In this document: one piece after another, positions 1-64,000 of the stretch | Position numbering within the stretch: position 1 is the first letter of the stretch | How the letters are laid out: every line of letters starts with the position of its first letter | Source: Sphingobium sp. | GTDB lineage: Bacteria > Pseudomonadota > Alphaproteobacteria > Sphingomonadales > Sphingomonadaceae | Direction: 5' to 3' | Length of the DNA: 64,000 nucleotides | Assembly (NCBI GenBank): GCA_022652485.1 | Contig: JALCRK010000007.1 | Span: forward strand, 1-64,000 | The notes under the pieces: generated by a model | Told to the model about the DNA's origin: nothing | What the model saw: only the letters and a program-made list of their open reading frames with translations | Database searches by the model: none | Program-made: the position numbers and the translations under genes

Positions 1-20
1 GAGCCTTCACCGATTTTTTC

Positions 21-81
21 AAGGAGGATTTGGGCTTCATCTTCGTTCCTTCGTCACTACGACGAAGCCCAAATCCTCCTT
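21..81. repeat. Perfect 18-bp inverted repeat at the truncated end of an Rrf2 gene
   Basis: The arms are AAGGAGGATTTGGGCTTC at 21-38 and its exact reverse complement at 64-81, separated by 25 bases. The right arm runs into the stop codon of the truncated Rrf2 gene. It could act as a strong terminator hairpin for that minus-strand gene, or it could mark a rearrangement junction or element end. There is no T-run typical of an intrinsic terminator, so its role is open. Confidence 0.6.
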
Positions 82-289
82 AATTCACAACCTCAAATCT
101 GTGCCATTGGCGCTGACGCCGGACAGTTTCGACGTAGCCCGAGGACTGCAGACGCTGCGCCACCTTGGCCAGATGATTACGCGATATGCCATAGCTGCGC
201 GCGATCTCATCGACAGACATTTGCCGGTCGGTCGACGCGAGCAGCATAAGGACCCGCAGGCCGTAGTCGGTTTGTAGACTGAGATGCAT
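80..289 (-). pseudogene. Truncated Rrf2/NsrR-family regulator (helix-turn-helix only)
   Basis: The 69-residue product begins like an Rrf2 regulator (MHLSLQTDYGLRVLMLLAS) and carries the winged helix (ARSYGISRNHLAKVAQRL), then reaches GYVETVR and stops ten residues later. Rrf2 proteins are usually about 130-160 residues and carry three cysteines for an iron-sulfur cluster in the second half. That half is absent, and the +1 frame also stops at once. The stop lies inside an 18-bp inverted repeat, so the gene was probably cut by a rearrangement. The intact parent would sense nitric oxide or iron-sulfur status. DNA binding without sensing is conceivable, but decay is likelier. Confidence 0.7.
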
Positions 290-336
290 ACCCTAAAATG
301 GGGCAAGCGGGTCTGCGATGCAACCGCATGGTGACG

Positions 337-633
337 TTAGGCCGCGCTGTCAGGCTGCGGGCTTTTTCTGTTCTGCAGTACCTTGACGATGGTCAGCTTT
401 CGCTCGCGGCCATCCCGATCCGGCCATAGGATTGACTGCCCGGTGCGCAGTCCGATCACGCCTGCTCCGACCGGCGTGAGAATGGACACCCGCCCGGCGG
501 AAATATCGGCATCACGCGGATAGACGAGTTCGACCGTCCGATCCGCGCCACTGGCCTGCATGAGAACGGAAATGCAACATGGCTGCGCGAGACTGCATGC
601 TCGCAGGATGCAGCGCATCACGGCCGGAGTCAT
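337..633 (-). pseudogene. GreA/GreB C-terminal domain protein, Rnk-like, N-terminal half degenerate
   Basis: Residues from about 25 to the end match the C-terminal domain of Rnk/GreA proteins: TVELVYPRDADISAGR, then a VGAGVIGLRTGQSILWPD core. Full Rnk-like regulators are about 130 residues with an N-terminal segment that contacts RNA polymerase. Here the first 25 residues are cysteine-rich and unlike the family, a stop lies in frame a few codons upstream, and no good ribosome-binding site precedes the start. I read it as a gene with a damaged 5' half; a stand-alone domain protein is the alternative. It lies last in the prx-can-sodB minus-strand series. Confidence 0.6.
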
Positions 634-666
634 CTTACGACGATGGAGGTCTTCCGGTTACGGCGT

Positions 667-912
667 TCAGCCAAACGCGTCGGCTATATCCGGCCGAGCT
701 AGGTGCTGAGCTGGTTCGATGGCATCGGTTACCAGAATCGCGAACTTGGCGCCACGATAGCAAATGTCGGGTCTGTGCCAAGCATCGGCAACGGTGAAGC
801 GCTCACCGGCCAGTTCGAGCTGTTCGCCGTGGGAGGGAAGTGCGGAGAAGTGAAAACTTCCCTTGCTAAGGGCCGACTGTCTATCTCGGCCGGAAAAAAT
901 ATCAACCAGCAT
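667..912 (-). CDS. Small unknown protein encoded downstream of sodB
   Basis: The product has 81 residues, soluble, with no membrane segment or recognised motif. The start is supported by an AAGGAG ribosome-binding site about seven bases upstream. It follows the superoxide dismutase gene by only 24 bases on the same strand, so cotranscription is likely. Aromatic and histidine residues cluster in the centre (VADAWHRPDICYRGAKFAIL). I do not recognise the family. Its position suggests a role in the oxidative stress group, which is inference only. Confidence 0.6.
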   Translation of the reverse strand: MLVDIFSGRDRQSALSKGSFHFSALPSHGEQLELAGERFTVADAWHRPDICYRGAKFAILVTDAIEPAQHLARPDIADAFG

Positions 913-936
913 AATCTTGCTCCTTTCGGTGTCGCT

Positions 937-1596
937 TCATTGGATGGTCGAGGCAAATCGCCATTCGTCTTCCTGGCCCAGGGCTGCGGCGTATTGTCGC
1001 TCGGCGAAACGCCAATTGGCTAAGTTGTCCCACCAGGTAGCCAGCCATTTGGCGCGGTCCTGGCGATAGTCGATGTAATAGGCGTGTTCCCAGACATCGC
1101 ATGTCAGCAGTGCAACAGTCCCGTCAGCTGTGATCGGCGTGGCCGCATCATGTGTCGACAGAACCTCGAGCGCACCGCTCCTGGCCACGAGCCAGACCCA
1201 GCCGGATCCGAAATGTCCGACGCCTTCGGAAATAAACTGCTCCCGCAGATTGTTCAGGCTGCCGAATCTGCCCAGACACGCTTGGGCAAGCTGGCCATCT
1301 GGTACCGAGCTTCGCGCCGACATGCTCTCCCAGAAGAAGGCGTGGTTCCACGTCTGGGCGGCGTTATTGAACAGGGCAGTCTGGTTTGACTCGCTCGCCC
1401 TTCGAAGCACACCTTCAAGGCTTACCCCAGCCAGATCCTGCCCGGCCAGGAGGCGGTTCAGGTTCTCGACGTATTTGGCGTGATGGCGCCCGTGATGAAC
1501 TTTCAATGTCTCCTCACCGAGATGAGGCTCAAGGTCCTGCAGGCCGTAAGGCAGTGCGGGAAGTTCAAAAGCTGTATGGACGGTTTGGTCAGACAT
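937..1596 (-). CDS. sodB: Superoxide dismutase [Fe]
   Basis: The 219-residue protein converts superoxide to oxygen and hydrogen peroxide in the cytoplasm. Iron/manganese SOD landmarks are all visible: LPYGLQDLEPHLGEETLKVHHGRHH near the N-terminus with the first metal histidine, the second in TWNHAFFW, and aspartate and histidine ligands in DVWEHAYYIDY. The AAQTWNH and FGSGWVWLV context favours the iron type. A CAGGAG site precedes the ATG. Its start overlaps the end of the upstream unknown gene by 8 bases, which places it in a peroxiredoxin, carbonic anhydrase, unknown, sodB order. The length is slightly over the usual 190-200 because of an extended C-terminus. Confidence 0.95.
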   Translation of the reverse strand: MSDQTVHTAFELPALPYGLQDLEPHLGEETLKVHHGRHHAKYVENLNRLLAGQDLAGVSLEGVLRRASESNQTALFNNAAQTWNHAFFWESMSARSSVPDGQLAQACLGRFGSLNNLREQFISEGVGHFGSGWVWLVARSGALEVLSTHDAATPITADGTVALLTCDVWEHAYYIDYRQDRAKWLATWWDNLANWRFAERQYAAALGQEDEWRFASTIQ

Positions 1597-2020
1597 TGAA
1601 TTGCTCCTGCGGTAAATCTTGATGTGGCGCTCGTGGTTCGTGTGCGATCACGCGGGCGCGCATCGCAGCCAGGCACAGAGCGATGGGAAATATGTCGTGC
1701 GTCCCGCGCGCCTCTCCGTCTGGTCCGCATACGACGACATCGTCGCAATCGTGTTCGATCCAGCAGCCAGCGGGCACCAGCGTCGCCGCAGCCTTCCAGA
1801 TGCGGCTGTAGCGCAAGGCTCGAACCCGTTCGCCATTGCTACCTCTCCAGATGCCCGGCTCCAGTTCCTCCATCTCCGCCAGAGACGGAAAAGCAGCCGC
1901 GCAAATGGTTGCGTCCAGACCGCGCGAGGCGGCGGTGGCGAGCATGCATGCCTTGATGGCGCGCGACATCAGGGCCACTTCACGGCGATCAGGGTCGAGC
2001 TGTGGCAGACGCTCGGCCAT
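1589..2020 (-). CDS. Unknown protein between carbonic anhydrase and sodB
   Basis: I place the start at 2020, where the ATG shares its A with the stop of the carbonic anhydrase gene (TGATG), a translational coupling pattern seen repeatedly in this window. Longer frames upstream would overlap the anhydrase gene. The product is 143 residues, soluble, with several cysteines (KACMLATAA, DATICAAAF, AGCWIEHDCDDVVVCG). No known domain is evident to me. The end overlaps the sodB start by 8 bases, so the four genes probably form one operon. Confidence 0.65.
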   Translation of the reverse strand: MAERLPQLDPDRREVALMSRAIKACMLATAASRGLDATICAAAFPSLAEMEELEPGIWRGSNGERVRALRYSRIWKAAATLVPAGCWIEHDCDDVVVCGPDGEARGTHDIFPIALCLAAMRARVIAHEPRAPHQDLPQEQFNV

Positions 2021-2694
2021 CAGCCCGATCCTCTTTGGGAGGCCCTGTTCACCCCAAGTGCCGCGGAGTGTTCGACGGGGGCCTCGACCACTTCCAGCAG
2101 CCCATCGGCAATCGAATAGACCCAACCGTGGAGGTTGATCTTGGTACCGCTTGCCCAAGCCTTACGGATCATCGGGTTCTCCGCGAGAAGGTCGACTTGG
2201 GCCGATACATTCCGCCGACACAATTCGTCGGGCATGAGCGACTGCCCCCCGAGTTCGGCCTGGAGGCGAGCGTGCAGGGCGCCTAGTGGTTCGAGCCATC
2301 TGGAAATGGCGCCCGGTACTCCACCATTCATTGCGGCATGTACCCCGCCGCACCCGTAGTGGCCGACGACTATGACGTGCTCGACCTTGAGGACGTCGAC
2401 CGCGAACTGCAGCGCGGCAAGGAAGTTCGGGTCATCTGGTTTGGTCAGATTGGCCACGTTGCGGTGCACGAACATTTCGCCCGGATCGAGATCGACGATT
2501 TCGGTCGCGGGAACACGGCTGTCGGAACAGCCAATCCAGAAATAGCGCGGCTTCTGCTGATCGACGAGACGCTGAAAGAAGCCGGGATCGATATCTGTCT
2601 TCCCCTCGGCCCATTTCGCGTTCCGCTCGAACAGCCTTGCCAGTTGGCCGTCCTCGGCGGAAGCGGGATGCTCCGGGGCGGACGCCGCGGTCAT
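2020..2694 (-). CDS. can: Beta-class carbonic anhydrase
   Basis: This 224-residue enzyme interconverts carbon dioxide and bicarbonate using zinc. The two beta-class signatures are present: CSDSRVP, giving the first zinc cysteine and the catalytic Asp-Arg pair, and HYGCGGV, giving the zinc histidine and second cysteine. The length and order match bacterial Can/CynT proteins. The ATG overlaps the stop of the upstream peroxiredoxin gene by four bases (ATGA). Co-location with peroxiredoxin and SOD suggests expression in an oxidative or low-CO2 response. No cyanase is present nearby, so a cyn role is not supported. Confidence 0.92.
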   Translation of the reverse strand: MTAASAPEHPASAEDGQLARLFERNAKWAEGKTDIDPGFFQRLVDQQKPRYFWIGCSDSRVPATEIVDLDPGEMFVHRNVANLTKPDDPNFLAALQFAVDVLKVEHVIVVGHYGCGGVHAAMNGGVPGAISRWLEPLGALHARLQAELGGQSLMPDELCRRNVSAQVDLLAENPMIRKAWASGTKINLHGWVYSIADGLLEVVEAPVEHSAALGVNRASQRGSG

Positions 2695-3332
2695 GGTCGA
2701 CCCGCTTGGAGATCTACAATTCGCAGATAGGGCTTGAGCGTCCGGTATCCTTGGGGGAATTGCCGCGTGGCTTCGTCGTCGGAGAGCTTCGGCGAAATGA
2801 CCACCGGCTCGCCGGGCGTCCAGTTGACCGGGGTGGCGATGCTGCGTGCGTCGGTCAACTGCAGGCTGTCGATCGCGCGCAGGATCTCCGCAAAATTGCG
2901 GCCGGTGCTGGGCGGATAGGTGAGAATCAGGCGCACTTTTTTCGCCGGATCAATCACGAACACGGAACGCACGGTAACTGCAGGATCGCAGTCGGGGTGG
3001 ATCATGTCGTAAAGCGCGGCGACCCGGCCATCGGGATCAGCGATCATCGGAAAGTCGAGACGAGCGCCTTGGGTTTCCTCGATGTCTTTTTCCCATTTGT
3101 GGTGCGCCTCCACCGGGTCCACCGACAGACCGATCGGCTTGACGTTGCGCTTGTCCCATTCGGGTCGCAACTTTGCCACTTCGCCAAGCTCCGTCGTGCA
3201 CACGGGCGTGAAGTTCTTCGGGTGACTGAAAAGCAGCCCCCAACTGGACCCCAGCCATTCATGGAAGCGGATAGGCCCATGGGTGCTGTTCTGTTCGAAA
3301 TCGGGGGCAACCTGCCCGAGCTGGATGGTCAT
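2691..3332 (-). CDS. 1-Cys peroxiredoxin (Prx6 type)
   Basis: The 213-residue protein reduces hydrogen peroxide and alkyl hydroperoxides. The peroxidatic cysteine lies in NFTPVCTTELGE, and the Prx6-type C-terminal domain follows (TPVNWTPGEPVVISPKL, FPQGYRTLKPYLR). No resolving cysteine of the 2-Cys type is seen. AGGAG sits just before the ATG. It is the first gene of the minus-strand stress operon and is transcribed divergently from a LysR gene, so that regulator is a good candidate to control it. Confidence 0.92.
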   Translation of the reverse strand: MTIQLGQVAPDFEQNSTHGPIRFHEWLGSSWGLLFSHPKNFTPVCTTELGEVAKLRPEWDKRNVKPIGLSVDPVEAHHKWEKDIEETQGARLDFPMIADPDGRVAALYDMIHPDCDPAVTVRSVFVIDPAKKVRLILTYPPSTGRNFAEILRAIDSLQLTDARSIATPVNWTPGEPVVISPKLSDDEATRQFPQGYRTLKPYLRIVDLQAGRP

Positions 3333-3385
3333 ACAGGCTCCTGTCTAAATGATTGCGGAGATGTGGAACCGCTAAATGCAGCAAG

Positions 3386-3401
3386 CAAACGAATGATATT
3401 G
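3386..3401 (+). promoter_or_regulatory. Candidate LysR operator, copy 1 (prx/lysR intergenic)
   Basis: CAAACGAATGATATTG lies in the 248-base region between the divergent peroxiredoxin and lysR genes. The same 16 bases with one mismatch occur in opposite orientation before cysJ at 4931-4946. Sharing of a rare AT-rich box between these two promoters, with a LysR gene between them, makes it a plausible binding site of that regulator. Confidence 0.5.
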
Positions 3402-3580
3402 TTGTTTGAAAGCAATAAATATGCTTGAATGACCGCTCTCCGATTCGAGGAGAAGCGCATCTAGTCCGGACTGCCTGTGCATCTCGCAGCCAAGCGCTCC
3501 ACGGGCTTTTGCTTCTCGTCGCTGGCTAATACATCCAAGATGATGAGTTGTATGGCAATTCAAATAAGGAATATTGCGGT

Positions 3581-4429
3581 ATGGACATCGGAATCGCGCG
3601 GACGTTCCTGGAAGTGGTCAAGACCGGAAGCTTCGTCCGCGCTGCGGAAAACCTGAACCTCACTCAAACTGCAGTCAGCGCCCGCATCCGCGTGCTGGAG
3701 GATCAACTCGACCGACCGGTGTTCATCCGCAACAAGGCCGGCGCTCGGTTGACACCGGCTGGCGAGCAGTTCCAGCGTTTCGCCACCACTCTCGTGCAGG
3801 TCTGGGCCCGGGCGCAGCGGGCGGTGGCCTTGCCTCCGGGGCGCGAAACGGTGGTCACCATCGGCGCGGAACTCAGTCTATGGAGCCCCCTGCTCAGGCA
3901 CTGGTTGCTGTGGATGCGGCGCGAGTGTCCGGAGATTGCTGTCAGCACGCAGATCGACGCTTCGGAACGCCTGATGGAACAGGTTCAGGATGGATCGCTC
4001 GACGTTGCCGTGATCTATGCCGCGCCGAGCCGGCCCGGTGTGATTGCCGAACTCCTGTTCGAGGAAAAGCTGGTGCTGGCCCGGACAACGCCGACCAGCG
4101 CTCCGCTTGCGCCCGAGGATCACGTGCAGATCGACTGGGGCGAGGAATTTGCCGCCAGCTACCAGGCGGCCTTTCCCGACCTGCCCAACGCCGTGGTCTC
4201 GATCAGTTATGGTCCTCTGGCGCTCGAATACATCCTCGCGACCGGGGGGAGCGGTTATTTCCGCAAAGGCTTCATCCGTTCCTATCTGGAAGAGGGGCGA
4301 CTGGCACTAGTGCCGGGTAGTCCGGAATTTTCCTATTCGGCCTATGTCGTCCATTCGACCAAGGCCGATGCGGGCGTGATGGATCGGATACGCGCGGGTC
4401 TGCGCGCAGCGGCGGAGATTGCGACATGA
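3581..4429 (+). CDS. LysR-family transcriptional regulator
   Basis: The protein has 282 residues from the ATG at 3581, which has AAGGA upstream. A TTG 33 bases earlier is less likely. The N-terminal winged helix is typical (GSFVRAAENLNLTQTAVSAR, then RVLEDQL), and the C-terminal substrate-binding fold follows from about residue 90. It sits between the divergent peroxiredoxin operon and the sulfite reductase genes, and its stop overlaps the next start (ATGA). A role controlling sulfur assimilation or peroxide defence is inferred from position. The effector is unknown. Confidence 0.9.
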   Translation: MDIGIARTFLEVVKTGSFVRAAENLNLTQTAVSARIRVLEDQLDRPVFIRNKAGARLTPAGEQFQRFATTLVQVWARAQRAVALPPGRETVVTIGAELSLWSPLLRHWLLWMRRECPEIAVSTQIDASERLMEQVQDGSLDVAVIYAAPSRPGVIAELLFEEKLVLARTTPTSAPLAPEDHVQIDWGEEFAASYQAAFPDLPNAVVSISYGPLALEYILATGGSGYFRKGFIRSYLEEGRLALVPGSPEFSYSAYVVHSTKADAGVMDRIRAGLRAAAEIAT

Positions 4430-4905
4430 CCAACCAGCCCTCCTCACCTCCCTGTGGCGCCGCCGAAGCGGACGACGTCTACATTGGCTATGCCGGTCGC
4501 AACGAATTGCTGTTGGTGCTCAACGAGTTGCTTGAAGCCGAACGTGCCGGGGCGAAGGTTGCACTCGCCAGCACCAAGGCGGTGGCGGACGACTATGCCG
4601 CCCTGATGCGGCAAGTCCGGGATGATGAAGCGCACTGGTGCGAAATGCTCGATCGGCAGATTCGCCGCCTTGGCGGAACGCCGTCCGCCGCGACCGGAGC
4701 GTTCCGCGAAAAAGCCCTCGCCATCGCCGATCCGCTGGAGCGTCTGGCGTTTCTCAATCGCGGACAGGGCTGGGTTGTGCGCAAGCTGGTAGAATTGCTG
4801 CCGAGGGTGCGCGACGATGCACTTCATGCCGATTTGAATGCGATGGTCGCCGGGCACCGGACGAACATCGATATCGCCAACGCCTTCCACAGCTCGGGCA
4901 GTTGA
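4426..4905 (+). CDS. DUF6306-like ferritin-fold protein
   Basis: The 159-residue product is mostly helical, with spaced acidic and histidine residues (NELLEAERAGAKVAL, RDDEAHWCEMLDRQI) that resemble the di-iron helices of ferritin-like proteins, and it fits the DUF6306 family. The start overlaps the lysR stop by four bases. It lies between lysR and cysJ, separated from cysJ by a 144-base gap holding a candidate operator. The molecular role is unknown; iron or redox handling near sulfite reductase is inference. Confidence 0.7.
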   Translation: MTNQPSSPPCGAAEADDVYIGYAGRNELLLVLNELLEAERAGAKVALASTKAVADDYAALMRQVRDDEAHWCEMLDRQIRRLGGTPSAATGAFREKALAIADPLERLAFLNRGQGWVVRKLVELLPRVRDDALHADLNAMVAGHRTNIDIANAFHSSGS

Positions 4906-4930
4906 GTGCAATTTTTGCGTGTTGAATAAC

Positions 4931-4946
4931 CAATAACATTCGTTTG
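4931..4946 (-). promoter_or_regulatory. Candidate LysR operator, copy 2 (upstream of cysJ)
   Basis: The minus strand reads CAAACGAATGTTATTG, matching 15 of 16 bases of the box at 3386-3401. On the plus strand it overlaps a dyad, AATAAC (4933-4938) and GTTATT (4948-4953) spaced by nine bases, the T-N11-A style symmetry usual for LysR sites. It lies about 105 bases upstream of the cysJ start. Confidence 0.5.
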
Positions 4947-5049
4947 TGTTATTTCATCAACTGCCGGACATGTTCTCCGACACGGCAACGACCCGACAGC
5001 GCCCCAATTCCGGCGATGCATCTGGAGGCCTTTTCGAGGAACGTAACAG

Positions 5050-6840
5050 ATGGCGGCGAATGTTGTGCCGGGGTCAGCCTTGGCACCGTCACAATGGCAA
5101 TTGGTGCAAGATCTGGGCAAGGGCCTCGTGCCCGCGCAGGCCCTGTGGCTCAGCGGATATTTTGCCGGGCTGGCTCAAGGCTTTCCTGCTGGCCAGCCTG
5201 CCGCAACGCCTGCGACAGGGGCGCGGCGCCTGACCATTCTCTATGGCAGCGAAACCGGCAACGCGGCCGAACTCGCCTGCGCACTGGAGACGACGGCCCG
5301 GGACAGAGGGATGGCCGCAACGGTGGCGGACATGGCCGATTACAAGATGCGGCAATTGGCGCAAGAAGAAGACCTGCTGATCGTGGTCAGCACCTATGGC
5401 GAAGGTGATCCGCCGCAACCGGCAACCGGCTTTTTCGAATTCGTTGAAGGGCGCAAGGCGCCCCGGCTGGAAAACCTGCGCTTTGCCGTCCTGGCTCTCG
5501 GCGATTCCACCTACGAATACTTCTGCGAAGCCGGCAAGCGGCTCGATCGCCGGCTCGAGGAACTCGGCGCCAAACGTCTGCTTGAGAGGGTCGATTGCGA
5601 TATCGACTATGACGATGCAGCTGCGGCGTGGACGACAGCTGTCGTTGAACACCTCGCCAGTGAAGCGGCCGCCACGCCCGTATCGGTAGCTGCAGCGACA
5701 GGCGAAACCGTGCCGGCGACAGTCCACGACAAGCGCAATCCGTTTCCGGCCGCGATCATCGAGAACATCGCCATCGTTGGCCGGGGGTCGAGCAAGGAAA
5801 CCCGCCATGTCGAATTCTCGCTGGCGGGATCGGGCCTGACCTATCAGCCGGGCGATGCGCTGGGAATCGCGGCCTCGAACGATCCAGGGGTGGTGGCGGA
5901 CCTGCTCGATGCACTCGCGCTTTCGCCCGACGCCGCGTTTGAAATCAAAGGGCGGCAGGCCACCCTTGGCGAGGCGCTGACTCACCGCTTCGAGATCACG
6001 CTCACAACGCCCCGGTTCCTCGACTACTGGGCCATGTTGAGCGACAGTAGCGCCTTGAAGCAGTTGCGCGAAGAGGACCGTTCGGGCGAGCGCTCAGTCT
6101 TCCTGCGCACGCACCACATCGTCGATATCGTCCGCCGCTTTCCGGTGGCAGGGGTGATGCCGCAAAGCTTCGTTTCGGCGCTGCGCCCGTTGCAGCCCCG
6201 GCTCTATTCAATCGCATCGAGCCTGGCCGCCGCGCCGGACGAGGCGCACCTTACGGTCGCGCCGGTGCGCTATGCGCTGCACGGGGAGGCGCGCAGCGGG
6301 GTGGCATCCGGCCTGCTGGCGGACCGCGCCGCACCTGACGCGGTGCTGCCGGTCTATGTTCAGGCCAACCCCCATTTCCGTCTTCCGGACGGCGATGTGC
6401 CCATCGTGATGATCGGCGCGGGAACTGGCGTCGCGCCTTACCGCGCTTTCATGCAGGAGCGCGAGGCGCACGGCGCCGGCGGCAAGAACTGGCTGTTCTT
6501 TGGCGAGCGCAATTTTCGCACCGACTTCCTTTACCAAAGCGAATGGCAGGCGTGGCTGAAGGACGGAACGCTGGGCCGGATGGACGTCGCGTTTTCGCGC
6601 GACCGGAGTGACAAGGTCTACGTCCAGCATCGCATGAAGGAACAGGCGCGCGACCTGTTTGCCTGGCTGGAGGACGGTGCGCACGTCTATGTCTGCGGCG
6701 ATGCTGCCCATCTTGCGCCAGATGTTCACGCGGCGCTGATCGACGTCGTGGCGTGTGAGGCGCACATCGGGCGCGAGGCGGCCGAAGATTATATCCGTTC
6801 GCTTCAGGCCGACCACCGCTACCAGCGCGATGTCTATTGA
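5050..6840 (+). CDS. cysJ: Sulfite reductase flavoprotein (alpha) subunit
   Basis: The 596-residue diflavin reductase passes NADPH electrons through FAD and FMN to the CysI hemoprotein. An N-terminal flavodoxin domain (about 61-200) starts with LTILYGSETGN. A FAD-binding domain carries RLYSIASS near residue 385. The NADPH domain has GAGTGVAPYRAFMQER and FGERN, and the protein ends with the family's YxRDVY tail. A GAGGAA site precedes the ATG. It is followed 10 bases later by cysI, its obligate partner. An alternative diflavin function is unlikely given cysI. Confidence 0.95.
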   Translation: MAANVVPGSALAPSQWQLVQDLGKGLVPAQALWLSGYFAGLAQGFPAGQPAATPATGARRLTILYGSETGNAAELACALETTARDRGMAATVADMADYKMRQLAQEEDLLIVVSTYGEGDPPQPATGFFEFVEGRKAPRLENLRFAVLALGDSTYEYFCEAGKRLDRRLEELGAKRLLERVDCDIDYDDAAAAWTTAVVEHLASEAAATPVSVAAATGETVPATVHDKRNPFPAAIIENIAIVGRGSSKETRHVEFSLAGSGLTYQPGDALGIAASNDPGVVADLLDALALSPDAAFEIKGRQATLGEALTHRFEITLTTPRFLDYWAMLSDSSALKQLREEDRSGERSVFLRTHHIVDIVRRFPVAGVMPQSFVSALRPLQPRLYSIASSLAAAPDEAHLTVAPVRYALHGEARSGVASGLLADRAAPDAVLPVYVQANPHFRLPDGDVPIVMIGAGTGVAPYRAFMQEREAHGAGGKNWLFFGERNFRTDFLYQSEWQAWLKDGTLGRMDVAFSRDRSDKVYVQHRMKEQARDLFAWLEDGAHVYVCGDAAHLAPDVHAALIDVVACEAHIGREAAEDYIRSLQADHRYQRDVY

Positions 6841-6850
6841 GGGGCCGAGC

Positions 6851-8563
6851 ATGACCGAGACCATCGACCGCAGCCACGACATTTCGCAAGCGCTCGACCG
6901 GCTAAGCGCCGACGAGCGGATGAAGGATGCCAGCGACTACTTGCGCGGGACCATCGCCGAAGGCCTGCTCGACCGCATCACCGGGGCCGTCCCATCGGCG
7001 GATGACGTGAAGCTGATGAAGTTTCACGGCATCTACCAGCAGGACGACCGGGACTTGCGCGACGAGCGCCGCCGCCAGAAGCTGGAACCGGCCTACCAGT
7101 TCATGATCCGGGTGCGCCTGCCGGGCGGGGTCTGCACCCCGGCGCAGTGGCTGAAGCTGGACGAGCTGGCCCGCGCGCATGGCGGAGAGACGCTGCGCAT
7201 CACTACCCGCCAGACATTCCAGTTCCACTGGGTGCTGAAGGACAGCTTGCGCCCGATTATCCAGGGCTTGCACGAAACCCTGCTCGACACGATCGCCGCT
7301 TGCGGCGACGACAGCCGCGGCGTGATGTCCACGGTCGATCCGCAGGCATCGCGCTTTCATGCTGAAGTAGCCGCCCTGGCCAAGCGGGTTAGCGATCATG
7401 TGATCCCGAAGACGCGGGCATATCACGAAATCTGGTACGGTGATGAACGCGTTGCCTCGTCCGCGCCGGAAGAGCTGTTCTATGGCCGGACCTACATGCC
7501 GCGAAAGTTCAAGATCGGCTTCGCTCTGCCGCCGTCGAACGACATCGACGTCTATGCGCAGGATCTGGGGTTCATCGCGATCGGCGGCGAAGGGGGGCTC
7601 GAAGGCTTCAACGTAGTAATCGGCGGGGGCATGGGACGGACCGACCAGGCACCCGAAACATATCCGCGTCTGGCGAGCCTGATCGGCTTTGTGCCTGAAG
7701 ACCGCGTGATCGCCTGCGCCGACGCAGTGATGACCGTGCAGCGTGACTATGGCGACCGCAAGGACCGGCAGCGCGCCCGGTTCAAGTACACGATCGACGA
7801 CAAGGGGCTGGACTGGGTCAAGGCCGAGATCGAGCGCGTGATGGGCGCATCCTTCGAAGAAGCGCGACGGTTCTCGTTCGCCTCGAACGGCGATACGTTT
7901 GGCTGGCAGGAAACCCCCGACGGCCGGTTCCACCGCACGATATTCGTCGAGAACGGCCGGCTCGATACGCGGCTGCTCGATGCCTTTCGTGATGTCGCCC
8001 GCATTCATCGAGGCACCTTCCGCATGACTCCCAACCAGAACGTCATCATCGCCGGGGTGTGGGCGGAGGATCGCGCGGCAATCGAAGCGCTGCTGGCCGA
8101 GCACTGGCCCGACGGGAGCGAGGCGTCCACGCTTCGGCGCAATGCCATTGCCTGTGTCGCCCTGCCGACTTGCGGGCTGGCCATGGCGGAGAGCGAGCGT
8201 TACCTTCCTTCGCTACTCGGCCGGATCGAGGCGATCCTTGCGGCACACGGACTGTCGGAAGAACCGATCACCATCCGCATGAGCGGTTGCCCTAACGGCT
8301 GTTCGCGCCCCTACATCGCCGAAATCGGGCTGACCGGGCGGGCTCCCGGCAAGTACAATCTCTATCTCGGCGGTGGATTTCACGGGGACCGGCTCAATCG
8401 GATGATCCGCGAGAACGTGGGCGAGGCGGTGATCCTCGAGGTGCTGGACGAAGTGCTGGGGCGCTATGCCCGCGAACGCGAACCGGGTGAACGGCTAGGC
8501 GATTTCACAATCCGCGCCGGTATTGTGCGCGAGGTCACAGAAGGACACCTGTTCAATGACTGA
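6851..8563 (+). CDS. cysI: Sulfite reductase hemoprotein (beta) subunit
   Basis: The 570-residue enzyme reduces sulfite to sulfide by six electrons using siroheme and a 4Fe-4S cluster. The four cluster cysteines are visible as C-x5-C (CVALPTC) and C-x3-C (CPNGC). The siroheme and substrate region has RITTRQTFQFH. The first ATG after cysJ, at 6851, gives the family's N-terminus (MTETIDRSHDIS). The end overlaps the downstream cystathionine gamma-synthase gene by 8 bases, so sulfide made here is probably used by that operon. Confidence 0.95.
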   Translation: MTETIDRSHDISQALDRLSADERMKDASDYLRGTIAEGLLDRITGAVPSADDVKLMKFHGIYQQDDRDLRDERRRQKLEPAYQFMIRVRLPGGVCTPAQWLKLDELARAHGGETLRITTRQTFQFHWVLKDSLRPIIQGLHETLLDTIAACGDDSRGVMSTVDPQASRFHAEVAALAKRVSDHVIPKTRAYHEIWYGDERVASSAPEELFYGRTYMPRKFKIGFALPPSNDIDVYAQDLGFIAIGGEGGLEGFNVVIGGGMGRTDQAPETYPRLASLIGFVPEDRVIACADAVMTVQRDYGDRKDRQRARFKYTIDDKGLDWVKAEIERVMGASFEEARRFSFASNGDTFGWQETPDGRFHRTIFVENGRLDTRLLDAFRDVARIHRGTFRMTPNQNVIIAGVWAEDRAAIEALLAEHWPDGSEASTLRRNAIACVALPTCGLAMAESERYLPSLLGRIEAILAAHGLSEEPITIRMSGCPNGCSRPYIAEIGLTGRAPGKYNLYLGGGFHGDRLNRMIRENVGEAVILEVLDEVLGRYAREREPGERLGDFTIRAGIVREVTEGHLFND

Positions 8564-9725
8564 CAACAACAGTCGACCGCGCCCTGAAACCATCGCCGCC
8601 GCGCATGGCGTGGCCAGCGATGCCGCGTTCGGAGCGGTATCTCCGCCGCTGTATTTTTCCACGACCTACGAATTTGCCGGATACGATCAGCCGCGCGCCT
8701 ACGACTATGGTCGCGCTGGCAACCCCACGCGCGACCTTCTGGCCGATGCGATCGCCCGGCTGGAGGGCGGGGCAGGGGCGGTCATTACGTCCAGCGGAAT
8801 GGCAGCGATCGACCTTCTCGTCAGCCGGCTTTCGGCGGGCAACGGAGTGCTGGCTCCGCACGATTGCTATGGCGGGACCATCCGTCTGCTCAAGGCCCGC
8901 GCCGAACGGGGACAGATCGCGCTACGGTTGGTCGACCAGGGAGATACCGATGCCGTTGCAGAGGCGCTGCGCGACCGGCCCGGGCTGGTGTTGGTCGAGA
9001 CGCCCAGCAACCCGCTGATGCGGGTGGTTGATATCGCGGCGTTGGCGTCCGCTGCGCACGAGGTGGGTGCCAAGGTGGCCGTCGATAACACCTTCCTCTC
9101 CCCAGTAATCCAGCAGCCGCTGACGCAGGGTGCCGACTACGTCGTCCATTCCACAACCAAGTACCTCAACGGGCATTCCGACGTGATCGGCGGCGCGGTT
9201 GTCGCCGCCGACCCGGTTGAAGTGGAGGCGCTGCGCCACTGGGGCAACGTTGTCGGCAGCACCGGCGCGCCGTTCGATGCCTGGCTGACCTTGCGCGGCC
9301 TGCGCACGTTGTTTCCCCGCATGGAACGCCAGCAGATTAACGCGATGGCCGTCGCGCAGTATCTGGAGCATCACTCGGCGGTGTCGATCGTGCACTACCC
9401 TGGTTTGTCCTCTCATCCCGGCCATGCCATCGCCAGCCGCCAGCAGCGCGGCTTCGGCGCAATGCTGAGCTTCGAACTGGCGGGAGGGACTGAGGCGGTG
9501 AAGCGGTTCATCGCCGCCGTGGACTGTTTTACCCTCGCGGAATCGCTGGGCGGGGTGGAAAGCCTGGTGGTCCACCCGGCGACGATGACTCACGCCGACA
9601 TGGGCGTCGAGGCCCGGGCGCTTGCCGGGATCAGCGACAGCCTTCTGCGCCTCTCGGTCGGCATCGAGGCGGAGCAGGATCTGATCGCCGGGCTGGAACG
9701 GGGGCTCGACGCATGCGCGGTTTGA
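8556..9725 (+). CDS. metB: Cystathionine gamma-synthase family PLP enzyme
   Basis: This 389-residue Cys/Met-metabolism enzyme has the PLP lysine in STTKYLNGHSDVIGG and the N-terminal YxYGRxGNPT motif (YDYGRAGNPTRDLL). Family members join an activated homoserine with cysteine or sulfide. The start overlaps the cysI end by 8 bases. Adjacent sulfide production makes an O-acylhomoserine sulfhydrylase activity (MetZ-like) also possible, and sequence alone does not separate the two. The cofactor-dependent fold is certain, the exact substrate less so. Confidence 0.85.
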   Translation: MTDNNSRPRPETIAAAHGVASDAAFGAVSPPLYFSTTYEFAGYDQPRAYDYGRAGNPTRDLLADAIARLEGGAGAVITSSGMAAIDLLVSRLSAGNGVLAPHDCYGGTIRLLKARAERGQIALRLVDQGDTDAVAEALRDRPGLVLVETPSNPLMRVVDIAALASAAHEVGAKVAVDNTFLSPVIQQPLTQGADYVVHSTTKYLNGHSDVIGGAVVAADPVEVEALRHWGNVVGSTGAPFDAWLTLRGLRTLFPRMERQQINAMAVAQYLEHHSAVSIVHYPGLSSHPGHAIASRQQRGFGAMLSFELAGGTEAVKRFIAAVDCFTLAESLGGVESLVVHPATMTHADMGVEARALAGISDSLLRLSVGIEAEQDLIAGLERGLDACAV

Positions 9726-9762
9726 GGAGTTGGGCAGCGGTAACGGACAGGGAGGCGTTGGC

Positions 9763-9993
9763 ATGTCGGCTCATGTGGTGATCGTAGACCTCTTCGGGCT
9801 GGTGCTGGTGGCCCTGGGCTTTAGCATGGCTTTCCGGCAATCGTTCGTGAGGAGAATGCTCGGGTGGTCGCCGGCGCCGGGCAAGACCTGTGAGGCGGAT
9901 CCGACAGCCTATGGCCTTCGCATCGCCGGGGTCATGGTCATGGTTTTCGGATTTGCACTGGGGATGATGGTGACCCTGTTCAATCTTGCCTGA
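9763..9993 (+). CDS. Small two-helix membrane protein
   Basis: The 76-residue product starts at the ATG after a GGAGG site. It has a hydrophobic segment at about 5-23 (VVIVDLFGLVLVALGFSMAF), a short basic cytoplasmic loop and a second at about 50-72 (LRIAGVMVMVFGFALGMMVTLF). Charge distribution suggests a hairpin in the inner membrane. It follows metB by 37 bases and precedes two other small genes. I do not recognise a family. Confidence 0.6.
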   Translation: MSAHVVIVDLFGLVLVALGFSMAFRQSFVRRMLGWSPAPGKTCEADPTAYGLRIAGVMVMVFGFALGMMVTLFNLA

Positions 9994-10007
9994 AAGGAGA
10001 GCTTCAC

Positions 10008-10304
10008 ATGGCCTGTCGCAGCAGCGAACTTGCGGCGCTGATCCTGCCGGAAATTCGGCTGCATTACGACGCTAGCGTCGAATCGCTCAACGACCTGGTA
10101 ACAAGTGCCATCCAGCATCACCGCGCGGACGGTATCGATGGCCCTGATCTGCTGGCGGCCGTCGTCATCGAAGTGCGCCGTCTGCTGGCCAGCGAGGCCA
10201 TGTCCGATGCGATCGACGAGGCTTCGCTCGAATCGTTTCCGGCCAGTGATCCGCCGGCTTGGATCGGTCGCAGGCATGGCGGCTCGACCGGTGGCCGCGA
10301 GTGA
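10008..10304 (+). CDS. Small unknown protein with SFPASDPP motif
   Basis: The product has 98 residues. A tail motif, DEASLESFPASDPPAW, is common in small alphaproteobacterial proteins of unknown function, but I cannot name the role. An AAAGGAGAG ribosome-binding site sits 8 bases before the ATG. Its stop shares bases with the next start (TGATG), so it is translationally coupled to the DUF488 gene. Confidence 0.65.
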   Translation: MACRSSELAALILPEIRLHYDASVESLNDLVTSAIQHHRADGIDGPDLLAAVVIEVRRLLASEAMSDAIDEASLESFPASDPPAWIGRRHGGSTGGRE

Positions 10305-10678
10305 TGGGAAACCTGGCAATCAAGCGGGTCTACGCGCCGCCGGCGGAAAGCGACGGGAAGCGCATCCTGGTCGACCGGCTCTGGCCGCGCGGTCTCAGCC
10401 GCAGCGAGGCCGCAATCGACGACTGGATCAAGGAGATCGCCCCTTCGCCAGCGTTGCGCAAGTGGTTCGGCCACGATCCGGCGCGGTTTGCCGAATTCGG
10501 CAATCTGTATCTCGAGGAACTGGACGGGAACCCCGCCCCGGTGGTGCGGCTCTGCGGTACATTGCAGGATCAGGATGTCACGCTGGTCTATGCCGCACGG
10601 GACGAGCGCCACAACCATGTGCGGGTGCTGCGCGACTATCTTGCCCGGCGGGGATGCACAGTGAGGAAGGGCGTTTGA
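10304..10678 (+). CDS. DUF488 (YeaO-like) family protein
   Basis: The 124-residue protein begins IKRVYAPP and carries the DUF488 signatures RILVDRLWPRGLS, WFGHDPARFAEF and LVYAARDERHNHVRVL. The family is widespread and small, and its biochemical function is not established. The start is chosen at the TGATG overlap with the preceding gene. It is followed by 83 bases holding the MarR operator. Confidence 0.88.
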   Translation: MGNLAIKRVYAPPAESDGKRILVDRLWPRGLSRSEAAIDDWIKEIAPSPALRKWFGHDPARFAEFGNLYLEELDGNPAPVVRLCGTLQDQDVTLVYAARDERHNHVRVLRDYLARRGCTVRKGV

Positions 10679-10748
10679 TCGCTGGTCATGCCCGTGAGGG
10701 ATTTCCAGGGTGGTGAAACTCCGACGTTGACGTCTTCGCTTAAAATAT

Positions 10749-10759
10749 TAGGACTCCTA
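10749..10759. promoter_or_regulatory. Palindromic operator before marR (TAGGACTCCTA)
   Basis: TAGGACTCCTA is a near-perfect dyad two bases before the marR ATG, embedded in ATATTAGGACTCCTA. The same 15 bases, differing only at the centre, precede the next gene at 11386-11400. It overlaps the AGGA ribosome-binding sequence. This is the layout expected for MarR autorepression; binding is inferred. Confidence 0.65.
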
Positions 10760-10761
10760 CT

Positions 10762-11325
10762 ATGAGTCGCGAACAGCTCTCCTACGGCCTTGGTCGCCTT
10801 GCCGCTCTCGCTCGCCAGCGGGATTGGGTTACGGGTGAAGCAGCCGGACTGACGCCCACCCAGGGCGATACCTTGCGCTTGCTGGCGGATCGTCCGGCAG
10901 GGCTTCGGCTTGGCGAACTGGCCGCCCACCTCAGTGTGCGGCCTTCCACCGCCAGTGACGTGGTCGCGGTGCTGGTCGCCAAGGAACTGGTCCGGCGCCT
11001 GCCTGATCCCGACAATGCCCGCGCCGTGCGCGTGGTGTTGACCGATGCAGGCCGCGCGATGCTGGGACAGATGCCCGATGGCTTCGATGCCGTCGTCGAT
11101 ATGTTGTCCGACGCGGATGCGGGCACGCTGCACGGCATCGTCATCAGCACTATCGTCCGCTTGCAGCAGGCCGGTCGGATCGCACCTCAGCGTCTGTGCG
11201 TGACTTGCCGCTATTTTGTGTCCGAAGCTGACGGGGCAGGCGGACATTTTTGCAGTTTGGTCAATCAGCCGCTCCAGCCCGCCGACCTCAGGGTGAACTG
11301 CCCGGAGCACGAAGCGACGGGCTGA
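10762..11325 (+). CDS. MarR-family regulator with a four-cysteine C-terminal tail
   Basis: The 187-residue protein has a MarR winged helix (LTPTQGDTLRLLADRPAGLR, then RPSTASDVVAVLVAKELV and the wing RLPDPDNARAVRVVLT). After about residue 145 comes an added tail with CVTC, HFC and NCPEH, four cysteines plus histidine that could bind zinc or an iron-sulfur cluster or act as a thiol switch. Typical MarR proteins are about 140-150 residues and lack this tail. A palindromic operator overlaps its own ribosome-binding site, so autoregulation is likely. The next gene has the same operator and encodes a thiol-oxidoreductase-like protein, supporting redox sensing. Confidence 0.88.
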   Translation: MSREQLSYGLGRLAALARQRDWVTGEAAGLTPTQGDTLRLLADRPAGLRLGELAAHLSVRPSTASDVVAVLVAKELVRRLPDPDNARAVRVVLTDAGRAMLGQMPDGFDAVVDMLSDADAGTLHGIVISTIVRLQQAGRIAPQRLCVTCRYFVSEADGAGGHFCSLVNQPLQPADLRVNCPEHEATG

Positions 11326-11389
11326 TGCTGACCATTCCCTCGGGGTGAGGGCACGCGTCGGGCGCAGCGTCTTTTGCGCCCTAGAATAT

Positions 11390-11400
11390 TAGGAGTCCTA
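11390..11400. promoter_or_regulatory. Palindromic operator before thioredoxin-fold gene (TAGGAGTCCTA)
   Basis: TAGGAGTCCTA is a perfect dyad apart from its central base, two bases before the ATG at 11403. Its context ATATTAGGAGTCCTA matches the sequence in front of marR except at one position. It overlaps the ribosome-binding sequence, so a bound repressor would block both transcription and initiation. Together the two copies define a probable small MarR regulon. Confidence 0.65.
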
Positions 11401-11402
11401 TC

Positions 11403-11648
11403 ATGAAGCCCAAGGCAACCTTCTATCACGCCGGATGCAGCGTGTGCGTATCGGTTGAACAGGCGCTGGGCCAGGCGCTCGATCCGGCGCGTTATGATGT
11501 CGAGATCGTGGATTTCAACACGGCCCCGGACCGGATTGCCGAGGCGGAAGCTGCCGGGGTTCAGTCGGTCCCAGCCTATGTGATCGACGGCCAGCCCTTC
11601 CACATCAACTTCGGTGCGTCGATGGCGGCAGTGAAGGGCGTGGGCTGA
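11403..11648 (+). CDS. Glutaredoxin/thioredoxin-fold small protein (CSVC)
   Basis: The 81-residue protein starts KATFYHAGCSVCVSVEQAL, with a CxxC active site at the end of the first strand. It then has YDVEIVDFNT and the cis-proline segment VQSVPAYVIDGQPFHINFG, as in glutaredoxins and arsenate-reductase-like thiol proteins. It probably exchanges disulfides in the cytoplasm. It lies under the MarR operator and ends before a strong hairpin terminator, so it forms its own short transcript. Confidence 0.85.
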   Translation: MKPKATFYHAGCSVCVSVEQALGQALDPARYDVEIVDFNTAPDRIAEAEAAGVQSVPAYVIDGQPFHINFGASMAAVKGVG

Positions 11649-11665
11649 TCGCACCTGACCAGACC

Positions 11666-11696
11666 GGGCGGGCTTTCGTGCTGACGGAGCCCGCCC
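11666..11696 (+). terminator. Hairpin terminator after the thioredoxin-fold gene
   Basis: GGGCGGGCT (11666-11674) pairs with AGCCCGCCC (11688-11696) across a 13-base loop and is followed by CTTT. The nine-base GC stem is strong but the T-run is short, so termination may be partial. It separates the MarR-controlled gene from the downstream redoxin gene. Confidence 0.65.
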
Positions 11697-11715
11697 CTTT
11701 GAAGAGACACGACTG

Positions 11716-12252
11716 ATGCTCGATCAACTCGCCCCCGAATGGGTGACCAGCCAGTGGTTCAACAGCCCGCCGCTGACGCTTGCGGACTTGCGCGGCCGGA
11801 TTGTCGTGCTGGGCACGTTCCAGATGCTGTGCCCGGGCTGCGTCGCGAATGGCCTGCCGCAATTGCAGCGGGTGGAACAGACTTTCGCCCGAGAGGATGT
11901 CGCGGTCGTCGCCCTGCACACGGTGTTCGAGCATCACGCGGCGATGATGCCGGTAGCGCTCGAAGCGTTCCTCCACGAATACCGGATCGGGTTTCCTGTC
12001 GGCTTCGATGCCCATGACGATCCGGCTGGGATGCCGATCACCATGCAGCGCTACAACTTGCGCGGCACGCCGTCGCTGGTCCTGATCGACCGGCAGGGAC
12101 GCCTGCGGCACAGCAGTTTCGGGCACGAGCCGGATCTTGCGCTTGGCGCGCGGATCGCGATGCTGCTGGCCGAAGGCGCAGAGGTTGTGGCCAGCAGCGA
12201 TGGGCAGCAGCCGTATGGCGAGACCTGCCGGGCAGGAGGCGATTGCAGCTGA
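11716..12252 (+). CDS. Peroxiredoxin/TlpA-like redoxin domain protein
   Basis: The 178-residue product has the AhpC/TSA-redoxin core: LTLADLRGRIVVLGTF, an active-site MLCPGCVANGLPQL with CxxC, and LRGTPSLVLIDRQGRLR with the cis-proline. No signal peptide is seen, so it is cytoplasmic. Two further cysteines lie at the C-terminus (ETCRAGGDCS). Such proteins reduce thiols or peroxides. It neighbours another thiol protein and a dioxygenase, fitting a redox-defence module. Confidence 0.85.
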   Translation: MLDQLAPEWVTSQWFNSPPLTLADLRGRIVVLGTFQMLCPGCVANGLPQLQRVEQTFAREDVAVVALHTVFEHHAAMMPVALEAFLHEYRIGFPVGFDAHDDPAGMPITMQRYNLRGTPSLVLIDRQGRLRHSSFGHEPDLALGARIAMLLAEGAEVVASSDGQQPYGETCRAGGDCS

Positions 12253-12258
12253 CAGGAC

Positions 12259-12963
12259 ATGGCGAATGAGGAACCCGGACGCATTGGCGCCATGATCGCC
12301 AGCCAGGGCTGGGCCGCGCTTTCAGGGAGGCAGGTGCGTGCGCTGACCGGGATCGTGCACGGGCCCGAATGGGATGCTTTCGGCAGAAGCTGGTCCGCGC
12401 TGGGTGATGATCGCTACATGGCAGATGGCGGGCGTTACCGGCGCAGGCGTCATGCCGTTCTGGCGCTGACCGATGGTGAAGTTCGCACCTTGCCGCCACG
12501 TCCGCATTACCAGAGCCGCGACTACAACTCGCTCAACGGCGGGATCGAGCGCTGGTTCGCGCAAGTGCAGCCCGAGGTGCTCGGCAGCGAAACCTTTCGT
12601 ACCTTGCTTGCGTTGTGCCGCGACGTTTTTGCGCTGGCGGACGTACCTTGCGAGATCGAGGTTCATCAGTTCCGGATCGAGGCGGGAGAGACTCCCGGGT
12701 ACCCCACGCCCGAAGGCATGCACCGGGACGGTGTCGATCGGGTCGGTGTATTCCTGATCGAGCGCTACAATGTGGAAGCCGGATCGACCCGTATCGCGAT
12801 TGATGGCGAAAAGGATATGACCGAATTCACGCTCACCAATCCGCTGGATGCGGTGTTCATCGATGATCGGCGGGTGCGGCATGGGGTGACGCCGATTTCC
12901 AGCCTGCTCCCCGGGCGCGAGGCACACCGGGACGTGCTCGTGCTTACGTTCCGCTTCGTCTAA
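12259..12963 (+). CDS. 2OG-Fe dioxygenase family protein
   Basis: The 234-residue protein resembles the bacterial 2-oxoglutarate/iron dioxygenases that hydroxylate free amino acids. The iron triad is visible as H-x-D in GMHRDGVDRV and the distal histidine in RVRHGVTPI, with a candidate 2-oxoglutarate arginine in HRDVLVLTFRF. The length fits the family. It begins six bases after the redoxin stop and precedes a MOSC gene by 26 bases, so all three are probably cotranscribed. The substrate cannot be deduced. Confidence 0.82.
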   Translation: MANEEPGRIGAMIASQGWAALSGRQVRALTGIVHGPEWDAFGRSWSALGDDRYMADGGRYRRRRHAVLALTDGEVRTLPPRPHYQSRDYNSLNGGIERWFAQVQPEVLGSETFRTLLALCRDVFALADVPCEIEVHQFRIEAGETPGYPTPEGMHRDGVDRVGVFLIERYNVEAGSTRIAIDGEKDMTEFTLTNPLDAVFIDDRRVRHGVTPISSLLPGREAHRDVLVLTFRFV

Positions 12964-12989
12964 GCGGTGCCGGGAAAGGACAAGGCAGC

Positions 12990-13637
12990 ATGGAAACAAG
13001 GATCAGGGGGGTGCTGTCGGGGCGAGTCGCGCCATTTGGCCCCATGGGCGAGCCGAGCGGTTATGCCAAAGCGATCCGCACCGACCGGGTGGAAGTCACC
13101 TTGCTTGGCCTCGAGGGGGACGAGCAGGCCGACCTTGTCCACCATGGCGGCGTGGACAAGGCGGTCCATCACTATGCCATCGATCATTACCCGGCATGGA
13201 TCGCCGAACGGCCGGGACTGACGGCGGCCTTCAGCGAGCCGGGCGCATTCGGGGAAAACATATCGACGCTGGGGTGGCGCGAGGAAACTGTCTGTATCGG
13301 CGACCGCTTCCGTATGGGCACGGCTCTGGTCGAAATCAGTCAGGGTCGCCAGCCCTGCTGGAAACTGGGCCACCGTTTCGGCGATCCGGCGATGGTCGAT
13401 CGCGTGGTCAAAACCGGACGCTGCGGTTGGTACTACCGGGTGATCGAGCCGGGAATGGTCGCTGCGGGCGACATCATCAGGTTGGTGGAACGCTGTCATC
13501 CTGACTGGACCGTCGCGCGGACCTTCCGCATCCTGATCGGCAAGGCGCCGACGCGGCGCGATGATATCGCTGAACTTGCCGGGCTGCCTCAGCTATCGGC
13601 GTCCTGGCGGGCGCGCTGCCATGCGATGCTCGGCTGA
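12990..13637 (+). CDS. MOSC domain protein (YiiM-like)
   Basis: The 215-residue product has MOSC features: LEGDEQADLVHHGGVDKAVHHY, the family's GAFGENI segment and the likely molybdenum-sulfur cysteine in QGRQPCWKLGHRF. YiiM-type proteins bind molybdenum cofactor and reduce N-hydroxylated compounds. A short C-terminal 3-alpha extension follows the barrel. It ends the plus-strand redox block just before insertion-sequence debris. Confidence 0.88.
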   Translation: METRIRGVLSGRVAPFGPMGEPSGYAKAIRTDRVEVTLLGLEGDEQADLVHHGGVDKAVHHYAIDHYPAWIAERPGLTAAFSEPGAFGENISTLGWREETVCIGDRFRMGTALVEISQGRQPCWKLGHRFGDPAMVDRVVKTGRCGWYYRVIEPGMVAAGDIIRLVERCHPDWTVARTFRILIGKAPTRRDDIAELAGLPQLSASWRARCHAMLG

Positions 13638-13687
13638 TCGTGTGGTCATGCCTTGACCGGCAAAATCCACTGCTATTCGCGCAATCG

Positions 13688-14215
13688 TCAGAAATCGCAG
13701 CCTGCCGTCGAACCGCGCGGCGGATGTCCTTCTTCCAGGTGGATAGTGGCGGTGTAATAGCTTTGCATGTGCCCCAGTGGTGCGGTCTGCTGGTCGACGG
13801 TCAGGGTGAACGGCACTCCTTCCGGCGATGTCCCGGCATAAGTGCGCGATCCCGCACCAGCCCCGATCTTTTCGCAGGACATTTCGGTGATGGCGATCTG
13901 GCGCAGGCGCAGGGCTCCGGCGATGTCGTAGGGGATTTCTCCGCCCACCTTTGCCCAGTTTACAGAGACAGTGGCGGGCGCGCTGCTTCCCCCTATCGCG
14001 ACTTCCAGCTGCCCCAGTGTTCCGGTCGCCAGCGCAGGAGGATTTGCTCTTCCAGCCCAGCGGACTCCCGATGCCCGTTGCTTCGTCATCGTTAGCGAGG
14101 GCTTGCCACTCCCTGCACCGGGCAGGACCGCCAACAGCATGTCGGCGGCAGGACCGCTTGCCATGACTTTCTGCCAGTTGGTCCGGCATTCTTCGTCAGC
14201 CCAGCGGGCTGCACT
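13688..14215 (-). pseudogene. 3' fragment of an unknown gene cut by the IS21 remnant
   Basis: On the minus strand about 175 codons read well as protein: CRTNWQKVMASGPAADMLL, then VSVNWAKVGGEIPYDIAG and FTLTVDQQTAPLGHMQSYYT, ending GCDF. Beyond about 14215 the frame continues only as the antisense of istA. The start of the gene is therefore missing. The residues suggest a small extracytoplasmic lipoprotein-like protein, but I cannot name it. The true boundary with the IS is uncertain by tens of bases. Confidence 0.55.
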
Positions 14216-14253
14216 GGAATCGCGGCGGATCAAGTCCGCGCGGCAACTCGCCA

Positions 14254-14550
14254 GTGCGCAACGGCGCGCCGCTCCAGGGCTGGAACCTGCCACCGGCGCT
14301 TGCCCGGCTGCGTCGCAAGCTCGGCACCGGCGACGAGGCCGACCGGCGGTTCGTGCGTGTGCTGGCGGCAGTGCTGACCGACGGGCTGGATGCGGTCGAA
14401 GGCGCGAAGCGCTGGAGGCGGGTGCCGCCAGCGACGAGGTGATCCTCAACATCCTGTCGCGGCGACGCGAGCCGCCGCCGGTTCGCTCGCTCGACGTCGT
14501 GGTCGATCTGAAGCTCAACCATCCGCCCATTGCCGATTGCGCGCGCTCGG
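14254..14550 (+). pseudogene. istA: istA transposase C-terminal fragment, frameshifted
   Basis: One frame reads PPALARLRRKLGTGDEADRR then VLTDGLDAVEGAKRWRR, and a second frame continues with EALEAGAASDEVILNILSRR and a LNHPPIADCAR tail. Together these are the C-terminal end of an IS21 IstA transposase with a frameshift near 14405. The DDE catalytic core lies upstream and is missing. Confidence 0.75.
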
Positions 14551-15237
14551 CCTCAAGGGGATGGTTGGCGCGTTCGATGAGGCGGTAACCTCCGGCGTGC
14601 AGCGCAAGCGCACCACCACCGAGATCCTGACTGATCTGCTGCGCGCCGAAGCCGCCCACCGCCACGCCGCCTCGATCCGGTACCGGATGAGTGCCGCCAA
14701 GCTGCCGGTGGTGAAGGACATCGACGCGTTCGTGTTCGACGGCACCCCGGCCAACGAGGGGCTGGTCCGTTCGTTGCACGCCGGATCGTTCCTGCCGGGC
14801 AGGCGCAATATCGTGCTGGTCGGAGGAACGGGTACGGGAAAGACGCATCTGGCCATCGCCATTACCGCCAGCGTCGTGCGCGCCGGCGCCCGCGGCCGCT
14901 ACTTCAACACCATCGACCTGGTCACACGGCTCGAGGAGGAGGCGCGTATCGGCAGGCCGGCGCGCTTGCCGCCCAGCTCAGCCGTCTCGAGCTCGTCGTG
15001 CTCGATGAACTGGGCTATCTGCCGTTCGCCCGCTCAGGCGGCCAGTTGCTGTTCCACCTGATCAGCAAGCTCTACGAACAGACCTCGGTAATCATCACCA
15101 CCAACCTGGCGTTCGGCGAGTGGCCCACCGTGTTCGGCGATCCCAAGATGACCACCGCGCTGCTCGACCGCATCACCCATCACTGCGACATCGTCGAGAC
15201 CGGCAACGACAGTTGGCGCTTCAAGAACCGCAGCTGA
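14545..15237 (+). pseudogene. istB: istB helper ATPase, frameshifted
   Basis: The first part reads LRALGLKGMVGAFDEAV, with Walker A in [16 protein letters not shown]. Near 14960 the frame shifts, and the rest continues as [17 protein letters not shown] (Walker B) to [13 protein letters not shown]. The normal istB start codon has been lost in a small fusion with the istA tail. IstB is the ATP-dependent target-capture partner of IstA. Two lesions make it inactive. Confidence 0.82.
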
Positions 15238-15413
15238 TCCGCCCCGATAGCCGACAGAAATGACCTTCGCTCTGCTGGCGCCTCCGGTCGGGCTACGCCC
15301 TCCCTACGCCACCAGCAGAGCGAAACCCGCGCCCCCCATCAACGGATCGCACTATCGCAAAGGGGGTCCCTGTTCGGCGCCGATCGGGGGTCCCGTTTGG
15401 ACGCCGATTGACA

Positions 15414-16551
15414 CACCAGCACCATTCCACGTCGTGCCGCGTGGATGGGCGGGCCCGGGCTTCCTTGCCATGCTGCTGTTCGAGAAGTTCGGACAACACC
15501 AGCCCCTCAACCGGCAGGCCGAACGCTTTGCTCGCGAGGGCGTGCCCTTGAGCCTGTCGACACTCGCTGACCAGGTCGGTGCGGCAAGCGCCGCACTGAT
15601 GCCTCTCTATCGCCGGATCGAGGCCCATGTCCTGGCCGCAGAGCGATTGCATGGCGACGATACGACGGTCCCGGTTCTCGCCAAGGGCAAGACTGATACC
15701 GGTCGATTATGGGTTTATGTGCGCGACGATGCTCCGTTCGGCGGACCAGCACCACCTGCCGCGCTGTTCCATTACTCGCGCGACCGGCGCGGCGAACATC
15801 CGCGCGCCCATCTCGTATCCTGGGCAGGCATCCTGCAGGCCGACGCCTATGGCGGATATGGCGAGCTCTATCGCGACGGCCGCCAGCCCGGTCCCGTGTT
15901 CGAAGCCGGTTGCTTCGCTCACGCGCGGCGCAAGTTTTTCGAGTTGGCCGATGTCGAGGGGGCAGTACGCAAGAAAAGCCGCGGCGAGCGAACAGAGCAG
16001 ATCTATCCGATCGCGCTCGAGGCGGTGCAGCGGCTCGATGCCCTGTTCGATATCGAGCGTAGGGTGAACGGCCTGCCAAGCCAGGAGCGCCTCACCGCCC
16101 GCCAGGAACACAGCGCACCGTTGATGGCTGATCTCCATGCTTGGCTGCATGCCCAGCTCGCCAGGCTTTCGCGCAACCACGATCTCGCCAAGGCCATCAA
16201 CTACATGCTCCGCCGTTGGCCGGCGTTCGCCCGGTTTCTCGAAGATGGCCGGGTCTGCATTACCAACAATGCTGCCGAACGCGCCCTACGCGGCGTGACT
16301 CTTGGTCGTAAATCGTGGCTCTTCTGCGGCTCCGACCGCGGCGGCCAGCGCGCCGCCGTCATGTACTCGCTGATCGGTACCGCCAAGCTCAACAACGTCG
16401 ATCCGCAGGCCTGGCTTGCAGACGTTCTCACCCGCATCGCCGAACAGCCCGTCACCCGCCTCGACGACCTGCTGGCATGGAACTGGCGCAAGTCGAACAC
16501 CGCGCTCGCCGCCTGAAACAGTTCATAACGCGGTACTCGGCGGATGCTTAC
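15414..16551 (+). mobile_element. 5'-truncated IS66-family element
   Basis: Only the later part of the transposase gene remains. The right end is visible as CGGCGGATGCTTAC (16538-16551), the reverse complement of the GTAAGC-type terminal repeat of IS66 elements. The tnpA and tnpB accessory genes and the left end are missing, replaced by the IS21 right end. Confidence 0.75.
15416..16516 (+). pseudogene. tnpC: IS66 transposase TnpC, N-terminally truncated
   Basis: From PAPFHVVPRGWAGPGF the sequence is a good IS66 transposase: LHGDDTTVPVLAKGKTDTGR, ADAYGGYGELY with a catalytic aspartate, CFAHARRKFFE, and TNNAAERALRG with a C-terminal acidic residue. Full TnpC proteins are about 500 residues with an N-terminal leucine zipper and zinc-binding part, and that portion is gone. 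The open frame continues upstream through the IS21 end by chance. It is unlikely to be active. Confidence 0.88.
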
Positions 16552-16658
16552 GTCGATTGTTCGTTGTTTGCGATTTTTCGTTTGACACGAGGTTCCTCGT
16601 TTGATCCTTTAACGATGCGCAAAACCCACTAGCTCAGTGCGCCCATGCGGGGTGCACA

Positions 16659-17582
16659 GTGAAATTACCCAAAGCTGCGATTCATTTATGCTTAGTGGCA
16701 TGCTGCTGCGGTAGTGCCGCTGCGCGCGAAGTCGACATCTTGGATTTCGCAAAGTTGCATGCCGTGCAGCAAAAGCTGGTTGACCCTCAATTGCGGCATG
16801 GCTCTCCCAAGCGAGACGTCGAGTTATCGTTACGAGCCCATCTCGAACAGAGTGGGCTGGAGCATTGGGGTGGAACTTCGCCGGCAGATGGGACTAATCT
16901 TAGCACTGTAATGTTTGGTGGCAATTTTGAAGTGGATCAAAGGCTTTATAGGGGGGTGATGCCAATCATACAGCAGGCACATGAACGCGGGCTCGGAGCA
17001 AGAAACATCGAGAACTGCGAAAGTGTTCGCTACGCTCCGACTTGGTGGTTGCCAAAGGAAATTGAGAGCCGCAGGGCACTCAATTTCGACACGGTCGCAG
17101 CTATAGCCTGCGAGTTCGGCCTCCCGACCAATCTGCTCGACGCTGTTATCACGCAGGAGTCCGGACATAAATCCTGGGTGATCAGCAGTGCTGGTGCAAT
17201 GGGCATCATGCAGATCATGCCGGGAACCGCCCGCCTTCTTGGGCTATCGTATCCGTTTAATAAAGTTTCAAACATGCGGGCAGGTGCGCGGTATCTGCGT
17301 CAACAGCTTGACCGTTTCGGACGAGTGGACCTAGCACTTGCCGCTTACAATGCAGGTCCGGAACGACGGGCTCTGCAACGAGGTTACGTGCCGGCCATTC
17401 CGGAAACCCGAAACTATGTGCGCACGATTACCACCAATTGGGCACGACTTGCGCGACTGGGCGTTGCAACCACCGATGCCGAATTTCGGGGAAATGTGGC
17501 CATGAAGGCCGTGATCGCATCAGGCTACCGTAGCATTGAGCTGGTCCGCTACGATGGATTGAACGCTTCGAACCCGATGTAA
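16659..17582 (+). CDS. Lytic transglycosylase (VirB1/SLT-like) at the transfer locus edge
   Basis: The 307-residue protein has an N-terminal signal peptide (AIHLCLVACCCGSAAA) and a C-terminal SLT domain at about 150-260. The catalytic glutamate is in VITQESGHKSW, followed by GAMGIMQIMPGTARLLG and ALAAYNAGPE. It cleaves peptidoglycan so the secretion channel can cross the wall. The start is GTG at 16659. Codon use is less GC-rich than the tra genes. It lies just after the IS66 right end, so its promoter region may be new. Confidence 0.88.
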   Translation: MKLPKAAIHLCLVACCCGSAAAREVDILDFAKLHAVQQKLVDPQLRHGSPKRDVELSLRAHLEQSGLEHWGGTSPADGTNLSTVMFGGNFEVDQRLYRGVMPIIQQAHERGLGARNIENCESVRYAPTWWLPKEIESRRALNFDTVAAIACEFGLPTNLLDAVITQESGHKSWVISSAGAMGIMQIMPGTARLLGLSYPFNKVSNMRAGARYLRQQLDRFGRVDLALAAYNAGPERRALQRGYVPAIPETRNYVRTITTNWARLARLGVATTDAEFRGNVAMKAVIASGYRSIELVRYDGLNASNPM

Positions 17583-17824
17583 TGCGCATAGAGCAACGTG
17601 ATGCCCATGATGCACGGGAACCCGCTCAAATAGCTAAGCTGAAACTGTAACCAGAGACGTGGAACCCAGAGAACCTTCTGTTTCCACGTTGTAAGTGGGA
17701 CGGTGACGGCGCCACTTCGCAGTTCAAGGATTGTTTTCAAAGCCGCACAGCCTGCGCAGATGACGGCAAGCAGGCCAACGGCTGCGTAAAGCTGTGTCCA
17801 GGCGTGGACAGCCTCTGGCTTCAC
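17549..17824 (-). CDS. Small membrane protein, convergent with the transglycosylase
   Basis: The 91-residue product has two hydrophobic stretches (AVGLLAVICAGCAALKTIL and LSGFPCIMGITLLYAHYIGF) and no known motif. Its 3' end overlaps the transglycosylase 3' end by 34 bases on the opposite strand. Its start overlaps the stop of the upstream minus-strand gene by four bases, indicating a two-gene operon. Function unknown. Confidence 0.55.
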   Translation of the reverse strand: MKPEAVHAWTQLYAAVGLLAVICAGCAALKTILELRSGAVTVPLTTWKQKVLWVPRLWLQFQLSYLSGFPCIMGITLLYAHYIGFEAFNPS

Positions 17825-18342
17825 GCCTGAAGGGCCCGGTCGTTCTCCATGACTCGCTCCTGGTGGGAAAGGAGAAGTTCATAGGCCCGGCCCAAGGCTT
17901 CGTGGATGATCGGCGGGCGCAGCGCCACCTGGATTTCGCCGCGGCGGCGTGAAATGATTTCACAGTAGAAACCTTTCAGACCCTCACAAACCAGAAATAC
18001 GTCAGGGTCATCGTAGACCGTGTGATCGTGCAGGAAAGCAACGCAGAACTTTGCGCGCACGCAATCAATTCCGAGTGCCTCGAACAGCCGGTCCCGGAGG
18101 TCATCTTTGAGCGCTAGGTTCTTCCGGATGACCTTGTGCAGTCGGGGGCGCCCCATAACGAGGCGGTCGGCCAAATGCGCTAACGGCACGCTCTGCTTCG
18201 CAGCCTGGTCGTCAATCAGGCGTTTGTATTGCTCTTGCTCGCTAAGCCTCGGTGATGGTTCGCCGAAAGAGAAAACCGAGTCATTCGTCGAGGCAGGCCT
18301 CGGCCGGAACACGGTCTCGGGTGTCACAGTGCGATGCGGCAT
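17821..18342 (-). CDS. Unknown 173-residue protein, possible helix-turn-helix
   Basis: This soluble protein has a central segment, LAHLADRLVMGRPRLHKVIR, that looks like a short DNA-binding helix pair, and a C-terminal half with mixed strands. The family is not recognised. It is coupled to the downstream membrane-protein gene by an ATGA overlap. Lying just upstream of the transfer operon on the opposite strand, it could regulate transfer genes. That is inference from position and the helix pair only. Confidence 0.55.
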   Translation of the reverse strand: MPHRTVTPETVFRPRPASTNDSVFSFGEPSPRLSEQEQYKRLIDDQAAKQSVPLAHLADRLVMGRPRLHKVIRKNLALKDDLRDRLFEALGIDCVRAKFCVAFLHDHTVYDDPDVFLVCEGLKGFYCEIISRRRGEIQVALRPPIIHEALGRAYELLLSHQERVMENDRALQA

Positions 18343-18432
18343 GGCTCGTCCCTCCCGAGCCGATTGGTCTATGGGATGCCATAGAGTGTCAAGACGTGAA
18401 CGTGTTGTTTGCCTTGTACAATCCGAAATGGT

Positions 18433-18792
18433 TCAAAAGAGGCCCCTGGCCTGCGCAAGGTGGACTACGAACGGTATGACCGCCTTGTCCTGCACTGGTT
18501 TTCCGCTGATCTGCGCGATTTTTCGGCGGATCGCGTCATAGTCGGCGAGCCAGTCTGGCTTTACCTCCAGCCAGACCCTGATCTTGCCGTCGAATGGATG
18601 TTCGGCAATAAAACGTTCGAGATCCTCGCGCTCCAGTGCGAGCGATTTGGTGCTCACGCAGGCATGCTGTACCGTCGAGCGAAGGCTCTGAAATTTCGTT
18701 GTTTTCTTGGAATATTCGCACATGGCATCGGCCAGGAAGGCAAAGCAATCCTGGTTTATGAGCATCCGGATGTTGCGTGTGCCACTGGCCAT
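18433..18792 (-). CDS. Unknown small protein upstream of the tra operon
   Basis: The 119-residue product reads as plausible protein: LINQDCFAFLADAMCEYSKK, then LEREDLERFIAEHPFDGKIR and KPDWLADYDAIRRKIAQISG. No known domain was recognised. The start is unsure because neither ATG (18792 or 18765) has a clear ribosome-binding site. With the two genes downstream it forms a minus-strand trio divergent from the pilin gene. Confidence 0.4.
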   Translation of the reverse strand: MASGTRNIRMLINQDCFAFLADAMCEYSKKTTKFQSLRSTVQHACVSTKSLALEREDLERFIAEHPFDGKIRVWLEVKPDWLADYDAIRRKIAQISGKPVQDKAVIPFVVHLAQARGLF

Positions 18793-19137
18793 TCAGTTCG
18801 CGCCCGGTTTTCCATTGTTCCCACCATAATGCCCCCGAATCGTTAATTTTACGAATCCGTCCTTTTGAGCTGGCGATTCGCTGAGTTCTTTCCCGTTCAG
18901 GCAACTCCAATCGCCTTGATCGGGTCTCGCGATCCCGTTTTGCGATAATCGTTGTTCTTGATCCGGAACCCCAGATTTCCGATCTGGCAAACAACTTCAG
19001 CAACGAATCTGTAATCGGCAAATGTTGCGATTCGCAGTCCACAATAAACCAATCGTTAATTGCTGAACGACGCGCAGATCTGTTCTTTCGAGAAGCCCCT
19101 GGATGACGGAGGCGGTTTCGAGAAAGGGAACGATGCG
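18793..19137. promoter_or_regulatory. AT-rich control region upstream of the transfer operon
   Basis: This 345-base gap separates the divergent minus-strand trio from the pilin gene and is clearly more AT-rich than its flanks. An 11-base direct repeat, AATCGTTAATT, occurs at 18838-18848 and 19051-19061. GCGATTCGC-like words recur between them. It must contain the transfer operon promoter, but I cannot place one confidently. No coding sequence is evident. Confidence 0.4.
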
Positions 19138-19452
19138 ATGCAAAACAAGTTCAAAGGAAAAGGGGCGCCGCTTGTGCAGGCAGCAGCCGTGGTCGCGGTT
19201 GCCGCACTTTTCGGCAGCGAAGTCGCGATGGCCGGTGCCGACACGACTTTCAACACCGCGCTCTCCAGCTTCACCGGCTTCCTCGAAGGCTCGGGCGGCA
19301 AGATCATCACGGTGCTCAGCCTCGCGGGCGGTATCGTGGGCCTCGCCTCGGGCCGCTTCAGCCTCGGCCAGGTTGCGATACCGGTCGGCGTCGGTGTCGG
19401 CGCGGGAACGGGCGTGCCGATCGTCACCGCTGCCGTCACCGCGACGGTCTGA
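19138..19452 (+). CDS. traA: F-type pilin precursor (TraA-like)
   Basis: The 104-residue precursor starts at the ATG with GAAAGGGA upstream. It has a long leader with signal peptidase site near SEVAMAG, then two hydrophobic helices (GKIITVLSLAGGIVGLASG and VAIPVGVGVGAGTGVPIV) joined by a basic loop, the layout of F pilin. It is the first gene of the tra operon, directly before traL, the usual F order. Sequence conservation in pilins is low, so the call rests on topology and order. Confidence 0.8.
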   Translation: MQNKFKGKGAPLVQAAAVVAVAALFGSEVAMAGADTTFNTALSSFTGFLEGSGGKIITVLSLAGGIVGLASGRFSLGQVAIPVGVGVGAGTGVPIVTAAVTATV

Positions 19453-19520
19453 TCCGGGTTCGCCGCTCCGCCTCGCCTCAACAGGCTTAACGCGGAACGG
19501 TTGGAGGGCGGTGCTGCCTC

Positions 19521-19805
19521 ATGAACAGATACACGGTCCCGGCGCATCTCGATGATCCCGAGCTCATCGGCTTTTGGACGCTCGATGAATTCCTCGCGAT
19601 GATCCTGCCATTCGCCTGGGGCGTCCTGTCTCAACATATTCTGATTGGGCTCATTTCAAGCGTGCTGGCCTGGTGGGGATTGCGCAAGTTGAAGGCGGGA
19701 CGTGCCGTTTCGTGGATCATACATACGGCCTACTGGTACCTGCCGGGTGCCTTCATGGGTCTGAAGGCAACGCCGCCCTCCCATCTTCGACTGATGGCGG
19801 GCTGA
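19521..19805 (+). CDS. traL: Type IV conjugative transfer protein TraL
   Basis: The 94-residue inner-membrane protein begins YTVPAHLDDPELIGFWTLDE, the conserved TraL N-terminus, then has two membrane segments (MILPFAWGVLSQHILIGLIS and an aromatic second helix). It is the VirB3 counterpart for pilus assembly. It lies between pilin and traE, the canonical F arrangement, with one base before the traE ATG. Confidence 0.92.
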   Translation: MNRYTVPAHLDDPELIGFWTLDEFLAMILPFAWGVLSQHILIGLISSVLAWWGLRKLKAGRAVSWIIHTAYWYLPGAFMGLKATPPSHLRLMAG

Positions 19806-19806
19806 T

Positions 19807-20379
19807 ATGGACCTCTCGATCACGCACCAGCAATCGCAGCGGCTCCTGAAGCAGCGCAACCTGCTGGCCGGCTCCTGTCTGATCCTGTTCGGCGTCTCTG
19901 TGATGCTGACGCTGACCGCGCTGAAGCGCGACCGCGAAGTGGTGCTGCAGCCCGTGCTGGCGCGGCCGCTGACGCTGAGCTCGAGCCATATCGACAAGGA
20001 CTATCTGGAGCTGGTGACGCGCGATGCAGCGCTGCTGACATTGAACCGCTCGCCCTCGAACCTCCAGTACTGGATGGATTCGATCCTCAGCATAACCGAC
20101 CCCAGGACGCACGGCCGGATGAAGGCCGAACTGATGAAGGTGGTGGGCGAGCAGAGCGGTTCCAACGTCTCGCAATACTTCACGATCCAGAAGCTGAGCG
20201 TCGATCCGGACGCCCTCACGAGCGAAGTAAACGGCATGCTCCACACTGTCGTCGGGTCGAAGGAAGTGACCGCCGAGGCGCGCACCTTCCGCTTCGTGTG
20301 GAGCTACTCTGGCGTGTCGCTGAAGCTCGCCGGGTTCGGCCGGATCACCGAAAACGACAAAAAGGGGGAGCAGCCATGA
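19807..20379 (+). CDS. traE: Type IV conjugative transfer protein TraE
   Basis: The 190-residue VirB5/VirB8-like protein has one N-terminal membrane anchor (NLLAGSCLILFGVSVMLTLT) and a periplasmic domain with DYLELVTRDAALLTLNRSP and YFTIQKLSVDPDALTSEVNG, typical TraE signatures. It takes part in assembling the F-type pilus channel. The stop overlaps the traK start (ATGA). Confidence 0.93.
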   Translation: MDLSITHQQSQRLLKQRNLLAGSCLILFGVSVMLTLTALKRDREVVLQPVLARPLTLSSSHIDKDYLELVTRDAALLTLNRSPSNLQYWMDSILSITDPRTHGRMKAELMKVVGEQSGSNVSQYFTIQKLSVDPDALTSEVNGMLHTVVGSKEVTAEARTFRFVWSYSGVSLKLAGFGRITENDKKGEQP

Positions 20380-21173
20380 TGGCAGGGCTGGGATGGGGCG
20401 CGATTGGGGCAGGCGCAGCGTTGGCGGGACGGCCCCATACCGTTTCCGCACGACCGCTGGGAGCGGCACTCATTTGTCTCGGCGCGCTGTGCCTGGCATC
20501 GCCGGCGCTCGCCGACCAGAATGTGATGGCTGCCGACAATGGCACGGTGAGTTGCGTGGCATCGGCCAAGGACCTCACCCGGATCAGTCTCGCGGGCGAC
20601 CAGTTTGCCTCGGTGTCGAAGATCACGACCGGAATCCCCAGCGAAGACTTCAAGGTCGTCAACGAGCCGGTGCGCGGTGACATCTACATCTCGGTCCCCG
20701 ATGGCTTCGTTCGGCCAAACCTTTCGTTCTTCGGCACGACCCGCAAGGGCTTCGTCTACAAGTTCGTCTGCCAGGTGCGAGGGAGCGACGCCGAGCAGGT
20801 GTTCATCGCCAATGCCGCGATCAAGGCCGAGCAAGCACGCGACTGGGAAGTGCGGTCCTCGCCCGAAGACGCGGCGGTGCGGCTTGCCCAGGCCATGTAC
20901 CGCAGCGAGGTGCTGGACGGTTTCGACATCCGTCAGTCGGTGCTCGAACCGGTCACGGTCGGCAAACTCGAGGTCCAGCAGGTCGGGGAATACCGCGGCG
21001 CGGACCTAAAGGGCCTGATCCTGCGCGTGCGCAACTCTGGTCGCGATGCCCAGGTGCTCAATGAGAACATGCTCGCGGCTCGCGGCGCAGTCGCCTTCAT
21101 GACGCCGGTGAGCGAGCTCGCCGCAGGCCAGGAAACGGCCGTCTACCTCATTCAGGCAAATGGAGGCCGGTGA
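20376..21173 (+). CDS. traK: Type F secretin-like protein TraK
   Basis: The 265-residue protein starts at the ATG overlapping the traE stop. A signal peptide (LGAALICLGALCLASPALA) is followed by the TraK body: AADNGTVSCVASAKDLTRIS, and a beta-rich C-terminus ending in VYLIQANGGR. TraK is the VirB9/secretin-like periplasmic protein that bridges TraB and the TraV lipoprotein. Its stop overlaps the traB ATG (TGATG). Confidence 0.92.
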   Translation: MMAGLGWGAIGAGAALAGRPHTVSARPLGAALICLGALCLASPALADQNVMAADNGTVSCVASAKDLTRISLAGDQFASVSKITTGIPSEDFKVVNEPVRGDIYISVPDGFVRPNLSFFGTTRKGFVYKFVCQVRGSDAEQVFIANAAIKAEQARDWEVRSSPEDAAVRLAQAMYRSEVLDGFDIRQSVLEPVTVGKLEVQQVGEYRGADLKGLILRVRNSGRDAQVLNENMLAARGAVAFMTPVSELAAGQETAVYLIQANGGR

Positions 21174-22552
21174 TGGATCTGCGCAGGATATTCCGGAAAG
21201 TACCCAAGGCGCTCGATGCTGGCGGGGGCGACGATGCCTCGCCGCTCGGCGATGCCATCGCCGCCAACGAGGTGACCCGGAAAAAGCAGATGCTGCTGCT
21301 CGGTTCAGCAGGCGCCGCAGCGCTGGTAGCGGGCTCTCTCTATATCTTCGACGATAGCGGCAAGGCGAGCGATGCCGAGGTCAGGCAAGCCGCCGAAGGC
21401 GTCTCGGTCGACGAACTGGTCAACAAGAACATGGCTGAGAAGGAGTGGCGCGCGCAGTCCGAAGCGCAGATGATGTCAATGAACAACAACATGCGCGCAC
21501 TCGCCTCCCGGGCCGAGCGCGCCGACCATCTCGAACAGCAATTGGCAGCTGCACAAGGTGCTGGCGGAGGCCAGGGCGGAGCCATCTCGTCCGATACCGA
21601 ACGCGTATTGTCGGCCTACCAGGCGGAAAACGAGCAGCTGCGCGCAGCGCTGAATGCCGCGCGCCAATCGCCGGTTGGTGCGAGCGCTGGACCAAATGCG
21701 CTTTACGGACGCACCAGCCCGCCAAGCTACCAGGTCGCCGGTGCTCCGCGGGTTGGCGGACCGCTGCCGTCGACACCCGCCGGACAGGCAGCAGCCTCGG
21801 CAGCAGGTCTTCCGGCGATGCGCGGGAGTGAAGTGAGCCTGGTTTCGTTCAGCGAAGGCGCGAGCGGGACCGGCACACCGGTGCCCAAGGGCAATACGGT
21901 CTTTACCGACAGCGCAAATTATCTGCCGCCCAATTCGATCGCGGTCGCCAAGGTGATCGTCGGGGTCGATGCCATTGCGGGGGTCGAGAGCCAGACTGAT
22001 CCCTTGCCAGTCGTGCTGCGGATTACCGGACCGGCGCGCTCTGTCTACGAAAACGGTCGGCTGCTCACGACCAATATCGCCGGCTGCCTCGTCAACGGTG
22101 CGGCCCGCGCCGACCTCTCCTCGGAGAAGGTCTACGTCAAACTCCAGCGCATGACCTGCCCGCAGCCGGGCGGGCGCTACGCGGTCTCCGACGTCAAGGG
22201 CTTTATCGCCTTCGGCGGCAAGACCGGGGTGCGGGGCCGGGTGGTGAGCCGCGAAGGCGCGCTTGTCGGCCAGGCGTTTCTCGCCGGGCTCGCCGGCGGG
22301 TTCGGGCGCGGGTTTTCGGCCAACACCAGTTCGCTGATGACAGGCACCAATGTCTCGGTGAACGGCCAGCGCCCGAAACTCGGGGCGGGCGAGATCCTCG
22401 AAGGCGGGCTCGGCGAGGGCGTCGCGACCTCGGCTGACATGGTCTCCAAGTACCTGATCGAGCGGGCCGAGCAGTATCAGCCCGTTATCGAGATGCCGAC
22501 CGGGATCGATGTCGAAATCGTCTTCCTCGAAGGCGTGTTCATCAGCGGGTGA
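21173..22552 (+). CDS. traB: Type F channel scaffold protein TraB
   Basis: The 459-residue VirB10-like protein has a cytoplasmic N-terminus, one membrane helix (MLLLGSAGAAALVAGSLYIF), a coiled-coil segment around MNNNMRALASRAERADHLEQ, a proline-rich stretch, and a C-terminal TrbI/VirB10 domain with GCLVNGAARADLSSEKVYVK and VSREGALVGQAFLAGLAGGF. It spans inner and outer membrane layers of the channel. Length is close to the F protein (about 475). Confidence 0.93.
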   Translation: MDLRRIFRKVPKALDAGGGDDASPLGDAIAANEVTRKKQMLLLGSAGAAALVAGSLYIFDDSGKASDAEVRQAAEGVSVDELVNKNMAEKEWRAQSEAQMMSMNNNMRALASRAERADHLEQQLAAAQGAGGGQGGAISSDTERVLSAYQAENEQLRAALNAARQSPVGASAGPNALYGRTSPPSYQVAGAPRVGGPLPSTPAGQAAASAAGLPAMRGSEVSLVSFSEGASGTGTPVPKGNTVFTDSANYLPPNSIAVAKVIVGVDAIAGVESQTDPLPVVLRITGPARSVYENGRLLTTNIAGCLVNGAARADLSSEKVYVKLQRMTCPQPGGRYAVSDVKGFIAFGGKTGVRGRVVSREGALVGQAFLAGLAGGFGRGFSANTSSLMTGTNVSVNGQRPKLGAGEILEGGLGEGVATSADMVSKYLIERAEQYQPVIEMPTGIDVEIVFLEGVFISG

Positions 22553-22563
22553 GGAGAAAACGC

Positions 22564-23424
22564 ATGAAGCTTGAACAACTGCACCTGCGCCAAATGGGTT
22601 GGGCACTTGCCGCCGTGACGCTCGGCAGCGGCGCATCGCTGGTCTGGGCGCAGGCAAGCGAGGGGGCACCCGCAAGGCCATCACCGCAGGATACGTCAGT
22701 CGCAGCCCTGCTCAAGGAGCGCCTGCCGCGCACGCAGGTCTCCCGCGTCAACTGCCAGGTGGTCGACGGGGTCTGTGAAGTGACCGCAGGCTCGCAGCTG
22801 TTCTACGTCGACAAGACGGCACGCTACCTGATGATCGGGCGGGTCTACGACATGCAGACCCGCCAGGACCTGACCGCTGTGCGCCTGCTCGAGGTCAATC
22901 CCGATCTGCTGGTGGGCGGTGCAGCAGGCAGCCGGCGTGAGGCCGAAGCTGTTGAATCGCCAAGGCGCGGTGTGAACACAGCTGCCGCGCAGGCGGCCCC
23001 CCGGACGATGTCCCTGGCCGCACTGCCCGAGGCCGGCGGCATCGTCTGGGGAAATCCATCGGGTCAGACCGTCACCGTCTTCAGCGACTTTCGCTGCGGC
23101 TACTGCCGCGCGCTTTCAGGCGTGCTCGAGAGCCTCAACGTGCGGGTGATCGAGCGGCCGATCTCGGTGCTCGGCAGTCGTGATCTCGCCAACCAGGTGT
23201 TCTGCGCGCGCGACCGCCGCCGCGCGGTCAAGGCTGCCTATGCGGGTGAGCCGATCGCCGACACGCGGCCTTGCGACACCTCGCCGCTCGATGCCAACGA
23301 ACGCTTCGCGCGTGAAAACAGCATTGCCGGAACCCCGGTTATCGTCCGCTCGGACGGCGCAGTGATCGAAGGGTTCCGCCCGAAGGAATTCCTGATCACC
23401 TGGCTCAAGGGAGCGCGCTCGTGA
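22564..23424 (+). CDS. trbB: DsbC/TrbB-like thiol-disulfide isomerase
   Basis: The 286-residue periplasmic protein has a signal peptide (WALAAVTLGSGASLVWAQ), a DsbC-like N-terminal dimerisation domain with FYVDKTARYLMIGRVYDM, and a thioredoxin domain with FSDFRCGYCRAL (CxxC) and the cis-proline in IAGTPVIVR. It probably shuffles disulfides in cysteine-rich TraN, TraU, TraH and TraF. The start is ATG at 22564 after GAGGAG. The end overlaps the traV GTG. Confidence 0.88.
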   Translation: MKLEQLHLRQMGWALAAVTLGSGASLVWAQASEGAPARPSPQDTSVAALLKERLPRTQVSRVNCQVVDGVCEVTAGSQLFYVDKTARYLMIGRVYDMQTRQDLTAVRLLEVNPDLLVGGAAGSRREAEAVESPRRGVNTAAAQAAPRTMSLAALPEAGGIVWGNPSGQTVTVFSDFRCGYCRALSGVLESLNVRVIERPISVLGSRDLANQVFCARDRRRAVKAAYAGEPIADTRPCDTSPLDANERFARENSIAGTPVIVRSDGAVIEGFRPKEFLITWLKGARS

Positions 23425-24608
23425 CCTCGCTGTCGGCGCTGCAGTTTGCGGGATTCCAGCGCGCCGCCAGACGTCGCTCGCGCGGGCAAGTGACGATCCC
23501 CGATGTGCGGCTGAGCCTCGCAGAAGCCACCGCCCTGTGGACCGATATCCGCGCCGCCTTTGGCCCTGCCACTGGCAGGGACCTCGCGCCCCAGGAACTC
23601 GGTCACTTGCGCCGGCGTGCCTGGCGCCGATCCTCTGGCTTTGCGAGTCTGTCGGCGCTTTCGATGTCACTCGAGGCTGCCCACGCCTTCTGGCGGCTTG
23701 CCGGAAAGCTCGGCGCGCTGGCGGCCCGGCGCAAGGCTTCGCCGCGCTCGAAAGTCGCGGGCGCCGCCGTTCTTGGCCTTGCCGCGACGCAGATGGCGGC
23801 CTGCACCACCTTCCTGGGCAGCAACATCAAGGGCAGTTTTTCGTGCAATGCGCCGGGCGGCACCTGCGCGCCCTCGACCGTGATCGATGACCAGGCGCTT
23901 TCCGTTATCCAGAACGCACGGCCAATGAGTCCGGCCGGGCCTTACTTTCAGCCATCGGCGCGGAGGCCAGCCTCAGTCGCAGCCCTCGCACCTGCCGGAC
24001 GCGGACGCTTGGCGGCCGCCAGCGAAGGCCTCGTCCACCGCGAGCGCCGGGTCCTGAAAGTTGTGTTCCCCGCCTTTGTCGATGGTGCGGGCAACCTGCA
24101 CGAACCGCGCATTGTCCATACCGTCGCCGACCAGGGAGGCTGGATGCAGTTGTCCTCGGGCGAGCCCAATGCGGGTGATCAGCTCGCGGGCCGCGGCGAT
24201 GCCGCAGCTGCGATCCCTGCATCGCTGGCCGGCACCATGACTGCGCCAATGCCGGGGATGAATGACACCGCTCAGGAGTTCAGGGACGCCCCCACCCAGG
24301 CTCTGGTCGCCTCGCAGGTACAAGGCGGGCCGCCCGACCCGAGGCTCGTTGCCGAAGCCCGGGCAAGGGGCACCGAGCGACGCGCAGTGTCGCCGGTCGA
24401 TGCCATCAAGTCCGAAGTCCAGGCGCAGCTTGCGCGGGTCCCCAAGGCGTCGGGCAGCGTCGGCACGGTTCAATCGCCGCCACTAGAAAGGTCGGCAGAA
24501 CCGGCCGCCTCGCAACCTGCGGCACAAGGCGCGGCACAAAGCCAGGTCCCGCCTGCCCCCAAGGTCGCCAACCCGCCCGCCGGTTTTTCCGGCAAGATCG
24601 AGGAGTAG
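23421..24608 (+). CDS. traV: TraV-like outer-membrane lipoprotein with a long N-terminal extension
   Basis: The 395-residue product has its TraV part from about residue 127: a lipobox-like AATQMAAC, then TTFLGSNIKGSFSCNAPGGT, which is the conserved TraV start. A proline- and alanine-rich tail follows. TraV anchors the TraK-TraB channel in the outer membrane. Unusually, about 115 arginine-rich residues precede the lipobox, starting from the GTG coupled to trbB. No start codon with a ribosome-binding site lies close to the lipobox. Either the extension is real or an adjacent small gene has fused to traV. Confidence 0.82.
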   Translation: MTSLSALQFAGFQRAARRRSRGQVTIPDVRLSLAEATALWTDIRAAFGPATGRDLAPQELGHLRRRAWRRSSGFASLSALSMSLEAAHAFWRLAGKLGALAARRKASPRSKVAGAAVLGLAATQMAACTTFLGSNIKGSFSCNAPGGTCAPSTVIDDQALSVIQNARPMSPAGPYFQPSARRPASVAALAPAGRGRLAAASEGLVHRERRVLKVVFPAFVDGAGNLHEPRIVHTVADQGGWMQLSSGEPNAGDQLAGRGDAAAAIPASLAGTMTAPMPGMNDTAQEFRDAPTQALVASQVQGGPPDPRLVAEARARGTERRAVSPVDAIKSEVQAQLARVPKASGSVGTVQSPPLERSAEPAASQPAAQGAAQSQVPPAPKVANPPAGFSGKIEE

Positions 24609-24615
24609 GCCCGTC

Positions 24616-25245
24616 ATGGCCGCCCGCAGCTTCTGGGACAGCTTTCTCACCCTGATTTTCGGCGACGCGGCGCATCCCGAGGCGCAGCGCCCGCTGCTCG
24701 GCGCACCGATGCTGTCGAACTGGCTCCCATACCGCAGCTTCGACGCCAAGAGCCGCATGTTCATCAACACCGAGTCTGTCGGTTTCATCCTCGAGCTCGC
24801 CCCGATGGTGGGGGCGGACGAGCGCAGCGGCGAGATCCTGACGCAGTTCCTCTCCGATGCCGTGCCGTCGGGCTGCGAGATCCAGCTGATCCACTGGCAA
24901 AGCCCGTCGATCGGGGAGCGCATCGCCGACTGGGTCATGCCGCGGGTGGTTGCCAAGTCCCAGGGGAGGGCCGGCGACATGAAACACCCGCTGCTTATCG
25001 CCATGCTGACCCCGCAGGCTGCGCCCGAGACGCGCGGGCTCAGGATCATGCGGCTTGTCTGGATGGCGCTCTGCGCCAGCCTCGCGGGCGCGGTGCTCGG
25101 GCTGCAAGTGCTCCTCGCACTGCTTGGCCCGAAAGGTGCGCTTGTCGCGGCCGCGCTGTGCCTCGCCGCGCCGATCCATGGCCTGTTCTACTTCCGCGCC
25201 AAGATCCGCGCGGACGAAGCCTTTGAGAGAGGGGAGGGGGCATGA
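24616..25245 (+). pseudogene. traC: traC remnant: N-terminal about 115 residues joined to a small membrane protein
   Basis: Residues 1-115 are the TraC start: PMLSNWLPYRSFDAKSRMFI, then TESVGFILELAPMVGA and SGCEIQLIHWQSPSIGER. TraC is normally over 800 residues with a Walker ATPase that drives pilus assembly (VirB4 equivalent); none of that remains. At residue 122 the frame enters a different protein with its own ATG at 24979 and an AGGGGAGGG site before it. That 88-residue product has two membrane helices (RLVWMALCASLAGAVLGLQV and ALVAAALCLAAPIHGLFYF). An in-frame deletion of over 2 kb best explains this. Confidence 0.8.
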
Positions 25246-26264
25246 AGGCGCTGCGCAAAGTCTTCGTCATGGCACTTGCCGTCCTGGCCATGGTCTTCGT
25301 AGGCCCTAGCCCCGCCCGCGCGGCATCGGTCACCTGCCACGGCAAGTTCATCAATCCGATCACCGATGTCTGCTGGTCGTGCCTGTTTCCGCTGTCGATC
25401 GGCGGCCTCTCGATCTGGAAGGGCTCGCGGCCTGATCCCAAGAACCCGACTTTTCCGCTCTGTGCCTGCGGCTCGCCCATTCCGCGCATCGGCATTTCGG
25501 TCGGGTTCTGGGAGCCGGTGCGGCTGATCGATGTAACCAATAAGGCCTGGTGCTTCCCCAATCTTGGCGGGATCAGCCTCAACCCGGGCTTCGATATCGG
25601 CAACGGCCATGTCCAGGGGCGCAGCCAGGTCGGCGGCAAGACCCAGAACAGCTCGCAGTGGCAGTCGCACTACTACATCTACCCGCTGCTCTACTGGATG
25701 GAGATCCTCACCGATTTTCTCTGTTTCGAGCAGACCACTTTCGACGTCGCCTATGTGACAGAGCTCGATCCGCTGTGGCAGGATTCGGCGCTGACCTCGA
25801 TCCTCAATCCCGAAGTCGCGCTCTTCGCCAATCCGATTGCCGCGGCCGCCTGCGCCGCAGACTGCGTGGCTTCCACGGCGAAACTGCCGATCGACCAGAT
25901 GTTCTGGTGCGCGGGCTGCAACGGCTCGATGTACCCGCTGAACGGTCATGTCCCGGCTCATGTGACCCCGGTTCAGGCCTCGCGGCTCGTCGCCGAACGC
26001 ATGCTCTACAAGGTTCACCGCCAGGCGCTGGCATGGGGGACAATGGGTTCGAAGGCGCTGTGCCACAAGTACCTGATGCCGGTGATGCGCAAGCAGCAAT
26101 ACCGGCTGCAGATGACCAATCCCATTTCGACAGTGAAGGGCCGCTACGCCTGCGCGCCGATCGGCGCGACCACGATCATTCCGCACACCGGCAAGTCCTT
26201 CCCGGTGAAGGGCGAGGACTTTGGCTACCTCGTCTGGCGCAAGCGCAACTGTTGCATGCTGTGA
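25242..26264 (+). CDS. traU: Type F conjugative transfer protein TraU
   Basis: The 340-residue periplasmic protein has a signal peptide (VFVMALAVLAMVFVGPSPAR) and the cysteine-rich TraU body: CHGKFINPITDVCWSCLFPL, PLCACGSP, then WCAGCNGSMYPLNGH. It assists pilus assembly and mating-pair stabilisation together with TraW and TrbC. Its start overlaps the end of the preceding traC-remnant frame. TraW, normally just upstream, is absent. The length matches the family (about 330). Confidence 0.94.
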   Translation: MKALRKVFVMALAVLAMVFVGPSPARAASVTCHGKFINPITDVCWSCLFPLSIGGLSIWKGSRPDPKNPTFPLCACGSPIPRIGISVGFWEPVRLIDVTNKAWCFPNLGGISLNPGFDIGNGHVQGRSQVGGKTQNSSQWQSHYYIYPLLYWMEILTDFLCFEQTTFDVAYVTELDPLWQDSALTSILNPEVALFANPIAAAACAADCVASTAKLPIDQMFWCAGCNGSMYPLNGHVPAHVTPVQASRLVAERMLYKVHRQALAWGTMGSKALCHKYLMPVMRKQQYRLQMTNPISTVKGRYACAPIGATTIIPHTGKSFPVKGEDFGYLVWRKRNCCML

Positions 26265-26278
26265 GGAGCGCGCGCGCC

Positions 26279-27037
26279 ATGATCCGGAAGCTGCCCCGGC
26301 CCACGCTTGCCGGTATGGCGGGCTTCCTTGCACTTGCCGCAGTCTCGGCGGCGCTCGCCCAGACAGTCGGCGACCTCGATCTCGGCGCGATCAAGACGCG
26401 CGGGACCGAGCAAGTGAAGGAGGCGCAAGCCTTCGTCGACGAAGTGGCGGGCAGGGGCGAGGCGCACCGGGCCGAGGCCGAAGAACTGAGGGATGAAGGC
26501 CTGAAGGCGGTTTCCGAACTCGATCCCGCCAGTCTACCCAAGGGTCCGGCGGGGCCAGTGGACTTCGACGAACTGCTGAGCGGCGCTGCCGCCAACACGC
26601 GCGCACCCATGGGCGAGGGGCCGCTGTTCACGGTCTTTGCCAGCCTGTCGATGCCGCAGGCAAGCCTGAGTGCCCTGATCCGCGACACGACAAAGGCCGG
26701 GGGTGTGGTCGTGTTTCGGGGATTTCCGCACGGCAGCACCAAGGCCTTTGTCGAAGGGCTGAAGCGCGTGGTCACCGATCAGGCGCAGGAAGCCCACATC
26801 GCGATCGACCCGCGGCTGTTTCGCGCCTTCAAGGTCACCGCCGCGCCGACCTTCGTGGTGACGGGTCGCGCATACGAGCTGTGCGACGGGTTCGATTGTT
26901 CGAGCGCGGCGCCCGACCACGACCGCATGGCGGGCAACGTCACGGTCGAATACGCGCTCGAGAGCTTTGCTTCGGCGCGCGGTCCCGGTGCCGGTGTCGC
27001 CGGCGTCGCGCTCGCCAACTTGCGCAAGCGGGACTGA
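26279..27037 (+). CDS. trbC: Type F pilus assembly protein TrbC
   Basis: The 252-residue protein has a signal peptide (GMAGFLALAAVSAALAQ), a coiled-coil-like stretch at about 45-75, and the TrbC domain: LFTVFASLSMPQASLSALIR, then VVVFRGFPHGSTKAF and VTAAPTFVVT. It acts in the periplasm with TraW and TraU. The ATG at 26279 follows GAGGAG. The traN gene begins two bases after the stop. Confidence 0.92.
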   Translation: MIRKLPRPTLAGMAGFLALAAVSAALAQTVGDLDLGAIKTRGTEQVKEAQAFVDEVAGRGEAHRAEAEELRDEGLKAVSELDPASLPKGPAGPVDFDELLSGAAANTRAPMGEGPLFTVFASLSMPQASLSALIRDTTKAGGVVVFRGFPHGSTKAFVEGLKRVVTDQAQEAHIAIDPRLFRAFKVTAAPTFVVTGRAYELCDGFDCSSAAPDHDRMAGNVTVEYALESFASARGPGAGVAGVALANLRKRD

Positions 27038-27038
27038 T

Positions 27039-28460
27039 ATGCGCGCACGCTCCCTCCCTCGGCGGGCCTGGTCCCGGCTCACGCCAGCAATACTGCTCCT
27101 CGGCGCGGTGCTTGGCCTTATTGGCGGGACAGCAAACGCACAGGTCTATATCCCGCCGCCCGACGACCTGATTGAAAATCTGCCTGTCCTGCCGTCCGCG
27201 ATCGACCCTGGCATCGCGCCGCCCGCACCGCCGCCCCCTTCCGCGCCTGTGACCATGACGGCGGACGAGGCCAAGGCCGAGGCGCGTGGGCTTGGAAGCA
27301 CGCTGCGCGGAGCCTACGAAGGACTGACCCAGGCGCCGGGCGCAGCCGGGCAGATTCCAGGCTATCAGGACACCTATCCGGGCCAGACGAGCTATTACAC
27401 CAACTCCGAAGCCATGCAGAGCGATGGCGCGGTGGCGGGCTGGAACAGCGAGGCCTACCAGACCGCCAATTCCACAACGCGGCCGACGGTCGATATCACC
27501 CGCGGCGATCTTTCTCGCGCCACCGCAATCGAGGCCGATCCGAACGCCTATCTGGACGGCATGAGCGCCGATGGTTCGACCGGATCCTGCACGCCGCTGC
27601 CGCCGGGCTCGGGCACAGCCAATACCGCCGAATGGACCTGTCATGTGGGTTCAAGCGTGGTGGAGCAGCCACGGACCTGCACCCGCAGCCTGGCAGTCGC
27701 TGAATGGAACGACACCCTTTACCAGTATCTTTGCGTTACAGCTGCCGGTTTCGATGGCTGCGCATCGCTCGCCGGCAATGCCATGTGCCACAGGACCGCG
27801 AGCTATCCGGTACCCGAATATGGCCTGACGGTCGATTATTACGACTGCGACAGCCCGGTCAGCGATCCGGGCGCCTACCTCATGGGCACGCTGCCAAAGC
27901 CGCCGCCTGCGGGCGCATTTCAGGTCGTGAGCAATGTCTATCGCTGCAACCGCGAGGGGATCGCCGACGCCCTGACCTTCGATCCCGTCACCGGCACGCC
28001 GCTGCAATACCTGACTGGCCTCCAGCAATGCGGGTCGATTGCCTCCAATGCCAGCTGCACGGTCACCAGCGCCACCGCAGCTGGCCTAGCTGAGCGCTCA
28101 CTTTGCAAGACCTGGGACTTCATCGGCGATCCTTTCGGCGGCGGCTCGCTCTATTGCCTCGAGCCCGCCGCGCCCGAGGAAGTCTACGTCTGCACCGCAA
28201 ATGTTGCGGGGATGACGGCGGAAAGCGCGATCTCGAAATGGTTCGTCGAGACCTGGACCGACAACGCCTGGGGCAAGCCCAAGACCGAAACCTGCGAAGG
28301 CTTCTCGATTTTCGAGTTCCAGCAGCTCGATCTTGCCGCGATGGATTTTTCCGAGGTCTACGCTGACTTCATGGAAGCCGCGAAGCTCCCCGACGAAGCC
28401 GCCGCCCTCGTCCAGATCCAGCAGAAAATCGCGGACTATTACGCCGCGCACAAGCCGTGA
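27039..28460 (+). CDS. traN: TraN-like mating-pair stabilisation protein, short form
   Basis: The 473-residue outer-membrane protein has a signal peptide (PAILLLGAVLGLIGGTANAQ), a proline-rich linker and cysteine-rich body (CTPLPPGSG, EWTCHVGSSVVEQPRTC, GGGSLYCLEP). It ends with AWGKPKTETCEGFSIFEFQQ then LDLAAMDFSEVY, the TraN C-terminal pattern. TraN contacts the recipient surface. F TraN is about 600 residues. I do not see the FCC-type segment that normally precedes the W-G motif, so an internal loss is possible. Confidence 0.8.
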   Translation: MRARSLPRRAWSRLTPAILLLGAVLGLIGGTANAQVYIPPPDDLIENLPVLPSAIDPGIAPPAPPPPSAPVTMTADEAKAEARGLGSTLRGAYEGLTQAPGAAGQIPGYQDTYPGQTSYYTNSEAMQSDGAVAGWNSEAYQTANSTTRPTVDITRGDLSRATAIEADPNAYLDGMSADGSTGSCTPLPPGSGTANTAEWTCHVGSSVVEQPRTCTRSLAVAEWNDTLYQYLCVTAAGFDGCASLAGNAMCHRTASYPVPEYGLTVDYYDCDSPVSDPGAYLMGTLPKPPPAGAFQVVSNVYRCNREGIADALTFDPVTGTPLQYLTGLQQCGSIASNASCTVTSATAAGLAERSLCKTWDFIGDPFGGGSLYCLEPAAPEEVYVCTANVAGMTAESAISKWFVETWTDNAWGKPKTETCEGFSIFEFQQLDLAAMDFSEVYADFMEAAKLPDEAAALVQIQQKIADYYAAHKP

Positions 28461-28470
28461 GGAGATCGTC

Positions 28471-28860
28471 ATGACCAAAAAATACGAGAGGCAGCCTCCC
28501 GGCGACGTGCGTGCGTTTGCGGTCGGCGGCAACCTGCTTTGGCCCAACATGGCCCTGTCCGAATTCTTCGTCGTCTTGGCTTTGTGCCGCCGCGGACCGT
28601 CGACCTCTGCCGAGGTCGCACGCGAAGTATCGACCTGGCTCGACACGCCGCTGCCTCCCGGTGGCCTCAAGCGCACGCTGCACGTGGTAGCCGGGCTGGG
28701 CTGGGCGCACCACACCGAGGGAGTTTACGCGATCAGGAGCGAGGGGATCAAGATCATGCGCAGCTGTCATGTCGCTTATATGCGTATGTTGAGTGACGGC
28801 CCGGCACACCCGGATGCCGCCGTTCTTAAGTGCTGCATCGAAAAATCCGAAAGGTCCTGA
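28471..28860 (+). CDS. Unknown tra-operon protein, winged-helix-like
   Basis: The 129-residue soluble protein lies between traN and traF. The segment ALSEFFVVLALCRRGPSTSA with EVAREVSTWLDTPLP resembles a small winged-helix fold (PadR-like), followed by a strand pair HHTEGVYAIRSEGIK. GGAG stands before the ATG, and its stop overlaps the traF start (TGATG). It is not a known F gene at this position. A regulator or assembly factor are both possible. Confidence 0.6.
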   Translation: MTKKYERQPPGDVRAFAVGGNLLWPNMALSEFFVVLALCRRGPSTSAEVAREVSTWLDTPLPPGGLKRTLHVVAGLGWAHHTEGVYAIRSEGIKIMRSCHVAYMRMLSDGPAHPDAAVLKCCIEKSERS

Positions 28861-29681
28861 TGATGCTCCAGCGGTCACGAATATCGCTCGCTGTGCTGGC
28901 CGCACTGCTTGCAGCATCCACCACTCTGGCGATTGCGGCCGACCGGAACGGCGACGGTGTCGAAGTCGAACAGCAGGAAGACGCGCTTTATTGCAAAGAG
29001 CGAAGGCTCGGCACCTGGTTCTACTGCGAAAAGCCGAAGGAGGCGCCGCGGACCACGGCCGCACCGCAAGCGTCCGCGCGGGATCGCCTGGCCGCGATCA
29101 GTACCAGTCTCGAGGAGCTGAAGGCGCGCGCGATCCTCGAGCCGAGCCCCGAGAACGTTACTGCCTATGTCCGCTTCCAGCGCGAGCAGCTCGACCGTTC
29201 CTCGATGTTCGCCGATGTCTGGCAGCGCGCACTGTGGCAGGATCCAGGGCTCGACTACACATTGCAGCGCCCGGTCTCGACGCTCGGCAAGCGGGCGTGG
29301 ATTGACCAGCGCAAGGGCGACCGCGACCTGGTCATGGCCCAGCTCTCGCAGCGCTACGGGGTGTTCTACTTCTACGCCTCGAGCTGCGGGGCCTGCGACA
29401 TCTTCTCGCCAATCCTCAAAGCCGTCAGCGACAAGTACGGGCTCTCGGTGCTCGCCGTCTCGATGGACGGCGGACCTTCGGCGGTCTTCCCCGGCTACAT
29501 GGTCGATAGCGGCCAATACGAGCGCCTTGGCATGGGCACCGACCGGCAAGTGCCTGCGCTCGTCCTGTTCGACAGCGTGACCAAGCAGCCCATGCCGATC
29601 GGCTACGGAATCCTCAGCCAGGACGAGATCATGGACCGGGTGTTCCAGCTGACCCAGGTTGCCGCCGGGAGTGACTACTGA
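28860..29681 (+). CDS. traF: Type F conjugal pilus assembly protein TraF
   Basis: The 273-residue periplasmic protein has a signal peptide (SLAVLAALLAASTTLAIAA) and conserved TraF features (LYCKERRLGTWFYCEKP, QREQLDRSSMFADVWQRALW). A thioredoxin-like domain has an intact CxxC in ASSCGACDIFSPIL; the F-plasmid TraF lacks this pair, so this copy may be redox active. Coupled to traH by TGATG. Confidence 0.93.
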   Translation: MMLQRSRISLAVLAALLAASTTLAIAADRNGDGVEVEQQEDALYCKERRLGTWFYCEKPKEAPRTTAAPQASARDRLAAISTSLEELKARAILEPSPENVTAYVRFQREQLDRSSMFADVWQRALWQDPGLDYTLQRPVSTLGKRAWIDQRKGDRDLVMAQLSQRYGVFYFYASSCGACDIFSPILKAVSDKYGLSVLAVSMDGGPSAVFPGYMVDSGQYERLGMGTDRQVPALVLFDSVTKQPMPIGYGILSQDEIMDRVFQLTQVAAGSDY

Positions 29682-31159
29682 TGCGAAAATCCCGTTCCTG
29701 TCGCCGCAGCGCAAAGAATCTTCGGCCCCGGTTTGCCGGCGTCTCGGCGCGGGTGCTCGGCACCCTGCTCGCCGGCTCGATCGTGCTCGCCTCGCCGGCC
29801 CCGGCACTTGCCGGAGTCGAGGGCGAGATGCAGAACTTCATGTCCGAGATGGGCGTGCAGGGAAACGTCACGGGGCCTAGCGCCTACCAAGGCCAGTCGG
29901 CGGGCTACTATTCGGGCGGGGCGGTCTGGTCGCGGTTTCCGCAAAAGAACATCCAGCCCTTCAACATCCAGTTGCCGCACGCGCGCGCCGGCTGCGGCGG
30001 CATCGACCTGTTTGCGGGCTCGTTCTCGTTCATCAACACCGCCGAACTCGTGGCCATGCTCAAGGCCACTGCCAACAACGCGCTCGGCTTCGCCTTCAAG
30101 CTCGCCATCGACACGATCTCGCCCGAGATCGGCAAGGTCATGGATGAGCTCGCCCAGAAGGTGCAGCAGATGAACCAGATGAACATCTCGAGCTGCGAGA
30201 CCGCGCAGGCGCTGGTGGGCGGGCTGTGGCCGACTTCCGACACGGCCTCCTCGGTGATCTGCGAGGCGATCGCCAACAGCCAGGGCGCGGTCGCCGACTG
30301 GGCCAAGGCGCGCCAGCAATGCAACAACGGCGGCCAGCGCGAGGCCCTGAAGGGCGCAAATTCCGACCCGGACATGCGCGAACAGGCGGGCATGCCCAAC
30401 AACTATACCTGGGAGGCTTTGGGCAAGAAATACGGCGGGTTCGATGCCCAGTTCCGCGAGTTCCTGATGACGCTGGTCGGCACGGTGATCTACGACCCCA
30501 ATGGCACTGGCGGCAAACCGCGCGTCCAGTTCATCGGCCCGGCCGATAGCGCGCTGATCAGCGCCATGCTCGATGGCACGTCATCGACGCCGCACAAGGT
30601 CTGGAGCTGCGGCTCGGATACCAGCAAGTGCATGAACCCCAGCGAGATCGACATGGTGATCGGACCCAACGCGGCGATCAAGACCAAGGTGCGCGCGCTT
30701 ATCGAGTCCATGGCCCTCAAGGTGCGCGATCCCGGAGCCTCGCTGACGACGGGCGAGGTCCAGCTTCTCGGCATGGCGAGCGTGCCGGTCTACAAGATCA
30801 TCACCGTGAGCGCGGCCGCCGAGTTCGGGATCTCGGCCCAGGAGATCAACGACCTTTCCGAAATCGTTGCGGTCGATCTGGTCACCACCATGACCATGCG
30901 GTTCATCGACATGGCAATCAATTCGCGGTCCGACTTCAACGGCGCGGACGCGGATAGCTTACGCGAATGGCGTGAGGGGCTTTACGAAACCCGGCGCAAC
31001 TTCCTCGGGATCGCGGCGCGGACCTCTGACCGCTTCGACCAGACCTTTGCGCTGATCCAGCGCACGCAGATGCTGGAGAAGACCCTGCGCACGCAATTGA
31101 GCCCGCAGATGTCGGCGGCGCTGCGCTTCTCGCGCACCTTGAACCAACAGGTCCAGTAA
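29681..31159 (+). CDS. traH: Type F conjugal transfer protein TraH
   Basis: The 492-residue periplasmic and outer-membrane-associated protein has a signal sequence (LGTLLAGSIVLASPAPALAG), then GVEGEMQNFMSEMGVQGNVT, RAGCGGIDLFAGSFSFINT and CETAQALVGGLWP, all typical of TraH. It forms an outer-membrane complex with TraF and TraU. Length is near F TraH (about 458). It precedes traG by 13 bases. Confidence 0.95.
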   Translation: MRKSRSCRRSAKNLRPRFAGVSARVLGTLLAGSIVLASPAPALAGVEGEMQNFMSEMGVQGNVTGPSAYQGQSAGYYSGGAVWSRFPQKNIQPFNIQLPHARAGCGGIDLFAGSFSFINTAELVAMLKATANNALGFAFKLAIDTISPEIGKVMDELAQKVQQMNQMNISSCETAQALVGGLWPTSDTASSVICEAIANSQGAVADWAKARQQCNNGGQREALKGANSDPDMREQAGMPNNYTWEALGKKYGGFDAQFREFLMTLVGTVIYDPNGTGGKPRVQFIGPADSALISAMLDGTSSTPHKVWSCGSDTSKCMNPSEIDMVIGPNAAIKTKVRALIESMALKVRDPGASLTTGEVQLLGMASVPVYKIITVSAAAEFGISAQEINDLSEIVAVDLVTTMTMRFIDMAINSRSDFNGADADSLREWREGLYETRRNFLGIAARTSDRFDQTFALIQRTQMLEKTLRTQLSPQMSAALRFSRTLNQQVQ

Positions 31160-31172
31160 GGGGCGCTGGCGG

Positions 31173-33212
31173 ATGCTCGAGGTCTACACGGTCGGCGGCG
31201 GCGACTATCTCGTCAACACCTTCAACGCGATCGCCGCCTGGACCGGTTCGGGCGGGTTCAAGTCGCTGATCCGGGTCGTCATGGTGATGGGGCTGATCTA
31301 CGCGCTCCTCATCACCGCGATGGATCTCGACTGGCGCGCCTGGTTTCGCTGGTTCATCCAGTCGACGCTGATCTACCTCGTGCTCATGGTGCCGACGGTC
31401 ACGATCAAGGTCACCGACCGCATCAATCCGGGCCTCGCGCCATCAACTGTCGCCAATGTGCCGATCGGGCTCGGCGTCATGGCCTCGTTCACCAGTCAGG
31501 TAAGCGACTACTTCACCCGCACTGCCGAGACGGTGTTCGTCATGCCGGCGGCCTTGAACTATTCCAATGGCGGCTTCGTCTACGGTGCGCGGATGTGGGA
31601 CAAGGTGCGCGGGTTCGAGATCCGCAATCCCGTGTTCAAGGCCAACTTGGACGGCTACCTCAAGCAGTGCGCCTATTACGACATCCTGCTCGGCACCAAG
31701 AGCTTGAAGCTGCTCAGCGAGTCGACCGATCTCTGGGCCGACCTTGGGGTGGGTGCCGCCACCAACCGCGGCATGAAGTATCTGACCGATACCGGTGGCG
31801 GGACGGTCGATATCGAGGGCAAGACCTGCGCAGAGGCTTGGGGCCTGATCGATGCGCAGTGGGACACCGAGATCAATGCCTATGCGCTGCCATTCGCGCA
31901 TTCGATGTACCCCAAGCTTACCCAGGCCGCCGCCGGTGCAAAGCTCGCCGCCGATGTTCCGGTGGTCTCGCAGCTGCTCACCGGCAGCGCCATGACCCGC
32001 AACCAGTTCTTCAAGCAGAAGAGCATGGTCGATGCTTTCGAGGCCGCCCAGCTCGACTTCGGCAATGCCGACAGCGATTCCTTCGCGCTCCAGCGCGCTG
32101 ATGCCCAGACCCGCAACGCCATGACCACCACGGCCGAGCAGGGGCTGATCTGGATTCCGGTGCTGAACGTGGTGCTGACGGTCGTGTTCTACGCGCTGTT
32201 TCCGATCGTTTTTCCGCTGCTGCTGTTTCCGCGCAGCGGTATCGCGACGCTCAAGGGCTATTTTGCCGGTTTCTTCTACCTTGCCGCCTGGGGACCAATC
32301 TACGTCCTCATTCACATGTTCATCATGGACCGCCTCGCAGCGCAGACCAATGCGGCGGCAGCGGGCGGGGTGAGCCTTGTGAACTGGGCCGGGATCGATG
32401 CCGTCAATCAGGACGTCGCCACCATGGCGGGGTTCCTGATGATGTCGGTGCCGGTGCTTGCTCTCATGGTGATGCGCGGCACCATGTCGGTCGCCTCCAA
32501 CATGGGCTCGATGCTCGCCCCTGCGCAGGGCGGGGCGGATGCAGCCGCGCTTGAGCGAACCACTGGCAACTATGCCTTCGGTGATGTCAGCCATGGCAAT
32601 CTCAATGCCAACAACCGCCAGATGGCGCAGTGGAACCAGGCGCCCAACCTCATGGCTGGCGCCGCCCATTCAGGATTCCGCGGCGATGATGGCCGCATGT
32701 ACCATCAGTACGGCGAGGGCCACACGGTGATCGACAGCAGCGGCGCCATCTCGCAGCTGCCGTTCAAGGCGTCGATGACACGCGGTTACGCCAGTGATCT
32801 CAGGAACCAGGGTCAGTGGTACATGAACGAGGCCGAGCGCATCGAGAATGGCACATCGGCGACCTGGAGCAGTTCGCGCGGAACATTCGGCAGTGCGGTC
32901 GCTGCCAGCAGCGAGGTCAGCGGGTCGCGAAGCGAGCGCGGGTCGCGTTCGTCAGACACCCACAATGTCGGCGGCAATGTCATGGTCGAGGGCTCATCGG
33001 GCAAGTCCACGCGCGAAGTCACGAATGACGATCTGATCCTGCGGCAGGGCAACAGTCGATCGAGTGGGAATTTTGATCAGCGGGCGTTTGGAGGCTCGGT
33101 AACTGGCTCTGCAAATGGAACTATTGGAACGCCCGGGAAGGATCTTGCAGGTAGCGGTGTTTCGGCGGGCCTTGGCGCTTCGATTTTTGGCAGGCGGGAA
33201 TGGGGGGGATGA
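31173..33212 (+). pseudogene. traG: TraG N-terminal part, ended by a frameshift
   Basis: The 679 codons hold the multi-pass inner-membrane half of TraG: MVMGLIYALLITAMDLDWRA, an internal helix group around 330-440, and a serine-, glycine- and asparagine-rich C-terminal region. It then stops at REWGG. The next frame continues the protein, so the stop comes from a frameshift in a run of seven G residues near 33201-33208. F TraG (about 940 residues) acts in pilus assembly, mating stabilisation and entry exclusion. A sequencing error in the G-run is the other explanation. Confidence 0.85.
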
Positions 33213-34215
33213 CGCCAGAACCGGATCCGAACGATCTGCGACGAACCAGGTCACCCGCGGTACGGACAAGTCCGAGGATGTGGGCAGCCGGGTCGTCGTC
33301 AGCGGCAACAGCGGCGATGTCCGGTCGTCGGGCACATTCAGCCAGAACTCCGATTATACCGATGCCAGCCAGAGCCGGACTACGACTGACGGCACAGATT
33401 GGCGGATTGCCGAGGCCGACGAGCGGCGCGCGGCGGCTGCGCGGTACCGCGAGATTGGCGGCAGGATGATGTCCGAAGCAAGCTACGCGGAGAGCCATGG
33501 ATTCCAGGTGTCGAGCGACATGTCTAACCTGATCCAGGATCGCTACGAGGCCCTGCAGCGTGAACATCCTGAATGGCATCTTCCCGACATCTCGAACCCG
33601 CGCCTCGACTACCGCGATCTCGCAAGGCGCGATCAGGCCATCAGCTACATCATGGATGACCTGATGAGTGACCTGCGCAATCGGCGTATCGACGAACTGG
33701 CGGACGTATCCGATATCGCCGGTAAAGGTGCGCTCGGCAGCAATGCCGAGCTTGGCATGCCGGACAGCGTTGCATTGCCGCCTTCCGGGGGCTCGTCGGC
33801 ACTCGTAGCCTCAGCCTTGGAAGGAGGAACGCTTCTGGCGGCTCCCGATGGGCCGGTTGATGGAGCGAAGCTTGCGCGCGAGCTGGGACTAGGCATCAAA
33901 CCCAGCGCGCAACTAGGCCGGATGGATGGCGAACTCGTACCAGCCATGGGCGTGGTGGCAGAGGAAGCAACGGCGCTTGGCCTGCCAAGGCCCGTTGTCA
34001 CGTCGGGCAATGACAGTACCCAGCACGTTGCTGGTTCCGCCCATTATGACAACCGGGCGCTCGACTTCCGTGGGAACAACATCTCTGACGCACAAGGAGC
34101 GCAATGGGCCGCACGCGTGCAGGAGCGTCTAGGGCCATCATATGCAGTCGGTTTTGAGCGGTTCCCTGACAACCCGGCTCGGGATCATCTGCATGTTGCT
34201 AAACGACGCAGTTGA
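33115..34215 (+). pseudogene. traG: TraG C-terminal part in the shifted frame, with M15-like peptidase end
   Basis: TraG homology resumes at about 33205 (GGDDARTGSERSATNQVTRG) and runs through a helical periplasmic region (AAARYREIGGRMMSEASYAE). The last 100 residues look like a zinc peptidase of the M15 (D-Ala-D-Ala carboxypeptidase-like) type: SAHYDNRALDFRG gives a histidine and aspartate, and RDHLHV gives the final H-x-H. This may be a wall-cleaving domain on TraG. The codons before 33205 are a shadow of the first frame. Confidence 0.75.
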
Positions 34216-34217
34216 AA

Positions 34218-34424
34218 TCAGCCAACGATTCCGGATTCAACGAGAAACACGATTACAAAGGCGATCATGCATACCACTACTGTCGGCAAAACGTAGGGAT
34301 TGCCGTCCTGTACCGATGGATCGGCATGCGGAACAGATGGCAACGGCAGGCCGGTGACAGGATCAGTGTTCGCTGCGCGGCAAGCCAAGGGTAAGCCATC
34401 CAGTCCGTATCGATCGTGGTTCAT
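34218..34424 (-). CDS. Small tail-anchored membrane protein
   Basis: The 68-residue product has a hydrophilic N-terminus with repeated proline-aspartate turns (DPVTGLPLPSVPHADP) and one C-terminal membrane helix (LPTVVVCMIAFVIVFLVESG). AAGGAG lies eight bases before the ATG, which makes a real gene likely. It is convergent with traG. No family recognised; entry-exclusion-like roles are conceivable but unsupported. Confidence 0.6.
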   Translation of the reverse strand: MNHDRYGLDGLPLACRAANTDPVTGLPLPSVPHADPSVQDGNPYVLPTVVVCMIAFVIVFLVESGIVG

Positions 34425-34671
34425 GTTGGGGCTCCTTGCTCTGGCAATCGATACCCTGTTCGGGCCGATTTTTCAATGATGTGCCAGGAAAAAGGGTGAG
34501 CCCCCGCCGCCCATTCCGCACCCTCGCACTCCTCGGCGCAGAGCGCCGGATCTGGTGATGGCAATTACGCGATCTCAGGCGCGTGCGGTGATTGAGCGCG
34601 CTATTCTCCGCATATATTGCGGCGATTGTCGTCCCGGCGACCTCTAGGCTGCCGAGCTCGCGACTTGACAA

Positions 34672-34689
34672 TGTAAGAATTATTCCTTA
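34672..34689. promoter_or_regulatory. Palindromic operator and promoter for prlF-yhaV
   Basis: GTAAGAATTATTCCTTAC is an 18-base imperfect palindrome that begins three bases after a TTGACA -35-like hexamer (34664-34669) and ends 27 bases before the prlF ATG. It covers the expected -10 region, the usual place for antitoxin autorepression. Antitoxin binding is inferred. Confidence 0.6.
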
Positions 34690-34716
34690 CCTTCCGGCTG
34701 TCGCATGGAGAGTATT

Positions 34717-35040
34717 ATGGCAATCGCGCTCGAGGAATTCAGCACCATTACCGCGAAGGGTCAGACGACGATCCCCAAGGCAGTCCGTCAGGCGCTGGGC
34801 GTCGGTTACGGTGGCCGCATTGCCTTTCGCGTGAGCGATGGCGGCGTGACCGTTTGCCGTGCGGATAGCGATGAGGATCCGGCAGTCGAGAGCTTCCTGA
34901 GCTTTTTGGCTGCCGATCTGAAACAGCACCCTGAGGCCGTGAAAGCGCTTTCGCCCGATCTCACCGCCCGCATTGCCGCGCTGACCGCAAATATTCCGGT
35001 CGATCTCGATGACGCGATCGACGGCGACGTCTCGCTTTGA
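34717..35040 (+). CDS. prlF: PrlF-type antitoxin (AbrB/SpoVT fold)
   Basis: The 107-residue protein has the swapped-hairpin DNA-binding start, FSTITAKGQTTIPKAVRQAL, then RIAFRVSDGGVTVCRAD and an acidic helical C-terminus that would wrap the toxin. It neutralises YhaV and represses the pair's promoter. Partner gene follows 22 bases downstream. The second ATG (34717) is chosen to match the family N-terminus; an ATG at 34705 is in the same frame. Confidence 0.9.
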   Translation: MAIALEEFSTITAKGQTTIPKAVRQALGVGYGGRIAFRVSDGGVTVCRADSDEDPAVESFLSFLAADLKQHPEAVKALSPDLTARIAALTANIPVDLDDAIDGDVSL

Positions 35041-35062
35041 GCAATGACCCGGACTTGCTCAA

Positions 35063-35521
35063 GTGATCACGGTCAACGGTTGGACACTTTACGCGCATCC
35101 GCTGTTTCTCGCCCAGCTCGATAAGCTGACGAGCGCCGGTGAGCGCGCCCGCGAAAAAGACCCGATTGCCTATACCACCAGCGCTGACGCCAAGTTGCTT
35201 GCCGCAATACGCAAGCTGGTTTTCGAGGTGATCCCCGTCGATCCCTCACGTCCTGAGTTCCGGCAAGGTGGCACCCTGGGCCGGGAGCGCAAGCACTGGT
35301 TCCGGGCAAAGTTCGGCAATGGCCGGTTCCGGCTGTTCTTCCGCTACTCGACTGCCGCAAAGATCATCATCTTCGCCTGGGTCAACGACAGCAACACGCT
35401 GCGCACCTATGGCTCAAAGAGCGATGCCTACGCCGTTTTCAAATCCATGCTCGACAAAGGCAATCCTCCCGAAGATTGGAACGCCCTATTGGAAGCATGC
35501 ATGGAATTGGCCGCAGGCTGA
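35063..35521 (+). CDS. yhaV: YhaV-type toxin (ribosome-dependent RNase)
   Basis: The 152-residue protein carries YhaV landmarks: NGWTLYAHPLFLAQLDKL, then LGRERKHWFRAKFGNGRFRL and IIFAWVNDSNTLRTYGSKSD. YhaV is a RelE-fold RNase that cleaves translated mRNA. The start is GTG at 35063. It pairs with prlF immediately upstream, forming a complete type II module. Confidence 0.92.
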   Translation: MITVNGWTLYAHPLFLAQLDKLTSAGERAREKDPIAYTTSADAKLLAAIRKLVFEVIPVDPSRPEFRQGGTLGRERKHWFRAKFGNGRFRLFFRYSTAAKIIIFAWVNDSNTLRTYGSKSDAYAVFKSMLDKGNPPEDWNALLEACMELAAG

Positions 35522-35557
35522 TCCGGGTCCAACCGATATCCGGCCCAAATCCAGCTT

Positions 35558-35779
35558 TCAGGCGCTATTCTGCACTTCGACGTATTCCACCTCGATCCTG
35601 TCAACATCGACTATGCGCCCGCGCACCCGGACACGCCCATTGAGCCCTCCCGCCGCGCTTTCGTCAACAAAGCCAAGCCGCCAGCACAGGCCGTCATCGC
35701 CGCGCAGGATCGGCGCGCGCGCGCCGGGTTCGATCATTCCGACATGGAATCTCGCTGAGGGGGAACTGCTCGATTTCAT
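35558..35779 (-). CDS. DUF5818-like small protein (tentative)
   Basis: The 73-residue frame contains LRGDDGLCWRLGFVDE followed by LNGRVRVRGRIVDVDRIEVE, which resembles the short beta-barrel of DUF5818 proteins common in sphingomonad plasmids. No convincing ribosome-binding site is seen for either ATG (35779 or 35737). It lies between two toxin-antitoxin modules and may be an old remnant. Confidence 0.4.
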   Translation of the reverse strand: MKSSSSPSARFHVGMIEPGARAPILRGDDGLCWRLGFVDESAAGGLNGRVRVRGRIVDVDRIEVEYVEVQNSA

Positions 35780-35940
35780 GGGGTGACTTGGTGTCGGATG
35801 GAGGGAACAGCCTGAGGTGCATGCCGCGGACCCTGGTCGGCCTTAGCCTGCAGGATCGAACTTGCCCAGCCATCGCAGGAACTGGCACCTACTGACGACC
35901 CGTCCAGGGTCCCACCAAAGGCCCCGCCAACGATGCAGGT

Positions 35941-35971
35941 TGCATAGTTATCAGCGTGTGATAACTATGCA
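35941..35971. promoter_or_regulatory. 13-bp inverted repeat abutting the tumE start
   Basis: TGCATAGTTATCA (35941-35953) and its exact complement TGATAACTATGCA (35959-35971) are separated by five bases, and the right arm ends two bases before the tumE GTG. Perfect symmetry at this position is a strong operator candidate for the HTH antitoxin TumA. It leaves almost no room for a leader, so the transcript may be near-leaderless. Confidence 0.65.
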
Positions 35972-35973
35972 GG

Positions 35974-36345
35974 GTGAATGAGCCGCACGACTCGAGCCTT
36001 GATGCCTTGCTTCCGCTCGATGGCGAAGTGTTTGTCATCGATCCTTCGGGGAACCACTGGGTCAAGTTCGAGGTCAAACGTGTGGCAAGCTCACCCGAGA
36101 GACCGCACGGCTTGCGCTACTCGCTCACTCTGCACGACGGGAAGGGCGAAAGGTTGGTCGGATTCGACAATGCCCATCCGGTGACGTCGGGTTCGGGACC
36201 GGGGGCAAAACAAGCGGCTGCGTTCGACCATAAGCATCGGCTACGAACCATTCGCCCTTACGAATACGCCGATGCCGCAAGCCTGTTGGCCGACTTCTGG
36301 ACAGAAGTCGAAGCGGTGCTGGCGCAGCGAGGAGTAAAGCTATGA
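35974..36345 (+). CDS. tumE: TumE-family toxin (DUF6516)
   Basis: The 123-residue protein carries FVIDPSGNHWVKFEVKRV, LRYSLTLHDGKGERLVGFDN and HPVTSGSG, the DUF6516/TumE pattern of a small predicted toxin. The start is GTG at 35974, directly after the inverted repeat; no ATG in frame is nearby. The stop overlaps the antitoxin start by four bases. Family members are coupled to an HTH antitoxin, as here. The toxic activity is known only at family level. Confidence 0.8.
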   Translation: MNEPHDSSLDALLPLDGEVFVIDPSGNHWVKFEVKRVASSPERPHGLRYSLTLHDGKGERLVGFDNAHPVTSGSGPGAKQAAAFDHKHRLRTIRPYEYADAASLLADFWTEVEAVLAQRGVKL

Positions 36346-36713
36346 CGACGTTGAAAATCGGAATTGCCAGCCCGGCGGACTACAAAGCCCGGACCATGGC
36401 CATCGCGCGGGGCGAGTTGAAGCAGTCGGCGCAGGGGCCGAAGGTATGGTTCACCTCGATCGAGAGCCTCGCCAAGGTGCTGTCCGACCGCAACCGGGAA
36501 CTGCTGGCGCTGATCGCCAAGGAAAAGCCGGAGTCCTTGCAGGCGCTGGTCGAACGTACCGGGCGAGCCAAGTCGAATCTGTCGCGCACATTGAAGACGA
36601 TGGAGCGTTACGGTCTCGTGCGTTTCGAGAAGCGGCCCAACCGGGCACTCGCTCCGCGCGTGAATTACGACGATATCCGGCTCGACCTGTCGTTGCGCGC
36701 GCAGGCTGCCTGA
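36342..36713 (+). CDS. tumA: TumA-family HTH antitoxin
   Basis: The 123-residue protein has a winged helix in the centre: LQALVERTGRAKSNLSRTLK, TMERYGLVRFEK. The N-terminal helix part (RGELKQSAQGPKVWFTSIES) is typical for antitoxins paired with DUF6516. Gene order is toxin first, overlapping by ATGA. It probably binds the repeat upstream of tumE and neutralises TumE. Confidence 0.8.
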   Translation: MTTLKIGIASPADYKARTMAIARGELKQSAQGPKVWFTSIESLAKVLSDRNRELLALIAKEKPESLQALVERTGRAKSNLSRTLKTMERYGLVRFEKRPNRALAPRVNYDDIRLDLSLRAQAA

Positions 36714-36775
36714 TCGCGCAATCCCCAAAATGGTGGCGCGGCCCGGTGGGAGGCGACCCGGGCCGCGCCGTCTGG

Positions 36776-37045
36776 TCAGGCCAGGATCGCTTCTTCGACG
36801 CAGTCGATGCAGTCGCGGTTGCGAACCTGGCTGGCAGAATCGGGGCGGGGAGCAACCGCCTTGTCAGGACAATCATCGCAGTCTGGCTGCTCGGCAGAAG
36901 GGGAGGGCCGCTTCATTGCCTTGATCCGCGCCTTAATCGTCTCGACGGCATCTCGCGTGTTCACGCCTGTTTTCGCACTGGCTTCGGCAGTCAGCGCATC
37001 GGCGACGCGCTGCCCCTGCTCAGAATGGCGGGAGTTCATCGCCAT
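36776..37045 (-). CDS. Small protein with two C-x2-C pairs downstream of the DUF2493 gene
   Basis: The 89-residue product starts inside the end of the DUF2493 gene (ATG at 37045 or 37039) in another frame. Its C-terminus has CDDC and CIDC, spaced about 22 residues, an arrangement able to hold one zinc ion. The middle (VETIKARIKAMKRP) is basic. No family recognised. The overlap and conserved-looking cysteines favour a real gene. Confidence 0.5.
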   Translation of the reverse strand: MAMNSRHSEQGQRVADALTAEASAKTGVNTRDAVETIKARIKAMKRPSPSAEQPDCDDCPDKAVAPRPDSASQVRNRDCIDCVEEAILA

Positions 37046-38063
37046 TGACGGTGCGCTTTGCGCCGCCGCGTTCTGCCTGAGCCGGGACCTTTGACCGCGC
37101 CGGGGGAGCCTCGTTCTGGGCGCCGGCCTCGCGCACGATGTGCATCGGCACGCGCGCCTCGCGCAGCCGGTCGGCGAGGTTCGCCTGGATGCCGCCGCCG
37201 CTGCACACCACCGCCTCGACCGGTTTGAAGCTGAGCATGCGCGCATTGCGCTGATAGGGCGCCGAAGGACCCCGCGAGGCATCGGGCTTGCACAGGATGA
37301 CGGGGACGTTCTTGCTCGATGCCCATGCCGCCGCGATCACGTCAGCGCCCTTGTTCTGCGCGGTCGTTGCCAGCACCATCGAAGGAATGCGCGTCCGGAT
37401 TGCGTTGAGGTAGTCTTCAACCTGAGCAATGTCGGTGAACTGCTGCCCGCCCGAGAACACCACGACCGGGCCTGTGGGCGCAAACTGTTCGCGCCGCTGC
37501 GCCTTTTGCGCGGCCAGGTAATCGCGCGCCTCGATCATCGAAGCATTGGTCTTGGACGACACCCGCGAGCCGCGCACCGGCGAGAAGGGACGACCGGTCT
37601 CCACGAGGTAGATCTTCGCGGCATGGTCGCGCATGCATTCCATCGCGTCGCGGCACTCGGCGAGGCTGCGGGCCTGCATGGTGAGGTCCTCCAGATCGGT
37701 CGCGTAGACTTCGCTCGGATCGTATTCGCGCAGCTTTTCCTGCAGCCGGTTCGCCATCGAATCCTCTCGGGTATCGAGACGTTTGGCCACGACATGAAAG
37801 CTGTTCGCGATCCCCCAGGCGACCTCGCTTGCCATGTCCTCCATCCGGGTGTCGCGGAACAGGTCGAAAACCGTTGCCAGCATCATTTCGATCGCCGCCT
37901 GCGCCACATCCGGGTCGGGCATTTCGGCAGCGCTCGGTTCATGCTCGATGGAGAGCTTGGCGAGTTCGGTCTGCTCCATGAATGCGGCAGCATAGTCGGG
38001 AGTGGCGATTTCGCGCGCATAGTGTTCGGCAAGGTCGGCGAAGTTCGAGAAACGGTCCGTCAT
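37020..38063 (-). CDS. DUF2493 / SLOG-fold protein
   Basis: The 347-residue protein has an N-terminal helical half (FADLAEHYAREIATPDYAAA; ANSFHVVAKRLDTRED) and a C-terminal DUF2493 domain of the SLOG (YspA-like) nucleotide-binding superfamily, about 215-310: PVVVFSGGQQFTD, VLATTAQNKGADVIAAAWA and VILCKPDASR. SLOG proteins bind or process nucleotide-derived ligands. It starts at 38063 after an AGG-rich site. The gene is typical of sphingomonad plasmid and ICE backbones; the actual role is unknown. Confidence 0.82.
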   Translation of the reverse strand: MTDRFSNFADLAEHYAREIATPDYAAAFMEQTELAKLSIEHEPSAAEMPDPDVAQAAIEMMLATVFDLFRDTRMEDMASEVAWGIANSFHVVAKRLDTREDSMANRLQEKLREYDPSEVYATDLEDLTMQARSLAECRDAMECMRDHAAKIYLVETGRPFSPVRGSRVSSKTNASMIEARDYLAAQKAQRREQFAPTGPVVVFSGGQQFTDIAQVEDYLNAIRTRIPSMVLATTAQNKGADVIAAAWASSKNVPVILCKPDASRGPSAPYQRNARMLSFKPVEAVVCSGGGIQANLADRLREARVPMHIVREAGAQNEAPPARSKVPAQAERGGAKRTVNGDELPPF

Positions 38064-38398
38064 GATAACCTCCAAAAGGAATTGTCTCTCATCACGCTGA
38101 TGAAAGATGCCCATCGGAGGGACGCCGGAGTCAGGCAGTCAGGGACGGCGGCGCGCACGCGCTGCCGCCGCGAGCAGCGGGCGTGGGGGGAGCCGATTTT
38201 TGCTCGCAAGGCGGTAGCCGCAGCAGGCCAAAATCGGGGGGCACCCGCGATCCTTGACGGCCGCCAATCTCCCAGGCGTCATGCTATGGCGATGCTGATT
38301 TCGCTCAGCCACCGAGATGAGAGAGAGATTTCAGTTTTGCCCCCGAACCCCCATGGGGCGTTCGGGGTTAACGGCAAAACCCAGCAGTCAGAACAAGA
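38064..38398. other. Non-coding region rich in inverted repeats (candidate cis site)
   Basis: The 335 bases hold no convincing gene but several dyads. CCGATTTT (38192-38199) pairs with AAAATCGG (38229-38236). CCCCGAAC (38341-38348) pairs with GTTCGGGG (38360-38367) around a CCCCATGGGG centre, and outside it GTTTTGC (38334-38340) pairs with GCAAAAC (38373-38379). GGCGGC and GCCGCC form a third hairpin near 38146-38168. Such clusters occur at replication or transfer origins and at plasmid control sites. Nothing proves which. Confidence 0.45.
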
Positions 38399-38896
38399 TC
38401 AGGCAGCTGGTCCCAGCACAAATCGTGCGCGCTCGCGGCGAAGCATCTCAAATGGATTCACGCAGGTAATTCCGAGGCCAATGCAGGCATTCGGGATCTT
38501 GATCTTGCGGACCGAATCCGAGGGCACTTCATGGGTTACCACGATGCAATCGTGGGCCTTGGCATGTGCGACCAACCAATAGTCGGCGACTTGTAGGAAA
38601 GTCGAGATGGCCGCCGGTTCATAGGTCTGCCCGGTGGCCCAGGCACTGACCTGTCCCAGGGCAGGAAGGACCGCATCGTCGGGCGGCAGGAAGAACCCTT
38701 TTCCTTGGGCATGGGCCCAGCCTGCCAATTCGTCGCCGCCGCCCACGAGTTCATCGCTGACATTTTCGATGCTTGCGACAATCCCGGTCGCATTCTGGGC
38801 AACAAGCCATTCCCAAAAGGCTGGGCAGAAGTCGAACCCGTAATGGAGGTTTTTGGCCTGGATGAAGACGTTCGCGTCGAGCAGGTAGCGGGTCAA
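38399..38896 (-). CDS. DUF4411 PIN-like toxin protein
   Basis: The 165-residue protein starts YLLDANVFIQAKNLHYGFDF, with the first PIN aspartate, and later has ADYWLVAHAKAHDCIVVTHE, with a second acid, matching DUF4411, a PIN-like RNase family. It overlaps the upstream XRE/ImmA gene by four bases. The two commonly occur together and are thought to be a toxin and a protease-type antitoxin or regulator. Confidence 0.85.
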   Translation of the reverse strand: MTRYLLDANVFIQAKNLHYGFDFCPAFWEWLVAQNATGIVASIENVSDELVGGGDELAGWAHAQGKGFFLPPDDAVLPALGQVSAWATGQTYEPAAISTFLQVADYWLVAHAKAHDCIVVTHEVPSDSVRKIKIPNACIGLGITCVNPFEMLRRERARFVLGPAA

Positions 38897-40047
38897 GCGA
38901 GAACCCCCACTTCCTGTCCGATATGATTGAACGTCTCCGTCTTCGCGACCCCGAGCATGCGAAATGCGTCGCGGTAGAGGGTCTGGCCTTCGAGCGTGCT
39001 TTCGACGAGGGCACGCGCAAAGCGGCGGCTAACCCGCGACAAGGTCGTGCGATAGAAATCGCCGCCGCCACCGACCCGCTCGGCGATGGCGCGCAGCCGG
39101 GCTCGCTCCGCGGCCCATGCGGCGTCGAAGGCAACCCGCGTAAACCAGCCGACATCGAGAAGGCGTCTCAGGATGACAAGGCTGCTGACCTTGTAGCGCC
39201 GCGTGAGACGGGCGACGGTGTCCTCAAGCAGTTCCTCTGCCACGAGGTCGGCGCGCAGCGTCGCTAAGGGCACAAGCAATTCCGCAGCAACCGCGTTGCA
39301 CCAGACTTCTTCGCGTCTGAAGCCGGCTACAGGCGCGGCACTGGCATTGGATATGGCGGTAGCTCCAAGCCAAAGGTGTGCAAGTTCATGCGCGAGCGTG
39401 AACATTTGCGCAGATTTGCTGTCCGATCCGTTGATGAACACCAGCGGCGCCTGGGCATCAGCGAGTGCAAACCCGCGAAATTCTTCAGGGTCGAGCTTCC
39501 GGTTGTTGTTGCTGAGAACGACGCCACTCACCATGACAAGCGCACCGAGACTATCCGCGTGCCCGATGAAGAGGCGCAAGGCCTCTTCCCAAGTCCGGCA
39601 GGCGGCACGCGCCTCGAGGTCGAAGTTTAGCGCTTCGGCCATCCGCGCTGCCACTGCTACCGGATTGTCGTTGAGCGTGGCGCTGCCGACAAACGGGAGA
39701 TCCGGCAAGCGCACGGCCCGAGCGTAGTCCTTGAACCAGCCCTGGCGTTCCTGACAGGCGTAGACCATGTCGAGCAGGTTGGGACTTGGCCGGTGTATGG
39801 CCCGACCGTCAATTGTGCGAAAGTCCGGGATAGGCAATTGCTCCAGGGGCGGAGCAGGAAGGAACAGATAGCCTACCGGCACGTGGACGGCATCGGCAAA
39901 GGCCTGCAACTGCTTAATGGTAGGCTGCGCGTCTCCGGCTTCCCACAAGGCAAGCTTCGGGAACCGGTGATCCAGGTCCTCGGGATTCTTGCCCGCACGC
40001 TCGCGCGCCCAGGTCAGAAGCTCAGGATGGATGGCCGCCCGCGTCAT
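38893..40047 (-). CDS. XRE-ImmA/IrrE metallopeptidase-type regulator
   Basis: The 384-residue protein has an N-terminal helix-turn-helix with LALWEAGDAQPTIKQLQAFA and a zinc peptidase domain with MFTLAHELAHLWLG (HExxH) and a downstream glutamate in EEVWCNAVAAELLVP. ImmA/IrrE proteins cleave repressors or toxins. It precedes a DUF4411 gene with an ATGA overlap, forming an XRE-ImmA/PIN-like stability module. Confidence 0.88.
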   Translation of the reverse strand: MTRAAIHPELLTWARERAGKNPEDLDHRFPKLALWEAGDAQPTIKQLQAFADAVHVPVGYLFLPAPPLEQLPIPDFRTIDGRAIHRPSPNLLDMVYACQERQGWFKDYARAVRLPDLPFVGSATLNDNPVAVAARMAEALNFDLEARAACRTWEEALRLFIGHADSLGALVMVSGVVLSNNNRKLDPEEFRGFALADAQAPLVFINGSDSKSAQMFTLAHELAHLWLGATAISNASAAPVAGFRREEVWCNAVAAELLVPLATLRADLVAEELLEDTVARLTRRYKVSSLVILRRLLDVGWFTRVAFDAAWAAERARLRAIAERVGGGGDFYRTTLSRVSRRFARALVESTLEGQTLYRDAFRMLGVAKTETFNHIGQEVGVLA

Positions 40048-40105
40048 GGGAACTTAGTAGTCCCGCATCGAAGGTCGCCGCAAGGCCGCATAGGTTTGGC
40101 TAGGA

Positions 40106-40495
40106 TCACCTGATGACCGAAACGGTGACATCGGCGGCATCGGCGACGGTGCTCCACTGCTTGTCGGCGGTCAGCGCAGGAAGGCCGTCGCGGCGCGCAA
40201 GCGCCAAGCAGAAGCGGTCGCCAAGTGACAGGCCGGCCTCGGCCGTCACGGCGCGCAGGCGCCCGGCGATGGTCGCCAGTGCGTGGTCGGCTTCGACAAT
40301 GGCCATGGGCAGGGGCCTCAGCATGGCATCGACCTGATCGGCCGGCATGCCGGAATAGATGAAGTGGCTGACGACCTCGGCATAGTTGACGCTCGACATG
40401 CGCGCATCGGCAATCGCGTCAGCGACCTTTGCCGCGCCGGGTTCATCCCGAAGCAGGGCAAGGAGCGCGGAGGCGTCGAGTACGACTTCGCTCAT
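40106..40495 (-). CDS. vapC: VapC-type PIN toxin (module 1)
   Basis: The 129-residue PIN RNase has its acidic residues in VVLDASALLALLRDEPG, SSVNYAEVVSH, SLGDRFCLALARR and LTADKQW. It would cleave RNA such as tRNA. The start overlaps the antitoxin stop by four bases. It lies 58 bases downstream of the XRE-ImmA gene start, transcribed the same way. Confidence 0.9.
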   Translation of the reverse strand: MSEVVLDASALLALLRDEPGAAKVADAIADARMSSVNYAEVVSHFIYSGMPADQVDAMLRPLPMAIVEADHALATIAGRLRAVTAEAGLSLGDRFCLALARRDGLPALTADKQWSTVADAADVTVSVIR

Positions 40496-40737
40496 TCGCC
40501 CGATTCCTCACGGCGTCGAGCGAGGAATGCGTCGACTGAGGCCTCGGCCTTGCCGTCGGTGTATTTCTTCGCAAGTGCCTGGGCGTGCGCGATCGACTGC
40601 GCCACGGTGCGCAAGATCACGCCGTCCTCGGTTTCCTCGACCAGCAGCGCGCCGCCGCCAGCGAGGCCGAGCCGCTTGCGGATCTCGGCGGGCAGACTCA
40701 TCCTGCCGTTAGGCGTGATCGTCACTTGCACGGTCAT
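40492..40737 (-). CDS. vapB: AbrB-type antitoxin (module 1)
   Basis: The 81-residue protein starts at the ATG at 40737 (MTVQVTITPNGRMSLPAEI), the AbrB/MazE hairpin, followed by RLGLAGGGALLVEETEDGVIL and a helical toxin-binding tail (YTDGKAEASVDAFLARR). It neutralises the VapC encoded downstream and represses their promoter. A longer start at 40779 is less family-like. The 152-base gap upstream contains an AT-rich stretch that likely holds the promoter. Confidence 0.88.
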   Translation of the reverse strand: MTVQVTITPNGRMSLPAEIRKRLGLAGGGALLVEETEDGVILRTVAQSIAHAQALAKKYTDGKAEASVDAFLARRREESGE

Positions 40738-40889
40738 GGCACAGCTCCTTACGGCCCTGAAGGTGGCGCCAAGCGGCACATTCAGGGCATCATGCGAGTC
40801 TTATGCCACAAAATAGGAATCGTGTCACGAACGGCATGATATGGCGCGATCGTCCGAATTGATAACAAAGATTATGTTAAATCAACAAG

Positions 40890-41447
40890 TTAGGCCGCGA
40901 ACAGCTCGCCCTGACATCTTGCTGAGGATGGAATAACGCTCTGCGTTGCCGCAATCTTCCCAAGCGCCCTGAGAACGACAGGCCGAACCACATAGACCGC
41001 ATGACGCCCACCGCCGCGGTTCTCGTGATTGGTGGCATAACCCGCATAGTGGCGCGTCACGAGCCCGGCACGCACAAGGTCCGAGATCGCCCGGCTGACA
41101 TTGGCACGGCCAACGGCCAGGACCTGCTCTTCGACCGCGTGATCGACACGTGCTGTATCGGCGTCAGGATCGCCGGTCAGCTGGTGCTGAAGCGAGATCG
41201 TTACGCGGGCCCTCAGGCCTGCGCGGCGCACGCTTTGCTCGCTCATGGGAAGAAGCTGGGTGCATAGCCAGTCGCGTAGCAGCATCGGGGCTTCTCCTCG
41301 GCCGACGAGCGGACCGGCACGGCCACGGGCGTCGGCTGCTTCAGCCACGAGCTGGAGGACAAGGAAGGCATATCGCGGGCGTTTCGATGCCGCAGCCAAC
41401 GCTGCATAGATGGCTCCCACGCCGGAAATGTGTGTTTGGTCCTGCAT
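40890..41447 (-). CDS. Winged-helix plasmid-type regulator
   Basis: The 185-residue protein has a winged-helix region at about 100-160: VEEQVLAVGRANVSRAISDL and VRAGLVTRHYAGYATNHENR, followed by a wing rich in glycine and histidine. It resembles uncharacterised wHTH proteins on alphaproteobacterial plasmids, possibly in replication or partition control. It is divergent from the second AbrB-VapC pair across a region with a large palindrome that it may bind. Confidence 0.6.
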   Translation of the reverse strand: MQDQTHISGVGAIYAALAAASKRPRYAFLVLQLVAEAADARGRAGPLVGRGEAPMLLRDWLCTQLLPMSEQSVRRAGLRARVTISLQHQLTGDPDADTARVDHAVEEQVLAVGRANVSRAISDLVRAGLVTRHYAGYATNHENRGGGRHAVYVVRPVVLRALGKIAATQSVIPSSARCQGELFAA

Positions 41448-41510
41448 GGATCAGTTTTGAGCACAAAAGGTGAATCTTGTGAATCCCCTTTCGCGTGCCT
41501 CGTACGGTTT

Positions 41511-41547
41511 GTCAGTTCTGACACTCTACCCGCCGGGTAAAGTGTCA
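41511..41547. promoter_or_regulatory. Large composite palindrome between divergent wHTH and vapBC genes
   Basis: TGACACT (41519-41525) and AGTGTCA (41541-41547) flank an inner ACCCG...CGGGT dyad, giving a 29-base symmetric site. It partly overlaps a second palindrome, GTCAG-TT-CTGAC (41511-41522), and GTTTG/CAAAC lie outside the arms. The site is 64 bases from the wHTH start and 120 bases from the antitoxin start. It is a good operator candidate for either regulator. Confidence 0.6.
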
Positions 41548-41667
41548 CAAACGACAGAACCGGCACAATCGCACAATATGAGAAGCAGCGATGGCTGTTC
41601 TCAGCATGGGCTTGCCAAGGATCGGATGCGCGGCTATCTTACTTTCATCTTACCGCTGGAGATCGAG

Positions 41668-41940
41668 ATGGGTATGCAGGAGCGGATCACGACGGTGATC
41701 TCGACAAAGGGGCAGGTTATCCTGCCCAAGGCTATCCGCGAAGGGCGACACTGGTCTGCAGGCACCCGGCTGACCGTGGAAGACACGCCCGATGGGGTGC
41801 TCCTCAGAGCTACCCCGGCCTTTCCCGAAACCGTGATCGATGCGGTTTTCGGCTCCATGCGCCACAGTGGTCCCGCGCTGTCGCTCGAGGAGATGGATGC
41901 AGCTATCGCGAAGGAAGCAAAGCGCCGTGCGCGCGATTGA
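41668..41940 (+). CDS. vapB: AbrB-type antitoxin (module 2)
   Basis: The 90-residue protein has the AbrB hairpin TTVISTKGQVILPKAIREGR followed by TRLTVEDTPDGVLLRATPAF and a helical tail with SMRHSGPALSLEEMDAAIAK. A GGAG site sits six bases before the ATG at 41668; a second ATG two codons later is possible. It overlaps the toxin start by 14 bases. Confidence 0.88.
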   Translation: MGMQERITTVISTKGQVILPKAIREGRHWSAGTRLTVEDTPDGVLLRATPAFPETVIDAVFGSMRHSGPALSLEEMDAAIAKEAKRRARD

Positions 41941-42316
41941 TACCAATATCGTCGTCAGGTTTCTGACCGCCGACGATGAAAAGCAGGCCAAAGCGGCGCG
42001 CAAGGTCATCGAGGAAGGCGACGTATTCGTTGCAACGACCGTCGTGCTCGAGATCGAATGGGTCCTGCGCGCCGGTTACAATTTCACGCCCGCGGCTATT
42101 GCCGACGGACTCCGCGCGATCGGTGGTCTTCCAGGTATCACACTGGAGGAGCCGGTCGAAGTTGCCCAGGCGCTCGACTGGCTAGGCGAAGGGATGGACT
42201 TTGCCGATGCGTTGCATCTGGCCAAGGCCGGGCATTGCAGCGCTTTCGTGACCTTCGATCGAAAGCTCGCAAAGCGGGCGAAGGGGCTTGCCCCCGTGCC
42301 AGTCGAGGTTCCCTGA
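41927..42316 (+). CDS. vapC: VapC-type PIN toxin (module 2)
   Basis: The 129-residue PIN RNase has its acids in AIDTNIVVRFLTADDE, VLEIEWVLRAGY, MDFADALHLAKAGH and FVTFDRKLAKRAKG. The GTG start at 41927 has AAGGAAG about 10 bases upstream, inside the antitoxin gene, giving a classic overlapping antitoxin-toxin pair. Confidence 0.9.
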   Translation: MRAIDTNIVVRFLTADDEKQAKAARKVIEEGDVFVATTVVLEIEWVLRAGYNFTPAAIADGLRAIGGLPGITLEEPVEVAQALDWLGEGMDFADALHLAKAGHCSAFVTFDRKLAKRAKGLAPVPVEVP

Positions 42317-42325
42317 ACTGAATAC

Positions 42326-42823
42326 TCAGGAACCGTCCAGCACCCCTCCCGAAACCACACCTTGCGAGCCGAAGGCGACCCCAAGCTTCTTGCGTGTTCG
42401 CTTCAGCTTGGCGGGTGCAACCACAGCCACTTGACGCGGTTTGCGTCCGAGACCGATCTTGAGCGCAAGTTCCTTGCGGCGAGCGGCATAGTCCGGCGCT
42501 ACCATTGGATAGTCAGCAGCGAGGTTCCAGCGGGCGCGGTATTCGGCCGGAGTCATGCCATGATCGGTGCTGAGATGGTGCTTGAGCATCTTGAACTTCG
42601 CGCCGCAATCAAGGCAGGTAACCGCATCGGGTTTGACTGATGCGCGCACCGACACGGCGGGCGTACGGACTTCCTCGGTCGGCTCGGGCACCTGACCAAG
42701 CGAAGCCAGCGAAGCGTAGACCGACTGGATCAGGCCTGGCAGATCACCCGCCGCGACCGAATTGTTGCTGACGTGGGCTGAAACAATATCGGCGACATGA
42801 TCCAGGAGCATTTCATCGGCCAT
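42326..42823 (-). CDS. MucR/Ros-family transcriptional regulator
   Basis: The 165-residue protein carries the MucR zinc finger: TCLDCGAKFKMLKHHLSTDH (two cysteines and two histidines), then GMTPAEYRARWNLAADYPMV and YAARRKELALKIGLGRK. MucR proteins bind AT-rich DNA and globally silence genes, often on acquired DNA. It is convergent with the second vapC. Confidence 0.92.
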   Translation of the reverse strand: MADEMLLDHVADIVSAHVSNNSVAAGDLPGLIQSVYASLASLGQVPEPTEEVRTPAVSVRASVKPDAVTCLDCGAKFKMLKHHLSTDHGMTPAEYRARWNLAADYPMVAPDYAARRKELALKIGLGRKPRQVAVVAPAKLKRTRKKLGVAFGSQGVVSGGVLDGS

Positions 42824-43081
42824 GGGTTGGTATCCTCATTGGACATGGAAACAGAGACCCTATGGAGCGTAGCTGCACATGGCCAGCACCAATGGTGACG
42901 TTTCCACCGACACATTGCGAGAGATCAGCCGAAGACACGTGAGCAAAAAAAGGGGCCAGCTCGCGCCGACCCCGTGGAAGTTTTGGGAGAGGATGCCTGA
43001 AAGGCAACCTTGATATGGGGCCGCCTCAATAATGCTGCAAGTGCGAAAAGAGCGCGGCCCGTTGAATTTTCCGCATGCCCC

Positions 43082-43336
43082 TCACCCCGGCGGCCGGTAG
43101 CGCGGGGTCGGATCGGCAAACCGGCGCGGATTGGCCAGTTCGGTCCGGACAACCCGGAACGTATAACGGTCCCATTCGCGCCAGGGATGGTAGCGGCCTG
43201 CCTCATCGAGGCGGCCATAGCAGACCCGCGCGAGGACGGTTGGACAGGCAGGATCGTCTTCAAGCAGCGCCACCGTGAAGGTGCCGCCCATGCCGCTCGG
43301 CGTATCCCACACCGGCGTTTCGGCAGTGATCGTCAT
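43082..43336 (-). CDS. Unknown backbone protein (84 residues)
   Basis: The product is mostly beta: VWDTPSGMGGTFTVALLEDD, PTVLARVCYGRLDEAGRYHP and WDRYTFRVVRTE. No known function. It lies 99 bases downstream of ssb on the same strand, in the plasmid-type backbone where such small conserved proteins are common. The start is ATG at 43336 after a GACAGGAAT site. Confidence 0.55.
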   Translation of the reverse strand: MTITAETPVWDTPSGMGGTFTVALLEDDPACPTVLARVCYGRLDEAGRYHPWREWDRYTFRVVRTELANPRRFADPTPRYRPPG

Positions 43337-43435
43337 GGGGAATTCCTGTCTTTGTGAGAAATCGGGGGCGCTAATCCGCTTAGGACTCGGCGCGCATCCG
43401 GTTGGGAGGCGGCTCTGCCGCCTCCCGGGCTCCGG

Positions 43436-43771
43436 TCAGAGGAAGAGGACTTCCTCGGCGACGATCTCGACCGCGTAGCGTTCGACGCCCTCGCGGTCCG
43501 TCCACTTCGAGTAGTGGAGGCGGCCCTGGACCTCGACCATGTCGCCCTTCTTCTTGTGCTTGGCGACCGAAGTGCCGAGGCCGTTGAAAGCGGTGACGCG
43601 GTGGAACTCAGCGAGGGTCTCGGTGTAGCCGGCCTCGTTCTTGACCGTCTTGCCATCGACCAGCTTGGGGCGGTCGGTGACAAGAGTGAAGGAGGTAATC
43701 GCGGTTTCACCGGCGTGACGGGTTTCGGGTTGGCTAGCGATGCGGCCGATCAGGATGACGAGGTTCTTCAT
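43436..43771 (-). CDS. ssb: Single-stranded DNA-binding protein, short plasmid type
   Basis: The 111-residue protein has the OB fold: MKNLVILIGRIASQPETRH, SFTLVTDRPKL, AEFHRVTAFNGLGTSVAKHK and KGDMVEVQGRLHYSKW. It lacks the glycine-rich linker and acidic DDDIPF tail of housekeeping SSB, so it probably does not recruit the usual partners. The start is ATG at 43771. A long nested hairpin lies 113 bases upstream. Confidence 0.93.
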   Translation of the reverse strand: MKNLVILIGRIASQPETRHAGETAITSFTLVTDRPKLVDGKTVKNEAGYTETLAEFHRVTAFNGLGTSVAKHKKKGDMVEVQGRLHYSKWTDREGVERYAVEIVAEEVLFL

Positions 43772-44264
43772 GGGGTTTCTCCGTGGCTTGAATTCGGCGG
43801 AACCGCCCGCCGATGAAGACCACAGGCAGGGCCAAAGGCCCGGGCCCGCACCGAACGCCAAAAATCAAACGGGCGTGAGGGAAACCCAAAAGCGAGGAGT
43901 GGTGCGGCAAGCCCGCAGGGCTTCACGGTCCGCTGCTTTTGGGTTGCGGCCAGGGACTGGCGCTGCAGGGTTCATCGGCAAACGAAGGGCGGTTTCGTCA
44001 GTTCAGGCCGCAGGTTCCCAGGCGTTCCTACCCGTCTGCCTTGGTTGCATCCCGTCAGGGCACCCCGGCACCACGCCGGTGTCCATGCGCACCCTCCCCT
44101 CGAAGCGGTACTCCCGCCTGCGCATGTCCGGGCAAGTCAGAACGAGATCGCACGAGAAACCTCGATTTCTCTCCGCTTACCGCAACGGCCTTGTGCGTCA
44201 GCACCTGCACGAAGAGCGGGCTGATCCGGAAATTTCAGAGTGCCACCGCGTGCGAATGGGCGCG
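43772..44264. other. Non-coding 493-base gap between ssb and the nuclease gene
   Basis: I see no convincing coding frame on either strand. The GC-rich frame that spans it lacks a ribosome-binding site and runs antisense to real genes at both ends. The gap contains the nested hairpin at 43884-43945 and a GGCCCGGGCC palindrome at about 43837-43846. It may hold the ssb promoter and a cis-acting DNA site. Confidence 0.5.
43884..43945. other. 62-base nested hairpin/cruciform upstream of ssb
   Basis: Three stems nest. AACCCAAAAGC (43884-43894) pairs with GCTTTTGGGTT (43935-43945). Inside it GCGG pairs with CCGC, and the core AAGCCC pairs with GGGCTT around a GCA loop. The symmetry holds at DNA and RNA level. 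Possible roles are a single-strand initiation or origin structure, or an RNA leader for ssb read from the minus strand. Confidence 0.55.
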
Positions 44265-44609
44265 TCAGCGCCAGGGCTTCGCGAGGCCCTGCGCGATCAG
44301 GTAGTCGCCGGCGTCCACGCCGTTCACCGAGATTGTGGCAAGCGTCCGCCCATAGGGATCGGTGCCAAGCCGCGTGATCATGACCCGACCGCGCGAGACA
44401 AGCCGGACGAGCGCCACGCGCGCCGCCTCGCCTGCCCGGTAATCGCACCAGGCATAGGACACCCGGCGATCCTGGCACTTGGGACTGCCCGGCAGTTCAG
44501 GCGCGTCGATGTTGGCGACGCGCACCCGCTCGCGGCCGCAGCGGATGGTGTCGCCGTCATGGACGGTCACGGAAACGCACAAGGCTGCAGCGGCAAGAAC
44601 GACAGGCAT
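44265..44609 (-). CDS. Staphylococcal-nuclease-like (thermonuclease family) protein
   Basis: The 114-residue protein has TVHDGDTIRCGRERVRVANI with DAPEL, then YRAGEAARVALVRLV and ITRLGTDPYGRTLATISVNG, ending ALIAQGLAKPW-like (YLIAQGLAKPWR). These are nuclease-fold residues, including the catalytic arginine and acidic pair. A short hydrophobic start (MPVVLAAAALCVSV) suggests export. The start is ATG at 44609 with AGGGA upstream; a TTG two codons earlier is possible. Confidence 0.85.
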   Translation of the reverse strand: MPVVLAAAALCVSVTVHDGDTIRCGRERVRVANIDAPELPGSPKCQDRRVSYAWCDYRAGEAARVALVRLVSRGRVMITRLGTDPYGRTLATISVNGVDAGDYLIAQGLAKPWR

Positions 44610-45010
44610 CGACAATCCCTAGCGCGGCCGCTCTGTCGAACCAAGCCCTCCCCTCTTCCCGACTGGCCCCGATCGTCACCCGAAGGGCCGGCATTCTTGC
44701 CGGCGAGGTTGGGCGGGCGGCGGCGCGAGAGCGCCGACCGCGCGCCCTAGCGAGTAGAGCGGGTCGCCCCAAGCCCCGCGCGGGGCGCGGGCGTAGGGGT
44801 GCCCCCGCCCTCTCCCCTGCCCTTTGCCTCCCAACACCCCAACCACCTTTAGCCCAATACCGATGTGCGATTGTCGCCCGCATGGCGGGCCCACCGCGTC
44901 AGTGGATTGCAGCAATGCTCGACCAGCGGCTCTAGAAAGGCTATTGGGGGCCGTTCTGGAAGCGCCCGCAGGGGCAGTGTTTCCATGCGACTGGCAAGGG
45001 AGAATCGCGA
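44610..45010. other. Non-coding 401-base gap
   Basis: There is no supported gene. A hairpin is present at 44687-44704 (GCCGGCA, TTCT loop, TGCCGGC), followed by very GC-rich palindromic words around 44770-44790. The end of the gap holds AAGGGA, the ribosome-binding site of the next small gene. The frames crossing it are compositionally driven shadows. Confidence 0.45.
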
Positions 45011-45199
45011 ATGGATCAGGAGGTCCAGATGCCGAGCGCGCGCATGGTCGCTGAGGCCATGGCGACAGTACTGGCAGGCAAGCTCGCCGATCAGGCCGCG
45101 AGCGAGATCGTGCTGAGCCGCGAAGAAGCCGCACTGTGCCTCGGGCTTGCCGAGGGAATTGCCGAGAGCCTCGCGCACGAGGCGGGCCAAGCGGACTGA
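45011..45199 (+). CDS. Small helical unknown protein
   Basis: The 62-residue product is acidic and almost all helix (RMVAEAMATVLAGKLADQAA; SREEAALCLGLAEGIAESLA). AAGGGA precedes the ATG with good spacing. It lies upstream of the DUF1173 gene on the same strand. No family recognised. Confidence 0.5.
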   Translation: MDQEVQMPSARMVAEAMATVLAGKLADQAASEIVLSREEAALCLGLAEGIAESLAHEAGQAD

Positions 45200-45370
45200 C
45201 CAAGCGAATCTGGCGGTAGGTTACGCTCTGCGCCGCCGGCCTTGCCGGGGGTCACGGGCAAGGATAGACTTGGCCCAGCGCGCGCCATGCGGGCCGCGTC
45301 AGACAAACCAAAGGAGAATGCGCGAGAGGTCGAACGGGCAGCGTCGATCGCGAGAAATTGGAGATCCCCA

Positions 45371-46597
45371 ATGATCCAGCGATACCGTGTGCTCGGGAAG
45401 GTCGTCACCGGCGGCCAGGATGACCTGCAGGCTGTGCTCGGCGCAGCCTATGCGCGCAAGGAGCGGGTGCTCTGCGAATGCCGCAGGCACGAAGAGCTGC
45501 CGCTCTATATCAGCCACCGCCATGATCGCTACGTGCTGGCGCGCTGGCCAGGTTCGGGCGCACGTCATGCGACGGCCTGCGACCATTACGAGGCTCCGGA
45601 CTTCCTGACCGGCATGGCCCAGGTCCGGGGAAATGCCGTGATCGACGACGAGGCTTCCGGCGAAACGACGCTCAAGCTCGCCTTCCCGCTGTCGCGCGGC
45701 GCGGCGCGGCTCGCGCCAGCGGCACTCACCAACGACAAGCCGACGGTCAAGTCCACAGGCCAGAAGCTGTCGATGCGGGGGCTGCTCCATGTCCTGTGGG
45801 ACCGGGCCGAACTGACGCACTGGCATCCCAAGATGGCGGGCAAACGCAGCTGGTTCGTGGTGCGCCGCGCGCTGCTCGAAGCTGCGGCCAGCTGCAAGGC
45901 CAAGCAGGAAGCCCTGCCCCATGTCCTGTTCGTACCCGAGACGTTCCGGCTCGAGGACAAGGAGGACCTGCGCGCGCGCCGCCGGGCGGCGCTTGAGCGC
46001 GTCTACCGTTCGCGTGACGAGTTGATGGTGGTGGTGGGCGAGATCAAGGAGATCGCCCCGGCGCACGGCGCGGAGCGGATCGTGCTGCGCCACGTCGGCG
46101 ACATGCCGTTCGTCATGGACCCGGACATGGCGCGCCGCTTCCACAAGCGGTTCGCGGGCGAACTGGCGCTGTGGCAGGCGCAAGGGAACCAGGGCCACCT
46201 CGTCGTTGCCGGCTCGTTCGCGCGGCGCAGCCAAGGGACCTTCGACCTGATCGAGGTGGCGCTGATGCCGGTGACCGGCGAATGGCTACCATACGAGAGC
46301 AGCGACGAACAGTACCTCATTGCCAAGACGGTCGCTGAGAAGCGCCGGTTCGTGAAGGGTATGCGGGTCAACCTCGATGCCAGCGCGCCGATCGCCAGCC
46401 TGGTGCTCAAGGACACCGGCGAGGATGCAACCGCGATCCATATCCATGATGGCGATACTGAGGCCAGCGAACCGCTCGAGGCGCTGCTCGCCTGCGAGGG
46501 CGTAACGCACATGGTGTGGAAGGAAGGCGAGCCGCTGCCACCGCGTTGTCCCCGGCGCCGAACCGGCGACACCCCTCCGGACCGCGCCGCCGCGTGA
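45371..46597 (+). CDS. DUF1173 family protein
   Basis: The 408-residue protein fits DUF1173, a family found on proteobacterial plasmids and ICEs. Visible features are AYARKERVLCECRRHEELPL with CxC, YVLARWPGSGARHATACDHY with a further cysteine and histidine, and LWDRAELTHWHPKMAGKRSW. The cysteine cluster near residues 35-75 may bind metal. The start is ATG at 45371; the longer frame upstream is not family-like. Function unknown. Confidence 0.8.
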   Translation: MIQRYRVLGKVVTGGQDDLQAVLGAAYARKERVLCECRRHEELPLYISHRHDRYVLARWPGSGARHATACDHYEAPDFLTGMAQVRGNAVIDDEASGETTLKLAFPLSRGAARLAPAALTNDKPTVKSTGQKLSMRGLLHVLWDRAELTHWHPKMAGKRSWFVVRRALLEAAASCKAKQEALPHVLFVPETFRLEDKEDLRARRRAALERVYRSRDELMVVVGEIKEIAPAHGAERIVLRHVGDMPFVMDPDMARRFHKRFAGELALWQAQGNQGHLVVAGSFARRSQGTFDLIEVALMPVTGEWLPYESSDEQYLIAKTVAEKRRFVKGMRVNLDASAPIASLVLKDTGEDATAIHIHDGDTEASEPLEALLACEGVTHMVWKEGEPLPPRCPRRRTGDTPPDRAAA

Positions 46598-46616
46598 GTG
46601 GGCACGCACCCAGGCG

Positions 46617-47117
46617 TCAGTCGCCGTTCGGCAAGGGCTTTGTCGGTAGCAGGTCGATCCGGCGCACAGCGCCGGGTTCGGAGCGGAGTGCCGCAAGGCG
46701 CGTCTCGACCGAGGCCGCGTCCTCGGTGATCTCGATGCGATTGAGCCCGATCAGCGTCCAGACCTTGTGCTCGGGACGCGCGGCGGTGTGGGCCGCGTAG
46801 GCGAGCGGCAGCTTGTCGGGGTAAAGCCAGAGGAGAAGCACCGGCACGGCGGAAAGGTTGGGCCTGCCCTCGACATCAGTGACCGACAGCAGGTTGGTCA
46901 CGGGATCATAGCGGCAGTCGATCCCGAGCGGCACGGGGTGGCCGATGATCCCGAGCAGCGCCTCGCGCGCGTTTGCGCCGAAGGTCGCGTCCAGTTCCGG
47001 CCCCGGTTTGGCATCCGGGTCGGTTTCAAGCTGTGCCAGGAAGATGAGCACGGCGAACAGCCGGGCAGCATCGTCGCGCGTGCAGGGAATATCGAGGGCG
47101 AGGTGGATTGCGGACAT
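46617..47117 (-). CDS. Unknown backbone protein (166 residues)
   Basis: This soluble protein has LALDIPCTRDDAARLFAVLI, LLGIIGHPVPLGIDCRYDPV and LSAVPVLLLWLYPDKLPLAY. No known domain. The start is ATG at 47117 after a GGAACT site. It is convergent with DUF1173 and first downstream of the SLOG-like gene on the same strand, with a gap of 88 bases. Such proteins are common beside DUF1173 in mobile elements. Confidence 0.55.
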   Translation of the reverse strand: MSAIHLALDIPCTRDDAARLFAVLIFLAQLETDPDAKPGPELDATFGANAREALLGIIGHPVPLGIDCRYDPVTNLLSVTDVEGRPNLSAVPVLLLWLYPDKLPLAYAAHTAARPEHKVWTLIGLNRIEITEDAASVETRLAALRSEPGAVRRIDLLPTKPLPNGD

Positions 47118-47205
47118 GGGAGTTCCTTCGCGGGAAGCGCACAGCCGCCCCAGACTGGCGCTGCCCAGCGCAGCTGCGTCGGGGACCGGAACGGCAGGGC
47201 AATGC

Positions 47206-47718
47206 TCAGAGTGAGAGGTGGCGTTCGACGTGCGCACGCTCGCGCGGACGCTGGAAATTGTAGACGGGAACGCCGTGGGCAGCGGCGATGCGGATTGCCT
47301 GACCGGTCCCGCCCGAGGCTTCGCCATCGGCGGTCCAGCACAGGACGAAGTCGGCGGGCGCATTGAGCTCAGGCCCCAGCACCTGGAACACGTTCCGGGT
47401 GTGCAAGGCCTGGATGAAAGGATCGAGTCCGGCGAAAGCGGGGTGCGCCGCGGCAGCAATGGCCCGTGCGCGCTGCCACAGCTCCGGCGGCAATGCGTCC
47501 GGGTGGAACTGGCTCGCCGAGCCCCGCCAGCCCGGCGCAGGCAGGAAGATCTGCTTGTCCTCCCCCGCCCCGCGTTCAAACGCGCTGTCGGCGCCGATTG
47601 CATGGCCGGAGCGCAGGAGGTAGCCGCGTTTGAGCAGGGCGAAGGCAGCGCGCGTCATCAGCGCGAGCACTTCGGGCGGGGTGCGGCGTGCACCGATTCC
47701 GGTGTAAAAGCGGGGCAT
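47206..47718 (-). CDS. SLOG-family (DprA/Rossmann-like) protein
   Basis: The 170-residue protein starts FYTGIGARRTPPEVLALMT and has LRSGHAIGADSAFERGAGE, FLPAPGWRG, then ADFVLCWTADGEASGGTGQA and VPVYN. This is the Rossmann-like SLOG pattern (glycine-rich first loop, GADxxFE motif) seen in phage and plasmid nucleotide-binding proteins. It is the second SLOG-fold protein in the window. GGAG lies before the ATG at 47718. Confidence 0.72.
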   Translation of the reverse strand: MPRFYTGIGARRTPPEVLALMTRAAFALLKRGYLLRSGHAIGADSAFERGAGEDKQIFLPAPGWRGSASQFHPDALPPELWQRARAIAAAAHPAFAGLDPFIQALHTRNVFQVLGPELNAPADFVLCWTADGEASGGTGQAIRIAAAHGVPVYNFQRPRERAHVERHLSL

Positions 47719-47755
47719 GGCAGGTCTCCTTGTTCGCCTGCCCGCCGTGTTCCCC

Positions 47756-48274
47756 CTACCCTCCCGTCGGCATCGCCGGGGTAACGCCCGCCCCGCGTGC
47801 GGCCAGCATGGGGCCGTAGGTAGCTTCAAGATTGCGGTGGAGGACCGCGTTTGCGGGCGGAAAGATGCTGCCGTCGTCGCGCGGCCGCGTGATCTGGAAC
47901 GCGCCAGCGATCACCTCGGCAAAAGGGCGCACGCATGGAAATCCCGAACCTGCGTAAGTGACCGGCGGCGGGAACCCCGCGCTGATCCAGCTTGACGGCA
48001 CGTCCAGCCCATTGAGCCAGCGCCGGGCGCTGGGCGGCAGTACCGCCACCAGCGAGACGATCCACAGCGTCCGGTACGTCCCGAAATCATGAGCGTTGGC
48101 GATCGCCGCGAATTCCAGGGGCGCAGGCGGCGGGCCGTTTACCGCGATCACTGCGGCCTGAAAGGCGCGCAGCTCGTGCCTGTTGACGCGCTCGAAATCG
48201 GGCGTTTGGCCGAGCTGGGCGCAGGGCTCGTTCGCTGGCCCTGCCCCGAGTTCGAAGAGCCTGTGGCGCGTCAC
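47756..48274 (-). CDS. Unknown backbone protein (172 residues)
   Basis: The product contains RHELRAFQAAVIAVNGPPPA and GTYRTLWIVSLVAVLPPSAR, the latter perhaps buried rather than membrane-spanning. No domain recognised. Its start overlaps the upstream gene's stop by four bases (ATGA), and the SLOG gene follows 37 bases downstream, so the three form a minus-strand cluster. Confidence 0.55.
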   Translation of the reverse strand: MTRHRLFELGAGPANEPCAQLGQTPDFERVNRHELRAFQAAVIAVNGPPPAPLEFAAIANAHDFGTYRTLWIVSLVAVLPPSARRWLNGLDVPSSWISAGFPPPVTYAGSGFPCVRPFAEVIAGAFQITRPRDDGSIFPPANAVLHRNLEATYGPMLAARGAGVTPAMPTGG

Positions 48275-48615
48275 GCAGCAGCCTCCCCTGCCCCATCGGG
48301 ATACCAGGCGAGTTCCACCGCGTTAGGGTTATCGACATCGTAGGCGGCGATACGCGCCGAGGTAATCCAGGTCTCCGGATCGCGGAGCGCGACATAGCCG
48401 CCATAGAAACGGCCATCACGGTGGACGAACTGGGCGTGGATGTCCTCGGCTACCGCTTCGGAGACGAAGAAGCCGGCCGCGCCGCGAATGTGGATCGGGG
48501 GAAGAACGCCCAGCATTTCGTCATGGAAGACCTCTGTCACCCTCGAGAGCGGGAACTGCGCGAGCGTGCGGGCGCGTTCATCAGACGGCGACGCTGCAAA
48601 TTCGGGATCGGTCAT
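48271..48615 (-). CDS. Unknown backbone protein (114 residues)
   Basis: This soluble acidic protein carries LSRVTEVFHDEMLGVLPPIH, AEDIHAQFVHRDGRFYGGYV and DPETWITSARIAAYDVDNPN. No function known. GAGG precedes the ATG at 48615. Only about 22 bases separate its start from the broken Rieske gene, so its native promoter may have been lost at that junction. Confidence 0.55.
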   Translation of the reverse strand: MTDPEFAASPSDERARTLAQFPLSRVTEVFHDEMLGVLPPIHIRGAAGFFVSEAVAEDIHAQFVHRDGRFYGGYVALRDPETWITSARIAAYDVDNPNAVELAWYPDGAGEAAA

Positions 48616-48637
48616 GGGAGCCTCATTCGTAACGGGG

Positions 48638-49471
48638 TGTCCCTATCACGGGTTGCAATATGACCACAGCGGCCGCTGCGTTCACAACCCTGTGGGCCGG
48701 GGGCACATACCGGCGGGCACAGGCATTCGCAGTTATCCGATCGTAGAACGCTATCGCATAGTGTGGATATGGCTGGGAGACCCCGCACTAGCGGATGAAA
48801 GCCAGATTCCCGATTTGTCACTCGTTCCAGCCGAAGGAACTGGCCATCACAACATCGGCAATTACCTGAATGTAAAATGTAATTACCTGCTCGAGATCGA
48901 CAATCTAATGGATCTTTCGCACGTCAACTTCATCCATTTCGGGTCGCTCGGCAACGACAGCATGAGGGCTGCTGAGGTGAAGGTGACCGAGGAAGAGGGC
49001 AAGGTTCGCGCCGACCTGTGGATGCCGGGAACCCTCTGTGGGTTCGGCGAGATGCAGGGGCAGCCATGCGATCAGTGGAACAACATGGTCTGGATGCAGC
49101 CGACCAGCATGCTGCTGGAATTTGGCGCGGTTCCCCCAGGAGAGGAACCGATTCAGGATCCGCATAAATATGCGTTCCATATCATCACGCCTGAAACAGA
49201 GCACAGCACCCACTATTTTTATGGGACTTCCGCATGCTTCAGCGATGCGGACGCATCGCAGGCGAAGCTGATTTGTGATGCGCAGACGCAGGCGTTCCTG
49301 ACGGAGGACAATCCCATGATCGAGGCGGTCGAGGACCGGATGGGCGGCGCCGAATTTTGGTCGCTGCGTCCTGCGATATTGCCAAGCGACGCCGCAGGAA
49401 TCCGAGTGAGACGTCGCTTGGAGCAGATGTGCCGCGCCGAACGGGCTCGTGCATCAGACCGATCTCAATAA
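48638..49471 (+). pseudogene. 5'-truncated Rieske aromatic oxygenase (VanA-like)
   Basis: The reading starts at CPYHGLQYDHSGRC, the second cysteine-histidine half of a Rieske cluster. The preceding 60-odd residues with the first C-x-H pair are gone. The catalytic domain follows with NLMDLSHVNFIHFGSLGND, giving the mononuclear iron aspartate and histidines. The protein resembles vanillate O-demethylase oxygenases. Without a full cluster it is inactive. The cut lies between 48616 and 48637, at the border between backbone and catabolic DNA. Confidence 0.85.
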
Positions 49472-49525
49472 TTACCCAGGAGTTTGTGAATTCAAATCGA
49501 AACCAGTGTGTTCGGGGAGGAAAAA

Positions 49526-51775
49526 ATGAAAAACGCATTTATCAGAATTGCTACCGGCTCGTCTTTTACATTGGCCATGCTCTTGGCCGGAATGTCTGAT
49601 CACGCGATAGCTCAAACTGCTAGTTCGACCGCCGAGGATACGGGCGGGATTACCGATATTGTCGTCACGGCACAGAAACGCTCGGAATCCAGCCAGAAGA
49701 CACCATTGGCACTCACCGCGCTGAGCGGCTCAGAGCTGGCTGACCGCGGGCAGGTCACCGTCGCCTCAATCGCACAGCAAGTGCCCAATCTCAACGTGTC
49801 CGAACAGATCGGGCAGGCACGGATCACTCTGCGCGGTATTGGTGTTGATAATATTTCAACGGGTGCGGAAAGCAGCATCGCTCTCAATCAGGATGGCGTA
49901 TTCTATTCTCGCTCCGCAGCAGCGCTTGCATCCTTCTACGACATCGAACGCATCGAGGTACTGCGCGGGCCGCAGGGAACTCTCTATGGTCGCAATGCCA
50001 CCGGCGGATCAGTCAATTTCATCACCGCCAAGCCGACGTTCGACCTCGAGGGATTTGTCCGTCTGACAGGCGGGAATTACAGCACCTATAATTCAGAGGC
50101 GGCGATCAGCGGCCCCCTCTCGGACACTGTGGCGGTCCGTCTGGCGGGTCAGACCCAGCATCATAGCGGTTATGGCCGCAATCTCGTTAGTGGCACAAAA
50201 ATCGACAGTCGCGACTCTCAGGCGATCAGGGGTCAGATATTGTTCAAGCCCGATGAGAAGCTGAGCGTCCTTCTTGGCGCCGACTATTACCACCAGAAGG
50301 ATCGCTCGAACGGCTATCATTATTTTAACCCCGCGGTTGATGATAACGGATCACCGATCACGCCGACTGGCTTGGCACTCGGTGGCTTCGCACCGAGCAA
50401 TCCGCGCGATCTGGCCAGCACGACCGATCCACGGACCACAGCTGAATTCTATGGCTTCCGGTTGGATGTGAACTACGCAGTTTCCGATAGCGTCAGCATC
50501 CGGTCGCTGTCCGCTTATCGCCGGAGCGACTATCATCTCATCACGGATATTTCGCCTTTGGGGAATACGCTGTTCCCGCTCTTCCTCACAGAAAAGTCGG
50601 ATCAGTGGAGCCAGGAATTCCAGCTCAATGTCGAGAGCGACGTCAACAAGTTCGTCGCCGGGTTGTATTATCTCCATGAGAAGATCGATGGCGATCTGAC
50701 GGCACCGTTCAACCTTATGGCGGTTGGCGGCCCCGACCTGCTAATGCAAGGCTATTTCGCTGGCGGCAGGATGAAAACCAAGGCGGCGGCGATATACGGG
50801 CAAGATACCTACACCGTTACCGATGGCCTGCGCCTGACGGTGGGCGCGCGCCATAGCTGGGAACGCAAGACTGTGCATGACCAGTCCGACTTCGATCTCG
50901 CCCGTGTCTATGATCCGGCCAATGTTTCGCTGGTGCCGTTCCATGATGACCGCAAGACGTTCAAATCATTCACGCCCAAGATCGGTATCGATTATGATCT
51001 GGCGCAGGATGTTCTCCTCTACGCCTCCTATTCTAAAGGATTCAAGGCCGGCACCTATAATCTGGGTAGCGCTACGCCTCCGCTCAACCCGGAAAAGGTT
51101 GACGCATTTGAGGGCGGTATAAAGGCTACACTGCTCAATCGTCGCCTGCGTGCAAATATCGCAGGGTTCTATTATAACTATAAGGATCTTCAAGTCGGCA
51201 AGGTGAAGAACACCGTACTGGTGCTGGAAAATGCCGCAACAGCGACGATATATGGCCTGGAGGGCGAATTCACGGTGCGCCCGATCGAGGCACCGCTGAC
51301 ACTTACGATGAACGGGTCATGGCTTCATGCTCGTTTCGATAAATATGTGACGTCCGATCCCACTCGCCCGCTTGGCGATGGCGTTACCACAGACAATGGG
51401 GTTCCAGCCTTCAACCTTAAAGGCAAGCATCTACCGCAGGCGCCCAGTTATGTAATCAATGTCGGCGCGGAATATGCGATCGAGGCGGGCTTCGGCACGA
51501 TCACGCTGCGGGGTGAAAGTACCTGGTCGGACCGGGTTTATTTCAGTCCGTTCAACCTCAATTCTCAGTCGCAGAGCGCCTATAATCTGTAAAATGCCTC
51601 GATCGATTACGCATCACCCGATGGCAAATGGCAAGCGAGTGCGTTCGTCCGGAACATTGGCAACAAGACGATCAAGGCCAGCGGTCAGGCGACGACTGTC
51701 TTCGTAGGGGCACCTATTGTCGGCTATCTGCAACCCCCGCGAACCTATGGCCTGACCATCGGATACAAGTTCTGA
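49526..51775 (+). pseudogene. TonB-dependent receptor with an in-frame stop near the C-terminus
   Basis: It starts after GGAGG with a signal peptide (SFTLAMLLAGMSDHAIAQ), a TonB box and plug (TDIVVTAQKRSESSQKTPLA, VLRGPQGTLYGRNATGGSVN) and a barrel. At 51590-51592 a TAA interrupts the same frame. The following 60 codons still read as the last barrel strands (ASIDYASPDGKWQASAFVRN, then GLTIGYKF with a terminal phenylalanine) and stop at 51773-51775. A point mutation in a leucine-like codon would explain it. Outer-membrane insertion is probably lost. Confidence 0.85.
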
Positions 51776-51807
51776 GAATTCTATCGTTTCAGGATGCGAG
51801 TGATAAT

Positions 51808-52638
51808 ATGAACGCAACATCGCAAAATATCCTACCACGGGGGCGCATGGTCTCCGTGGGTGACGGGTACGAAATGCATCTCCATGTGGTTGGTGAAGGC
51901 TATCCGCTGGTGCTGATCCACGGAAGCGGTCCTGGCGCTTCGGGCTGGAGCAACTTCAAGCAAAACATCCCCACATTCATTGAGCATGGCTATCAATGCA
52001 TCGTGCCGGATTTGCTGGGCTATGGCTATTCGTCGAAACCGGACACCGATTACACGCTCGATTTCTTCGTGAGCACTCTGATTGAAGCTTTGCGCAAGAT
52101 CGGCGTTACGAAATGCGCGCTCGTCGGCAATTCGATGGGCGGAACGCTGTCTATGAAAATGGCGCTGGATGCGCCCGATCTGATCGAGCGGATCGTCCTG
52201 ATGGCGCCGGGCGGCCTCTACCCTCTCGACCGCTATCGCCAGATGGAGGGGATCCAGAAGATGCTGCCGGTGCTCACGGCGCCGGGAGGGCTGACCCCAG
52301 ATGCGCTGCGGCAGGTATTCAGCCTAATGTTTTACGATCCCTCACTGATTAGCGATCAGTTGATCGAGGAGAGGTTCTCGATCGCGCAGTTGCAAAACGA
52401 TGCCATATACAAACGCTGGTTCATTCCATCGCTGGTCGATGTGATCGGCGAAATCCAGCAACCGATTCTCGGCCTCTGGGGCATGAACGACAGATTTTGC
52501 CCCGTTGAAAGCTCGCTCATTCTGATGGAACGGGTAAAGAATGCAAAAATGGTCCTTCAAACTGGGTGCGGCCATTGGTTTCAGGTAGAACATCAGGCGC
52601 TCTTTGAGCGCGAAGTCCTGGGGTTCTTGGGCTCGTGA
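51808..52638 (+). CDS. Alpha/beta hydrolase, meta-cleavage-product hydrolase type
   Basis: The 276-residue protein shows LVLIHGSGPGASGWSNFKQN (oxyanion region), nucleophile serine in ALVGNSMGGTLSMKMA, aspartate in LGLWGMNDRFCP and histidine in TGCGHWFQVEH. The arrangement matches C-C bond hydrolases that open ring-cleavage products of aromatics. The start is ATG at 51808. It follows the broken TonB receptor and overlaps a TetR gene, which may control it. Confidence 0.88.
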   Translation: MNATSQNILPRGRMVSVGDGYEMHLHVVGEGYPLVLIHGSGPGASGWSNFKQNIPTFIEHGYQCIVPDLLGYGYSSKPDTDYTLDFFVSTLIEALRKIGVTKCALVGNSMGGTLSMKMALDAPDLIERIVLMAPGGLYPLDRYRQMEGIQKMLPVLTAPGGLTPDALRQVFSLMFYDPSLISDQLIEERFSIAQLQNDAIYKRWFIPSLVDVIGEIQQPILGLWGMNDRFCPVESSLILMERVKNAKMVLQTGCGHWFQVEHQALFEREVLGFLGS

Positions 52639-53393
52639 CCGGCACAAGGCCGCGCGAAGAAACCAAGGTCGTGGACATTCGGCAAGGCAAGTCGAGACGG
52701 AGCAAGAGAGTGGCAAATACAGCGAAGAGCAAGTCTGCAGAAAACCCGTCTGGAGATATTGGGTCGCGGCAAGCGATATTGGAAGCTGCCGCCCGGATCA
52801 TGGCAACGAAGGGCTTTTCAGGTGCGTCGATTTCGATGATCTGCAAGGCGGCCGGTTGCCCGGCAAGTTCGCTTTACTGGCATTTTTCCAGCAAGGAGAA
52901 TCTGTTCGCCGAGGTGGTTCACTGGAAGGCGGACTTCTTCTTCGGCCAGTTCCGGGCGAATGAAAACGACAAACCCTTACCGGAAGGATCAATCGAGGAC
53001 CTAGCGGAGCAGGTAGGCCGGTCGCTTCAGGACGATCCGCTGTTCTTGCGCTTCCTGTTATTACTGGGGCTTGAACGCAAGGACATGCCGGAGGAAGTGA
53101 GAGATGTCATTTTCGAGGTCCGCAATTCGGCGCGTCTTTGGTGGCAATCGCTGCTTGAACGCCAGTTCAGTAATTTGGGACCGACTGTCGCAAAGCTCGT
53201 GGCGGAAGAATATGCGGAGTTTGGCCGTTCACTGATCGACGGAGCCTTCTTCGCCTGGGATTTCGGAGACGGCCCAGATCTGCGCAAGGTTTTCCGGCAA
53301 TTCATCGCTCTGCTGGCCGCGCTCAACGAGAAAATCGCTGCCGAGAAAAAAGCTGGTTCGGCTGGCGCGTCCTATACCGGCTCATCGTCATGA
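52635..53393 (+). CDS. TetR-family regulator
   Basis: The 252-residue protein has an N-terminal basic stretch then the TetR helix-turn-helix at about 43-85: AILEAAARIMATKGFSGASI, SMICKAAGCPASSLYWHFSS. The rest is a helical ligand domain. The GTG start overlaps the hydrolase stop by four bases. A start further in is possible because the first 35 residues are unusually basic. Ligand unknown; possibly an aromatic acid. Confidence 0.88.
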   Translation: MTGTRPREETKVVDIRQGKSRRSKRVANTAKSKSAENPSGDIGSRQAILEAAARIMATKGFSGASISMICKAAGCPASSLYWHFSSKENLFAEVVHWKADFFFGQFRANENDKPLPEGSIEDLAEQVGRSLQDDPLFLRFLLLLGLERKDMPEEVRDVIFEVRNSARLWWQSLLERQFSNLGPTVAKLVAEEYAEFGRSLIDGAFFAWDFGDGPDLRKVFRQFIALLAALNEKIAAEKKAGSAGASYTGSSS

Positions 53394-53584
53394 CTGCCAC
53401 GCTCGTTGATCCAAAGTGGCCAGGCAATGTTGAGGATTTTGCCATTAGTCTCGATTTCTCTGCCCCCAGGAAGGCCGAAGGAAGGGTCTCACCAGGAGAA
53501 TAACCGGCACCCGGCTAGAGTATTTTGACGAATAGCAAATAACTGGAGCGGACCCTCAGGGTTTGTTCAATTTGGGATGAGGAA

Positions 53585-54153
53585 ATGGGTAACGTAATTG
53601 GAATCGACGTCGGAGGGACTTTCACCGACGCAGTCGTGATAAGGTCCGATGGAAGCATGGTTTCGGCCAAGACGCCATCCACGCCTCCTGACTATAGCGA
53701 GGGCGTCCTGAACGCCATTGACCTGCTGGCCGCCGAACTTGGCTGTGATGTGGCAGATTTGTTGGCCGACACCGATCATATCGCGCACGGAACGACGTCA
53801 TCATTGAACGCTCTCGTAATGGGCAAGGTGCCGCGCATTGGATTTGTCACGACGCAGGGACATCGTGACTCGATTTTCATCATGAATGTCGAAGGCCGCT
53901 ATCTGGGGCGTCCGCAGCATGAATTGCAGGACATTATGACCCAGACGAAGCCGCGTGGTCTTGTCGAACGCAGGCTGGCGCGTGAAGTGGTAGAGCGCAT
54001 TGATAGAGCGGGCACGGTAATAGTGCCGCTCAACGAGGACGATGCAAAAGCAGTCATTCGGGAGGTGCTCGCAGAGGGCGTGAAGGCGATTGCGATCTCG
54101 CTCTTGTGGTCGTTCCGCAACCCGGCCCATGAGCAACGGCTCATTGCGCTGCC
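53585..54153 (+). pseudogene. Hydantoinase A/oxoprolinase N-terminal fragment
   Basis: The start GNVIGIDVGGTFTDAVVIRS is the N-terminal domain of the HyuA/5-oxoprolinase family, followed by TDHIAHGTTSSLNALVMGKV, TQGHRDSIFIM and AISLLWSFRNPAHEQRLIAL. Members are about 680 residues. Homology ends after about 190 residues and the frame then runs antisense-like until 54274. A deletion has joined it to a DJ-1-family gene, so the ATP-dependent ring-opening enzyme is lost. Confidence 0.82.
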
Positions 54154-54776
54154 TATTCGGCGCAGGTTACTTCCTTTCGAGGCTGAACGGGGCGGACATC
54201 CAGTTCGTCGCGCGCAGCATGGATCCTGTCCAGGGCGGAAACGGGCTTGTCATCATGCCCACCGCGACCTTTGAAACCTGCCCCAAGGATCTGGACATAC
54301 TGCTGGTCGGCGGAGGGAGTGCCGGGACGTTGGCCGCGCTGCGAGATGATGCGACCATCGCCTTTCTGGAGGATCGCGGATCCCGTGCGAAATGGGTGAC
54401 CAGTGTATGCACCGGATCGCTGCTGCTGGGACGGGCCGGCTTGCTCAAGGGCTATCGCGCCACGTCGCACTGGATAGGGCGGCCGCTGCTCAAGGAATTC
54501 GGGGCGATAGAAGTCGACGAGCGCGTCGTGTTCGACCGCAATCGAGTTACCGGCGCTGGCGTGTCCGCTGGCCTGGACTTCGCCCTGGCATTGGTGAAGC
54601 TGCTCCGTCCGCTGGCGGCCGCCCAAGCAGCGCAGCTTTTTGCCGAATATGCACCGGAGCCGCCGCTCGATAGCGGCACGCCGGACCGGGCGCCTCCGGA
54701 GGTGTTGGCGATAGCACGTGAGCTTCTGGCCGATTTCAGTAGTGGTGTTCTCGAGACGGCACGAATGGGAAAGTAA
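54150..54776 (+). pseudogene. DJ-1/PfpI (isonitrile hydratase-like) protein lacking its start
   Basis: From about 54150 a second frame reads LSRLNGADIQFVARSMDPVQ, IMPTATFETCPKDLDILLVG, VTSVCTGSLLLGRAGLLKGY (active cysteine) and GAGVSAGLDFALALVKLL, the InhA/ThiJ pattern. About 20 N-terminal residues with the catalytic aspartate or glutamate region are missing. It is fused out of frame to the hydantoinase fragment. Frame-internal upstream starts exist but give a non-homologous N-terminus. Confidence 0.78.
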
Positions 54777-54900
54777 AGTGAATTAAATAGTCCGTCGCCC
54801 AAAGCTGTGATGGAACCGTATTTTGTTGGTTGTGGGGTTTATGACTATTTTTGTCTTTAGAAATAGGGAATTTCGCTAATTCAATTGGAAGGGGTCGCAA

Positions 54901-57069
54901 ATGTTACATCGCCATGCAAATCTTCATTCGAGATTTACTGATACAAGGAGGAGGCTTCGGTTAAGCGTTGCTGTGGCGTTTGCGACGACTTTCCTGACCC
55001 AACTTAGTTATGCTCAAACGCAGGACGATACCGGCGAAAACGCGAACAGCTGGGGCGCGGGCGCGATTGTCGTGACGGCCAAGCGTGATGGCTATCTTCT
55101 GCATGAGGGCGGTTCGGCAACCCGCACCAACACGCCATTGATTAATGTTCCGCAATCGGTGCAGGTTCTCAACAGCTCGCTGATCCGCGATCAGGACCGC
55201 CGCTCCTTGGCCGATGCGCTGGTGAACGTATCGGGCGTCGTTCCGACGAAGCCGGAAGAATCCGCGCTGGCCCAGCCGCTTATCCGGGGTTTCGCGGCAG
55301 AAATCTATCAGGATGGTTTGCCGGCATATTCCATCAACGCGATGGCGGATCCGACCAGCCTTATCGGGGTCGAACGTGTGGAAGTGGTCAAGGGGCCGAC
55401 TTCCACGGTGTATGGCGGCGGCGCGGGCGCGCCTCTGGGCGGACTCATTAATGTGGTGTCCGTGCGGCCGCAGGATACCTTTGGGGGCTATGTGGCATTC
55501 CGCGGCGGCAGCTGGTCGACCTACAACCCTTATGCCGACATAAACGTGCCTTTGAGTGACGGCATCGCCGCGCGCGTTACTGCGGAATATCAACACAACA
55601 AGAGCTGGATCGACGAGGCCAAGGGCTATCGCTGGTCTGTACAGCCGAGCCTGTCGTTCAAACTGGGCGACCAGACCCAGCTGTTGTTGCAGGGAAGATA
55701 TGACCACCGTGATCAGCTCGAATATTCGGGCCTGCCGAGCGTACCTGCGCAGAGCGGACAAATTGATCGCTACGCCTTTCCCGGCGCCCCGATTGGGCAG
55801 CCGCACAGCACGATCGTCAACAAGCTGGTTACGGGCGAGCTGCGGCATGAGTTCAGCGAAAATGTTCGCCTGACTGTCACGGGACGCTATTTTTACAACA
55901 ACTATGATGAATATGGCAGCTTCGCATCACCGGACTTCGGTCAACCGGACCCGCTTGCCCTGCCGACGACTTATTTTATATTTCCGGTGTTCCTGCCCAA
56001 TCGTGTGAAGGAAACCACCGGCGATGCCAACCTCCTGATCAACACGGAAGCCTTTGGCGGAAAGCATGAACTGCTGATTGGCGCCAATTACGATCACACG
56101 CATAACAAAATAGCGATGTATTTCGATTTTACTCCGGTCGGCGTCATCGATCTGGCAAACCCGGTTTACGACAGTTCCTTCGGACCGGGACCCGCCTTTC
56201 TTCAGGGTCAAGATGACAAGTTTGAAACGATTGCAGCGTATGTGCAGGATCAGGCAACCTACGGACCGCTGCACCTTTCCGGCTCGGTGCGATATACGCA
56301 TCTGAAATGGCGCCGCCTCGGGCTCATCGATGCCAGTTACGACCATGTCGATCCCCGGATTGGTGCGACCTTGGACATCCAGCCCGGCATCGCCCTGTTT
56401 GCCGGTTATGCCACGGGCTTCCGCGGTTCATTCAACTTCTTCGGATCTTCGAAGCCCAAACCGGAAACCTCGGAAAGCATGGAAGGGGGCGTAAAACTGG
56501 CCTTGCCCCAGGCTGGTATATGGGGCACGGTTTCGGCATATCAGCTGAAACGTAAGAACGTTCCGGTGCCTGATCCCGCCCAGGGTTTTTTTGCCGCAAT
56601 CCAGACCGGCGAGCAGCGCTCGCGCGGGTTTGAGGCGGACATTACCTGGGAGCCGACCCGCTCGCTGTCGATCCTCGCCAACTATGCCTACACCGACGCG
56701 AAGGTTACGAAGGATACCGTGGTGCCGGTGGGTGACAGACTGGCGCGCGTGCCCAAGCACAGCGGCCGTATCGCGGTCCACTATCGCGTGCTGACGGGAG
56801 CCCTGAAGAAGCTCTCCTTTGGTGCCGGCGTTACCGCTCTCAGCAGCCGCGAGACATGGCTGCCCACCGTTCTGGCCGGTGGCGGCAAAGTTCAGGGTTA
56901 TGCGGTCATCGATGCCCAGGCATCTTATGACTTCGGTCGGTTCACCATAACGGTTTCGGGTATGAATCTGGGTGGGCGCCGCGCCTTCGATACTTATGAG
57001 TATCTGTCGCCCGTCGTGGCGCCGATCCAGCCGCGATCCGGCTATATCATGCTCAAGGCGCGCTTCTGA
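54901..57069 (+). CDS. TonB-dependent receptor (siderophore/ligand-gated type)
   Basis: The 722-residue protein has a basic N-terminus then a signal peptide (AVAFATTFLTQLSYAQ), a TonB box (AIVVTAKR), a plug (TPLINVPQSVQVLNSSLIRD; VERVEVVKGPTSTVYGGGAG) and a 22-strand barrel ending in phenylalanine (MLKARF). The plug with RGF and VPQSV resembles ferric-siderophore receptors, but sphingomonads use similar proteins for aromatic substrates. It is intact, unlike the receptor at 49.5 kb. GGAAGGGG lies upstream of the ATG. A perfect terminator follows. Confidence 0.93.
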   Translation: MLHRHANLHSRFTDTRRRLRLSVAVAFATTFLTQLSYAQTQDDTGENANSWGAGAIVVTAKRDGYLLHEGGSATRTNTPLINVPQSVQVLNSSLIRDQDRRSLADALVNVSGVVPTKPEESALAQPLIRGFAAEIYQDGLPAYSINAMADPTSLIGVERVEVVKGPTSTVYGGGAGAPLGGLINVVSVRPQDTFGGYVAFRGGSWSTYNPYADINVPLSDGIAARVTAEYQHNKSWIDEAKGYRWSVQPSLSFKLGDQTQLLLQGRYDHRDQLEYSGLPSVPAQSGQIDRYAFPGAPIGQPHSTIVNKLVTGELRHEFSENVRLTVTGRYFYNNYDEYGSFASPDFGQPDPLALPTTYFIFPVFLPNRVKETTGDANLLINTEAFGGKHELLIGANYDHTHNKIAMYFDFTPVGVIDLANPVYDSSFGPGPAFLQGQDDKFETIAAYVQDQATYGPLHLSGSVRYTHLKWRRLGLIDASYDHVDPRIGATLDIQPGIALFAGYATGFRGSFNFFGSSKPKPETSESMEGGVKLALPQAGIWGTVSAYQLKRKNVPVPDPAQGFFAAIQTGEQRSRGFEADITWEPTRSLSILANYAYTDAKVTKDTVVPVGDRLARVPKHSGRIAVHYRVLTGALKKLSFGAGVTALSSRETWLPTVLAGGGKVQGYAVIDAQASYDFGRFTITVSGMNLGGRRAFDTYEYLSPVVAPIQPRSGYIMLKARF

Positions 57070-57104
57070 AGCGTGTTTGGCCCCTACATCAAGTCTGAAG
57101 TGCG

Positions 57105-57128
57105 GAGCCCGATCTCACGATCGGGCTC
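57105..57128. terminator. Bidirectional hairpin terminator between convergent genes
   Basis: GAGCCCGATC (57105-57114) and GATCGGGCTC (57119-57128) form a perfect 10-base stem with a TCAC loop. It lies between the TonB receptor stop (57069) and the end of the convergent regulator gene (57153) and can serve both. Weak T-rich sequence follows on the plus strand. Confidence 0.75.
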
Positions 57129-57152
57129 TGTGTCTATTTGACCATCAGTAGA

Positions 57153-58100
57153 TCAAGTCCGCAATCGCGCGCGCCTCAGTGCCTGAGGCGGTTGTCCGAA
57201 TGCGCGAATAAAGGCGCGGCGCATACGCTCTGGATCGCCGAACCCCGTGGCGGACGCCACCTGCTCAATCGGATCCTGCGAATTCTCCACGCGCTCGCGG
57301 GCCGCTTCCATGCGCAATCTCTCCACCGCCTTGGCGGGGCTGACGCCAATGGCGCGGGCAAAAGCGCGAGAAAAGTTCCGGGGACTCATGGCCATATGGT
57401 CGGCCATTTGCTCTACGGTCAAGCGCTCAGACAAATGGCCACGGGTCCATTCGAGCAACGAAGAGAATGCGGATTCCTCGCCGCTCAGTTGGGCCAAAGC
57501 CGAAAACTGGGACTGGCCTCCGGGTCTGCGGTAATAGACCACCATGTCCTGCGCCACCTGGCGCGCGATATCCTCGCCAAGGTCATCGGCAATCAGGGCA
57601 AGTGCGAGATCGATACCTGCGCTGACACCCCCGGATGTCCAGATCGAGCCGTCACGCACATAAATGCGGTCCACCTCCACCTTCAGCCTGGGATATCGTT
57701 TCTGCAACTCCTCCGCCAGGCGCCAATGCGTCGTCACGCGCCGGCCTTCCAATACTCCTGCAGCTGCGAGCAGGAACGCTCCCGAGCACACGCTGCAGAG
57801 ATGGCGTACTTCCGCGGCACATTTGCGCAGATAGCCCATGCTGTCAGGACACACCTCCGCCTTCGGACCGCCACTGCCTCCGACAACGACCACCGTATCG
57901 GGTCGCTCCACTTCGCTGACGGCAGCACTTTCGACCGCAAGGCCCGATGAACTTGTGATCATCCCGCCCCTGACCGACATGATTTTCAGACGATAAGCCC
58001 CCGGCACCGCCTCGTTTGCGATTTCGAATGCAGTTATCGGTCCCGACGCATCGAGAAGCTGAAAATGATCGTAGATGAAAATGCCGACGGTTTTGGTCAT
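57153..58100 (-). CDS. GlxA-family AraC regulator with DJ-1 domain
   Basis: The 315-residue protein has an N-terminal DJ-1/PfpI sensor (VGIFIYDHFQLLDASGPITA; HLCSVCSGAFLLAAAGVLEG) and a C-terminal AraC domain with two helix-turn-helix units (LTVEQMADHMAMSPRNFSRA; DPIEQVASATGFGDPERMRR). GlxA-type regulators respond to small metabolites. The DJ-1 part is related to the truncated DJ-1 gene at 54.2 kb, hinting that both act on the same kind of compound. It is convergent with the TonB receptor gene. Confidence 0.92.
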   Translation of the reverse strand: MTKTVGIFIYDHFQLLDASGPITAFEIANEAVPGAYRLKIMSVRGGMITSSSGLAVESAAVSEVERPDTVVVVGGSGGPKAEVCPDSMGYLRKCAAEVRHLCSVCSGAFLLAAAGVLEGRRVTTHWRLAEELQKRYPRLKVEVDRIYVRDGSIWTSGGVSAGIDLALALIADDLGEDIARQVAQDMVVYYRRPGGQSQFSALAQLSGEESAFSSLLEWTRGHLSERLTVEQMADHMAMSPRNFSRAFARAIGVSPAKAVERLRMEAARERVENSQDPIEQVASATGFGDPERMRRAFIRAFGQPPQALRRARLRT

Positions 58101-58219
58101 TGTCCGTAAATGAGGGATCTCTGTTATTCAGTCAACCTCGGCGGTTGGGTGTAAGTGCTTCACCAGCTGCGCTCATGAAGGCCGTGATTGCCGGCAACGT
58201 TGCAATGCCCGGACCAGAA

Positions 58220-58801
58220 CTATTCCCGGATACATACCGCCAATATCCGGCAAGGGGAGTCTGAAGCGGCGAGATAGGCATGGCCCATGCCGCTATCGAA
58301 ATACACCGAGTCTCCCAGCTTAAGACGCACCGGTGCATAATCCTCACAGCAGAATTCTATCTCTCCCTCTATAACGATCGCGAACTCTTCACCTTCGTGA
58401 CGAATCCATTCGCCAAACTTTTCAAGCGTTCTTGTCTTGACGTTGGAAATGATCGGGTTTGCCCGTCTTTTTAAGAGATCCAGGGAGAGGTAGGAATTGA
58501 TATAGTTGTCTGACTCGACCGATATTGCATCATCAAGGTGCGTGACGGCACGGCGCCGGGCATTGGCAGGGTGCGATGCCTCTTGCCCGTTCGGCTTCGA
58601 ATCAAAAAGGCGAGTGATGCCCACACCCAGTCCGTCGCCCACTTGCACGAGCTTCTCATAAGTGAGCGAGGCCTTGCCGTTCTCGACCTTTGAGAGGGTG
58701 GTTCGGGGTATCCCGGTTCGGGCCGCGAGTTCGGCAAGGGTCAGCCCGCATTCTTTGCGGACCGTGCGCAGGGATTCGGCAAGGGACAGGCGGGGCTTCA
58801 T
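58220..58801 (-). CDS. XRE-cupin transcriptional regulator
   Basis: The 193-residue protein has a helix-turn-helix (LAELAARTGIPRTTLSKVEN) followed by a cupin sensor (HEGEEFAIVIEGEIEFCCED; GDSVYFDSGMGHAYLA). Such regulators control amino-acid or polyamine catabolism. The start is ATG at 58801; upstream codons overlap the promoter of the divergent enzyme gene. A dyad at 58854-58872 is the likely operator. Confidence 0.9.
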   Translation of the reverse strand: MKPRLSLAESLRTVRKECGLTLAELAARTGIPRTTLSKVENGKASLTYEKLVQVGDGLGVGITRLFDSKPNGQEASHPANARRRAVTHLDDAISVESDNYINSYLSLDLLKRRANPIISNVKTRTLEKFGEWIRHEGEEFAIVIEGEIEFCCEDYAPVRLKLGDSVYFDSGMGHAYLAASDSPCRILAVCIRE

Positions 58802-58853
58802 AATCGAGATCAAACTTTCGTCACCTATTGCCCATATTTCCCTGGGAGTGCAA

Positions 58854-58892
58854 ATGTTCTGATATAGAACATCTATTGCCAATTTGGAACAT
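58854..58892. promoter_or_regulatory. Dyad operator between XRE-cupin gene and PLP enzyme gene
   Basis: ATGTTCT (58854-58860) and AGAACAT (58866-58872) form a perfect dyad with a five-base spacer. A further half-site, GGAACAT, lies at 58886-58892, 20 bases from its counterpart, about two helical turns. The location in the 128-base divergent promoter suggests control of both genes by the XRE regulator. Confidence 0.65.
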
Positions 58893-58929
58893 AATGCGAT
58901 ATGAGGGTCTGGACTAAACGGAGAAAACG

Positions 58930-60219
58930 ATGTCCACCCCCTCATCCAGGAAACTCAACGCGATAACCAAGGGCTTGCCGCACCTTGCCGAACCAATCGA
59001 AATTGCCGAATTGTCAAAGCAAAATTGGAATATTCTCCTTGAGGATGTGCCATTGCCTGTCGCCGTCATCCGGCGCTCTGCGATCGATCGCAATCGGAAG
59101 GCCATGATGTCGTATGTCCGGGAAGCGGGCATCGAACTTGCTCCCCATGGGAAAACCACGCTCAGCCCCGAGATATTTGCGATGCAGCTCGACGACGGGG
59201 TGTGGGGCATTACGCTTTCGACGATACATCAATTGCGGGTAGGCCATGCTGCCGGTGTAAAAAGGATCCTCCTGGCCAACGAACTGGTAGGCCCTCGCGA
59301 CCTGGATTTTGTCGTGAAGTTCTTGGCGGAAAACGAGGATGTCGATTTCTACTGTTTTGTCGACTCCGTCGAACACATCGAGCGTTGGGCGGACGCCGCC
59401 TCGCGGGGTAAGCTGCTCCGCCCGATCAATCTGCTCATCGAGTTGGGGTATGCGGGGGGCAGGGCCGGCTGCCGCAATGCCGAAGATGCGCTCACCGTTG
59501 CCTCCGCGATAAGCAAATTTCCCCAATTGTGCCTGCAAGGAATCGCGGGTTTTGAAGGTCTGCGCCAATATCTCCCCGCAGAGGAGGCGCAACTCCTTAC
59601 CGATCAGTTCCTGGAGTATATGAAGTCGGTGATCCAAACCATCGATGCTCGGGGATTATTCGGCGGCGAGGAAATAATTCTGACGGCAGGTGGCTCCGCA
59701 CTCTTCGATATCGTCGCCAAATCATTTCGAGCTTTGTCGCTGTCAAAGCCAAGCCGCATAATCATTCGAAGCGGATGCTATGTCACGCATGACTCTGGTA
59801 TTTATGAGCGGCATCAGCCGGCGAGGCTTGTTCGTCAACAGGCCGACCATCACACCGGGCCGGCACTGGATTCGGCGATCGAGGTCTGGACCTATGTCAT
59901 ATCCGTGCCCGAAACCGGACGAGCCATATTGGGGGCCGGAAGGCGTGATTTCGGGCATGACGCGGGCCCGCCGAGGGCGCTGAAGTCTTTCAGGCCGGGA
60001 TCTACGGCTGGTATGCAGGAATTGCCGCAGACCTGCGAAATCGTCTCGATAAATGATCAGCACGCGCATCTGGCCTTTCCTGCGGATGTCAATCTCGCGA
60101 TTGGCGACATGGTGGCGCTGGGGATTTCGCATCCCTGCACAACGTTCGACCGATGGACTTCTATGCTGATCGTCGATGACGCATATAACGTTGAGTCTGC
60201 AATCACCACGCATTTCTGA
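58930..60219 (+). CDS. D-serine dehydratase/D-threonine aldolase-like PLP enzyme
   Basis: The 429-residue fold-type III enzyme has an alanine-racemase-like N-terminal barrel with the PLP lysine in LAPHGKTTLSPEIFAMQ and a phosphate and ring region at about 230-270 (ILTAGGSALFDIV). The C-terminal D-serine-dehydratase-like domain carries HPCTTFDRW, whose histidine and cysteine can bind the metal. It would deaminate or cleave a D-amino acid or hydroxy-amino acid. GGAGA lies upstream of ATG. The neighbouring XRE-cupin gene probably regulates it. Confidence 0.85.
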   Translation: MSTPSSRKLNAITKGLPHLAEPIEIAELSKQNWNILLEDVPLPVAVIRRSAIDRNRKAMMSYVREAGIELAPHGKTTLSPEIFAMQLDDGVWGITLSTIHQLRVGHAAGVKRILLANELVGPRDLDFVVKFLAENEDVDFYCFVDSVEHIERWADAASRGKLLRPINLLIELGYAGGRAGCRNAEDALTVASAISKFPQLCLQGIAGFEGLRQYLPAEEAQLLTDQFLEYMKSVIQTIDARGLFGGEEIILTAGGSALFDIVAKSFRALSLSKPSRIIIRSGCYVTHDSGIYERHQPARLVRQQADHHTGPALDSAIEVWTYVISVPETGRAILGAGRRDFGHDAGPPRALKSFRPGSTAGMQELPQTCEIVSINDQHAHLAFPADVNLAIGDMVALGISHPCTTFDRWTSMLIVDDAYNVESAITTHF

Positions 60220-60300
60220 GAGTGGTGAGGAGCGTGTCAGAGAGGCGGTAGCGTATCCGTTTACCCAAAACGTTAGGAGGGCGTTGTGGAGGTCATAAAC

Positions 60301-61893
60301 ATGGTTCGCACGCAGTTGGTCGTTGTGCTCATGGCGGCCATGGTGATGGCTTCGGCGAGGGCCAACGCACAACAATCTACCGCATCAACACCTGACTCCG
60401 GAAGATTGGCGCAATGCGCCAGCCTTCAGAATCTTGACCTTTCGAGGATCGACGAGGCGCCCTCGCAGATCCTCGAAAGTCACCGGAAAGGTTCGGCAGA
60501 CAGCACTCGCAGCCTGTGCGTTGTAGAAGCCTATGCGGTTCCGCAGGTTGGCTTCAGGCTTTTCCTGCCGGAAGACGGGTGGAATGAAAAATTCATTCAG
60601 ATGGGGTCCGGCGGGCATGCTGGGTTTCTGCGCGATGAGGACTGTGCGTCGGCGATGGCGAAAGGCTATGCCTGCCTGATTACGGACATGGGCCACAAGG
60701 GCACCGGCCTCGACTCGCAATGGACGCGGGGTAACACGCAGGCGTTGATCGATTGGGGGTATCGCGCCACACACGTCGCCACCGTCTCAGCAAAGGCTGT
60801 CATTGCCGCCTATTATGGCAAGGGACCCAGCAAATCCTACTTTTCGGGTTGTTCGACCGGGGGGCGGCAGGCGCTTCAAGAGGCGCAGAAATTCCCCTGG
60901 GATTATGACGGGATCATCGCAGGTGCGCCGCCAATCAGGCTTTCCGACCTTTATGTGATGTTCGCCTGGAGTGCTCTTGCTAATCGAGATGCCCTTGGTC
61001 AGATGATATTGAAGCGGGCAGATCTCGACTTGTTGAACGAAGCTTCGCTGGCCGAATGCGATCTGGACGATGGCATAAAGGACGGACTGGTCGCCCGACC
61101 GCAGCAATGTATGTTCAAGCCCTCCAAAATCGCCTGTCGGCCGGGACAGGTTTCCGGCTGCCTGACCAAGGCGCAGGTGGAAGCTGCCGAGAAAATCTAT
61201 TCGGGTCCGGTCGATGCCGCGGGACGCTCCATCTCCGGGGGAGGCGCCCCGCCGGGATCCGAGCGGCTGTGGGCAAAATATTATCTCGATGACGAAAATG
61301 GCGGGCTTCCCTACATGTTTCCGCTCACCCGTAATGGACTAGGAGATTTGTTTTCGGATCCCCGACGTCCGGAAAACTGGAATATCGACCAGTTCAATTT
61401 CACGGAGGACTATAAAAAGCTGGATGTCATGCAGTCGTTATACGACAGCAGCAATCCGGATATAACACGTTTCGCAGAGGCTGGCGGCAAGCTCATAATC
61501 TACATGGGCTTGGGTGATGTCTCCATGCCCAACACCATCATCAATTACTATAAAAAAGTCCAACGGTTGGCAGGGGGAGCGGAGAAGGCGAACAAGTTTG
61601 CAAGGCTGTTTCTGTTGCCAGGTGTTGATCATTGCTCAGGTGGCCCCGGCGCCGATCAGGTGGATTACCTCGGTTATCTGGAAGATTGGGTCGAAAAGGC
61701 GTCTCCTCCCGATGTATTGGTGGCTACGCACGTGGAAAATGCTGAGGCCTCACGGGGCGAAGCGCGCCGACCAATTTTTTCGCGCCCGGTTTACCCTTAT
61801 CCCGCTTATTCGAAATACAGCGGAAAAGGTGATCCGGCCAAAGCCCAAAGCTTTGAACGGGCAATTCCCGAACCTAGTCCGTTTTCAAGATGA
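60301..61893 (+). CDS. Tannase/feruloyl esterase family protein
   Basis: The 530-residue secreted or periplasmic protein has a signal peptide (LVVVLMAAMVMASARANA). The catalytic serine lies in YFSGCSTGGRQALQEAQKFP with a CS-D-HC disulfide pattern: cysteine next to serine, aspartate in YMGLGDVSMP and histidine in PGVDHCSGG. Calcium-site-like DLDDGIKDGL is also present. Family enzymes hydrolyse ester bonds of gallate, ferulate or hydroxyethyl terephthalate. ATG at 60301 is chosen; a GTG at 60286 after AGGAGG is equally possible. Confidence 0.88.
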   Translation: MVRTQLVVVLMAAMVMASARANAQQSTASTPDSGRLAQCASLQNLDLSRIDEAPSQILESHRKGSADSTRSLCVVEAYAVPQVGFRLFLPEDGWNEKFIQMGSGGHAGFLRDEDCASAMAKGYACLITDMGHKGTGLDSQWTRGNTQALIDWGYRATHVATVSAKAVIAAYYGKGPSKSYFSGCSTGGRQALQEAQKFPWDYDGIIAGAPPIRLSDLYVMFAWSALANRDALGQMILKRADLDLLNEASLAECDLDDGIKDGLVARPQQCMFKPSKIACRPGQVSGCLTKAQVEAAEKIYSGPVDAAGRSISGGGAPPGSERLWAKYYLDDENGGLPYMFPLTRNGLGDLFSDPRRPENWNIDQFNFTEDYKKLDVMQSLYDSSNPDITRFAEAGGKLIIYMGLGDVSMPNTIINYYKKVQRLAGGAEKANKFARLFLLPGVDHCSGGPGADQVDYLGYLEDWVEKASPPDVLVATHVENAEASRGEARRPIFSRPVYPYPAYSKYSGKGDPAKAQSFERAIPEPSPFSR

Positions 61894-61906
61894 GCTAGGG
61901 TCATCT

Positions 61907-63259
61907 GTGGACGCCCCTTAGGATGCAAGGGATATTTTGGAAGGCTTGACGTGTGGTCGGGTGCTGACATCTGTCCGGCCTTTGGTGCGGCTTTATTGAT
62001 GCCGCTGGCCCGTATGGGAGTTCGCGGATTGGCTCCATATCAGGACTGCGTGCTTGGCTAGCACCTTGACCCTATCTGATTCTGCCAACCCCGTCTCGTC
62101 GACCGTTACGCCATATCTTCCATCTGACCTTCCTACATCTGCCGACACCCTCGCGTTCGTGGCTGGCTATCGCGCCAGGACCGGGGCTCTATAAATCTCA
62201 TTCTTTGCCAGTAAGGCCCAAACGGTTCGGGCCATTTTGTTGGCAAGTGCTGTGATCACCAGCATGCGCGGTTTGCGGGCAAGGATCCGTGCCAGCCACG
62301 ATCCTTGTGGTGCACCGCGCCTTGTCGCCTGACACACGACGGCGCTTGCCCCGATGATGAGCAATCGCCTGAGCGTTCGCTCCCCCATTTTCGAGGTGGC
62401 ACCGAGCCTTTGCTTGCCGCCGGTGGATTTCTGAAGCGGTGTCAGGCCGAGCCATGCGGCAAAGTCGCGTCCCTTGCGGAACACCTCAGACGGCGGGGCA
62501 AGGGCTGCCAGCGCGGTTGCGGTGATAGGCCCAATACCGGGGATCGTCATCAGCCGACGCGGGATGTCGTCGGTCTTGGCACGCCGGGAGATTTCCATAT
62601 CGAGCTGGCCGATTTGCGTATCCAGCACCCCGATCATGTCGGACAGCACTTTGAGCATCGACCTTGCCGCCTCGGGCAAGCAGCTGTCGGCATCGTCGAG
62701 GTTAGCAACAAGTTTGGCGACCTGGCCAACCCCTTGCGCGGCGATCAGTCCGTACTCGGCCAGATGACCGCGCAGAGCGTTGATGGTCTGAGTCCGCTGC
62801 CGCATCAGCAAATCGCGCGTGCGGAAGATCGTTGCACTCGCCTGGGTCGCCTCGCTCTTTACGGCAACAAAGCGCATCGTCGGACGCTGCGCCGCTTCGT
62901 AAATCGCCTCAGCATCTGCCACATCATTCTTCTGGCGCTTCACGAATGGCTTCACAAAGGCCGGAGCAATCAGCCGCACCTCATGCCCCAGCTTGCCAAT
63001 CTCGCGCGCCCAGTAATGCGCGCCGCCGCACGATTCCATCGCAACAAGGCACGGCGGGTGTGTGGCGAAGAATGCCAGTACCCGATGTCGCCTCAGCGTC
63101 TTGCGAAAAAGAACGCCGCCAGTCCCATTAGCTCCGTGAGCCTGAAAAACCAGCTTTGCCAAATCCAGACCGATCGTGGTAACTTCTTCCATGGACGCCT
63201 CCTGCAAGTGTTGTTCAACACCTCACTCTGGCACATAAAGGCCGTCGGGGGGCGTCCAC
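61907..63259 (-). mobile_element. IS110-family element (IS1111-like), candidate boundaries
   Basis: An 11-base inverted repeat, GTGGACGCCCC (61907-61917) and GGGGCGTCCAC (63249-63259), brackets the transposase gene and gives a size of about 1.35 kb, usual for the group. IS1111-type elements have short subterminal repeats and make no target duplication, so exact ends may lie a few bases away. It separates the tannase gene from an Lrp remnant. Confidence 0.6.
62167..63192 (-). CDS. IS110-family transposase
   Basis: The 341-residue protein starts EEVTTIGLDLAKLVFQ, with the DEDD catalytic aspartate, then KNDVADAEAIYEAAQRPTM, and a C-terminal transposase-20 domain with LMTIPGIGPITATALAALAP and FAAWLGLTPLQKSTGGKQRL. 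It appears intact and the element may be mobile. ATG at 63192 is used; a start five codons upstream is possible. Confidence 0.93.
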   Translation of the reverse strand: MEEVTTIGLDLAKLVFQAHGANGTGGVLFRKTLRRHRVLAFFATHPPCLVAMESCGGAHYWAREIGKLGHEVRLIAPAFVKPFVKRQKNDVADAEAIYEAAQRPTMRFVAVKSEATQASATIFRTRDLLMRQRTQTINALRGHLAEYGLIAAQGVGQVAKLVANLDDADSCLPEAARSMLKVLSDMIGVLDTQIGQLDMEISRRAKTDDIPRRLMTIPGIGPITATALAALAPPSEVFRKGRDFAAWLGLTPLQKSTGGKQRLGATSKMGERTLRRLLIIGASAVVCQATRRGAPQGSWLARILARKPRMLVITALANKMARTVWALLAKNEIYRAPVLAR

Positions 63260-63263
63260 CCCA

Positions 63264-63464
63264 TCAGGATCCTGGACCCATTGATTTCGTGACCGAGGCT
63301 TGAGCCGAAAAGGCCCGCAACGTGGAACGAACGAGGGGAATATCCTCGGTGACGATCCGCAGTATGAGCTTGGCCGGTCCCATGAGAACAAAACAATCGA
63401 GGACTTTCGGAAAATCCTGAAGCTCGGATGTAAGCGCCTCGGCGTTGGTCCGCTCGCGCTCCTG
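63264..63464 (-). pseudogene. Lrp/AsnC-family regulator remnant (effector domain)
   Basis: Sixty-six minus-strand codons without an ATG read LTSELQDFPKVLDCFVLMGP then AKLILRIVTEDIPLVRSTLR. This matches the RAM effector domain of Lrp/AsnC proteins (the usual PEVLECY...TGxxDYLLRVV). A TAG lies three codons before the segment, the DNA-binding part is missing and a stretch before VRST looks shortened. The end lies five bases from the IS110 repeat. It is probably a casualty of rearrangement here. Confidence 0.55.
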
Positions 63465-63465
63465 A

Positions 63466-63713
63466 TTTAGCTATTTTAGTTTCGCTTAAAATGTCAGGAC
63501 ACGGAAAGGTTGGGATGTCAAGACTGGGTAAAGAGCGGAGGGCTGTCTATATGCACCAGCCATCCACGAATTTGATGTAAGGCACTGTCGGATTATTGAC
63601 GTCAGGTGTTACTCACCTCGCCGCCATGGGGTGGGGGACTATCGTCCGCCTGGTCGCTGCACGGGCGGGCGGACGGTAGTCAGTGGAGGCAATTCATTCA
63701 CAGGAGTAAACCT
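63466..63713. other. Non-coding leader before the last gene
   Basis: No gene is seen. GCCGCCATGGGGTGG-like GC-rich sequence follows an AT-richer part with TTTAGTTTCGCTTAAAATG. The promoter of the following gene should lie here. A CAGGAG ribosome-binding site ends the region. Confidence 0.35.
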
Positions 63714-64000
63714 ATGTTCATTCGCTCTGCATTCTGGATTGGGCGGGCGAGGCCGGAAGAGGAAGGCAAGCTCAAGGACATTATCGAAGAGCGCTTGGCT
63801 CCGGCCATAGTGAGGCTTCCCGGCGTAGCGAATGTCAGAGTTTTGTGGCCGAAGGATGTTGAGGATAGTCCGCCCTCCATTTTTTGTCAGATATTGATCG
63901 AGTGCGAATCGCGGGAAGCGCTGTATATCTTGCTGGCCTGTCCTGAACGACCTGCCTTACGAGCTACTATTCTTAAGGAGGCGCTCAGTCTGTTCGAAGG
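63714..64000 (+). CDS. Small dimeric alpha-beta-barrel (EthD/Dabb-like) protein, open at window end
   Basis: The frame reads at least 95 residues to the window end: MFIRSAFWIGRARPEEEGKL, RLPGVANVRVLWPKDVED, IFCQILIECESREALYILL. It begins with a strand, then helix, a PGV turn and a second strand, the pattern of EthD-like ferredoxin-fold proteins that often accompany aromatic catabolic genes. CAGGAG precedes the ATG. It is incomplete, so the full length and function are unknown. Confidence 0.6.
   Translation, partial: MFIRSAFWIGRARPEEEGKLKDIIEERLAPAIVRLPGVANVRVLWPKDVEDSPPSIFCQILIECESREALYILLACPERPALRATILKEALSLFE

Follow-up and report, generated by a model that had tools for sequence, protein, structure and literature searches.

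The closest described counterparts of the locus analyzed here are the F-like (MPF_F) transfer regions of sphingomonad plasmids. Plasmid pCADAB1 of Sphingomonas sp. ERG5 (NC_022235.1) shares the gene order and, on either side of the join that concerns us, 91-96% DNA identity, and pCAR3 and pNL1 have the same MPF_F architecture, with 74-84% DNA identity in the case of pCAR3. In the annotation of both pCADAB1 and pCAR3, traC (868 aa in both) is followed by a hypothetical gene, trbI, an S26 signal peptidase gene, traW, a small gene given as a separate CDS, and traU. These plasmids are intact. Unlike pCADAB1, the window, by which we mean the whole analyzed stretch of 64,000 nucleotides at the start of an 86,651-bp Sphingobium contig (C7) that extends to the right beyond it, has no intact traC, hypothetical gene, trbI, S26 peptidase gene, traW, traN, traG, mobF, or traD. 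A TraC mutant of F is deficient in pilus formation, and its transfer is strongly reduced (PMC3297438).

At the position of traC, the window has a fused reading frame of 209 codons (24616-25245, on the forward strand like the window's other transfer genes) that consists of three parts. The first (24616-24957) is a remnant of traC, codons 1-114 of 868. Residues 33-114 match positions 1-83 of 375 in the Pfam family TraC_F_IV (PF11130, 2e-27), a partial profile that identifies the N-terminal TraC domain, and the NCBIfam TraC-F-type model is matched at positions 1-74 of 800 only, with a score of 61 against a cut-off of 567. In intact TraC, Walker A (GKSGSGKS) occupies residues 483-490, and it is thus missing from the 114-codon stump, the Walker A/B ATPase domain having gone with residues 115-868. 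The second part (24958-24978) is seven out-of-frame codons from the end of traW (SQGRAGD, residues 115-121) and contains the ribosome-binding site native to the gene that follows. The third (24979-25245, residues 122-209) is a complete 88-aa gene, naturally a separate and conserved open reading frame between traW and traU of sphingomonad F-type plasmids (pCAR3 among them) and 94-100% identical across five loci. Its own ATG at 24979 and the GGAGG 9 nt upstream are both found in intact relatives as well. Kyte-Doolittle hydropathy predicts two closely spaced hydrophobic helices for its product, and neither a Pfam nor an NCBIfam family matched it above the family's cut-off.

An earlier, sequence-only reading of this DNA had described a TraC N-terminus without Walker motifs, fused to a small two-helix membrane protein with its own ATG and ribosome-binding site, and these features were borne out. 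The switch that it placed at about residue 120 is also real, but its position is not, as similarity to relatives ends exactly at 24957, in codon 114. Because the small gene still has a start and ribosome-binding site of its own and the TraC stump lacks an ATPase, the 209-codon frame is best read as a by-product of a deletion rather than as a new kind of protein.

The extent of this deletion is apparent from a contig of Novosphingobium album (NZ_JARESE010000060.1), which is 99.9% identical to the window over positions 21193-37013. The differences over this interval are gaps of 4,352 and 720 bp, both filled in N. album, one inserted G, and about ten substitutions. The larger gap is at 24957|24958 (24956-24958, unstranded), where the bases AG are shared, and it spans most of traC, the whole of the hypothetical gene, trbI, and the S26 peptidase gene, and all but the end of traW in the intact N. 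album order traC–hypothetical gene–trbI–S26 peptidase gene–traW–small gene–traU. Since the flanks are 99.9% identical to this intact, colinear locus, the join is not a chance arrangement. The small gene served as the query for finding related genomes; the flanks of the join are about 4.35 kb apart in N. album, Sphingobium sp. CECT 9361, S. xenophagum, and Sphingomonas sp. ERG5 (pCADAB1), and the missing segment is present in pCADAB1, pCAR3, Sphingobium sp. CECT 9361, and S. xenophagum. A deletion of more than 2 kb had been suggested from the frame itself, and alignment with related sphingomonad plasmids, which carry traC and the small gene as separate genes and have an intact traC-traW segment, supports the event but enlarges it to 4,352 bp with four further genes hit. 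Relocation of the segment elsewhere in the genome was considered and rejected, as the deleted traC-traW DNA is absent from the assembly at the DNA level, with the best match, on contig C50, being 68% identical.

Searches for the same join covered 401 genomes of the family and 72,556 plasmid records. Matches to TraC and/or the small gene were found by protein search in 81 of the 401 genomes, and the fusion occurs in none of these except the window's own. Where TraC and the small gene share a contig, about 4.7 kb separates them (as at 150972 and 155669 of contig G057:C4). The junction 21-mer, with up to two mismatches allowed, was found among the 401 genomes only in the window's own, plus an unrelated site with two mismatches. 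Among the plasmid records, none reaches 80% coverage of the fused protein or the junction DNA, and IMG/VR contains no match to the junction. A natural two-part gene family, which the same short protein beside a separate full-length TraC elsewhere would have indicated, was sought and rejected (0 other cases in the 401 family genomes and 72,556 plasmids).

The fused frame sits among both intact and damaged transfer genes. Upstream, traL, traE, traK, traB, dsbC, and traV (19521-24608) are intact, with full-length tblastn matches of 93-100% identity to the pCADAB1 proteins, and downstream traU (25242-26264) is intact and 97% identical to pCADAB1 TraU; together with trbC, traF, and traH, these genes are 92-100% identical to those of pCADAB1 and nearly full length. 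The traN gene (27039-28460) is reduced from 713 to 473 codons by the in-frame 720-bp deletion at 28267-28270, where the bases CCTG are shared, which takes out 240 cysteine-rich residues. The traG gene (31173-34215) is frameshifted by an extra G, at about 33202, in the run at 33196-33202 (G7 compared with G6 in N. album), and in such a homopolymer this could be either real slippage or a sequencing error. Further right, an HTH gene (36342-36713) leads directly to a DUF2493 gene (37020-38114), and mobF and traD are missing at the junction 37013|37014 (unstranded), where about 7.9 kb found in relatives is absent; the N. album contig carries this extra 7.9 kb, colinear with pCADAB1. Identity to N. 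album falls from 99.9% to 95% to the right of this junction, and a right flank that is only 95% identical makes this a join between different backbones by recombination rather than a simple deletion.

Thus, from the set comprising traC, trbI, traW, traN, traG, traU, trbC, traF, and traH, the window has lost traC, trbI, and traW, together with the S26 peptidase gene, and has damaged copies of traN and traG. As for a relaxase and coupling protein in cis, mobF and traD are absent from the whole of C7, and its MobA/MobL relaxase is split. No F-type pilus would be expected given the loss of TraC, TraW, TrbI, and the peptidase, and these losses combined with the missing relaxase and coupling protein point to a region that is dead in cis. 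Judging from gene content, the region would be unable to make pili or transfer DNA alone. Death in cis had been raised as one possibility on the strength of traC; it appears largely right, and the further losses of trbI, the peptidase gene, traW, mobF, and traD, along with the lesions in traN and traG, make it stronger than originally claimed.

Decay continues on C7 beyond the window. The MobA/MobL (TraA-like) relaxase gene (C7 65670-68305) is split in two frames, apparently through an internal loss, and its helicase Walker A region seems to be missing. A phage-type integrase gene has a frameshift at about residue 123 when compared with intact homologues, which are about 420 aa long. A tRNA-Glu(CTC) lies next to the integrase (C7 71048-71122), and contig C5 of this genome carries a second, 88% identical copy of the integrase/tRNA-Glu region (C7 69673-71122). 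Past the tRNA-Glu, the genes show synteny with contig G421:C107 from another genome of the genus, and this synteny and the chromosomal type of these genes suggest that the right end of C7 is chromosomal. A circular plasmid contig was rejected because C7 ends without overlap and has chromosomal-type genes at its right end. An island bounded by a direct repeat of the tRNA-Glu was also rejected, with no attL-like repeat found on C7.

The same assembly contains at least two additional F-type transfer sets, either whole or in part (contigs C50, C56, C34, and C54). Contig C50 has a divergent F-type set with TrbI, an S26 peptidase, TraW, TraU, others, and a full-length TraC with Walker A, the second traC that the sequence-only reading had thought worth looking for; this TraC is 54% identical. 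Relatives of MobF and TraD are on C54. A second pCADAB1-like set is represented by TraG, TraH, and TraF on C56 (79-91%) and by TraD and MobF on C34 (79-83%), and its traL-traN part was not found in the assembly. No 16S rRNA gene was detected in the genome, for which contamination is 4.38%. The lack of a 16S rRNA gene and the partial nature of the second pCADAB1-like set suggest that the genome is probably a metagenome bin, possibly with related plasmids mixed in.

Our preferred reading, to which we assign a probability of roughly 0.8, is that a recently acquired pCADAB1/pNL1-type F-like (MPF_F) region is decaying by short-homology deletions, that the traC-traW deletion is one of these, and that the region is dead in cis. 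The 4,352-bp deletion would have proceeded via only 2 bp of shared sequence, with end points at codon 114 of traC and in the final few codons of traW. It would have taken out the ATPase domain and, along with it, the hypothetical gene, trbI, the S26 pilin peptidase gene, and all but the tail of traW. The TraC stump would have come to lie in frame with the 88-aa gene before traU by chance, for which the odds are about one in three, and that gene should still be translatable from its own start. Decay may have been neutral after integration, following a loss of selection, or loss may itself have been selected, for example by pilus-dependent phages. The other broken genes on C7 (traN, traG, the integrase, and the MobA/MobL relaxase) support decay.

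The main alternative, unlikely although conceivable for a genome of this kind, is that the join is an assembly artefact, made in silico or from chimeric reads in a bin mixing pCADAB1-like plasmids, and that the cells carry an intact traC. The missing 16S rRNA gene, the level of contamination, and the partial second set on C56 and C34 would be compatible with such an origin, as would a clustering of substitutions beside the junction: four are located at 24984-25003, within 46 bp to the right of the join (P about 1e-8 if randomly placed). Their combination of bases was not found in any relative examined, and no donor was identified among these. The cluster suggests an event more complex than a clean deletion, and the join may be a repair or recombination event that altered its neighborhood or may include a short patch from a related plasmid. 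An overlap assembly, however, cannot join on two shared bases without reads across them, no other contig carries the 4.35-kb segment, and the independent lesions in traN, the integrase, and the MobA/MobL relaxase fit real decay. A real deletion, probably present in the cells, is thus favored by the requirement for reads across the join and by the lack of the deleted DNA on every contig.

Other readings accept the deletion and give the locus a function. The ATPase could in principle be provided by another element, namely the C50 TraC, and the set on C50, with TrbI, the peptidase, TraW, and TraU, and the MobF and TraD relatives on C54 could supply what is missing, so that the remaining envelope proteins work in a hybrid machine. 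We regard this complementation as very improbable. The proteins are mostly only 31-68% identical, the window's traN and traG are themselves damaged, its mobF and traD are gone, and there is no sign of selection keeping the locus; a supply of C50 TraC would not restore a relaxase and coupling protein in cis. The proposal of a repurposed channel likewise found no support. That the fusion is a selected new protein, for instance a membrane-anchored N-terminal fragment of TraC that interferes with other conjugation systems, seems barely credible to us. In its favor, no stop codon interrupts the frame at the join, and the TraC piece does not differ from that of the nearest relative. However, the few substitutions in 15.8 kb imply an age too short to show constraint, about one join in three would be in frame anyway, the small gene still has a start of its own, and only one genome has the fusion. 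There is similarly next to no probability that a stable anchored fragment targets the cell's other F-type systems, such as by poisoning TraC hexamers or excluding rival plasmids.

The locus is a case of ordinary decay of a transfer region, with other broken parts beside the fused frame. More generally, it shows why intact relatives should be consulted before a gene fusion known from one genome is taken for a new protein. The window offers a clear case of transfer-region disarming, with several lesions in DNA that is otherwise still 99.9% identical to an intact copy. Natural loss of a conjugation ATPase of the VirB4 type has likewise been described for IncP plasmids, where 24 of 182 have a truncated TrbE/VirB4 and pilus-dependent phage selects such truncated mutants in the laboratory (PMC13222520). 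The IncP truncations differ from the traC deletion described here in belonging to another plasmid group and mating-pair type, and it is there that the link to plasmid-dependent phage has been made.
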